A program made the translations under genes and the position numbers. From a virus, in the IMG/VR virus record IMGVR_UViG_3300013094_000123, positions 1-39,505 of that record: a DNA stretch of 39,505 bases; one strand, given 5' to 3'. The notes under the pieces are model-generated. The model saw only the letters and a list, made by a program, of their open reading frames with translations. It was not told where the DNA came from and did not search any database. Of this stretch, positions 1-39,505 are shown one piece after another (within the stretch, counting starts at the first letter, position 1; each line of letters starts with the position of its first letter).

Positions 1-27
1 TAACGTGGCAAATTTACTAAGTTATTT

Positions 28-56
28 TTGACATGTCTAAATAATATGTGTATAAT
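28..56 (+). promoter_or_regulatory. sigma70-type promoter upstream of queE
   Basis: TTGACA at 28-33 and TATAAT at 51-56 with a 17-nt spacer is a perfect match to the bacterial sigma70 consensus. It lies 17 nt before the queE start, with an AAGGA ribosome binding site at 64-68. Transcription by unmodified host RNA polymerase, hence early expression, is inferred. As in the two other perfect promoters of this window, TG directly abuts the -10 box. Confidence 0.85.
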
Positions 57-73
57 GTTAACAAAGGAATAAT

Positions 74-925
74 ATGTCAAAAATTAAAATAGCAGAGTTG
101 TTTTATTCAATACAAGGAGAAGGCAGATATATGGGAGTCCCCAGCGTGTTTTTACGCACATTTGGATGCAATTTTTCTTGTAGGGGATTCGGCATGCCAA
201 GAGGAGAACTAAGTGATGAAGTCAATGATATCGCAAGTGTTGTACAAATGTACAATGATTATAAAGAGTTGCCTTTGGTATCTACAGGGTGTGATTCTTA
301 TGCTAGCTGGGATCCTCGTTTTAAGCATCTTTCTCCTTTACTGTCTACTGATAGCATTGCCAATTCAATTATGGATGTACTTCCTCACAAAACGTGGCAA
401 GACGAACATCTCGTAATCACAGGCGGTGAACCGTTATTAGGTTGGCAACGTCAATATCCTGATTTATTGGATCATCCCAGTATGGCAGGACTAAAAGAGA
501 TTACATTTGAAACAAATGGAACTCAAAAGTTGTCACCGGAGTTTAAGAACTATCTTTGTGTATGGTCAGGACTGCCTAAACATCATCGTGAGATTACATT
601 TAGTGTAAGTGCCAAATTGCCAGGCAGCGGGGAGAGTTGGGACGATGCTATTCGACCAGAAGTTGTTGTCGAATACGAATGTGTAGGTACCGTGTATCTT
701 AAATTTGTGGTAGCAACAGAACAAGATATTGCTGACGCAGAATGTGCGGTTGGTGCTTATCGTGCCGCAGGATTTACTGGTCATGTTTATTTGATGCCAG
801 TAGGTGGTGTAGAAAGTGTTTATAACTTAAACGCCAAAAATGTAGCATTAGCGGCAATGAAGCGTGGATGGCGTTACAGCGATAGACTTCAAGTGCCATT
901 ATTTAAAAACGAGTGGGGTACATAA
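74..925 (+). CDS. queE: QueE-like 7-carboxy-7-deazaguanine synthase (radical SAM)
   Basis: The protein (283 aa) resembles the radical-SAM enzyme that converts 6-carboxytetrahydropterin to 7-carboxy-7-deazaguanine, on the preQ0/queuosine route also used by phages for DNA modification. The N-terminus has the QueE signature FYSIQGEG (residues 10-17), then GVPSVFLRTFGC, and a GGEP SAM-binding motif at 117-120. The cluster motif is unusual. C32 and C36 have the expected CxxxC spacing, but the residue where the third cysteine belongs is F39. A C73-D-S-Y-A-S-W stretch looks like the usual WCDTxYAW end of the motif, moved about 34 residues by an insertion. No queC, queD or folE lies in the window. 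The gene follows a strong promoter and overlaps the next start by one base (TAATG). The family call is firm; activity with this cluster loop is not established. Confidence 0.85.
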   Translation: MSKIKIAELFYSIQGEGRYMGVPSVFLRTFGCNFSCRGFGMPRGELSDEVNDIASVVQMYNDYKELPLVSTGCDSYASWDPRFKHLSPLLSTDSIANSIMDVLPHKTWQDEHLVITGGEPLLGWQRQYPDLLDHPSMAGLKEITFETNGTQKLSPEFKNYLCVWSGLPKHHREITFSVSAKLPGSGESWDDAIRPEVVVEYECVGTVYLKFVVATEQDIADAECAVGAYRAAGFTGHVYLMPVGGVESVYNLNAKNVALAAMKRGWRYSDRLQVPLFKNEWGT

Positions 926-1371
926 TGAACAAGTTTATTAAACGTATATTCGGCATTGACAAAATTGAAGCTGTCAAAGAAGACGCTCTGGCCATTGCTA
1001 AAGAAGCGTCATTGGCTGCCGAAGAGGCAATAAAACGTGCAGAAGAAGCTGGTAAACAGGCTCGGTTAACCTCAATGAGTCCAAAAGATCGTGCTACAGA
1101 ATTAGGTGAGCCGTGGATTGCTGTGCTAGATACACATGTCAACGAAGAAAACATACGCAATGGATTTTTTGAACTTGACTGGAACGACCAATTTGTGTTA
1201 GAATTAAAAAAGAATGGATACATAGGCGACACTGATGAAGAAATTGTTGATCAGTGGTTTAGTGAACTGTGTAGAAATGTTGGCGCAGATGCCGGTGTTG
1301 ATATGAGTCGCAGAGGTACTGGTTATATCAATGTAAACAATTTAGGCAATGGCAGAACGGAAGTTTCTTAA
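925..1371 (+). CDS. conserved phage protein of unknown function
   Basis: This encodes a 148-aa soluble protein. I chose the ATG at 925, fused to the queE stop as TAATG, over the GTG at 913 because it gives the coupled start typical of this cluster. Residues about 10-45 are rich in Ala, Glu and Lys and look like a long amphipathic helix or coiled coil. The rest is a compact domain with GEPWIAVLDT, GFFELDWNDQFV and DQWFSEL stretches, which resembles unknown proteins of marine T4-like phages as I remember them. There is no signal peptide or membrane segment. It ends with another one-base TAATG overlap into the exonuclease gene, so the two are probably co-translated. No function is assigned. Confidence 0.75.
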   Translation: MNKFIKRIFGIDKIEAVKEDALAIAKEASLAAEEAIKRAEEAGKQARLTSMSPKDRATELGEPWIAVLDTHVNEENIRNGFFELDWNDQFVLELKKNGYIGDTDEEIVDQWFSELCRNVGADAGVDMSRRGTGYINVNNLGNGRTEVS

Positions 1372-2363
1372 TGAACAAAACATATATTATCGTTGATACA
1401 GCAAATACTTTCTTTAGAGCACGTCATGCTATTAGAGGCACATTAGAAGATAAAATTGGTATGAGTATACATACCGTTTTGAGCAGTGTGAGAAAAGCCT
1501 GGCGAGATTTTAAAGGTGATCATGTTATTTTCGCACTAGAAGGTCGTAGCTGGCGTAAGGATCATTATGCTCCTTACAAACGTCAACGTAGTGATGCTCG
1601 TGCCGCGGCTAGTCCAAGAGAACAAGAAGAAGATCGTGTATTTTGGGAAACGTTTGATCAGTTCAAAGAATTTATTACAACTAAAACCAATTGTACTGTA
1701 TTACAACATGCCCAACTAGAAGCCGACGATTTAATTGCTGGTTGGATACAAAGTCATCCCAATGATAATCATATTATCGTTAGCACAGATGGAGATTTTG
1801 CACAGCTCATAGCACCAAATGTAAAACAGTACAATGGTGTAATGGAAATTACAACTACACACGAGGGGTACTTTGATGCCAAAGGTAAACGTGTCATTGA
1901 TAAAAAAACTAAACAAGAAAAGCCCGCGCCGGATCCGGCCTGGTTGCTATTTGAGAAGTGTATGCGTGGAGACACCTCCGACAATATCTTTAGTGCTTAT
2001 CCAGGAGTACGTGAGAAAGGGACAAAGAATAAAGTTGGTCTCCGTGAAGCCTATGCTGACAGGGAGGCTAAAGGATTCTCTTGGAACAATATGATGCTTC
2101 AACGTTGGACTGACCACAACGGCGAAGAGCATCGAGTTGTCGATGATTATAATCGTAATGTTGTGTTGTGCGACTTAACAGCACAACCTGCTGATATTAG
2201 ATTGTTAATCAACGATACCATTAACACAGCAACAACAGCAGAAAAAAATATTAGCCAAGTTGGAATACGTTTATTAAAATTGTGTTCATCATACGACTTG
2301 GTTAAAATCAGCGAACAAGTTGAAAGTTACGCAGAACCATTAAACGCAAGGTATGTATTATAA
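1371..2363 (+). CDS. rnh: RNase H / 5'-3' exonuclease (FEN family, T4 Rnh-like)
   Basis: This 330-aa protein belongs to the FEN/5'-nuclease family, which in T4 (Rnh, 305 aa) removes RNA primers from lagging-strand fragments. Visible metal-binding acidic residues are D9 in IIVDTANTFFRA, E117/D119/D120 in LEADDLIAGW, D140/D142 in STDGDFAQL and D201/D204 in RGDTSDNIFSAYPGV, which leads into the helix-hairpin-helix (H3TH) region. The basic stretch KDHYAPYKRQR (64-73) matches the helical arch region that contacts DNA. The order and spacing of these motifs fit the full-length enzyme. It overlaps its neighbours on both sides by one base. The family is certain. The name Rnh rather than a generic exonuclease rests on the T4-like context. 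Confidence 0.88.
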   Translation: MNKTYIIVDTANTFFRARHAIRGTLEDKIGMSIHTVLSSVRKAWRDFKGDHVIFALEGRSWRKDHYAPYKRQRSDARAAASPREQEEDRVFWETFDQFKEFITTKTNCTVLQHAQLEADDLIAGWIQSHPNDNHIIVSTDGDFAQLIAPNVKQYNGVMEITTTHEGYFDAKGKRVIDKKTKQEKPAPDPAWLLFEKCMRGDTSDNIFSAYPGVREKGTKNKVGLREAYADREAKGFSWNNMMLQRWTDHNGEEHRVVDDYNRNVVLCDLTAQPADIRLLINDTINTATTAEKNISQVGIRLLKLCSSYDLVKISEQVESYAEPLNARYVL

Positions 2364-2842
2364 TGTCAGTTGCCAAAGTATTAATTCCAGACCAAGAATG
2401 GTTGATCACTGATCGCCAAACAAAAATTGGTAGTATTGCTAAAAATAAAAAAGGATATTTGTTTTTACACAAAGGACAAGCGGTTAATATTAATGATATT
2501 AACGAAATAAAAAATCAATTTGGTATTGCGTTGTTTGAAGAAAGTATCAAGAATAATACAAAGAAAAAAATCAAACCTACAACATATAGTATCTACGATT
2601 ACCCTTGTCGTTCAGAACCCTATGACCCTATCTATTCTGTAAAACAAAAGTTACCGCTGTTTGCCAAAAGTGCTAAAAGTAAGAGTCAGTATTGTGCAGG
2701 ACACTATATTATTAGATTTCGTAAAGGTTGGGCTAAAGCATTCTGTCCAAAACTTATCACTTTAGAACGATATCCTTATCACGGTCCATTTAAAACCGAA
2801 GAAGAGATGAAAACTATATTGGCACAAGTAAATAAAGAATGA
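2363..2842 (+). CDS. conserved phage protein of unknown function
   Basis: The 159-aa product is basic and soluble, with no recognised catalytic motif. The first 50 residues form a small beta-rich region (IPDQEWLITDRQTKIGSIAK), followed by a Lys-rich linker and a C-terminal domain with SIYDYPCRSEPYDP and two further cysteines in KSKSQYCAGHYIIRF and AKAFCPKLITL. The scattered cysteines do not form an obvious zinc motif. The start overlaps the exonuclease stop (TAATG) and the end overlaps the next gene as ATGA, so it sits in a translationally coupled replication cluster. It resembles unknown proteins found near RNase H in other marine T4-like phages, but that is from memory. Confidence 0.75.
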   Translation: MSVAKVLIPDQEWLITDRQTKIGSIAKNKKGYLFLHKGQAVNINDINEIKNQFGIALFEESIKNNTKKKIKPTTYSIYDYPCRSEPYDPIYSVKQKLPLFAKSAKSKSQYCAGHYIIRFRKGWAKAFCPKLITLERYPYHGPFKTEEEMKTILAQVNKE

Positions 2843-3057
2843 AACAGCTAAACACATTACCCATAGAAGATTTCTTAGATAAGGCTCGTATTGCCATCAA
2901 AAGCAATCAAAAAAGCCTCACTTTGAGCATAAAAGAGGTCACAGATTTACAAAATAGCCTAAGTATTGTAATGACTAGATTAACTGGGGATATGGAAAAA
3001 TACATTTCTTCAGCACAACCGGATATAGAAATCAAAATTGACGGTGGAAAATTCTAA
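2839..3057 (+). CDS. small protein of unknown function
   Basis: This short 72-aa protein starts in an ATGA overlap with the preceding gene. It is predicted to be mostly helical from residue 8 to 58, with spaced Ile/Leu/Val (DKARIAIKSNQKSLTLSIKEVTDLQNSLSIV), and ends in a short charged tail. A coiled-coil or helical hairpin partner protein is plausible. No family was recognised. The coupled start and the absence of competing frames support it as real. Confidence 0.65.
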   Translation: MKQLNTLPIEDFLDKARIAIKSNQKSLTLSIKEVTDLQNSLSIVMTRLTGDMEKYISSAQPDIEIKIDGGKF

Positions 3058-3065
3058 TTTTATCG

Positions 3066-3073
3066 CTAAATAT
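3066..3073 (+). promoter_or_regulatory. candidate phage late promoter (CTAAATAT)
   Basis: The octamer CTAAATAT resembles the T4-type late promoter core TATAAATA. It sits in a 15-nt string, TTTATCGCTAAATAT (3059-3073), that recurs exactly on the minus strand in front of the baseplate block (33834-33848). That repetition is the main evidence that it is functional. Start of transcription would be expected around 3079-3081, just upstream of the ribosome binding site of the 3102 gene. Confidence 0.6.
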
Positions 3074-3100
3074 ATACGCACTAAATTCGGAGCGTATATA
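3071..3100 (+). promoter_or_regulatory. RNA hairpin over the ribosome binding site of the 3102 gene
   Basis: The arms TATATACGC (3071-3079) and GCGTATATA (3092-3100) are a perfect 9-bp inverted repeat around a 12-nt loop. The ribosome binding site GGAG (3089-3092) lies at the loop/stem edge, and the stem runs to one base before the ATG at 3102. A transcript from upstream would fold over the initiation site. A transcript begun at the overlapping late promoter would lack the left arm and stay open. Confidence 0.65.
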
Positions 3101-3101
3101 A

Positions 3102-3401
3102 ATGAGTCGTCCAAAGCCAACTATATTATTAGAAATTACAAATAAAAAGACCTACAAAACCGAACAAGTTTTGGATGCTGAAGCTATTTGGGCAGTTTTT
3201 TATAAAGATCGTCCAATTAATCTAAAAACATCAAGTGTTGTTGTACAACAACTAGGTCCAAAATATAAAAAAGTTAGTTTCTCAAATTCCGGACATGCTT
3301 TTAATCTTGCTGAAAAACTCAACAAAATGTTCAATTCCCAGGACTTCAGTGTCTACAAGTTGGTCACGGGAGAAAAAATAAACAATGAGCCTCAAGAGTG
3401 A
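3102..3401 (+). CDS. small protein of unknown function, probably late-expressed
   Basis: The product is a 99-aa basic soluble protein. It reads as a compact alpha/beta domain: a strand (TILLEITNK), a helix around LDAEAIWAVFYKD, further strands (SVVVQQLGPKYKKVSFSN) and a helix (AFNLAEKLNKMF). No family was recognised. It is the first gene after a gap in an otherwise overlapping cluster, and that gap holds a late-type promoter and a hairpin over its ribosome binding site. Expression is therefore inferred to be mainly late, unlike its left-hand neighbours. Its 3' end overlaps the next gene by 17 nt. Confidence 0.7.
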   Translation: MSRPKPTILLEITNKKTYKTEQVLDAEAIWAVFYKDRPINLKTSSVVVQQLGPKYKKVSFSNSGHAFNLAEKLNKMFNSQDFSVYKLVTGEKINNEPQE

Positions 3402-3765
3402 TGTTACTCGTAGTGTATTAGAAATATTACGTCCTAATGATGTAGATAAATTATACAATGGGGCACTTAAATCTTGGTGGTTTAGCACCAGAAAAAAAGA
3501 TCGTGGCGGATTACGTTTAACCAAATTAGGCTTTGAATGTTTTCTTAAAGCCGAAATTAAAGAATATAAAATAAAATTCGAACAACCAATTGAACCAACA
3601 AACCAATTAATCATTTGGTTAGATCATTATATTGATTGTCCATTTTATTTAGGTTCAAAAGAAATCTATGTGTTCAGCGAAAGCATGGCAATACAACTAG
3701 TGTTGTTTGGTGGCAACATTTACAAATATGGTCAAGCCCGGCAAGAAAGTCTAAAATCTAGTTGA
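3385..3765 (+). CDS. conserved phage protein of unknown function
   Basis: The protein is 126 aa. It begins with a helical segment (SDVTRSVLEILRPNDVDKLYNG), followed by a WWFSTRKKDRGGLRLTKLGF motif with a basic patch and a hydrophobic C-terminal half, LIIWLDHYIDCPFYLG. The first half looks like a winged-helix or other small DNA-binding fold, but I cannot assign a family. The ATG at 3385 sits inside the preceding gene (17-nt overlap) with GGGAG at 3368-3372 as the likely ribosome binding site. Its stop TGA overlaps the -35 box of the next promoter, which shows how tightly the region is packed. Confidence 0.7.
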   Translation: MSLKSDVTRSVLEILRPNDVDKLYNGALKSWWFSTRKKDRGGLRLTKLGFECFLKAEIKEYKIKFEQPIEPTNQLIIWLDHYIDCPFYLGSKEIYVFSESMAIQLVLFGGNIYKYGQARQESLKSS

Positions 3766-3790
3766 CAGTTCGCAAAATCCCTTGTATAAT
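3762..3790 (+). promoter_or_regulatory. sigma70-type promoter upstream of the AAA+ gene
   Basis: TTGACA (3762-3767) and TATAAT (3785-3790) are separated by 17 nt, a perfect sigma70 consensus. The -10 box continues as TATAATATATACATATT (3785-3801), a 17-nt string repeated exactly at the promoter of the VWA gene (4981-4997). A leader of about 55 nt with no obvious strong ribosome binding site precedes the ATG at 3852. Confidence 0.88.
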
Positions 3791-3851
3791 ATATACATAT
3801 TGATACACAATGTAGTCAATATTTTTTAAACACTTTTAGAAAGTATATATT

Positions 3852-4931
3852 ATGGCCGAGCACACATCTTCAAATCGTACCGTTAGCCCCAGCGAGGCTA
3901 AAAAGAGTTTACGTAAATGTATTAAAATTCAACGCCCTGTTTTTATGTGGGGTCCTCCCGGAATTGGTAAGTCCGACATTGTTAAACAAATTGGTGAAGA
4001 GCAAGAGCGTGAAGTTATTGACGTTCGTTTAAGTCTTTGGGAACCTACTGACATTAAAGGTATTCCATTCTATAACAGCACTTCCAACTCTATGGAATGG
4101 GCTCCTCCCGTTGAACTTCCACAAGATCCAGATTCAACAGCTATCTTGTTTTTAGATGAGTTAAATTCTGCAGCTCCTGCTACACAGGCAGCGGCTTTCC
4201 AATTGGTTCTTAATCGTCGTGTTGGCACATACAAATTGCCAAAAGGTGTTAGCATTGTGGCCGCAGGCAATAGAGAAGCTGACAAAGGCGTTACTTATCG
4301 TATGCCAAGTCCATTGGCAAATCGTTTTGTACATTTGGAATTGCGTACAGACTATGAAGATTGGTTACAATGGGCTACCACAAATCGTTTACACGAACAG
4401 GTTGTAGGCTATTTAGGCTTTGCCAAACAAGATTTATACGACTTTGATCCAAAATCTAGTTCACGTAGTTTTGCCACTCCACGTAGTTGGTCATTTGTCA
4501 GTGACTTGTTAGGCGATGACGATTTGGGAGAAGGCACACTAACTGATTTGGTTGCTGGTGCTATCGGCGAAGGACTTGCTGTTAAGTTTATGGCACACCG
4601 TAAGGTTGCCAAACAGATGCCCAAACCAGAAGATATTTTGGAAGGCAAAGTTAAAAAATCCAACATCAAAGAAATTTCAGCGATGTATAGTTTGGCCGTT
4701 AGTATGTGTTACGAACTCCAAACTGCCAATCAAAAGAAAGTCAATAATTGGGATTCAATGGCAGATAACTTTTTTGGCTTTATGATGGATAATTTCCCAA
4801 CTGAGCTGGTTGTGATGGGTGCGAAAGTAGCCCTCACCAATTATCAACTTCCGTTTGATGCATCCAAACTTAAAAACTTTGATCGTTTCCATGATCAATA
4901 CGGCAAATACATTATTTCAGCAATGGAATAA
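3852..4931 (+). CDS. MoxR-type AAA+ ATPase
   Basis: This 359-aa AAA+ ATPase shows Walker A GPPGIGKS (34-41), Walker B AILFLDELN (97-105), sensor-1 asparagine in IVAAGN (N140) and a likely arginine finger in PLANRF (R158). The arrangement is that of MoxR-family ATPases, which act as hexameric remodelling machines on VWA-domain partners (for example RavA with ViaA). The C-terminal third is helical and lacks a protease or nuclease domain. The next gene encodes a VWA/metallopeptidase-like protein, the expected partner. It has its own consensus promoter and an intrinsic terminator directly after its stop, so its dosage is set separately from the partner. A role in the phage cycle (chaperone, host takeover or counter-defence) is inference only. 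Confidence 0.85.
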   Translation: MAEHTSSNRTVSPSEAKKSLRKCIKIQRPVFMWGPPGIGKSDIVKQIGEEQEREVIDVRLSLWEPTDIKGIPFYNSTSNSMEWAPPVELPQDPDSTAILFLDELNSAAPATQAAAFQLVLNRRVGTYKLPKGVSIVAAGNREADKGVTYRMPSPLANRFVHLELRTDYEDWLQWATTNRLHEQVVGYLGFAKQDLYDFDPKSSSRSFATPRSWSFVSDLLGDDDLGEGTLTDLVAGAIGEGLAVKFMAHRKVAKQMPKPEDILEGKVKKSNIKEISAMYSLAVSMCYELQTANQKKVNNWDSMADNFFGFMMDNFPTELVVMGAKVALTNYQLPFDASKLKNFDRFHDQYGKYIISAME

Positions 4932-4932
4932 T

Positions 4933-4956
4933 AAAAGGGACTTAGGTCCCTTTTTT
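4933..4956 (+). terminator. rho-independent terminator after the AAA+ gene
   Basis: A 9-bp perfect stem (AAAAGGGAC at 4933-4941, GTCCCTTTT at 4946-4954) with a TTAG loop leads into a run of six T (4951-4956). It begins right after the TAA stop at 4929-4931 and ends just before the -35 box of the next promoter. It is the only clear intrinsic terminator in the window. Confidence 0.85.
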
Positions 4957-4957
4957 A

Positions 4958-4986
4958 TTGACAATAATTTAAATATCATGTATAAT
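4958..4986 (+). promoter_or_regulatory. sigma70-type promoter upstream of the VWA gene
   Basis: TTGACA (4958-4963), a 17-nt spacer and TATAAT (4981-4986) again match the sigma70 consensus perfectly. The initially transcribed stretch TATAATATATACATATT is identical to that of the preceding AAA+ promoter, while the spacers differ. The ribosome binding site is AGGAG at 5008-5012, before the ATG at 5019. Confidence 0.88.
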
Positions 4987-5018
4987 ATATACATATTAGT
5001 TAAACACAGGAGCATAAC

Positions 5019-6269
5019 ATGGCAACAATGAAGCAAGAACGTGTTCGTAAGTTTGAGAAAAAAGAATTTACGGCTTCAGAAAAAAACAAAATCGTAGAAA
5101 AATTAGTAACAGCAAGAGTCGGATTGTTATTGCGTCATCCATTTTTTGGTAATTTGGCTACACGTTTAAAACTAATCGATGCCACAGATTGGTTGCCTAC
5201 ATTAGCCACAGATGGTCGTAACTTTTATTATAATAATGATTTTGTAAATCGACTCACCGCCAAAGAAGCAGAGTTTGGATTTGCTCACGAAGTATTACAT
5301 AATGTGTTTGATCACATGGGACGCCGTGAAAATAGAGATCCAAAATTATCAAACATTGCCGCAGACTATGCTGTCAATCAAATCCTAAAAGATGAGCGTA
5401 TTGGTGAAGTGCCAAACTGGATTCAAATCTTCCAAGATAACAAATATCGCGGTATGAGTTATGAAGAGATCTACGATGACATTATGCAAAATGCTGAAAA
5501 GATTGATTTTTCCAGTTTAGGTGAATTGTTAGACGAACACCTAGACGGCGAAGGTGATGACGGTGACGGCGAAGACGGTGAAGGCAATCAAGAAGGCAAA
5601 GGTCGTCCAAAACTTACAGCAGAAGAAAAGAAAGCTATCCGCGATGAGATCAAAGAAGCCATGGTAGCCGCGGCACAGAGTGCCGGAGCAGGCCGTGTTC
5701 CAGCAGGTGTTCAACGTATGATCAAAGATCTTACAGAACCCAAGATGGACTGGCGTCAATTGTTGCGTATGAGTATCCAAAGCATTGTTAAAAGTAATTT
5801 TAGTTTTAGTCGTCCAAATCGTAAAAGTCAACATTGCGGTGCTGTATTACCAGGACTTATGAATGAAGAAACGATTGATGTTAGTGTAGCAATTGACATG
5901 AGTGGGAGTATTAGTGACAAACAGGCCAATGATTTTATCAGCGAAGTCAAAGGTATCATGGACGAGTATACAGACTTTAAATTAGACATTTGGTGCTTTG
6001 ATACCGATGTATATAATTATCAACAGTTTAGTATGGATAATTCTGGAGACATTTCTTTGTATCAAGTCAAAGGCGGTGGTGGTACAGATTTTGATGCCAA
6101 TTATCGCTTTATGAAAGACAACGACATAGTGCCTAAAAAGTTTATTATGTTTACAGATGGATATCCATGCGGAAGTTGGGGAGATGAGGATTATTGCGAT
6201 ACATTGTTTATCATCCACGGTGATGACAGCATAATTTCTCCCTTCGGTCAAACTGCACATTATAAATAA
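5019..6269 (+). CDS. putative metallopeptidase / VWA-like protein (DUF2201 type)
   Basis: The protein (416 aa) has two recognisable parts. Residues about 25-130 resemble the putative metallopeptidase domain paired with VWA in DUF2201-type proteins, with a zinc motif AHEVLH (H90, E91, H94) and possible third ligands H99 or D116 (AADYAVN). An acidic Asp/Glu/Gly linker (about 177-190) and a Lys/Glu-rich helix follow. The C-terminal part is a VWA fold with a MIDAS: D293-M-S-G-S297, T356-D357 in GGGGTDF, and D380 in FTDGYP. VWA proteins of this kind are partners of MoxR ATPases, and the AAA+ gene lies just upstream. Both metal sites look intact, so the protein may be an active peptidase or a metal-dependent adaptor. 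The substrate is unknown. Confidence 0.82.
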   Translation: MATMKQERVRKFEKKEFTASEKNKIVEKLVTARVGLLLRHPFFGNLATRLKLIDATDWLPTLATDGRNFYYNNDFVNRLTAKEAEFGFAHEVLHNVFDHMGRRENRDPKLSNIAADYAVNQILKDERIGEVPNWIQIFQDNKYRGMSYEEIYDDIMQNAEKIDFSSLGELLDEHLDGEGDDGDGEDGEGNQEGKGRPKLTAEEKKAIRDEIKEAMVAAAQSAGAGRVPAGVQRMIKDLTEPKMDWRQLLRMSIQSIVKSNFSFSRPNRKSQHCGAVLPGLMNEETIDVSVAIDMSGSISDKQANDFISEVKGIMDEYTDFKLDIWCFDTDVYNYQQFSMDNSGDISLYQVKGGGGTDFDANYRFMKDNDIVPKKFIMFTDGYPCGSWGDEDYCDTLFIIHGDDSIISPFGQTAHYK

Positions 6270-6284
6270 GTAGGTAGTTAATAA

Positions 6285-6581
6285 ATGAGTTTAAGTAGAG
6301 GTCAGGTCAATCCGTTAGGTGTATTGGAATTAAGACAGTTAGATTTTATTCCAGAACATTTTACTAAATTGACCATAGAGCGTAATGTTCGACTCGAATT
6401 ATTGAACAGTTGGATTAACTACAATTTAAATAGTAGGTATTCAGTTAAAGAATCAATTATTGTAAATCAAAGTAATAAAATAATTGAAGTTTACGAAATA
6501 GGTATAGAAGACCCTAAAGAAGTTACTATGCTAACAATTGGATGCCCGTACTTACACCAAACAAATAAGGAAATATATTAA
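6285..6581 (+). CDS. small protein of unknown function
   Basis: The product is a 98-aa soluble protein with no motif I recognise. It has an N-terminal segment (RGQVNPLGVLELRQLDFIPEHF), a helical centre (NVRLELLNSWINYNLNSRY) and a beta-rich end. It starts 15 nt after the VWA stop, with TAGGTAG as a weak ribosome binding site. Its TAA stop abuts the next ATG directly, so it is probably on the same message as the VWA gene. A link to the AAA+/VWA pair is possible but unsupported beyond position. Confidence 0.65.
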   Translation: MSLSRGQVNPLGVLELRQLDFIPEHFTKLTIERNVRLELLNSWINYNLNSRYSVKESIIVNQSNKIIEVYEIGIEDPKEVTMLTIGCPYLHQTNKEIY

Positions 6582-6854
6582 ATGGAAAATCAAGAACAAG
6601 CTCAAACTGTAACAGATCAAGGTGTTGCTCCACAACAACCTCAACAGCCACAATTAAGTATTGTTGATCTACAAAATCTACGTGCTATTATAGATGTAGC
6701 AACACGTCGTGGTGCTTTCCAGGCTCAAGAACTTTCTGGAGTTGGCGCTGTATTTGACAGATTGAACTCATTTTTAAATGCTGTCGCACCAGCACAAACA
6801 GAATCAACTGACGCACCTGTTGACACTACATCTGCTGATACACCAGCCGCTTAA
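6582..6854 (+). CDS. conserved small phage protein of unknown function
   Basis: The protein is 90 aa. A Gln/Pro-rich N-terminal tail (residues 1-24) and an Ala/Thr/Asp-rich C-terminal tail (70-90) flank a helical core from about 26 to 68 (LSIVDLQNLRAIIDVATRRG, then AVFDRLNSFLNAV). The disordered-helix-disordered layout resembles a small conserved protein of marine T4-like phages, as I recall, but its role is unknown. The start is preceded by AAGGAAA and follows the previous stop without a gap. The next gene starts 13 nt downstream, so the three small genes and the VWA gene form one probable operon. Confidence 0.7.
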   Translation: MENQEQAQTVTDQGVAPQQPQQPQLSIVDLQNLRAIIDVATRRGAFQAQELSGVGAVFDRLNSFLNAVAPAQTESTDAPVDTTSADTPAA

Positions 6855-6866
6855 TAGGAGAATCAC

Positions 6867-7493
6867 ATGAAACATGTGGGAAAAATGAAAAACAACGGTG
6901 CTAGAATTGTTGTTGCTTATCGTACACTACCAGGTGACGCAACCAGCGCACTTGTAGTAGGAACTGGTAACCTTAATGAATCATTCCATGACGCATTAAT
7001 GAATCTTGTACAAGATGTAAGTGGACAACAGGCCAATGAACTAGCAGACGTACTGGCATCTAGATTATTTCCAGATGGTAGTAATATGTTGTCGTGGTTA
7101 CATACCAACGGGCATCTTAAAAAAGTTCCCACAAATATGGTTATCATGACTCCATCATCACAAGCATCAATTCAGCTAGATGAACTCAATAAGTTGATTG
7201 CTGAACAAAAAGGTGTTGATTTAGAAGATCTAGCAGTAACTGACGGAAGTCAGCCTGTGAAGAAATCTAAAAAAGCAGATGTTGTTAAAACTACATCACA
7301 AAGCGTAAGTGGTGAGGAAGATGTTGCTACAGAAATTACACCAGAAGTGGTAATTGAAGACAACTTGAGTCCTGCTCAACTTCGTAGCAAAGCAGATGCT
7401 CTTTTTAAACAAGCACAACAACTTCGCAAAGAAGCTGACGCAATTGATCCACCAAAACGCAGAACTAAAAAAGTTGCCGTTGAGGCAGAGTGA
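6867..7493 (+). CDS. conserved phage protein of unknown function
   Basis: This 208-aa protein has a well-formed N-terminal domain (1-125) with KHVGKMKNNGARIVVAYRTLPGD, an LPGDATSALVV strand region, ESFHDALMNLVQ and LFPDGSNMLSWLHTNG. A charged, probably disordered tail follows, with a helical AQLRSKADALFKQAQQLRKEADAI and a basic end (RRTKK). It resembles a protein common in marine T4-like phages, but no function is known to me. The gene has a good ribosome binding site (AGGAG before 6867). It ends 51 nt upstream of thyA. Confidence 0.75.
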   Translation: MKHVGKMKNNGARIVVAYRTLPGDATSALVVGTGNLNESFHDALMNLVQDVSGQQANELADVLASRLFPDGSNMLSWLHTNGHLKKVPTNMVIMTPSSQASIQLDELNKLIAEQKGVDLEDLAVTDGSQPVKKSKKADVVKTTSQSVSGEEDVATEITPEVVIEDNLSPAQLRSKADALFKQAQQLRKEADAIDPPKRRTKKVAVEAE

Positions 7494-7515
7494 TCAGAAA
7501 TTTAATATTAATTCT

Positions 7516-7536
7516 TTCAGGGCCTTGCGCCCTGAA
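7516..7536 (+). promoter_or_regulatory. hairpin just upstream of thyA
   Basis: TTCAGGGC (7516-7523) and GCCCTGAA (7529-7536) form a perfect 8-bp GC-rich stem with a CTTGC loop. It ends 8 nt before the thyA ATG, and no normal ribosome binding site is visible between hairpin and start. There is no T run, so it is not a standard terminator. It may limit thyA translation or stabilise the 3' end of the upstream message. Confidence 0.5.
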
Positions 7537-7544
7537 CCTACCTT

Positions 7545-8429
7545 ATGAACAATTCAGAAAAAGTATATCTAGATTTATTACAAGAAATTTTAACCTATGG
7601 TGAGGATCGATCAGATCGTACCGGAGTAGGCACTCGCAGTATCTTTGGTGTACAAATGAGATTTGATCTCAGCGAAGGATTTCCTGCTGTTACCACAAAA
7701 AAATTAGCATGGAAATCTGTAGTATCAGAATTACTTTGGTTTATCGAAGGTAGTGGAGATGAGAATAGATTAAAAGAAATCCTACACGGTGATCGGTATT
7801 CTGATAAAAAAACTATATGGTCAGACAATGCCACAGCTCCGTATTGGGTTAAGAAAAGACTACAAAGACACCCTGGAGATCTAGGCCGTGTATATGGAGT
7901 ACAATGGCGTAGATGGCGCAAACCGATTGTTCGTATCAATAAGGTTGTACTACAAAATCACGATCAATTACTAGAATTAATTGCCGGAATAAAAGAAGAT
8001 CCAAACAGCCGTAGACACATTATTACTGCGTGGAATCCTGGAGAATTGGATTTAATGGCACTCCCACCTTGCCATATGATGAGCCAGTTTTATGTAGCCA
8101 ATGGTCGTTTGAGTTGTCATATGTATCAACGATCTGCTGATATGTTTTTAGGAATGCCGTTTAATATAGCATCGTACGCATTGTTCACTCACATGATTGC
8201 CAAAGTGTGTAATCTAGATGTTGGTGATTTAATTATATCAGTTGGTGATGCTCACATTTACAGTAATCATATAGATCAAGTTAAAGAACAATTAACTAGA
8301 ACACCGTTTGATATGCCTGTACTTCGATTAAATTCTGATGTAGAAGTTATCACAGACTTTGAAATGTCTGACATTGAATTAGTAGACTATCAATCCCACG
8401 AAGCTATTCGAGCAGATATGGCTGTTTAA
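7545..8429 (+). CDS. thyA: thymidylate synthase (ThyA family)
   Basis: The enzyme (294 aa) methylates dUMP to dTMP using methylenetetrahydrofolate, supplying thymidylate for phage DNA synthesis. Visible features are DRTGVGTRSIFG near the N-terminus, the paired arginines R156/R157 (NSRRHIITAWNP), the catalytic cysteine C176 in LPPCHMM, the dUMP-binding RSADMFLGMPFNIASYA (196-212) and the GDAHIYSNH motif. Length and motifs fit an intact ThyA, the same class as T4 td; no intron is present. Translation may be influenced by the hairpin upstream, since no clear ribosome binding site is seen. The 3' end overlaps the convergent virion gene by 4 nt without a visible terminator. Confidence 0.97.
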   Translation: MNNSEKVYLDLLQEILTYGEDRSDRTGVGTRSIFGVQMRFDLSEGFPAVTTKKLAWKSVVSELLWFIEGSGDENRLKEILHGDRYSDKKTIWSDNATAPYWVKKRLQRHPGDLGRVYGVQWRRWRKPIVRINKVVLQNHDQLLELIAGIKEDPNSRRHIITAWNPGELDLMALPPCHMMSQFYVANGRLSCHMYQRSADMFLGMPFNIASYALFTHMIAKVCNLDVGDLIISVGDAHIYSNHIDQVKEQLTRTPFDMPVLRLNSDVEVITDFEMSDIELVDYQSHEAIRADMAV

Positions 8430-9151
8430 TATACTAAGTTTGGTATAGTTGTATCAATCACTGAAGAAGTTGTAATAAAGATTGTCCAAGCGCCACTAAC
8501 CACTTCAAATCTTCTTACTTGATAATTGGTTAGTGTAGAATTAAACAGTACTCGTGCGTGTGTTCCATCAACTACACCTTCAGGAGATGCAACATTAGTT
8601 GTTGGCCCTATTGAGCCTATTGGAGGGAACATTTTGGTCAATAAATTTGTTGCCGATGTATTTTGAAGTGCCACTGTAGCAGTAGTAGCAAATCCTGTAT
8701 AATTATAATCTGTAGAATTAACCAATTTTTCTATGTCAACACTCATTGACAAAAATCCATTCGGCACTGGACCAACAAGACTAACACCACCGTTGTAATA
8801 AACATTTAACTGTTTATGTTGTGTATCAAACCATAAATTTCCATCTATCAAATTTCCTGGTTGGGACGATGCCACTGATACCTTGGTAGAGGGATTAAAG
8901 CCTCCGTCATATACATTCAATAGTCTGTTTGTTGTGTCGTACCATAATTGTCCTGCCAAAGGACTACGAGGAGGATTAGCATTAGTGTTGGCAGAATTTG
9001 CCAACATTTGTATAAGATTGTTATTGTAATACTGTCCGTAAGAATTAACATTCCTGCCAATTAGTGTTAGACTAGTTGAATGTTGATCAACTTGGTCGTC
9101 GGCTAGTATTGTTAATACTGATCCGTTTGTATTTGATATAGTATATGCCAT
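8426..9151 (-). CDS. fibre-like virion protein, short paralogue
   Basis: This 241-aa beta-rich protein is related to the N-terminal part of the next gene. Both start with a strand-rich region, then an (L/T)SLxGR..Y.QY segment, then the tryptophan module GQLWYDTTNRLLNVYDG (near residue 75). A second copy, GNLWFDTQHKQLNVYYNG, follows at about residue 105. These GQLWYD modules are common in tail-fibre and structural proteins of aquatic phages. The remaining 110 residues are a Thr/Ser/Val-rich beta domain with no recognised fold. It is the last gene of the leftward virion block. A role as a fibre or accessory baseplate protein is inferred. Confidence 0.65.
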   Translation of the reverse strand: MAYTISNTNGSVLTILADDQVDQHSTSLTLIGRNVNSYGQYYNNNLIQMLANSANTNANPPRSPLAGQLWYDTTNRLLNVYDGGFNPSTKVSVASSQPGNLIDGNLWFDTQHKQLNVYYNGGVSLVGPVPNGFLSMSVDIEKLVNSTDYNYTGFATTATVALQNTSATNLLTKMFPPIGSIGPTTNVASPEGVVDGTHARVLFNSTLTNYQVRRFEVVSGAWTIFITTSSVIDTTIPNLVY

Positions 9152-9166
9152 TTTTTAAATTCTCTA

Positions 9167-10762
9167 TTAATAACCGATTGCTATCCAACTAACAGGAGTA
9201 GTTCCCGAAGCAGTTTCGTCTCCAAACGCTGTTAGTGTAAAAGATAATATAGGACCAGCTCCTCTGTATCCAGCTGCCGACGTATTAGCCGTTGATCCAC
9301 TCTCTCCCACTGTATATTGTTCTGTGCCTACATAAAAACATTGGTTAGGAAATGGTATGGCAAAATTTACTTGTCCGGTACTGTAATTAGAAGGTAAGTC
9401 TTGTCCCCATTGAATAATTAAACCGGTAGTTCCGTTTTTATACCATCCAGGTAAAACACTAAGGTCGGGAGAACAAGTATCTGCTGTGCCAGGACCTGGT
9501 ACACCTTGCGTTCCTTGAGGTCCTTGATTTCCCTGCGGGCCTGGATTACCTTGAGGCCCGATTGGTCCTTGATTACCTGTAAGACCAATTGGACCCTGAT
9601 TACCTTGTGGGCCTACACCTTGTGGACCTTGTGGACCTTGTGGACCTATGCCTTGTGGACCAATTGGACCTTGTGGACCTTGTGGACCTATGCCTTGTGG
9701 ACCACTGGGACCTTGAGGGCCTTGTGGACCAACTTTAGTAGATACAAGACCTTTAATAGATGCTATTGTGAATGAGTTTGTACCATCACTTATAATGCCC
9801 TGTCCTTGAACAACTATTCCTTGAGCATTAACTGTTAAAATTGGATTAGTTTGTCCACTAACACCTGTGGCTAATTGAATTTGTATAACACCACCAGTGG
9901 TACTGTTTAATAATATACCATCATCTAATACTTTGGCCAGTTGTACATATTGTGGATTACCAAACGCAGAATTACCAGTGTATAAAACTACACCATCTCG
10001 GCCAGACCATCCAATTTGGTTATTGTTATCGTCGGCCAGCCATTTGACATATCCAGTAATTAATTCGCCTTGCCCTGGAACATTATTATCTTTTCTTAAA
10101 AAATCACTACCAGAATAAATGGTTCCGCCAACTACTAAATTATCGGCAGCATTGGCTGTGCCATTTAAAGTATAACCGGGTGTTGTTGATATATTAATTC
10201 CTGGATAAATTGTGTCAAATCCAGCAAATGTATTGTCGTATGGATTTATAACCGGAGTAAATGTCGCAGTTGACAATATGGCAACTGATATTCCTTCAAC
10301 TTTTCCAACTATTATTGAATGTACATTTCCCGCGGTATCGGACACTTGATCTACCGAATACATTCCTGTATTGCTGGTCGAAGTAGATCCAATAGTAATC
10401 CATGTATTATTACCAAAAATACTTAATTGATTCGTGGCTGTATTGACCCAGATAGCACCGGGTGTAGACACTGCTGGTGTTGTGCTTTGTTGATACACAT
10501 TACTAGGACTTGCCCAATAGAGTCCATCAAATACTTTCAAACTTCTCGCGGTGGGATCATACCATAACTGTCCAGTTATTGGTTGAGTAGGAGTACCAGA
10601 GGCAAAATTTTCCAGTATGCTTACAAAATTTTGAGCAATCTTTTGTGCGTAATTTGGATATCCTCTACCAACTAAACTCAAATCAGTAGAAAAATCATCC
10701 AGCCCTGGGGGCATGTCTGGTACAGTTATAACACCTGAAGAATAATTTATTGTAAATGGCAT
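9167..10762 (-). CDS. tail fibre with collagen-like shaft and gp53-like tip
   Basis: The protein (531 aa) looks like a complete receptor-binding fibre. Residues 1-115 share the N-terminal module and GQLWYD repeats of the neighbouring 241-aa protein and probably attach it to the virion. A beta-rich middle follows. Residues about 344-427 are a collagen-like Gly-X-Y shaft rich in GPQ, interrupted regularly by GIGPQ or GVGPQ steps. The C-terminal 100 residues carry the IQWG...FPIPFPNQC...SWIAIGY pattern of the gp53-like tail-fibre tip domain, including the terminal AIGY found in that family. It lies downstream of the baseplate genes, where fibre genes are expected. The repeats in the shaft DNA could change its length. 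Host receptor unknown. Confidence 0.75.
9484..9735 (-). repeat. tandem repeats encoding the collagen-like shaft
   Basis: The DNA consists of repeated 9-nt units of the type CCTTGTGGA (minus-strand coding Gly-Pro-Gln) with longer near-identical blocks. The pattern CCTTGTGGACCTATGCCTTG occurs at about 9634 and again at about 9679. Such repeats are prone to slippage in multiples of 9 nt, which keeps frame and changes shaft length. Confidence 0.75.
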
Positions 10763-10766
10763 AGTA

Positions 10767-11396
10767 TTAAATTCCGGTATTCAAACTTTGTATTCTAACA
10801 GTGTATTCAATTTGTATCATACGATTTAAACTTTTTTGTACAGGATGGAATATTACATGAGTCAACAACGGACTGGTACCCGAACCGCCAGCTGGATATG
10901 CCCTTAATCCCAATTCATCAAATATAAAAGCATTGTCAGTATTGTTTGAATTATCAAAAAATGATTGCCCCGCGGGTTCGCCAAAATCTAACAAACAGTT
11001 GACCATTACATCTGCATAGGCTGTACCTGCTAGATGTCTTACTTCCATAAAATTTCTAGCAGAGTCAAGATTTGAACTTTGAGAAGCATCAATAATTTTA
11101 CTATATGTTTTATTATATAAATCTGCCTCGTTGCCCACTGTGTTCGGAGTTAGATATGTAATAATCCCAGTACTGTCTACCCTGGTTCCACCATTACCAA
11201 AATCCATTTGTACAATAAACCCATATCCTTGATTGCTTAAGGAGCTGGCAAGAGCAACTGCCATATTTTCGTAATGAATGGCATTTGATTTGTTAATGAA
11301 TACTTCTTTTGTTATAGGGTCAAAAATTTTAATGTGCCCTTGGACGTTGAAGAATCCGCGATCTTTTAGTTTGTTGTTATTGTCTATATTGCTCAT
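10767..11396 (-). CDS. virion-associated protein of unknown function
   Basis: This 209-aa protein occupies the position of gp8 in T4 order but shows no gp8 similarity that I can see. It has an N-terminal segment with [20 protein letters not shown] and an [15 protein letters not shown] helix. A glycine-rich [17 protein letters not shown] stretch and a beta-rich C-terminus ([13 protein letters not shown]) complete it. Similar sequences occur, to my memory, among tail or baseplate genes of other large phages. There is no recognisable ribosome binding site, and a late-promoter-like octamer (11402-11409) ends 5 nt upstream of the start. It is probably a structural or assembly protein of the baseplate periphery. 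Confidence 0.65.
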
Positions 11397-11401
11397 AATG
11401 A

Positions 11402-11409
11402 TATTTATC
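11402..11409 (-). promoter_or_regulatory. candidate late promoter (GATAAATA)
   Basis: On the minus strand the 43-nt gap between the giant gene and the 209-aa gene holds GATAAATATC, one mismatch from the T4 late core TATAAATA. It sits very close to the ATG at 11396, so an mRNA started here would have almost no leader. It could also be an AT-rich chance match. Confidence 0.4.
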
Positions 11410-11439
11410 TTTGCTGTTTAACCCTATATAAGGATCTAA

Positions 11440-14400
11440 TTAGCTTTCTCCATAGTAGTGGTTTGTGGGCAACTCGGCCGGACTTTCTTGTATAAATCTA
11501 GCGGCTATAGATGCGCTGTCAAACAACGACACGCTAACTGTGGGATCAACCCATTGCTGAGCCACGTTGACTTCTTGTTTTACCATTGTCAATTTGACAT
11601 CGTTTTCTATACCGCCCACGATATTTAAACTTAATGTTTGTGTGTTTTGATCAACAGTTATTGAATATTCTGCTGGAACATAATTTAAACCCCTATATAC
11701 AAATCCATTTACTGAATCTGTTGAGTTAGAGTTTTCTTGTACCCACACTTGGTTGGTTGCTGAAACAATATAAGCAATGCCTACATCTGTTGATGCTGGC
11801 AAGGAATTAACAATAGTTAACGTATTGATATACTCAGGACTATCAAAAGATTGTGTAGTATCAAACACAACAATAGGGTCTTTTCTTAACAATCTACCAC
11901 CGTAATAAATTGCCAACTCATCGGTAGGATTTAATGCTACAGATGGCAATACAGGGCTGTATTGTAATGTAATACCATCAGACACAGCTGAAGGAGTTCC
12001 AAATGATGTAGCAGTTACAAAAGCAGATTTGTTGATTATATAATTATTGGTTGTGGTGTTTACAAATATTGTTTGGTTAAACACATTATCAGAGTAAGGA
12101 ATACTTTGTAAGTACCCTTGATCTATTACTCGTGTGTTGACAGCACATACATCTTTGGGACCGGTTCCTAATGTTCCTCTACGTAAATTTGTCAAAGAAT
12201 TTCCAACAATTTTCAAAAACTCAATGCGTTCTCCGTCAATAATAATGACTCCAGGAATATTTTTACTTGGAATTGCTGGTGATAATACTGTGGGATCAGC
12301 TACTTGTATACTGGTAGAAGTACTGTACAAAGTGGCTGTTAAGTAAGTTGTGTTCTTTTTGCTTAGACGTTTGAAAGCAGTTCTACCTAACATATCGTTG
12401 AATATTCTGTATCCCAATACTTTGTTGGTATTTTTAACAAATACAATAACTTCAATGATATCTGTTGATGATACATTTAATGTTTCGCTGATCTGTACAG
12501 TCTGCTGATCCTCCAACATAACATATTCAATATCTCTAATCAATGGAATCCCATTCAATATCACCCACATGTACTCATCATCGACTATTGGTGCGCTTAG
12601 AGTAACACGCCTCGGGGTTACATTGTTAGTAAAGACTTGTGGATTGATCAATGCTCCAGTTGGATCTATATAACTAACTACACGAACATTACCAGTGATA
12701 GGACTATTAAATGTTAGTGTTGATCCATAAACAGTATAATCTCCAGCATAGGTACCTGCAGGAGGTGTTATGATTTTATATCCTGTTCCTGTGTTAACTT
12801 CTACAATAACTTGTGTAGCAGTTGTATCGTTGTCAACAACTGGCGGTGAGTACAACAGTGTCAACGAAGTTGCGTTGGTCACGGTAGAGTACTGTTCTCT
12901 TAGTTCATTGAATTTCTGAATAGTTGTTCCAAAGAACCAAGAGTTAATGGTACTAGAAGTTGTTGGATTCAAATTGTATACAAATACTGTGGCTTGGCCT
13001 GTTTGAGTAGTTGCTCCAGTAGGGTCATTGTCTCCTCCCAGCTCATAATACATATCAGAAACGGAATTAGTTACATGGAACCCTAATGGTCTTCTTCCAA
13101 TCCACATTCCGTTAACGTGAACACTTGCGGTGTTGATTGAAATTATTCCAGACAAACTTGCCACTGATCCATTGGTAACATTGTATACTGTGCTAACTTC
13201 GTTGTCAATCAATCCAACTTTATCTAGATTTCTAGATCCGCCTTTGCCCATAATTGTGTAACCAACTATTGTTTCTTTTGATTGAGGTGGAATAATTACA
13301 CGATTGTTAGCCCAGTCCATAGAATAATATGGCTGATCAACCATTTGTGTAGTTATAGTAGCAGTATACATTAACAACTGACGATTAGCCACAACACGCA
13401 TACTGGCAATAGATGTAGGAATAGCAACAATAGTATTGTAATTAATAGTCGATGTATTTGCCATAACTTCAAAATAGTTTGATGTTATAGCAGGAGATCC
13501 TTCACTGCTAATAGTGTATACATTCAATGCCAAAGAATCTGAAGTGTGTCCTGGAACTAATTCTTCGGGAGCATAACTATAATCAACGGATATGAATCCG
13601 TTTCCGGCATCAATAATTCTTTCTTCAGGATTAATACCCTGAGCACTGATTAACTGTCCAGGAAGTATTTCACCACCATCTAATGATGTATCTAAAATAG
13701 TAGCATTAAGATCAACGGACCAAAACTCCACAACTGATGCCATAGGAATAGTCAACAATGTTGAAGTATTAACTGTTATTGCCTGTGTTCCTATGTCAAT
13801 TGAAATAACAGAAGCTGCGTTAGAATTAAAATATGCAGTTGACCCATTGATTACATTAACATGCTGTCCCACATTTACACCAGAAATGTTTTCAACTGTA
13901 AATGTTGTCCAGGTACCTCCTATAGAGCTAGATGGAGAAGTGCTTACTGTACTTGTATAATATCCAATATCTTCAGCAAACCCACCAAACCCGTAGTTAC
14001 TAACTGTGCTTGTGGTTCCTCGTCTATTGTCCTGAGTCCAGTTGTAACCCCAATTTATGTTGTAATCAAATGGCAACGATTCAATAACTGTTCCAGGAAA
14101 TTCTAAGCCAGACATTACCTGTGTAGCGGTATTTCCAGGCATACCTGAGTCAGGAGCATAATAATTTTCTAACCTTTCAATAGCACTTAATAATTCAATA
14201 TTTTTAGCATACGTAATTTTTACTATTTTTCCAGCAGGCGGAATATAATTTATAAATGATAATTTTGAATATTTTTTACGATAACCATTTATTGTATCTG
14301 TGTAGTAAATAATTTGATAATCGGAACTTACTACATAATTTCCATCAACTGACACAGATATTGTAGCTGGATCTGTGTTAGCAACCCAGGTTAATACAAA

Positions 14401-17400
14401 TTCTACATTTATTCCATTACAATAAAATGAATCTTGTACAGGCAACAGGCCAATTTCATTTTGTCTACTGTACCTATCAAATTTAACCCCAATTGTATTG
14501 GTTCTGACTTTTCCATTATACAACTCAGCATATGCCGAGGCAGCAAGTAATCCTGGTATAAGAGGAGTGATTATTTCTACGGTAGGTGCCTTGGTATAAC
14601 CAGAGCCAGGGTCTGTAACCACAATTTGCGATATTTTTCCAGCAGTAACATAGGCAACAGCAGAAGCACCAGACCCGGTATCTCCAGATTGAGCAGTTAT
14701 AATAACAGTAGGTGGTGAAGTGTAATTGGTTCCAGGATTGGTCACAATGATACTACCAACTTCATAGGTATAATTATCTGCCCAATCTTTCCAAGGATAC
14801 GAATCCAACAATGGATTACCTATGTCAACTGACCCATACGTTTGTGTAAGTGTATTGAATACCGCAGGTCTATCAAAATCTGTGAAGTGACTATTAGTAG
14901 GATCTGTTACTGTGTAATTAGTAGTGTATCCCCTAACCTGAGTATGATAAGGCTTTACTTCTGCCAGGTAGTTTTCAAAATATGTACTATCTTGTAATTT
15001 ATAAACAGGAGGTTGATTTAACTCGCCAGCATTGTTTACAACATTAATAAAACTTGTTTTAAATGCCCAATCTAGCATTTTTTGTTCGCTTAATGCGTAT
15101 CTTACTGCGGCAAAGAAAAATAAATTCCATTGTGCTTTTAAATCATTTATAAACAAATCATTTTTTAATGCTGTTAATATATAACGTAACTCAGTGACAG
15201 GAATTATTCCTGTACTAAGTTGTATTGTTCCATTTTGTTTATAAACCAAATTATAAGTTGAATTAAAATTTCCTACAACATCAGCATCAACTTTTTCTAA
15301 AATTATATAATTTCCATCTCCAGAATTTTGAATTTTAACATACTGTCCAGGAACTATATTGTAGGTAAAATCTAACTGATATGTTTCGCTGAACACATAG
15401 GCATTGTCTTTATGAGGGTTATAATCGGTGCTAGACCAATCAGCATAACTCCAGTATTCAGCAGTGTTATAGGAAGATACTCTAACAAAATTCCATTTTT
15501 CAGATGTCCACTGATATTCAGCCCAACTATTATTATGGTTAGGATCTACTAGAACAATAACTGTATAAGGCCTAATTGACAATGTTGGTACTGTTACATA
15601 TCCAGTGCCTGCATTGTTTATAACAACGTTATTAATCGAACCGTTAGAATCAAGTGTTACTGATACGCTAGCTGGTATTCTAGACATGCCGCTTACTTGA
15701 ACTGTAGGAACTGTTTTATATCCATAACCTGGATTGTTGATTGTTACTAAATCAATACGTCCATTGACAATTGTACAACTAATTTCTGCTTGTACAAATT
15801 TGCTTGTATCAATTAAACTTAATGATTCATAATCCTCAACAGTTTGATCATAGTTATAAGAAGTATATGAATCTTGAGCATTCAAATTAGCAAAACTATA
15901 ATTTCCTGTAATTTGATTTTCGTTGAATACAGTATTGGCAAATTCTATTAAATTTCGTAATGCTTCTGCTTGATTTACAAACATACTTTGTCTTGGTCGT
16001 ATTTCAACGCCATAGGCATTTCGACTAGACAGAGTAGGATCAGGAACAAGATTTCCAACTGTGTCTTGACCAATTAAACTATCAAATAATTTTTTATCTA
16101 GCAAAGTAGTCGGTGTACTTGTGGCAACACCTTCTTGTAACAATAACCATTCTGTATGTTTTTCAATTTGGCTGTCAATAACATCAGTACAAACATTCAA
16201 ATGTATTCTACTATCGATTAAATTTCCTGCTACATTTGCTAAAATAACAGCATTATTAGAAATTAACGAAGCATACATGTAACCATACCCTGTTGGATCT
16301 TCAATTAAACTTGCTACTTGTGCTGCATCTAATCTACGATTTTTTACATTAGGAACAAGCACTTTATTTTTAACCCAATAATAATACTTGTTAGTAAACG
16401 CATTTGTAATAGGATTATATATTTCAGCTATTGATACAACAGAGTCATCGGGATACTTTGGTTGTCCGCTCACACCCTGTGTTAATCCTGCTGCCGTATC
16501 AGCCAAAATTGCCCATTCACTAGGCAAATATTCTGTACCTACCCATTCGTAAATATCAACAGATGACCCTGGAAATAAATTTCCCCATTGATTTTTTCTA
16601 AAAGCAAGGTCGCCTTGCTCGTACCATACATATTTTATAGTACTTAAATCCCACCATAAACTACCTACTTGTTTATCCAGCCAGTTGGTATCAGCATCAA
16701 CTATCACTGTAGAAGTTCCGGTTGAATATGTTGCTGGATCAAAATAAGATTTATAAGCTATTTCTTCTTCAGCAGGTCCTGCTATTTTTCCTTTTAATGG
16801 ATCAATTACATCAAGGTAATCAACTACCTGATCAGCAAAAGTATCTATCAAAGACACTTTTCTAATTTGATCAACTGATACTAAAGTGTCTTGTTGCCTT
16901 AGTGTATACCAGCTATCAGCTGTAGGATCAATTTTATCAAACCTATAAATTGATGCGTTGGTTATTCCATTACCAGCAGGAGCACCAACATAAATGCTTT
17001 CATCAACTACTAGGCTTCTTCCAAAATAACTATTTGCTGTTCCGTCTGTTACTTGATCTGCTAATCTAAATTGTCCATTATTAGATTTTTTTACATAAAC
17101 ATATGCTGTTCCTGCGTTGGCTAGATTATCATAAAAATATGTAGAACTAGAATCAAAATCCACCGATCCTTTGTCAAACGAATCTGTGATTAATAAATTA
17201 GTTCCAATTGCTGTAACAACCAATGTATTAGATACTGTGTTGATATCTACAGCACTACCAAATTTCATTCCTGCGCCAGGAACAGGATTTGTAATTGTTG
17301 AATAATGAGTGTATGTATTATTAACAGAAGTTCTATAATATACATCAACTTTTCCATATGATTGATCTATATTTCTAACATCAGGACTTCCAATAAACAA

Positions 17401-20400
17401 ATAATCACCTGAATACGATACTGCCAACGATTTTCCAAAATGTATGTCTGATCCTGATATTATTTGAGATGGAGAACTAAAATTAGTGGCTGTGTAAATT
17501 GCTACATATCCAGCATTGTAGGATCCAACTGCGATAACTTCTGCATTGTTTGATCCCTTTATTGTGTATCCCCATTGAGATCCTGTAGATACAGACACAG
17601 GCGGTGTTATAACTGTACCAGTAGTAATATTAACAGTAGATGATGACGCATCTACTGTATAAACATGTACACTTCCTCGATCATTTGTGCCCAACGCTCC
17701 GACCAATAATAAATTACCAGACGCATAAATGCTTGATCCAAATCGTTCATACGTAGTAGGAACATTACTTAAAATAGTATGTTGTAATGTTCCTACAGTT
17801 GTAGAAGAATTAATTGAAATAACATTTACTTGTCCTGTTTGTGTGTTAATCCCTGGCAATCCAACAAAAACTAATCCGTGATTTGTTTGTTGATATTCAA
17901 TATTACCATAAGCCAACCCGCGTCCAAAATCTGTAGAAGTTGTGATACCCACAGGAGCATATTGAAATTTAAATTCTAATCCGTCTTGGGTGTCTTGATA
18001 AACAGACAATGCTCCCCGAATTGGATCAGAGGCAATGACAATATTGTCTCCAGGATTTTTAACTAGATATTTTCCTAATTGATGTATTCCGCTTACGCTA
18101 GTAGATGTGCTGGTATAATTGTTAATTTTTTCATAAACAGTCCATTGTCCTGTGCCATTGTTGTCAATCCATAATTTTGTACCATACGGGAATTTTAAAA
18201 AGACAGGATCTGACAGTGCTGTGTCAAATGTAACAAATTTTGTACTAACAAATTCAAACAATAGTCCTGGTGATGCCAGCACAGCATTGTTTATATAGGT
18301 TAGAGAAGATGAGACTGAAAATTCATTAAGAGATGGAACCTCTATAACCTTGTACACTCCGTCAACTTGACTGTTAAATTGTGTTACATAAACAACAGAG
18401 CCTACAGATAAATTATGGAATGTGTCGGTGGTAAATGTTATACTGGTTGCCGGACTACTAACATAAACTCCTACAACACCGGCTGTATTTTTTTCATATC
18501 GTAAAACATCCCAATCACCTGAGTCTGTGAATCCCAACCAAACAGTGTTACCGTCATTTAAATTTTGATTTGCGGCAATTGATAATAAATCTGTTGTATT
18601 ATATGCCGTATAATTTACATCATCAATTCTAGCATACCCAGCTGTGCTTAATTTAAAATCATCTTGGTTGACAGTAAACATTGTTGCAGCATCAAAGCCG
18701 GCAGGTGCTATGGCCAAATCTTGTGTTAAAGAATAGTACACCAACTCATTTTTGTCAGACGGTACAGTATCAACAACATTTATTATCTGTGGGTTTTCAA
18801 TAAATGTTCCTTCGACTAGAGGAATTTCAATTTCTTGATAAGTTGAATAAGATCCATAGTTTCCTACACGGAAAGCCCATTCTTCATAAAAATCAAGTTG
18901 TCCTTGTAAGTTATATACCGAGGCTTTGGCCAGTTTTGTTATAGCATTACGTGTACCTTTTTCTCTAATATAACCTTGATAAAATTTGTATTGAGCAATA
19001 GGATCTGTAAAAATGTTATTCAAATATGTGCGAGGTGTATATCCTGTTAGATGCTGTGCCATTTTTTCTTGACCAACATCAAAGTTATCAATATCTAAAC
19101 TATAAAAATCTTCAAATTGGTTGATTTTATAATCAAAATTAGGCAATAGATCTGCTACAGGCTTTGATCCTAATAAAATCCAACCATCAGAAATATTAAA
19201 ACTCTGTGTTCCTGTTATGTTAGATTTTGCTGAATAATAGTTTCCATTAAATTGAACTACATCGCCATACTGAAAATCTTTATACGATTGCCAGGTATAA
19301 ATTTGAGCCGTATCATAAATGAACCCAGGACTAAAATAATCTCCATTCCAGTTGGCTGTTCTAAAACCAATTAGTTTCATTCGCTTTTGTCTATAACCGG
19401 CTTGAATATCAAATATTATATCGTTGAACATTGTAACATTGTTAAACACCATTACATGTTCTTTTTGTACACTGTTTAATCTAGCAAAATATATCGAGTT
19501 AGGCGTATTGTTTTTGGTAGATATTGTACAAATTCCGTCTTGTCTATTGACCGATAATTCTTGTTGCGGAAATGGTTTTCCATTTACCTGTAGCAAACTG
19601 TACTCATAAAAACTATCAAATATATTATCAACAACAGTATTTGGTAAAGTAAATTTAATTTGATCAGAGAAAGGACTCAAAGTAATGACACTATTGTCTG
19701 CCCAATTTTGTGTTGTCCAATATAAAAATTCTCTAGCACTTAAATCCCAATCTAGAATAGAATTTAAATTGCTATCAAAATTATCAAATATAAATCCCTG
19801 TGTTTCTAACCACTGTCCATATCCTTTGATAAAATCGTAAACCTGTTGTTGTGTATCAAACTCAGCACCATAGGGGATCTGTGAAATATTAGGAGAATAT
19901 TGAATAACAGAATTAACAGTAACTCCGCCTGTTATAGGTAAAGAAGGCAATTTAGCATATAATGTTGAATCAAAAGTTGTCTCGGCACTATGACTAACCT
20001 TTACTCTGTAAAAAACACCATTGTATAAAACAATTTGTCCTTGCTGATAAAATATGCCAGTTGCTGCAGAATTTGCGGTAGTAATGTCAATAGAATTTAA
20101 AGGTGTAGAAAATGTAGAAGTCCCCGGTGCCCATGTAACATAAGATTCGGATATACCGCCGATAGTAATTGCTGGTGTAGATATATTCCTAACAGGCAAG
20201 TAAACATTAAAATACGGTTGCTGGCTATCATATCCTTTGACTACAAAAACACCATTGGATTTTTGTACAATAATTCCGCTAATTGGTGTTGACTGAATAG
20301 GGTTACTGACATTTAGTATTAAATTGTAATCCTCTGGTGGTAAGATTGCTCCAGGAATTATTGATGTAGGGTTATAAGCATCAATAATTACTTGTATTTT

Positions 20401-23400
20401 ATTTTTGCTAACAAATCCTCCAACTTTATAAAACAATCTTACATCTAAATAAGTCAATTTATCAATTAAATTTTGTATATATGTATTAATTCTTTGTTTG
20501 CCAATTTCACAAACATACACACTGTACCCGCTTGTTAGTGTTGAGACATCCAAAGGAACAACTATGTTTTTAATGTTCAGGAAACTATTTTCTTGACCAT
20601 AAACCCATTGCCCTGCAGCATTCAACAGCATCCTCGAAGGATCATACATCACAGCGGAATAAGACGCAGGGTTTGTTAAAGCCAACAATCTTTGTATAGC
20701 AAATGGATAATAACTACTACGACGCCACGCATTTTCTGTTGGTCCAATATCTCCAAACGTCCAATTTTGACTCACAGTTGATGGAGTTACATTACTGGCC
20801 AAATATATAGGATTTCGCAACGTGCCATCGCTGGTCACAGGTATAATATTAGATAGCCCTGGACGAGCATAAAACACATCAATGCCTGTTCTTGGTCCCT
20901 GTTGTATTCGTCCTTGTTCTAAATCTTGCCATAATACAATGTTAAAAGATGTATAAGGAGCTTCTCCGTATATAGAAGTCCACCAATCAGGCATTTCTGA
21001 AAAACCTAACATTTCCCAAGGAGTTAAATTTGGAGTATCAGTATCATATAGATACTTGTAAATATTTCTCCAACTACCTTTTAGATCTATGCCAAATTCA
21101 TTGTTGTACCCGCCGGTGTAATTCCAGGTTAGATAATTGGCTGAATCAAATGTAGAATTAACGGTGCCATCTACACCCATTGTACCAGTCCATCGTATAA
21201 AATCTGCTTGAAGAATCTGATTAATTTCTTCAATAGAATAATCAACTGTTCTAAATGCTCCGGGCATTATTTGAGCAACATCAAATAAACTGTATTTGTA
21301 TTCAGCTTTAATATTATTATAGATTCGTTTTTCTAATTCTAGAATTATAGCATCGCGGTAGTCATCAAATGCAACTGTTATACTACCGTCGTGACCTTTA
21401 ATAACTTTTTGAGGGCCCGAAGCATATGTATTATCAATATAAATTTCAGGTCGAAATTTAGGATATAATCCTAACTTGCTCGGAGTAGGAGGAATATAGC
21501 ACCCTGCTGTGCTGGTATAATCTTCGATAACAATTACATCATTAAACGCAAGTGGTGTTAAAAATTCTACTCCAGCATCTGCAGTTAAAAATACATAGTC
21601 AGTGCCTAAAATTTGCTGAATTCCATTAATATATACCAACACTGATCGCAAACTTAAAACACTAGGATTAAATTCAGTTGTTATAGGATAGATAGTATTA
21701 CTAGGGCTAGTTACAGTCCATGTTCTTGTAATTTTATCTTGTCCATAGGCCAACATGTCTGACAACGACCAAGGAAATTGTTGACTTTTATTTGCGTTAA
21801 AACTGGTTATTATAGAGTCAACAGTTTCAACAACCGCAGATTGATTGTCAAATTCAGACAACTTCTGTAAAAATGACATCTTAAATTCATTATACTGATC
21901 AGCGGCTCGATGTAATGCATCAACTACATTGTTCTCTTTGTCACCAATAAAAAATTGTGAAAATACAATTGGATTGAAATTTGAAATTAATCTTGTTCCG
22001 TACTGAGATGGATTGGCAATATCTCTTAAATTGTCTCCTGTATAATCGCTATCTCTTTTTAACATAGTAGATAGATGATCAGATAACTCACTTAAGGTAA
22101 AACTAGATATGTTGCCATTTAACGGGTTGTTTGTAAGTCCTAATGGCGAATCATAAACACCATCATTTTCAGGTATTGGATATGCCGCTGATAACTGCCA
22201 TATATTAATAAATGTATCATTGCTTAGTAATTTTAAAAATCCCTGATTAATAGAAACAGTATCTGTAATGTTATTTGAAATAATAGAAAATGTGTCAGTG
22301 GCAAAATAATTTTCAAACAAATAACTTCCAACTAGTCCAGTATTTTTATATGTCAGTGGAAATCCCAACACTGAATCGGCAGTGCCTGTACCAATTTTAT
22401 AACCAAACACTGGTGTTCCAGCAAAAGTTGAATTGTAGTAAAGTGTATTGCTGTAACTATTACCTTGACTGTCAAATAAATCAAATAAAGGACTTTGATT
22501 TAATTTGTTATGTTGTTGTCCCATGATCCACATGGTTCCATTATACCACCAACTTGTTCCGCCTATAGTATTTCCAAGACCGACAATAGTCGATGCTCCA
22601 GAAAATGGCTCGTGATCAGCTGGCTGGGTTAATGTAATTCTATACTCGCCGTCGACATTAATAAATTTAACTTGGAATATTTTTCCATTTACCAAAGGAT
22701 CTGGGTCTGCATTAAAAATAATGCGGCTACCGTCTTGTACTTTTACTCCATCAATATAAAACCAAATAGCACCTTCAACAGTTTTAAAAACATCAGTAGT
22801 AACTGTATCAATAAAACTTACAGGAGCAATTCCAACAGATCCAAAATTATATAATTTTAAGTCTGGTTGAAATTCTATAATAGGTCTTGATGCCTTATAG
22901 GCATCGGGATAGAAAGGAGTAACACCATTTGCCTGCGCACTTAATGTAATAATATCTCTATGTACCCATCGATTATATCTTGACCAAGGATTTGAATCTT
23001 GACTAGCACGATTAATTGTAATGTATTCAGGTGTTAAAGGTAATTTTTTAAAATTATCAAACGGATATTCATCAAATGGATTTGTATCAAACCCATCATT
23101 GTACTCTGTGGCGATAATTTGATTAGATGTTAATACAGAATAATCAACTAATTTAATTGATACACCTACACCTTCTACAAAAAACTCACGATCTTGATAT
23201 ACAGCAGGAGCTACAGTATTATCAAATTTAATTTTCATTCCGTTTGATAATAAAATTCCTGAAGATAACGTATAAGAAGTTGATCCTATAATATCTAATT
23301 CTACATTAACATTTCCAATTGTGATAGCACTTGGGCCAGTTATTAACCAAAAATAATTTTGAAAATTTACAAATTTATCCCAATCAATTCTTGGATCATA

Positions 23401-23754
23401 AGAATAAAATTTAGTTCTATATATTCTATCAAAATTATCAACTAATCCGCCTTGAACAGAAATTTCATTTGTTAAATCATCTATGCCAACTGCTTTTGTT
23501 ATATTTCCAGAAGTATCATTGATAATTAACGCCGGATCTAATTGATAATTCTTTCTTAATTCTGTGGTTTCTGTTATATAAACATCAGTTGCTGCATTAT
23601 ATGTAGCAGTGGCCGTACTACCTATATACCCACTGATACGCTCTAGCTGAGGCGGCTGAATTAACTGATCAATTGTACTTGATAAAAATTTTGAATTTTT
23701 ATCTGTTCTAAAAAATTCAGGTAATAAATTTATTGACTTAATGCTTTTTGCCAT
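11440..23754 (-). CDS. giant baseplate protein in gp7 position (4104 aa)
   Basis: The gene fills about 31% of the window and follows gp6 with a 2-nt gap, the place of gp7 (baseplate wedge, 1032 aa in T4). The N-terminus has LPEFFRTDKNSKFLSSTIDQLIQPPQ followed by an IDWDKFVNFQNYFWL stretch. These I associate, from memory, with very large baseplate-block proteins of aquatic myoviruses. Residues about 1940-2275 contain repeats with (F/W)G(S/R/K)S and LFIGSPD/VGAPAG motifs, typical of FG-GAP integrin-like beta-propellers. Four GxGY..xPTV-type repeats lie near 2675, 2720, 3013 and 3055. The rest is Ser/Thr/Asn-rich and beta-rich, as in fibres. It has no signal peptide or membrane segment. It may merge a gp7 core with fibre- or adhesin-like additions. 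Frame is intact throughout. The gp7 equivalence rests on position and is moderately sure. Confidence 0.7.
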   Translation of the reverse strand: MAKSIKSINLLPEFFRTDKNSKFLSSTIDQLIQPPQLERISGYIGSTATATYNAATDVYITETTELRKNYQLDPALIINDTSGNITKAVGIDDLTNEISVQGGLVDNFDRIYRTKFYSYDPRIDWDKFVNFQNYFWLITGPSAITIGNVNVELDIIGSTSYTLSSGILLSNGMKIKFDNTVAPAVYQDREFFVEGVGVSIKLVDYSVLTSNQIIATEYNDGFDTNPFDEYPFDNFKKLPLTPEYITINRASQDSNPWSRYNRWVHRDIITLSAQANGVTPFYPDAYKASRPIIEFQPDLKLYNFGSVGIAPVSFIDTVTTDVFKTVEGAIWFYIDGVKVQDGSRIIFNADPDPLVNGKIFQVKFINVDGEYRITLTQPADHEPFSGASTIVGLGNTIGGTSWWYNGTMWIMGQQHNKLNQSPLFDLFDSQGNSYSNTLYYNSTFAGTPVFGYKIGTGTADSVLGFPLTYKNTGLVGSYLFENYFATDTFSIISNNITDTVSINQGFLKLLSNDTFINIWQLSAAYPIPENDGVYDSPLGLTNNPLNGNISSFTLSELSDHLSTMLKRDSDYTGDNLRDIANPSQYGTRLISNFNPIVFSQFFIGDKENNVVDALHRAADQYNEFKMSFLQKLSEFDNQSAVVETVDSIITSFNANKSQQFPWSLSDMLAYGQDKITRTWTVTSPSNTIYPITTEFNPSVLSLRSVLVYINGIQQILGTDYVFLTADAGVEFLTPLAFNDVIVIEDYTSTAGCYIPPTPSKLGLYPKFRPEIYIDNTYASGPQKVIKGHDGSITVAFDDYRDAIILELEKRIYNNIKAEYKYSLFDVAQIMPGAFRTVDYSIEEINQILQADFIRWTGTMGVDGTVNSTFDSANYLTWNYTGGYNNEFGIDLKGSWRNIYKYLYDTDTPNLTPWEMLGFSEMPDWWTSIYGEAPYTSFNIVLWQDLEQGRIQQGPRTGIDVFYARPGLSNIIPVTSDGTLRNPIYLASNVTPSTVSQNWTFGDIGPTENAWRRSSYYPFAIQRLLALTNPASYSAVMYDPSRMLLNAAGQWVYGQENSFLNIKNIVVPLDVSTLTSGYSVYVCEIGKQRINTYIQNLIDKLTYLDVRLFYKVGGFVSKNKIQVIIDAYNPTSIIPGAILPPEDYNLILNVSNPIQSTPISGIIVQKSNGVFVVKGYDSQQPYFNVYLPVRNISTPAITIGGISESYVTWAPGTSTFSTPLNSIDITTANSAATGIFYQQGQIVLYNGVFYRVKVSHSAETTFDSTLYAKLPSLPITGGVTVNSVIQYSPNISQIPYGAEFDTQQQVYDFIKGYGQWLETQGFIFDNFDSNLNSILDWDLSAREFLYWTTQNWADNSVITLSPFSDQIKFTLPNTVVDNIFDSFYEYSLLQVNGKPFPQQELSVNRQDGICTISTKNNTPNSIYFARLNSVQKEHVMVFNNVTMFNDIIFDIQAGYRQKRMKLIGFRTANWNGDYFSPGFIYDTAQIYTWQSYKDFQYGDVVQFNGNYYSAKSNITGTQSFNISDGWILLGSKPVADLLPNFDYKINQFEDFYSLDIDNFDVGQEKMAQHLTGYTPRTYLNNIFTDPIAQYKFYQGYIREKGTRNAITKLAKASVYNLQGQLDFYEEWAFRVGNYGSYSTYQEIEIPLVEGTFIENPQIINVVDTVPSDKNELVYYSLTQDLAIAPAGFDAATMFTVNQDDFKLSTAGYARIDDVNYTAYNTTDLLSIAANQNLNDGNTVWLGFTDSGDWDVLRYEKNTAGVVGVYVSSPATSITFTTDTFHNLSVGSVVYVTQFNSQVDGVYKVIEVPSLNEFSVSSSLTYINNAVLASPGLLFEFVSTKFVTFDTALSDPVFLKFPYGTKLWIDNNGTGQWTVYEKINNYTSTSTSVSGIHQLGKYLVKNPGDNIVIASDPIRGALSVYQDTQDGLEFKFQYAPVGITTSTDFGRGLAYGNIEYQQTNHGLVFVGLPGINTQTGQVNVISINSSTTVGTLQHTILSNVPTTYERFGSSIYASGNLLLVGALGTNDRGSVHVYTVDASSSTVNITTGTVITPPVSVSTGSQWGYTIKGSNNAEVIAVGSYNAGYVAIYTATNFSSPSQIISGSDIHFGKSLAVSYSGDYLFIGSPDVRNIDQSYGKVDVYYRTSVNNTYTHYSTITNPVPGAGMKFGSAVDINTVSNTLVVTAIGTNLLITDSFDKGSVDFDSSSTYFYDNLANAGTAYVYVKKSNNGQFRLADQVTDGTANSYFGRSLVVDESIYVGAPAGNGITNASIYRFDKIDPTADSWYTLRQQDTLVSVDQIRKVSLIDTFADQVVDYLDVIDPLKGKIAGPAEEEIAYKSYFDPATYSTGTSTVIVDADTNWLDKQVGSLWWDLSTIKYVWYEQGDLAFRKNQWGNLFPGSSVDIYEWVGTEYLPSEWAILADTAAGLTQGVSGQPKYPDDSVVSIAEIYNPITNAFTNKYYYWVKNKVLVPNVKNRRLDAAQVASLIEDPTGYGYMYASLISNNAVILANVAGNLIDSRIHLNVCTDVIDSQIEKHTEWLLLQEGVATSTPTTLLDKKLFDSLIGQDTVGNLVPDPTLSSRNAYGVEIRPRQSMFVNQAEALRNLIEFANTVFNENQITGNYSFANLNAQDSYTSYNYDQTVEDYESLSLIDTSKFVQAEISCTIVNGRIDLVTINNPGYGYKTVPTVQVSGMSRIPASVSVTLDSNGSINNVVINNAGTGYVTVPTLSIRPYTVIVLVDPNHNNSWAEYQWTSEKWNFVRVSSYNTAEYWSYADWSSTDYNPHKDNAYVFSETYQLDFTYNIVPGQYVKIQNSGDGNYIILEKVDADVVGNFNSTYNLVYKQNGTIQLSTGIIPVTELRYILTALKNDLFINDLKAQWNLFFFAAVRYALSEQKMLDWAFKTSFINVVNNAGELNQPPVYKLQDSTYFENYLAEVKPYHTQVRGYTTNYTVTDPTNSHFTDFDRPAVFNTLTQTYGSVDIGNPLLDSYPWKDWADNYTYEVGSIIVTNPGTNYTSPPTVIITAQSGDTGSGASAVAYVTAGKISQIVVTDPGSGYTKAPTVEIITPLIPGLLAASAYAELYNGKVRTNTIGVKFDRYSRQNEIGLLPVQDSFYCNGINVEFVLTWVANTDPATISVSVDGNYVVSSDYQIIYYTDTINGYRKKYSKLSFINYIPPAGKIVKITYAKNIELLSAIERLENYYAPDSGMPGNTATQVMSGLEFPGTVIESLPFDYNINWGYNWTQDNRRGTTSTVSNYGFGGFAEDIGYYTSTVSTSPSSSIGGTWTTFTVENISGVNVGQHVNVINGSTAYFNSNAASVISIDIGTQAITVNTSTLLTIPMASVVEFWSVDLNATILDTSLDGGEILPGQLISAQGINPEERIIDAGNGFISVDYSYAPEELVPGHTSDSLALNVYTISSEGSPAITSNYFEVMANTSTINYNTIVAIPTSIASMRVVANRQLLMYTATITTQMVDQPYYSMDWANNRVIIPPQSKETIVGYTIMGKGGSRNLDKVGLIDNEVSTVYNVTNGSVASLSGIISINTASVHVNGMWIGRRPLGFHVTNSVSDMYYELGGDNDPTGATTQTGQATVFVYNLNPTTSSTINSWFFGTTIQKFNELREQYSTVTNATSLTLLYSPPVVDNDTTATQVIVEVNTGTGYKIITPPAGTYAGDYTVYGSTLTFNSPITGNVRVVSYIDPTGALINPQVFTNNVTPRRVTLSAPIVDDEYMWVILNGIPLIRDIEYVMLEDQQTVQISETLNVSSTDIIEVIVFVKNTNKVLGYRIFNDMLGRTAFKRLSKKNTTYLTATLYSTSTSIQVADPTVLSPAIPSKNIPGVIIIDGERIEFLKIVGNSLTNLRRGTLGTGPKDVCAVNTRVIDQGYLQSIPYSDNVFNQTIFVNTTTNNYIINKSAFVTATSFGTPSAVSDGITLQYSPVLPSVALNPTDELAIYYGGRLLRKDPIVVFDTTQSFDSPEYINTLTIVNSLPASTDVGIAYIVSATNQVWVQENSNSTDSVNGFVYRGLNYVPAEYSITVDQNTQTLSLNIVGGIENDVKLTMVKQEVNVAQQWVDPTVSVSLFDSASIAARFIQESPAELPTNHYYGES

Positions 23755-23756
23755 TA

Positions 23757-26700
23757 TTAGCTTCCGCTGTTAGTAATTATTGTTACTGTGTTTAGTTGTG
23801 TTGCTGTGATTGCGTCAATGATGCCGATGTCGTTAACAGTCGCACCACTAATAAAAATTTCATTACTTGCACATGTAATTTGATATAAACTGCCAAAATT
23901 ATTAATTTTAGGTACTATAACAAAATTTGTAATATTAGGTGTTAACAAATTCATAACATATGTGCTTAGTTCGCTAAAATTAAATATTTGTCCAAAATTC
24001 CAATTTTCTAACGCAAAGAATTGATTTATTGCATTTAATATTTGTGTTTTTAAATCGTTGTCGCTGGTTGGTATATCAGGATTTTTAACTGCTTTAAATG
24101 TTGCTTGTAAATTTATATTAGCCTGTGATCCAAATAATATTTTATACTTAACAGGTTGAAATACAATTTCATCGCTAATAGTTTTAATATCAGTGAGTGC
24201 TGCAGAATAATTCAACTCTAAACTTTGACTAGTAGGAACAACTGGTTCTGTACCTATGCCAGTGCTTAGCCATGCTCTATATGCTGTATCATAGGTGCTG
24301 GTCAACATATACACATCAATAATATTGCTCTTGCTAGGATCAATCCTGCGATCTTCTCCACTGTTATGAACATAATGGAATTTTAAATCACTACGCCCAA
24401 AATAAGCAAAATAATCAGGCTGATATATCCAACTATCAGTTGACGCACTATAACTATTCACAACATTAAAATCTGAATCATAAAAATAATATAATCCTCC
24501 ATCAACTGGAGTTATTACATCAAGTGGTGTAGAGTAAGCAGTAATAGTTGCTGTTGATAATTGATATCTTATGCCATCCGATGCTTTCTGAAAATAAACA
24601 AAATTAGTTAAGTATCCAGTATCGGGATTTACATAAGCTGGTTGAACAATATTATTAAAAGTGTCAGGATCTTGAATTGATCCAGCACTATTATAATCAT
24701 AAAAACTTACCTGAACTTTTGTAGGATCTACATAGCCGTCAGGTTCAACAATTGTAGAATCTATTTGCCAAGAATAATCTTTGCCTAATTGATAATGTGT
24801 TGATGTATTTGTTGTATTAAAAGACAACACATCAATTTTATCTTTAATTACAGAACCAGAAGTATAGTCGTAATTTATACTATTAGGGTCAACATAAAAT
24901 GCAGTTTCTTGAACACTTTCAAACACATAATTTAATAATCTATATCGTACTGTATAACCAGTACCAGTCCATACAAATGCTATTAACCAGCTAGCATCTA
25001 GGCCAAGACTTGTAACATCTCCCTGACTGCTTAAACTAAAACCGTTTGTTAAGTTTAAATTTGTGTCAAGAATGATATTCCATGTTCTGGAAATTTGGTT
25101 AAAACTCAATCCAAAATTTCTTTGTAGCAAACAAAGGCTTGCTAGTTCACTTTCAAATGTATAAGAATATGATGTAATAAATTTTGGAATAATGGATACA
25201 GGAACAGCAAGGTTATCAATGATGCCGTCCAGAATAATAGGACCTGTTCCGTCATCAAGTGCTCCCACACCCGAATTGTCTCCGGTGCCAATAACTTGAA
25301 GAACTTTAGCCCAAATATAATTTTGAGCACCAAGAGGTAATTGTCCGCTGCCAGGTATAGATTGTATTAAATTATTTTTATCAAAATAATAACCTGCTGG
25401 AGGAACAAATTTAATCAACGATCCTGCGGTAACATATGATAAATTGCTTGAAGCATACGATCCAACACTTTGAGGATATGTACCCGATTTAAAATATCCT
25501 CTTGATTGCCCAGATAACTTATTAACCTGAACCCAAGATAAATTTAGATAACTCAAGTCTGGTCGTTGATACTGATCAAGGTAAAAAGAAAATAACCCAG
25601 TACTGACAACAACAGGCTCTAATTTTTGTTTAATTACATTGAATATGTCTGATTGACTAACAAAAGTAAAATAAAAATTTTCTTCAGAATTATTTTTATA
25701 TACAATACCGTCTTCGGCAAATATATTTGTTTTACTGTATTTTCCACTGACATCGCTGAGTTCAAAATATTTGCTGATTCCGCTTGATACTCTGTTAACT
25801 GATTTTACTTTTAAAATGTCGTTGCCCAATGTCAATGGAGCAATGTTATAGTCTTCAGCAGTGACCATGCGATTTTGTGTATAGTAGGCCTGAGGAGCTT
25901 TTAACTGTATGCTGGTATTGGTTTCTGGTCCTGAACTATTGCTCACTGTGTACTGCAAGCCCATGGTCAGTGTCAGAGTTTGCGACTGCCCGCTTTTGTT
26001 TGTATAAGGTATTTTTACAACAACACCGCTCATTTGATCAGGTGTTATGGAATAAGTCAGCGCATTGCTCTGACGATATATCAATCTAAAATCGCCCTTT
26101 GGTAAATTACCAAAACTACCGTCAGCAAAATTAATATCAATTTGATCTTGACCACGAGTAGTTGTACTGTAGATGTTTCTTTCACTTTGACTTAAACTAT
26201 TATAGATAACATTGTTACCGATAATGCTAGGAACTTTTTTCCATAAGGTTGTATAATTTCCATTGGCGTCTAATTGCCATAGCCAAACATCTGTATCATT
26301 AATATTAGATGTATTGACTCCAACAATTTCATTAGGAACAGGACTGGTTATACTAAAACTAGATATACCCAACGATCCTTGACGAAACTGAGCAAAAAAT
26401 CCAGTATTTGAACTACTATAGCCTTGGTTGTCATTTTGATATATCAATGCAAATGTATTTGCAGGAGTAGGTGCTTCCTCATAAACTGATGTAGATCCAC
26501 TAAAACTAGACGACACTACTTCAAAACTCATGTTGATACCATTAACAGATTTTGAAAAAGAAAACACTGGAACATCTGTATTGGTACTGTTAATTCTATA
26601 TTGTTCAGTTAATATACCACTGATTGTATCTCTACTGTAGGGATTTCCAAACGCAAATGATCCAGACATTGTATTGTTTATAATGGAGATAAATTGCTGA

Positions 26701-27155
26701 TACCAATTTGAATTTGTGGCATCATTCCAAACCACTGTGGTATTGGCCAAATTGATATTATTGCTATCCAGCACACTATCGGTAGTGGATATAGCAGTTA
26801 TTTTTAAAAATCCGCTAGAAGGTATATTTCTTGAAGGAGCATAACTGATCAGTTGTGCTAGTCTTAGTATGCTATCCCTACGGCTTGCTGTTTCTAAAAA
26901 GTTTTCGCGAGCATTTAAGTCAATACGAAAACTTAAATTTTGTCCTAAGTACGCAATTAAATCAATTAACGCAATATATTCACTGCTGTCAATATAGTCA
27001 TTAAAATCTTCAGGATAGTTTTCCTGAAGATATTGAATCATTGTACGACGAATAGTTTCAAAATCATAACTTTGAAAATCTGCGTTACGATAACTCTGAT
27101 AGATTTTTTTCCAATCTTCAGTGACTAATAATTGATTTGTAGTTGATGGGATCAT
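23757..27155 (-). CDS. 6: baseplate wedge protein gp6
   Basis: The N-terminal 130 residues carry the clear gp6 signature: a helical region with FETIRRTMIQYLQENYPEDFNDYIDSSE, then ALIDLIAYLGQNLSFRIDLNARENFLETA and LRLAQLISYAPSRN. In T4, gp6 (660 aa) forms the inner iris of the baseplate through dimer contacts and binds gp7 and gp25. This protein is 1132 aa, so about 470 residues are added, mainly beta-rich sequence in the middle and C-terminal half. The C-terminus keeps a helical ILNAINQFFALENWNFGQIFNFSEL region expected in gp6/gpJ-like wedge proteins. It lies between gp25 and the gp7-position gene, as in T4-like genomes. The identification is firm; the function of the extra segments is unknown. 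Confidence 0.88.
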   Translation of the reverse strand: MIPSTTNQLLVTEDWKKIYQSYRNADFQSYDFETIRRTMIQYLQENYPEDFNDYIDSSEYIALIDLIAYLGQNLSFRIDLNARENFLETASRRDSILRLAQLISYAPSRNIPSSGFLKITAISTTDSVLDSNNINLANTTVVWNDATNSNWYQQFISIINNTMSGSFAFGNPYSRDTISGILTEQYRINSTNTDVPVFSFSKSVNGINMSFEVVSSSFSGSTSVYEEAPTPANTFALIYQNDNQGYSSSNTGFFAQFRQGSLGISSFSITSPVPNEIVGVNTSNINDTDVWLWQLDANGNYTTLWKKVPSIIGNNVIYNSLSQSERNIYSTTTRGQDQIDINFADGSFGNLPKGDFRLIYRQSNALTYSITPDQMSGVVVKIPYTNKSGQSQTLTLTMGLQYTVSNSSGPETNTSIQLKAPQAYYTQNRMVTAEDYNIAPLTLGNDILKVKSVNRVSSGISKYFELSDVSGKYSKTNIFAEDGIVYKNNSEENFYFTFVSQSDIFNVIKQKLEPVVVSTGLFSFYLDQYQRPDLSYLNLSWVQVNKLSGQSRGYFKSGTYPQSVGSYASSNLSYVTAGSLIKFVPPAGYYFDKNNLIQSIPGSGQLPLGAQNYIWAKVLQVIGTGDNSGVGALDDGTGPIILDGIIDNLAVPVSIIPKFITSYSYTFESELASLCLLQRNFGLSFNQISRTWNIILDTNLNLTNGFSLSSQGDVTSLGLDASWLIAFVWTGTGYTVRYRLLNYVFESVQETAFYVDPNSINYDYTSGSVIKDKIDVLSFNTTNTSTHYQLGKDYSWQIDSTIVEPDGYVDPTKVQVSFYDYNSAGSIQDPDTFNNIVQPAYVNPDTGYLTNFVYFQKASDGIRYQLSTATITAYSTPLDVITPVDGGLYYFYDSDFNVVNSYSASTDSWIYQPDYFAYFGRSDLKFHYVHNSGEDRRIDPSKSNIIDVYMLTSTYDTAYRAWLSTGIGTEPVVPTSQSLELNYSAALTDIKTISDEIVFQPVKYKILFGSQANINLQATFKAVKNPDIPTSDNDLKTQILNAINQFFALENWNFGQIFNFSELSTYVMNLLTPNITNFVIVPKINNFGSLYQITCASNEIFISGATVNDIGIIDAITATQLNTVTIITNSGS

Positions 27156-27172
27156 AATTTTCTAATATACCA

Positions 27173-27180
27173 TATTTATT
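27173..27180 (-). promoter_or_regulatory. candidate late promoter (AATAAATA) before gp6
   Basis: In the 45-nt gap between gp25 and gp6 the minus strand reads AATAAATATGG, one mismatch from TATAAATA, ending 17 nt upstream of the gp6 ATG. The spacing allows a short leader. The AT-rich context lowers certainty. Confidence 0.4.
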
Positions 27181-27200
27181 TGTATTATTAACCTGGTATA

Positions 27201-27638
27201 TTATTGTACTACCAAGCCAACGCTTTGATCAAAATTCAATACTAGGTTAGCAGATTCATTTGTGGTTTTTAACAACAAAGTGATTTCTAAAATATAACCA
27301 TCATCGTATTCATTGAGGTTAATCTGTGTAGGAGTAACTCTAGGATCGTAATTACAAATAGTTTCAATATCCTGTGTTAGTAAATCTCTAACTTGTTCAG
27401 TTAACGGCTCCATTAATAGATCCCATATAATACTACCAAACTCAGGATTCATTAATTTTTCGCCTTTGCGAGTATTAAAGTGGTTGACTATATCTTGTTT
27501 AATAATATCAAAATCATAAAGTTTGGCTCCATGGCTGCTAGTGCTCACAGTGCTAAACCCTTTATAGAATTGGCTCTGCTGTTGTGTTTGTTGAACAACA
27601 GATTGAGCATTGCTGATTTCAATATTTTTATATGGCAT
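27201..27638 (-). CDS. 25: baseplate wedge protein gp25
   Basis: The protein (145 aa; T4 gp25 is 132 aa) has the gp25/sheath-initiator fold seen in T4-like phages and type VI secretion (TssE). In T4 it nucleates sheath assembly at the baseplate and contacts gp6 and gp53. Visible landmarks are the AKLYDFDIIKQDIVNHFNTRKGEKLMNPEFGS segment (38-69), IIWDLLMEPLTEQ with the EPR motif as E77-P78-L79, and a C-terminal beta hairpin region (GYILEITLLLKTT). The arginine of the EPR motif is replaced by Leu. The start lacks a ribosome binding site, and a perfect TATAAATA lies 5 nt upstream. Gene order gp5-gp25-gp6 supports the call. Confidence 0.92.
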   Translation of the reverse strand: MPYKNIEISNAQSVVQQTQQQSQFYKGFSTVSTSSHGAKLYDFDIIKQDIVNHFNTRKGEKLMNPEFGSIIWDLLMEPLTEQVRDLLTQDIETICNYDPRVTPTQINLNEYDDGYILEITLLLKTTNESANLVLNFDQSVGLVVQ

Positions 27639-27643
27639 ATCGA

Positions 27644-27651
27644 TATTTATA
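27644..27651 (-). promoter_or_regulatory. late promoter (perfect TATAAATA) before gp25
   Basis: The minus strand reads AGTATAAATATCGAT and then the gp25 ATG (27638). This is an exact match to the T4 late promoter core, which is recognised by RNA polymerase carrying gp55; a gp55 gene is present at 33933. The core ends only 5 nt before the start codon and overlaps the end of gp5. Confidence 0.55.
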
Positions 27652-27654
27652 CTG

Positions 27655-29967
27655 TTAATTTACACCAGTTTTTATAGGATTACCTGCCCCATCTGTAACA
27701 ATTGTTTCTGTTCCTGATTGTACAATTTGTCCACTTAGTTGTCCATAAAAACATTGATAGTAACCTGATTTAATTTGATATATGTCTGGAGTATTATTTC
27801 CAACTGCGGTTACTGCGGCTTCAAAGTATCCAGGATCTGTTTGTGCAAGTTTTACTCTATCTACAAAATATTCCACAGCTATCAATGCGCCAATTGTGTT
27901 ATCATTGGCCAAGTCAGGATTATCAATTAACAAGGTTGATGATGCTAGATAACCAAGATCATATAATAACTTGCTATATCTAGAATAGTTTGATCGGCCT
28001 GTGAGTTGTATATAGCCTCGTCCAATATATTTGGCTCCATCACCAGGTAATATATTTCCTAGAGATTGTCCTTTGGCAGTACCTGATCCATACAAAAATT
28101 CTGGCAAACTATTGTTAGGATTACCAACATATTTTTGTGCCAAAGCAACATCGCCTTTGAACACACTTGGGAATACCTGTAATAATCTAGCGGCACTGGT
28201 ATAATTAAAACTTTCAGTTTGGGGTATCCATTTACTTTCGCCGCCAACAATAGCCAATATTGCGGCTTCTGCGTAAGGTGCTGTAACACCTAACTGTTTA
28301 CAAGCATCTTTAATTGACTTAATTCCAGCCTGACTTGTTGTTGCGCTAATATCTCGAGCATATTCTATAGAACATGTTCCAGGAACCACAGGTGGATAAT
28401 TTGCCGATGCTACTTTTCCAAGATTAGGATTATCAGCAATGCCACTACTGGCTCTACTCTGTAGTGTAGCATCTGTGGATGCTGCCGAATATAATTTAGG
28501 ATCTATACTTTCATGTTGTACATACGGCTCATGAGTCGGAACACGTTGCATGATACTGGTCAGCGGAGTAGTTGAATATCTATTACCTTTCCACGACGCC
28601 GCTGGATCTGTATTGGGCAAACTGTATGTAGGTAGCTTAGGCGGAGTTGTTGCCGGAGATGCTGATCCAGGATTAGCGGCTGCTGGTCCATTCATATCAA
28701 TTTTTGCGGCAGTTTCTCTATAATATCCAGTAGCACCAACATTAAAGTTTCCTCCAGACCCTTGTAACATATCATTTACTGAACCTAGATTCATATTATT
28801 ACCTGCGGTAAAATATGCGTCTTTTCCGGTACTCATATGTAGATCAACTCCCACTGATGTTCTTGAGGTTTGTCCCACTGTTTCGTCTTTGTCATTTTTA
28901 ATAACAATCTTAGCATGATCATCAACTGTTAGATAATAAAATCCGCTAACATTGGTTTCCATATTGCCTAATGCCCTAGCATGTATATGACGACCTGCTT
29001 CAAGATTGATATCTCGTTCTGCTCTAAAATTAAAGTCTGCCTTAGTGTGTACGCTGACGCTGTCTTCGGCATAGATATCAATTTTACCAGCACTGGTCAT
29101 TTCAATCCAGCTTGATCCACTGCTGTTGCCAATATAGATTAGATCTTTGGTATTGTGCATTAATATTTGATGCCCGGTACGAGTTCTTATTCTTACCAAT
29201 TCATTCTCACCAGCAATATCACCATCATCCATGACAAAGGTAGTGCCACCTAATCTACTAACCGGAACTTGACGATTTCCTATATATCCTATTTTTCCTT
29301 TTTTAGCTCCGTCCCTAGTATCAACTGGACCAGGTGTACTAATTCCAAACACAGCACTTGGAGCTTCTCTACGAGCACTACTGGATGTAACGCCGCGCAC
29401 AGTATCTGCCAATAATCCTTGTTTCAACAACACATCAGCAAATGGATGTACAGCTTTTTTAAACGATGATACATTGGGTGTATTCAACAATTCTGTGTCT
29501 TTGAGGAATTCTGCCACGGGCAAAACGTCTACATCATACTTGGCTCGCTGATCAGCTGTAGAATCAACGTTGGCGCTGGCCGCTATGCCGGGCATCATGT
29601 GATTTTGAAAAGTCGAAGGCACACATCCTATGTAATATCCTTGATTAGGATCGCCGTCAATAAAAATAACCATAACCTCAGTACCAACATCTGGCGGTAC
29701 CATCCACATGCCATAACTTTTTTGTACATCATTGAAGTTTTCGTTGGCAGTGCCTGTGTGTCTAATACTGGTAATACCAGCAAATGGACTGAGATATTTC
29801 ACAATATAGGTATTACTCTGTAAAACAACTGAATTTGGAATCCCTTTTCTAATGGCAACTTCAATGCTTCCCATGTAGGTTGGATCCAAGTGGTTGGTCA
29901 CCTCGGCCAAAAATGGCCCAGATGACGGTAATTTTCCAGCTCTTCTTTGTTCAAATGTTGATGACAT
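27655..29967 (-). CDS. 5: baseplate central spike gp5 with C-terminal GH19 lysozyme domain
   Basis: This 770-aa protein is the cell-puncturing spike at the tail tip. Residues 1-140 match the gp5 OB-fold domain (FLAEVTNHLDPTYMGSIEVAI, GMWMVPPDVGTEVMVIFIDGDPNQGYYIG). Residues about 260-420 form the beta-helix part (GHQILMHNTKDLIYIGN, then repeated strands). In T4 gp5 a GH24-type lysozyme sits between these two parts; here none is seen there. Instead residues about 540-750 are a GH19 chitinase/lysozyme-like domain with candidate catalytic glutamates E577 (GGESKW) and E585 (TESFNYTSAARLLQVFP) and the signature KYIGRGYIQLTGRSNY. It should cut peptidoglycan during entry. It lies between the hub and gp25, as expected. 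Confidence 0.9.
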   Translation of the reverse strand: MSSTFEQRRAGKLPSSGPFLAEVTNHLDPTYMGSIEVAIRKGIPNSVVLQSNTYIVKYLSPFAGITSIRHTGTANENFNDVQKSYGMWMVPPDVGTEVMVIFIDGDPNQGYYIGCVPSTFQNHMMPGIAASANVDSTADQRAKYDVDVLPVAEFLKDTELLNTPNVSSFKKAVHPFADVLLKQGLLADTVRGVTSSSARREAPSAVFGISTPGPVDTRDGAKKGKIGYIGNRQVPVSRLGGTTFVMDDGDIAGENELVRIRTRTGHQILMHNTKDLIYIGNSSGSSWIEMTSAGKIDIYAEDSVSVHTKADFNFRAERDINLEAGRHIHARALGNMETNVSGFYYLTVDDHAKIVIKNDKDETVGQTSRTSVGVDLHMSTGKDAYFTAGNNMNLGSVNDMLQGSGGNFNVGATGYYRETAAKIDMNGPAAANPGSASPATTPPKLPTYSLPNTDPAASWKGNRYSTTPLTSIMQRVPTHEPYVQHESIDPKLYSAASTDATLQSRASSGIADNPNLGKVASANYPPVVPGTCSIEYARDISATTSQAGIKSIKDACKQLGVTAPYAEAAILAIVGGESKWIPQTESFNYTSAARLLQVFPSVFKGDVALAQKYVGNPNNSLPEFLYGSGTAKGQSLGNILPGDGAKYIGRGYIQLTGRSNYSRYSKLLYDLGYLASSTLLIDNPDLANDNTIGALIAVEYFVDRVKLAQTDPGYFEAAVTAVGNNTPDIYQIKSGYYQCFYGQLSGQIVQSGTETIVTDGAGNPIKTGVN

Positions 29968-29970
29968 AGG

Positions 29971-32349
29971 TTATTTTGTATTGATATTAACACTGGGTTT
30001 TGGCGTTGGCAATTTTGAAGTATCTGCCAATGTGGTATCTTCTAATTTTTTAGTGGTGACCAATTTGTCACCAATATTGCTTGCCGGAGCATTGTTGTTG
30101 ATCTGTCCTGGCAATCTAATAATATCTAATTTTTGTTTGAACATGCCATCATGAAATGTATTAATGACTCTGTTGACTCGGTACACACCACTAAATTCTA
30201 CTCGACTTGAATCAAATTTCATTATACCATCCGACCCTATATCAATTGGATTGTTGAAAATAATTTGGATTAAAACTTCTCCAAAATTATGATCTGCATC
30301 GCCGTCCACAGTGGCTCTAGGTGAAGCAGAGTCAGGAGCAGGAACATAGTTTCCAATGCCACCAGTCACAAGATAAAATGGATCTCCTATGATATCTATG
30401 TCGCCGGTTATCATGCTGGTTTTAGAATTTACCAAGGCTTGATGTAAGTTCCTGGCCATAATGGCATAAGGATCATAATTAGGCAACTGTCCTGTTCCAC
30501 CATAGGGCACTATTGGCTGTGCCACTGGTTTGACTCCTGCCCTGCCCAGACTATCCGGTGAATTACCTTCGTTGCTGGCAGTTTGAACATCATTAGTGTT
30601 ACCAGGAGCCGCTGTATCTGTAGACGGAACCACATCACTGTTGCCCAACATGTTGGGTATTGCTTCAAAATATAATGTATTGAAATTCAATTTGAATGTC
30701 AGTACATCTATATTTTCGCCTGTATAAAAATAATTGTAAGTTCTTTGTGTGTAAGTTACCAACTGCTTTGGGTCAACTTTCAGCGAACCGTAGTTGGGGA
30801 TTCTGCTGTAGTGTATCTTGTACGGAGTGACCACATAGGTAAATTCTTGATAAGGTTTGTTGGCAGTGTGATCGAATTCTGCCTTGTTACGAACCTCCAT
30901 CCTTACCATAAAATAATCCATGAATCCATCTTTGATTGATGTTTCAGCATTTTTTAATTTTTCTCTGATGTATTCGCTGTCCCGTATAACTGAAGAAATT
31001 ATGTCGTGTATCAATGCGCCTTCAGAAAATTGTACCTGAGGTTCTTTGGGGTCAACATGTTGCCAATCATAGGTGGTTGTTTGTTTGCTGTCGTCAGGTG
31101 ATTTGTAATTTTCAGCGTTGGTGTTTGGATCTCCAGGGTCTCTAAATTTATACACACTGTTGTTTTTCAACAGCTCAGCGACCTTGCTAGATCCGATTGA
31201 ATTACCAGAAGTACCTACCCATCCTTGATCAACAACATAACTAGGGAAAACAATTTTATATGTGTCAAAACTCTTGGCTGTTTTTTTACTTTGAGTATCT
31301 TCTTTCTCTACCTGTTCGTTGAGTTTGGTCATTAAATTTTGTAAAATATCTTCAACAGAACTGCCAGTCATTCCCATGGGTATTCTTAATTTATTTGGAT
31401 GACCAAAACCTCGTTGTTCGTAGGGTATTGCTGTACATCTATATAGTGTGCCTCGTTCAGTGACTTCAACTTCTAATCCAGTAAAAGCAAAAGGAAAGTA
31501 TCTTGTAGATTTGGGTATACTAGTAGTAACTGACGGCAATTCATCGTTGTCATTGTAGCCAGTAAATTCAATCTTTAACAAAAATACCGCATAGTTGTAG
31601 GATGGATATCCTGATGCCACTGATGCCACATGTAATGCTTCAATAAAACCATTGATACTATAGGGTTCTATGATGTCAAACCTAATGCTGGTGGGCAAAC
31701 TGAACCCAGCTTCTAGACCCGGAGCAATGATGTTTTCTATTTCAACATTTTCTATAAAGAAATCAAATCTTCCTGGGCTTTGTGTGTTGAAGTCTTTGAT
31801 TAATTTTTGACCTTGCTGTTGATCTAATCCAGGTTTGGTTCCAGTGTATATACTGTAATCTTTTGTTGGAAGACTGGTTGACCCAGCCGAAGAGTTGATT
31901 GCGTTGGTGCCTTTGCCGCCTGATTTGGCAATAATATAGTAATTTGAACTGTTTCGATATCTAGATGGATCTTCTAGATCTAGATTGGTCAATGTTGCCA
32001 GCGTAAAATTATATGTGTAAGATCTATAGGTGTTCAACACATTCTTCGCACCAGATGATTTTACCAAAGGATTTAGTTCTTGAATGGTTGGATTGTTATT
32101 GTTGCTGGTTGAATTTTTACCTGTTAGTATGCCAGTGTTGTTTGGTAGATTTTTTAATTCATCAGTGATTATGAGAGGGGGTTGAACAGGTGTCAGATTG
32201 GTAGGATTTTGTCCAGCCACTGGAGAAGTTTTTGATGCTGTTTGTCCAGATAAATTTTGTTGCTGATCTTTCAGTGCCGCAGTTGTTCTCTGCGACGGAG
32301 AATTCATAAAATTAAAAAATCCAGGAGTACTTTGTCGGTTGGCTGGCAT
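29971..32349 (-). CDS. baseplate hub protein, gp27-like
   Basis: The protein (792 aa) lies between gp53 and gp5. Residues 1-110 are low-complexity, Gln/Asn/Thr/Pro-rich and probably disordered. The middle has beta-rich hub-like segments (ENVEIENIIAPG, SIRFDIIEPYSINGFIEALH, YAVFLLKIEFTGYND). The C-terminal end FSGVYRVNRVINTFHDGMFKQKLDIIRLPGQ is typical of gp27/gpD hub proteins that form the trimeric platform for gp5. T4 gp27 is 391 aa, so this would be an enlarged version. A final 40-residue tail is again disordered. The spacing of 3 nt to gp5 and 1 nt from gp53 argues for co-translation. The hub role is inferred from the C-terminus, neighbours and position. Confidence 0.65.
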   Translation of the reverse strand: MPANRQSTPGFFNFMNSPSQRTTAALKDQQQNLSGQTASKTSPVAGQNPTNLTPVQPPLIITDELKNLPNNTGILTGKNSTSNNNNPTIQELNPLVKSSGAKNVLNTYRSYTYNFTLATLTNLDLEDPSRYRNSSNYYIIAKSGGKGTNAINSSAGSTSLPTKDYSIYTGTKPGLDQQQGQKLIKDFNTQSPGRFDFFIENVEIENIIAPGLEAGFSLPTSIRFDIIEPYSINGFIEALHVASVASGYPSYNYAVFLLKIEFTGYNDNDELPSVTTSIPKSTRYFPFAFTGLEVEVTERGTLYRCTAIPYEQRGFGHPNKLRIPMGMTGSSVEDILQNLMTKLNEQVEKEDTQSKKTAKSFDTYKIVFPSYVVDQGWVGTSGNSIGSSKVAELLKNNSVYKFRDPGDPNTNAENYKSPDDSKQTTTYDWQHVDPKEPQVQFSEGALIHDIISSVIRDSEYIREKLKNAETSIKDGFMDYFMVRMEVRNKAEFDHTANKPYQEFTYVVTPYKIHYSRIPNYGSLKVDPKQLVTYTQRTYNYFYTGENIDVLTFKLNFNTLYFEAIPNMLGNSDVVPSTDTAAPGNTNDVQTASNEGNSPDSLGRAGVKPVAQPIVPYGGTGQLPNYDPYAIMARNLHQALVNSKTSMITGDIDIIGDPFYLVTGGIGNYVPAPDSASPRATVDGDADHNFGEVLIQIIFNNPIDIGSDGIMKFDSSRVEFSGVYRVNRVINTFHDGMFKQKLDIIRLPGQINNNAPASNIGDKLVTTKKLEDTTLADTSKLPTPKPSVNINTK

Positions 32350-32350
32350 A

Positions 32351-32653
32351 TCAACTTCCTAATGCCGTTTTTAATGTGTTTTGTTTGGGAAGGTATATTT
32401 TGATTCCTGCCACTAGATCATAGACAGGATCTTTGATTATTCCTGGGTTTCTAACAGCAAACACCCACCATAAATTTTGATCACCGTATAGATCATAGGC
32501 CAATAGGTCAGGTCTATTTTCGTAATTTTTTGTTACTTCATAAAATATATCATCAGTGTATGATGGAAAGGCTCTAAAATTGATCACATCAAGATAACCA
32601 TTGGCCTGGCTGGTGGTATAATACGGACTGGTTGAACTGTACACTGCTGACAT
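32351..32653 (-). CDS. 53: baseplate wedge protein gp53
   Basis: The protein (100 aa) is a short form of gp53, which in T4 (196 aa) joins neighbouring wedges around the hub. The diagnostic part is YEVTKNYENRPDLLAYDLYGDQNLWWVFAVRNPGIIKDPVYDLVAGIKIYLP, a LysM-like fold in which a protein name such as gp53 is widely used in T4-like phages. The start has a strong ribosome binding site (AGGAGG on the minus strand near 32664-32669) and overlaps the upstream stop. A longer overlapping frame (32589-32966) is a shadow. Confidence is high given family signature and position. Confidence 0.88.
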   Translation of the reverse strand: MSAVYSSTSPYYTTSQANGYLDVINFRAFPSYTDDIFYEVTKNYENRPDLLAYDLYGDQNLWWVFAVRNPGIIKDPVYDLVAGIKIYLPKQNTLKTALGS

Positions 32654-33816
32654 TATAAATATCCTCCTGCTCTTGCTTTTCCATTGGCCAACCAGCCAGT
32701 GACTGAGAATTTTTGCATTTCGGCACGGCTGTACACAGGAATACAGGTAAGCGCCAGGGTTGATACAACCGGCACAGATGTTTGAGAATAAACAGCACCA
32801 GAACCAAATCCAGGTTTACCCACAGTAAAGTAGTCAACACTGTCAGGCAACTCCATCCTAAAACTGCTGATGGCAATAGGAGTATTATCAAACATGTAAT
32901 CACCGTAGGCTTGTAATCTACAAACAGGCGGAGGAGCACCGCTATCTGGGTCACCAGTAGGACCACCAGATCTCATTTTAGTTAATGATCTTAATAAATG
33001 TATAGTTGCTAGATAAACATTGGCATCGGCTTCATTTTGAACTGTAAATTTTCCAGTAATGTTTATAGGACCAACTTTGCTATTTTTATAAAAATATTGA
33101 GTGTAATTACTATGGGTAGGATTTGCGGCTGCATAATCAGCAGAATAGTCCTGCGCAATAGTAGGAGTGTAGGGAAATATTATACCGCCTTGATTTTCCA
33201 AGACAAAAATCAAAGACTGTAAATTATCAGATACTTGTATTCCCCAGGTCAATGATGTAAGATATGATGTAGGAACTTTGATTTTAACCCTGGTGTCTTT
33301 TTGTGTTAATACAGTTCCGTTTGTACTGATATTAACAGCCGCAGATTGAGAAACAACTGGGTTAGCACCACTAGGAACGCCGGCGACTCCTCTAAGTTTA
33401 TTCAATGCTGATTGTCCAGCATTGGCTAATGCGCTAAACTGATCTTTAGCAAGATAGGCCGCAATAGCAACTGATCCAACTTGATTTATTGTGTTATTAA
33501 TACCAGTGTCTCCGACAATTTTAGCATCTTTATATTGTGCTATCGTGGCCTGATCGGAAGCACTGGGATTTGTAGTATTTTGATTTGCCTGAGCAGTTAC
33601 TAATTGAGCTTGTGCTTGATTTAAATTAACATTGTTTTGAGTTAACTGATTTAATGTTTGGTCTAAAGAAGCCTGCGCCGATGATACATTAGAACTGATT
33701 CCAGATTGTTGAGCAGAAACCAAAGCTGCTTTTGCAGATTGATAAGACGCATTAAGTGCGATTGACGTATTTGTTAATGCTGTTACTTGTGCTTGTAGCT
33801 CTGCGACGGTGGCCAT
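32653..33816 (-). CDS. tail-tube initiator/cap protein, gp48/gp54-like
   Basis: This 387-aa protein heads the leftward virion block. Residues 1-100 are Ala/Gln/Leu/Asn-rich heptad-like sequence, a probable coiled coil. The domain from about 185 to 387 resembles tube-cap proteins: LTWGIQVSDNLQSLIFVLENQGGIIFPYTPTI, a YTQYFYKNSKVGPINITGKFT region, an ATIHLLRSLTKMRSG helix, PPPVCRLQAYG and FRMELPDSVDYF. In T4, gp48 (364 aa) and gp54 (320 aa) sit between hub and tail tube and start tube polymerisation. I cannot tell which of the two it equals. It has a good ribosome binding site (AAAGGAAG) and a late-type promoter 18 nt upstream. Confidence 0.72.
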   Translation of the reverse strand: MATVAELQAQVTALTNTSIALNASYQSAKAALVSAQQSGISSNVSSAQASLDQTLNQLTQNNVNLNQAQAQLVTAQANQNTTNPSASDQATIAQYKDAKIVGDTGINNTINQVGSVAIAAYLAKDQFSALANAGQSALNKLRGVAGVPSGANPVVSQSAAVNISTNGTVLTQKDTRVKIKVPTSYLTSLTWGIQVSDNLQSLIFVLENQGGIIFPYTPTIAQDYSADYAAANPTHSNYTQYFYKNSKVGPINITGKFTVQNEADANVYLATIHLLRSLTKMRSGGPTGDPDSGAPPPVCRLQAYGDYMFDNTPIAISSFRMELPDSVDYFTVGKPGFGSGAVYSQTSVPVVSTLALTCIPVYSRAEMQKFSVTGWLANGKARAGGYL

Positions 33817-33833
33817 ATAACTTCCTTTATATG

Positions 33834-33841
33834 ATATTTAG
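33834..33841 (-). promoter_or_regulatory. candidate late promoter (CTAAATAT) of the baseplate block
   Basis: The minus strand reads TTTATCGCTAAATATC, with the octamer 18 nt upstream of the first baseplate start. The 15-nt string TTTATCGCTAAATAT is shared exactly with the plus-strand element at 3059-3073. It fits a late promoter recognised by the divergently encoded gp55. Confidence 0.65.
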
Positions 33842-33875
33842 CGATAAATAATCTGCTAATATATTTACAAACCGG

Positions 33876-33903
33876 TTGACCTTACCCATTTCTGTGCTAT
33901 AAT
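33876..33903 (+). promoter_or_regulatory. 55: sigma70-type promoter upstream of gp55
   Basis: TTGACC (33876-33881) and TATAAT (33898-33903) are separated by 16 nt. The ribosome binding site is AAGGAAA at 33915-33921, before the ATG at 33933. Host polymerase would thus make gp55 before the late genes. Confidence 0.75.
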
Positions 33904-33932
33904 AACTAGCGCATAAGGAAAATAATAACAAG

Positions 33933-34841
33933 ATGACGACACCAATCGCACTTCCAAGAAAAGTAAAATATCTCAACAACCGAGACCTCTTATTAGAAAT
34001 ACATCGTAGTAAATGTAGTTATTCTAGTTTTACAAAACCAGAATATAGTCAATACGATATTATACTCACAGATGTAAGTAAAATTAACATACGTACAGTA
34101 GCAGACGCCAAGCGTGCTCGTGCCAAACGTATTGGTCTACAGGCATTTGCCAAAGCAAGAGCAAATGGAGATAAAAAAGTCAAACTACTAGAGCTAACTC
34201 CCGACTACAAATCTATTCCCAAAACAGATGTGGTTATAAGAATTATGACTTTTGATCATATTCCCCTGTCTCCGGGACGTAAAAAGACAACCAAAACTCG
34301 TGCTGACAGTCACGATAAAGTTAACTTTCCTCCTTATCAACATTGGAAATACAATGACCAGGACGAGTTGATCTGTGTAGGTAAAAGTCATTGGAAAGGT
34401 GCCATTGATACTGGGATATTTTGTAAAGATCACGGACGTATCACAGAAAATCTAGGTAAAATGTTTATCAAATTGTCAGAGCGTTACGCACAGCGTAGCA
34501 ACTGGCGAGGATACACTTATGTTGACGAAATGAAAGGCCAGGCCATTCTACAGCTAAGTCAAATTGGTCTACAGTTTGATGAATCAAAGTCAGAAAATCC
34601 ATTTGCCTATTATACTGCCGCTGTTACAAATTCGTTTACTCGCATTCTTAACATTGAAAAGAAAAGTCAAAATATTCGAGATGACCTGCTAGAAGAAAAC
34701 GGTCTTACTCCCAGTATGACTCGACAGAACAGTCAAATCTATGCTTCTGAAATAGCACGCCAGGCTGAGATTTATAAAAATCTACGTATGCCAAAAAGCG
34801 AAGAAGTCGATGTCGACGAAGATGGAGAAGTTGAAGCATAA
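33933..34841 (+). CDS. 55: RNA polymerase sigma factor for late transcription, gp55
   Basis: The protein (302 aa) resembles gp55, the sigma factor that binds host RNA polymerase core and recognises the late promoter -10 core. The sigma-region-2-like part is in the second half: a helix with KMFIKLSERYAQRSNWRGYTYVDEMKGQAILQL (from about residue 172), then NPFAYYTAAVTNSFTRILNIEKKSQNIRDDLLEENGLTPS (about 221-260). T4 gp55 has 185 aa. This one has an N-terminal extension of roughly 120 residues, including a YLNNRDLLLEIHRSK start and a basic Lys/Arg-rich middle, and a short acidic C-terminal tail of the type that binds the sliding clamp in T4. It is transcribed divergently from the baseplate genes. 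Confidence 0.88.
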   Translation: MTTPIALPRKVKYLNNRDLLLEIHRSKCSYSSFTKPEYSQYDIILTDVSKINIRTVADAKRARAKRIGLQAFAKARANGDKKVKLLELTPDYKSIPKTDVVIRIMTFDHIPLSPGRKKTTKTRADSHDKVNFPPYQHWKYNDQDELICVGKSHWKGAIDTGIFCKDHGRITENLGKMFIKLSERYAQRSNWRGYTYVDEMKGQAILQLSQIGLQFDESKSENPFAYYTAAVTNSFTRILNIEKKSQNIRDDLLEENGLTPSMTRQNSQIYASEIARQAEIYKNLRMPKSEEVDVDEDGEVEA

Positions 34842-34846
34842 TAGGC

Positions 34847-34875
34847 TTGACTTCTGCGCTTAAGAACTGTAAACT
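34847..34875 (+). promoter_or_regulatory. 47: probable sigma70-type promoter upstream of gp47
   Basis: TTGACT (34847-34852), 17-nt spacer, TAAACT (34870-34875): 5/6 and 4/6 matches. It starts 6 nt after the gp55 stop and would allow gp47/gp46 expression independent of gp55. The predicted start site (about 34882) falls inside the hairpin described separately. Confidence 0.5.
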
Positions 34876-34900
34876 TGTATAGCCCTATGAGGCTATACAA
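34875..34900 (+). promoter_or_regulatory. 10-bp hairpin in the gp47 leader
   Basis: TTGTATAGCC (34875-34884) and GGCTATACAA (34891-34900) are a perfect 10-bp inverted repeat around a CTATGA loop, ending 11 nt before the gp47 ATG. No T run follows, so it is not a standard terminator. Only messages reading in from gp55 can form the full stem. It could be a processing or translational control site. Confidence 0.55.
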
Positions 34901-34911
34901 CAAAGATATCA

Positions 34912-35928
34912 ATGACACCATTATTTAAAAAAGTAGCAGTATTTACAGATTTGCATGTAGGTTTAAAAAGTAACTCAACTGTACATTTAAAAGACTGTGA
35001 AGAATTTGTAGACTGGTTTATACAAGAGGCTAAAAAAGCTAATTGTGAAACTTGTATTTTTATGGGAGACTGGAGCCATAACAGAAATAACCTTAATCTG
35101 TTTACTCTTAACACATCTATCAAATTACTCGAAAAACTAGGTGCCGCGTTTGAACAATTCTTTTGGTTCCCTGGTAATCACGATTTGTTCTACAAAGACA
35201 AACGAGACGTCCATAGCAGTGCTTTTGGTCGTCATATTCCCGGAGTTACCGTGGTAGAAGGAATTACAACATTAGGCGATGTTACACTAGTCCCTTGGTT
35301 AGTCGGCGACGAGTGGCGTTCGATGAAAGATATTAAATCCAAATATGTGTTTGGACATTTTGAACTACCGCACTTTTTTATGAATGCTATGGTACAAATG
35401 CCAGATCATGGAGAACTCAAAGCTGATGTGTTTAACGGTCCTGATTATGTATTCAGCGGCCACTTCCACAAACGTCAACAAAAAGATCATATCATTTATA
35501 TCGGCAATGCGTTTCCGCACAATTATGCTGACAATTGGGACGACGAGCGTGGTATGATGATATTGGAATGGGGAGGCAAACCAGAATTTATAGATTGGCC
35601 TGATTGCCCTAAGTATCGTACAATCAAGTTAAGCGAACTCATTGATCGCAAAGATGAAATTATGAAATCTAAAATGCACCTTAGAGTACATTTAGATATT
35701 GATATCAGTTATGAAGAAGCCAACTATGTCAAAGAAACATTTGTCAAAGATTTTGATATTAGAGATATTGGACTTATTCAAGACAAAGTAAATGTTGAAG
35801 GTACTATAGATGACAATCCAGATCAACAATTTGAATCTGTAGATCATATTGTTACTGATCAATTAGTTAACATTGATTCAGAACAATTTGATAAGAATGT
35901 ATTATTAGAAATATATAGGAATATTTAA
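34912..35928 (+). CDS. 47: recombination endonuclease subunit gp47 (Mre11/SbcD-like)
   Basis: This 338-aa metallophosphoesterase is the nuclease half of the gp46/gp47 complex (Rad50/Mre11 type), which resects DNA ends for recombination-dependent replication and host DNA breakdown. Metal-binding motifs are in place: TDLHVG (D13, H15), GDWSHNR (D53, H56), GNHD (N89, H90, D91), a GHFELPH histidine and SGHFHKRQ. The length matches T4 gp47 (339 aa). The C-terminal capping domain (from about 240) ends with a helix expected to bind gp46. No strong ribosome binding site is visible, and a stable hairpin precedes the start. It is followed after 1 nt by a glycosyltransferase gene and then by gp46. Confidence 0.94.
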   Translation: MTPLFKKVAVFTDLHVGLKSNSTVHLKDCEEFVDWFIQEAKKANCETCIFMGDWSHNRNNLNLFTLNTSIKLLEKLGAAFEQFFWFPGNHDLFYKDKRDVHSSAFGRHIPGVTVVEGITTLGDVTLVPWLVGDEWRSMKDIKSKYVFGHFELPHFFMNAMVQMPDHGELKADVFNGPDYVFSGHFHKRQQKDHIIYIGNAFPHNYADNWDDERGMMILEWGGKPEFIDWPDCPKYRTIKLSELIDRKDEIMKSKMHLRVHLDIDISYEEANYVKETFVKDFDIRDIGLIQDKVNVEGTIDDNPDQQFESVDHIVTDQLVNIDSEQFDKNVLLEIYRNI

Positions 35929-35929
35929 A

Positions 35930-36766
35930 ATGACTATTGTAGTAGACAGTTTTATGTTTTTCAACGAGTTTGATGTGTTGGAAGGTCGATTGGAATATTT
36001 GTACAATCATGTAGATTATTTTGTACTAGTTGAATCAAATATTACACAAAGTGGACACACGAAACCGTTCCATTTTTTAAACAACATGCGAAGATATCAC
36101 AAGTACCTCGATAAGTTATTGTACTTTCCTTTTATCACAACTCGTGAAGCATTTCCATTTGACTCAAGACCTGCGCACGAACGGGATTACGATACTGGTC
36201 CTTGGCGACTAGAAAACGCACAACGCAACCATATTGGGGAAGCACTGAAACTATTTCCCGATGATGCCCTAATTATGATCAGCGATCTAGATGAAATTCC
36301 ACACCGAGATTGTATTAAAATCTGTCAAGGTAACTTCAGTGCTGACTGGCAAGCCTTTGCTATTGAACAAGATCATTTTGCTTATAATTTTAATCAAAAG
36401 CAGAAAATACCAATCCGTGGTACTACTATTAGTACTAACCGCTATGCTCAAGAACAAACTCCACAAGGGTTACGAAATATCAAATACGGATTTCCTGTGA
36501 TTCCACGCGGAGGATGGCATTTAACTTATTGGGGTACTGTGGAAGATATCCAATACAAGATTGAAACTTTTGCTCACCAAGAGCTAAATCAAGCCGAGTT
36601 CAAAGATCCCAATCATATTAGACAACAAATTCTTGCTGGACAAGACATGTTTAAAAGAGGATATCACGAGTATATGCCTGTAGACAGAAACGCAGAAATT
36701 CCCGAAGATATTCTAAGAATATTTGGCCCATTAGAAAAACGATTACTAGATAGCTTGAATGTTTAA
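35930..36766 (+). CDS. GT17-family glycosyltransferase
   Basis: The protein (278 aa) looks like glycosyltransferase family 17, whose animal member adds beta-1,4-GlcNAc to N-glycans and whose bacterial and phage members have unknown acceptors. Family features seen are the start VVDSFMFFNEFDVLEGRLEYLYNHVDYFVLVESN, then THSG-like QSGHTKP, the metal/nucleotide-sugar motif SDLDEIP (118-124), and the C-terminal GGWHLTYWGT block. No signal peptide or membrane anchor is present, so it should act in the cytoplasm. It is wedged between gp47 and gp46, with 1 nt before and an 8-nt overlap after, an unusual place for a sugar transferase. Acceptors could be phage DNA, a virion protein or host surface sugar precursors; nothing in the sequence decides. 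Confidence 0.85.
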   Translation: MTIVVDSFMFFNEFDVLEGRLEYLYNHVDYFVLVESNITQSGHTKPFHFLNNMRRYHKYLDKLLYFPFITTREAFPFDSRPAHERDYDTGPWRLENAQRNHIGEALKLFPDDALIMISDLDEIPHRDCIKICQGNFSADWQAFAIEQDHFAYNFNQKQKIPIRGTTISTNRYAQEQTPQGLRNIKYGFPVIPRGGWHLTYWGTVEDIQYKIETFAHQELNQAEFKDPNHIRQQILAGQDMFKRGYHEYMPVDRNAEIPEDILRIFGPLEKRLLDSLNV

Positions 36767-38543
36767 TATTAAAAATATAACCGTCCGCAACTTTATGAGC
36801 GTGGGTAATCAAACCCAGGCAGTAGATTTTGACCGAGAGCATCTTACACTTGTACTAGGTAGTAACTACGACCTTGGTGGCGATGACACTGGCTCAAGAA
36901 ACGGAACTGGCAAGACCACTATTATTAATGCCTTGAGCTATGCTTTGTATGGACAGGCATTAACTAACATACGAAAAGAAAACTTAATCAACAAAGTCAA
37001 TAACAAGGGCATGTTGGTCACTGTTGAGTTTGAAAAGAACAACGTTAAGTATCGTATTGAACGTGGTCGTAAACCCAATGTATTAAAACTATATGTCAAT
37101 GATCAAGAAATCAAAGACAGCCAAGAAGAAGACGACAGTCAAGGCGATAGTAGAGAAACACAAAAAGCCATTGAACAAATGCTGGAAATGTCGCATACTA
37201 TGTTCAAACATTTGGTAGCATTAAACACATACACTGAACCATTCTTGAGCATGAAGGCGGCAGACCAACGAGAAATAATTGAGCAATTACTAGGAATTAC
37301 ACTGCTCAGTGAAAAAGCCGAGAACCTCAAAGTACTGGTTAAAAGTACTAAAGATCTAATTCAAACTGAACAGTTTCGTATAGAAGGTGTTAAAACTGCC
37401 AACGAAAATGTACAAAAAAGCATAGACAGAATAAAATTAACTTGTGCCGCTTGGAACAACAAACGTGATACTGATATTGAAAATCTCGGTAAAGCAATAA
37501 TGAAATTAGAAAGCGTAGATATTGAAACAGAACTACAGCTACATCAATCATTAAAAGTCTGGGAGGAAAACAACTCCAAGATTATTAGTTTACAAAAACA
37601 AAAAGCCACACTTGAATCTGCTGTGATACAAGGTGATAAAACTCTTAATAGATATCTCCGAGAGTTAGAAAAATTAGAAGGCAAAACTTGTCCGGCATGT
37701 GAACAAGACCTACATGATCATAAACACGAAGAAATGACTTCTGCGGTTATTAATTCTGTAACGGATGCCACTGCGTATCTTACAAAAATCAAAGATGACT
37801 ATGATAAAATTGTCAACGAGTTGACCGCAATTGGCGAACAATCACATAGACCACAGACCTTTTATGATACAGAAGCTGCAGCACTAGGACATAAAAACAA
37901 TCTAGACAACTTAGAAAAACAACTGACCTCAAGAATAGAAGAAAAAAATCCACACGAAGAGCAAATTGAAGAACTACAGAACACAGCAATTCAGGAAATT
38001 TCGTGGGATACAATCAATGAACTTAGTAAATTACGTGACCATCAAGAATTTTTGTACAAATTGTTGACCAACAAAGATAGTTTTATTCGTAAAAAGATCA
38101 TTGATCAAAATCTAACACATTTAAATAAACGGTTAGCCTACTATATTGATAAACTAGGACTACCACACATTGTTGTATTCCAAAATGATCTTACTGTAGA
38201 GATCACACAGCTAGGACAAGATTTAGATTTTGACAATCTCAGTCGTGGCGAGCGCAACAGATTGATACTTGGGCTGTCTTGGGCATTCCGCGATGTTTGG
38301 GAAAGTTTATATCAACCCATCAATTTACTGTTTGTAGACGAGCTAGTAGATGCCGGAATGGACTCAGCCGGTGTTGAAAATGCGTTGGCTGTATTGAAAA
38401 AAATGGCCAGAGAACGAAATAAGAATATATACTTAATAAGTCACAAAGACGAGCTTGTAGGCCGTGTAAACAACGTACTACGAGTAATCAAAGAAAATGG
38501 ATTTACTAGCTATAGTAATGATTTAGACTATGTCAACACCTAA
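36759..38543 (+). CDS. 46: recombination endonuclease subunit gp46 (Rad50/SbcC-like)
   Basis: This 594-aa SMC-like ATPase partners gp47. Walker A is GSRNGTGKTT (45-54). Coiled-coil arms run from about 170 to 300 and 325 to 450. The zinc-hook CPAC (C311-P-A-C314) lies at the apex. The ABC signature is LSRGERNRL (from 494), followed by Walker B LLFVDELVDAG (about 522-532) and a final ISHKDEL switch region. The length is close to T4 gp46 (560 aa). The start ATG lies inside the end of the glycosyltransferase gene, so translation is coupled. It is a complete gene with all ATPase motifs intact. Confidence 0.95.
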   Translation: MFNIKNITVRNFMSVGNQTQAVDFDREHLTLVLGSNYDLGGDDTGSRNGTGKTTIINALSYALYGQALTNIRKENLINKVNNKGMLVTVEFEKNNVKYRIERGRKPNVLKLYVNDQEIKDSQEEDDSQGDSRETQKAIEQMLEMSHTMFKHLVALNTYTEPFLSMKAADQREIIEQLLGITLLSEKAENLKVLVKSTKDLIQTEQFRIEGVKTANENVQKSIDRIKLTCAAWNNKRDTDIENLGKAIMKLESVDIETELQLHQSLKVWEENNSKIISLQKQKATLESAVIQGDKTLNRYLRELEKLEGKTCPACEQDLHDHKHEEMTSAVINSVTDATAYLTKIKDDYDKIVNELTAIGEQSHRPQTFYDTEAAALGHKNNLDNLEKQLTSRIEEKNPHEEQIEELQNTAIQEISWDTINELSKLRDHQEFLYKLLTNKDSFIRKKIIDQNLTHLNKRLAYYIDKLGLPHIVVFQNDLTVEITQLGQDLDFDNLSRGERNRLILGLSWAFRDVWESLYQPINLLFVDELVDAGMDSAGVENALAVLKKMARERNKNIYLISHKDELVGRVNNVLRVIKENGFTSYSNDLDYVNT

Positions 38544-38805
38544 ACTAGACGAATATAAACGATTGTATTCTGAATTTATTGATATTGCTGTAGAATATCA
38601 TAATCGACACAACGATTATATAAAAAAAATAAGTAATGATGGGATGACTGATCTTAATCGGTCTATGAGAAAACTTAGGCGTCTAGCAGTAGATATTAAT
38701 AAAGCCATTCCAGAAGTTTATCGAGAACATAAAAATATCAAAGTCGACAACAGGAAAAAACCTGGATGGAGAACTAAAATTAACAAAGAGAACAATAATG
38801 AGTAA
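38530..38805 (+). CDS. small basic protein of unknown function
   Basis: The product is a 91-aa, mostly helical, basic protein. Helices are expected at 4-30 (LDEYKRLYSEFIDIAVEYHNRHNDYIKK) and 38-63 (DLNRSMRKLRRLAVDINKAI), followed by a Lys/Arg-rich tail. A DNA- or RNA-binding role is conceivable but no family was recognised. Its ATG is 14 nt inside the end of gp46, and its own stop lies 8 nt inside the next gene, so it belongs to the gp46 operon. I recall similar unknown genes near gp46 in other marine T4-like phages. Confidence 0.72.
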   Translation: MSTPKLDEYKRLYSEFIDIAVEYHNRHNDYIKKISNDGMTDLNRSMRKLRRLAVDINKAIPEVYREHKNIKVDNRKKPGWRTKINKENNNE

Positions 38806-38995
38806 CACAACAACAGACATCCAAACCGCATTTGAAACATTTTTAGCCGAAGATGCTAAATTTACCAGTGGCAACAGTGCTGCAGGAACACGCAGTCGCA
38901 AAGCTCTTGCTGATTTAGGCAAGTTGATCAAGACTCGTCGTAACGAAATTACTGCTGAGAAAAACGCTCGCAAGGAAGCCAAGGCTGCTAAGTGA
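38798..38995 (+). CDS. histone H1/Hc1-like small basic protein
   Basis: This 65-aa protein has a short N-terminal helix (TDIQTAFETFLAEDAKF), then NSAAGTRSRKALADLGKLIKTRRNEI and a Lys/Ala-rich end (EKNARKEAKAAK). The AAGTRSRKAL..LGKL pattern resembles Hc1/histone H1-like proteins of bacteria, which bind DNA without sequence preference. In a phage it could coat or compact DNA or act as an accessory to gp46/gp47 and replication proteins; this is inference. It overlaps the preceding gene by 8 nt, and only 3 nt separate it from the next start. Confidence 0.6.
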   Translation: MSNTTTDIQTAFETFLAEDAKFTSGNSAAGTRSRKALADLGKLIKTRRNEITAEKNARKEAKAAK

Positions 38996-38998
38996 GAA

Positions 38999-39427
38999 AT
39001 GTCTTGGACTTATCAAGGACAATTGATTACTGAACTACCTGAAGAGTGTGTTGGATTTGTTTATCTTATAACAAATCTAACCACTGGCAGAAAATATATA
39101 GGCAAAAAATTAGCAAAATTTAGTAAAACAACTTATAAGACTGTAAAATTAAAAAACGGCACCAAGAAAAAGAAAAAGATTAGAAGTAAAATTGACAGCG
39201 ACTGGATGGACTATTACGGTAGTAACGATCAGTTAAACAAAGATGTAGAACAATTAGGCAAAGATAATTTTAGCAGAGAGATACTTTACTACTGTGCTAG
39301 TAAAGCAGAATGTAGTTACATTGAGCTTAAAGAACAGATATTAAGAGGAGTTTTAGAATCAAATGAATATTACAACGGACACATACAAGTTCGTGTCCAT
39401 GGCTCACACATAATTAAAAAACCCTAG
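38999..39427 (+). CDS. GIY-YIG-like putative endonuclease
   Basis: The protein (142 aa) begins with the GIY-YIG-type pair of strands: GFVYLITN (19-26) and KYIGKK (32-37). A basic loop follows (KLKNGTKKKKKIRSK), then DSDWMDYYGSNDQL, a helix with a conserved-looking QLGKDNFSREILYYC, and the candidate catalytic glutamate in YIELKEQI. Small proteins of this type are widespread in T4-like phages, annotated as putative nucleases and distinct from the Seg homing enzymes. No DNA-binding tail domain is attached, so mobility is doubtful. Roles in DNA repair or host DNA degradation are possible. The start is supported by position, 3 nt after the upstream stop. Confidence 0.72.
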   Translation: MSWTYQGQLITELPEECVGFVYLITNLTTGRKYIGKKLAKFSKTTYKTVKLKNGTKKKKKIRSKIDSDWMDYYGSNDQLNKDVEQLGKDNFSREILYYCASKAECSYIELKEQILRGVLESNEYYNGHIQVRVHGSHIIKKP

Positions 39428-39505
39428 GCTCATCAGCGGTACATAAGCAAGCATCAGCCAATTTCGGATGCCCTAGACCTGGATCTCGGATCACAGGGAT
39501 GGAAA
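39428..39505. other. unassigned right end of window
   Basis: These 78 bases are visibly richer in G and C than the preceding genes. They remain open in the frame of the GIY-YIG gene after its TAG, but such a short open stretch is not significant. I looked for a tRNA (paired arms, T-loop motif) and found none. An ATG near 39498 after ACAGGG could start a gene that continues outside. Confidence 0.3.

Follow-up and report, generated by a model that had tools for sequence, protein, structure and literature searches.

A probable T4-type translational lock, combining a late promoter with a hairpin over the ribosome site, upstream of a conserved jumbo-phage gene

How can a gene that is read by early transcription be kept from making its protein until late in infection? 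This question is raised by a short gap in a stretch of viral DNA of 39,505 nucleotides (IMG/VR record IMGVR_UViG_3300013094_000123), the whole of which is called the window here. In this gap, which precedes a gene for a 99-aa protein, a late-type promoter, an inverted repeat and a ribosome binding site are crowded together, and an original prediction made from the letters of the window proposed that the hairpin masks the ribosome site on early RNA while late transcription bypasses it. The features concerned are as follows.

2839-3057, + strand: 72-aa gene (open reading frame), 44 nt upstream of the 99-aa gene
3058-3101, + strand: intergenic gap of 44 nt between the 72-aa and 99-aa genes, which lie on the same strand
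3065-3072, + strand: late-promoter box GCTAAATA, a variant with C at -12, read from the sequence
3071-3079, + strand: left arm of the hairpin, TATATACGC, overlapping the end of the promoter box and covarying with the right arm (sequence and fold)
3078, + strand: predicted late transcript start, give or take about 1-2 bases, from T4 spacing
3089-3092, + strand: Shine-Dalgarno GGAG, paired in the predicted read-through RNA (computed fold)
3092-3100, + strand: right arm of the hairpin, GCGTATATA, stopping one base short of the ATG (sequence and fold)
3102-3401, + strand: 99-aa gene, start ATG at 3102, strongly conserved in related jumbo phages

The anatomy of the gap largely bears out what had been proposed. 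The two arms form a perfect inverted repeat with nine Watson-Crick pairs out of nine, and the computed fold adds pairing of CU at 3081-3082 with GG at 3089-3090, so that the GGAG, described as held by the hairpin, is almost wholly paired. The promoter octamer does overlap the left arm, with its position better read as 3065-3072 than as the proposed 3066-3073. The a/gC variant of the late box has been reported for Aeromonas phage Aeh1, and T4 late promoters place the box at -13 to -6 relative to the start (PMC2988020). Application of this spacing to the box in the window predicts a late start at about 3078, compared to 3080 in the original prediction.

The best reading, and in our judgement very probably the right one, is a T4-type translational lock to which late transcription is the key. 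Early RNA from upstream sigma-70 promoters (for example, that at 28-56) would run into the 99-aa gene, and in this RNA, pairing of the two arms would mask the GGAG and hem in the ATG, so that the gene would stay silent. Once the phage has produced its late sigma factor, RNA polymerase would begin at GCTAAATA, near base 3078, and the late RNA would lack seven of the nine left-arm bases, leaving the ribosome site open and the protein free to be made.

Folding of the two transcripts gave the difference that the original prediction had led one to expect: the full element of 42 nt folded at -10.5 kcal/mol (z -3.67, with one of 200 shuffles as good), and RNA beginning at base 3078 at -3.1 kcal/mol, no better than shuffles. 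In its 76-nt context, the fold was unremarkable (z -1.33). Counted across the window, neither CTAAATA (6 occurrences versus 11.7 expected) nor TATAAATA was enriched, and motif counts by themselves were rejected as evidence. Since the z score in context is only -1.33 and the motif is not enriched, one sequence by itself would prove little, and the weight of the argument rests on conservation and covariation in relatives.

The arrangement has well-studied counterparts. In the leader of T4 gene e (lysozyme), the left arm lies just behind the late box, the Shine-Dalgarno sequence lies in the stem and the late RNA is too short to fold (PMC3014915). The window shares this placement of box, arm and Shine-Dalgarno sequence with gene e, in which the box stands 32 nt before the start, and its late RNA would likewise be too short to fold; it differs from the T4 leader in gene, in phage lineage and in the number of late boxes, of which the T4 leader has two. 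Furthermore, the T4 e leader has been proven by experiment, whereas the leader in the window is known from sequence comparison. The same script was applied to T4 e (duplex -12.0 kcal/mol, spacing 32 nt) and to soc (-6.6 kcal/mol, 35 nt), and the proposed likeness to these leaders extends to their geometry. In T4 soc, 49, I-TevI/II/III and segB and in Aeh1 mobE, too, the ribosome site is closed by a hairpin whose left arm carries a late promoter (PMC2988022, PMC3014915). T4 late genes with such a lock sit on early or middle transcripts (PMC2988022), as is predicted for the 99-aa gene. Unlike those T4 and Aeh1 genes, the gene in the window is a conserved one that is neither a homing endonuclease nor a known capsid gene.

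The setting of the 99-aa gene in the window involves four further features.

28-56, + strand: perfect sigma-70 promoter (TTGACA-17-TATAAT) from which early read-through is predicted to come, 3 kb upstream of the 99-aa gene
3762-3790, + strand: perfect sigma-70 promoter ahead of a MoxR-type ATPase gene (promoter scan)
4958-4986, + strand: perfect sigma-70 promoter (TTGACA-17-TATAAT; promoter scan)
33933-34841, + strand: T4 gp55-type late sigma factor (PHROG phrog_12791, E 1.1e-87)

These three perfect sigma-70 promoters on the + strand compare to zero in ten shuffles of the window. With at most one mismatch, a counterpart of the first was found in 41 of the 52 relatives with enough sequence, and a counterpart of the second in 65 of 70. 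A search for terminators in the gap that precedes the 99-aa gene found none, and a weak terminator-like match further upstream, at 1928-1944, is at chance level; early read-through is therefore expected, and the 99-aa gene is expected to lie inside the predicted early transcription unit.

Several other observations were made in the window. The spacer of the promoter at 28-56 contains a late-box-like octamer, TCTAAATA, at 36-43. A MoxR-type ATPase and metallopeptidase-vWA pair lies at 3852-4931 and 5019-6269, and the perfect sigma-70 promoter ahead of each gene suggests that both are expressed early; for such pairs in jumbo phages, a role as virion-assembly chaperones has been proposed (PMC7824862). 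An exact TATAAATA with no hairpin lies in the final bases of the vWA gene (6261-6268), ahead of a 98-aa open reading frame at 6285, and a similar arrangement is found near 26067 in relative G008; this frame may be a late gene that sits in an early unit and has no lock. Elsewhere, a single frame of 4104 aa on the - strand (11440-23754) apparently encodes a giant tail-associated protein, a 531-aa frame (9167-10762) with a collagen-like GPQGPQG repeat region is probably a tail fibre, and a 142-aa frame (38999-39427) resembles a GIY-YIG endonuclease (YLITNLTTGRKYIGKK).

Relatives of the 99-aa gene are found by the hundreds in viral contigs (347 confirmed in one search and further ones in others), and the 15 cultured records all come from large phages, namely PA5oct and kin, Atu_ph07, Phosso and SCTP-2. 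Upstream of nearly all of them, the order is the same: TAAATA, stem, Shine-Dalgarno sequence in the loop and the end of the stem at the start codon. TAAATA lies within the last 70 nt upstream in 243 of 244 gene records, mostly 28-37 nt before the start, and in 46 of 53 distinct environmental elements a stem connects the position directly behind the promoter box with the start codon. The stem ends between 2 bases inside the start codon and 4 bases before it, and a same-strand upstream gene usually ends 28-65 nt ahead of the start. Across relatives, the mean fold is -8.2 kcal/mol for the full element and -1.4 kcal/mol for the predicted late RNA. As judged from sequence, the same hairpin and late-promoter design is retained in most of more than 240 related virus sequences. 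A gene conserved without its stem had been named as the outcome that would speak against the original prediction; in most relatives, the stem is kept, with compensatory changes.

While pairing is kept, the letters of the stem vary, from TATATACGC/GCGTATATA in the window to ATATGCGTAT/ATACGCATAT in marine relatives, and three relatives (L045, L060 and L074) have arms quite unlike either. These apparent stems of wholly different letters make the case for pairing even without statistics. A MAFFT alignment of the elements misplaced right arms, and an arm-swap test was used instead of its column pair counts. When each left arm of 54 representatives was tried with the right arms of unlike relatives, native arms gave -9.4 versus -4.6 kcal/mol (Wilcoxon p 7e-10), and pairing was also specific within the marine set (p 1e-5); kinship makes these sequences non-independent, and the p values are upper limits on confidence. 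In a column-based swap, 82.5% of cells were paired in native combinations compared to 73.5% in swapped ones (sd 0.9, maximum 75.8% in 300 swaps). Compensatory exchanges of A-T to G-C and of C-G to T-A occurred at positions -2, -1 and +2, and 40 of the 54 representatives beat dinucleotide shuffles at p < 0.05. One element with a misassigned TAAATA (L012) counts as weak in the arm-swap and upstream-gene counts and was omitted from the column test and the 53-element comparison. Marine relatives L172-L243 also conserve a CTACGTAGATAACT-like motif where the upstream gene ends, about 10-35 nt ahead of TAAATA; the idea that it is a second left arm was rejected, its covariation with the hairpin being not significant (p 0.16).

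The covariation also bears on what the inverted repeat might otherwise be. The palindrome sits at a promoter, and I-TevI, which represses its own late promoter, combines an operator with a hairpin (PMC2988022); the repeat could be a DNA operator at which a phage protein, possibly the product of the 99-aa gene, binds and represses transcription. Such an operator would keep its letters and spacing, whereas here the letters vary widely with pairing retained, the distance between the arms varies and the stem's 3' end follows the position of the start codon. We consider an operator very unlikely, and the covariation points to RNA pairing that blocks initiation.

It could also be argued that the extended late promoter (TAAATATATRCG) together with a good ribosome site accounts for all of the conservation, with the pairing incidental, as the left-arm sequence is well conserved in many relatives. 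The right arms, however, follow their own left arms, in the marine set as well, and other late-motif reading frames of the same genomes seldom have a hairpin. These other frames come from three large relatives, with 206, 167 and 355 kb of contig sequence, in which the late motif stands before virion genes and a hairpin is generally absent; among these genes, identified by reading the sequences, are one for a gp6-like baseplate protein and one probably for the tail sheath. A duplex at or below -7 kcal/mol was found in 46 of the 53 family elements versus 6 of 91 other late-motif frames (p 1e-17). Incidental pairing is thus scarcely credible.

Among the few other frames with a hairpin is the GH19-type endolysin of G010 (L283), with the leader GTTAAATATTTGCGTACAAGGAGGTACGCATG; a second endolysin (L284:1458-1503) has a long stem over the Shine-Dalgarno sequence with the late box in its loop, both identities having been assigned by reading the sequence. 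Like the window, these leaders combine a late box with a stem that masks the Shine-Dalgarno sequence, here before a lysis gene. Unlike the window, the L284 leader has its promoter in the loop and its left arm upstream of the promoter. Most other relatives of the GH19-type endolysin are without the arrangement. A lock on lysis genes is what T4 gene e would lead one to expect, with the G010 endolysin as its likely counterpart.

The relatives that depart from the common design concern a further reading. L060 and L074 have very strong stems and no Shine-Dalgarno sequence, and the late RNA of L060 would retain about half of its stem. Conserved stems near 5' ends can act in RNA processing or stability, and the hairpin might be such an element, cut by an RNase or protecting a 5' end, while the promoter by itself sets the timing; the part of the stem retained in L060 late RNA would fit this. 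Transcription from the predicted start, however, would leave out most of the left arm and with it the hairpin; moreover, the Rfam search gave no match and the stem regularly abuts the start codon. We give a processing or stability role only a slim chance. With a conserved and covarying stem, a predicted early-unit setting, a gp55-type sigma factor in the window and the geometry of T4 e and soc, the comparison supports the translational lock first proposed, by which we infer that the gene would be translated late.

Other exceptions were found. Pairing is weak in six diverged environmental elements (L026, L089, L092, L100, L179 and L188), and L127 is the sole record without TAAATA. The canonical hairpin is absent in three of the four cultured relatives. 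In two of the three, a hairpin resembling a terminator lies upstream instead: PA5oct lacks the hairpin and carries a strong terminator ahead of its late box, and in Phosso an upstream terminator-like stem is accompanied by no more than a long-range 7-bp stem. In SCTP-2, a hairpin falls short of the start codon, and the leader of Atu_ph07 forms a strong hairpin whose left arm contains the late box. It is suggestive, as an idea and not a result, that a terminator may have replaced the lock in PA5oct and Phosso.

What the protein does is approached from its control. PHROG and Pfam searches with the 99-aa protein gave no informative match, and neither a PDB sequence search nor a PDB fold comparison with the predicted structure (medium confidence, pLDDT 71) gave a credible one; megablast of the region against known phages found no match. 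Tentatively, and with the odds somewhat against it, the protein may be a conserved jumbo-phage factor that is harmful if made early, comparable to a lysis or takeover switch. If so, early harm would explain why selection has kept the lock in most environmental relatives, and the two cultured phages would seem to have swapped it for an upstream terminator-like hairpin.

What is new here is the gene, the lineage and the covariation; the mechanism itself was already known in T4. With covariation over dozens of distinct sequences, a mode of control described in T4 appears to extend to a distant, mostly uncultured lineage of jumbo phages. For a strongly conserved gene, it provides a firm prediction of timing, namely late expression only, and a hint of toxicity. 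Furthermore, the arrangement may serve as a simple signature for spotting late genes inside the early operons of metagenomic phages.
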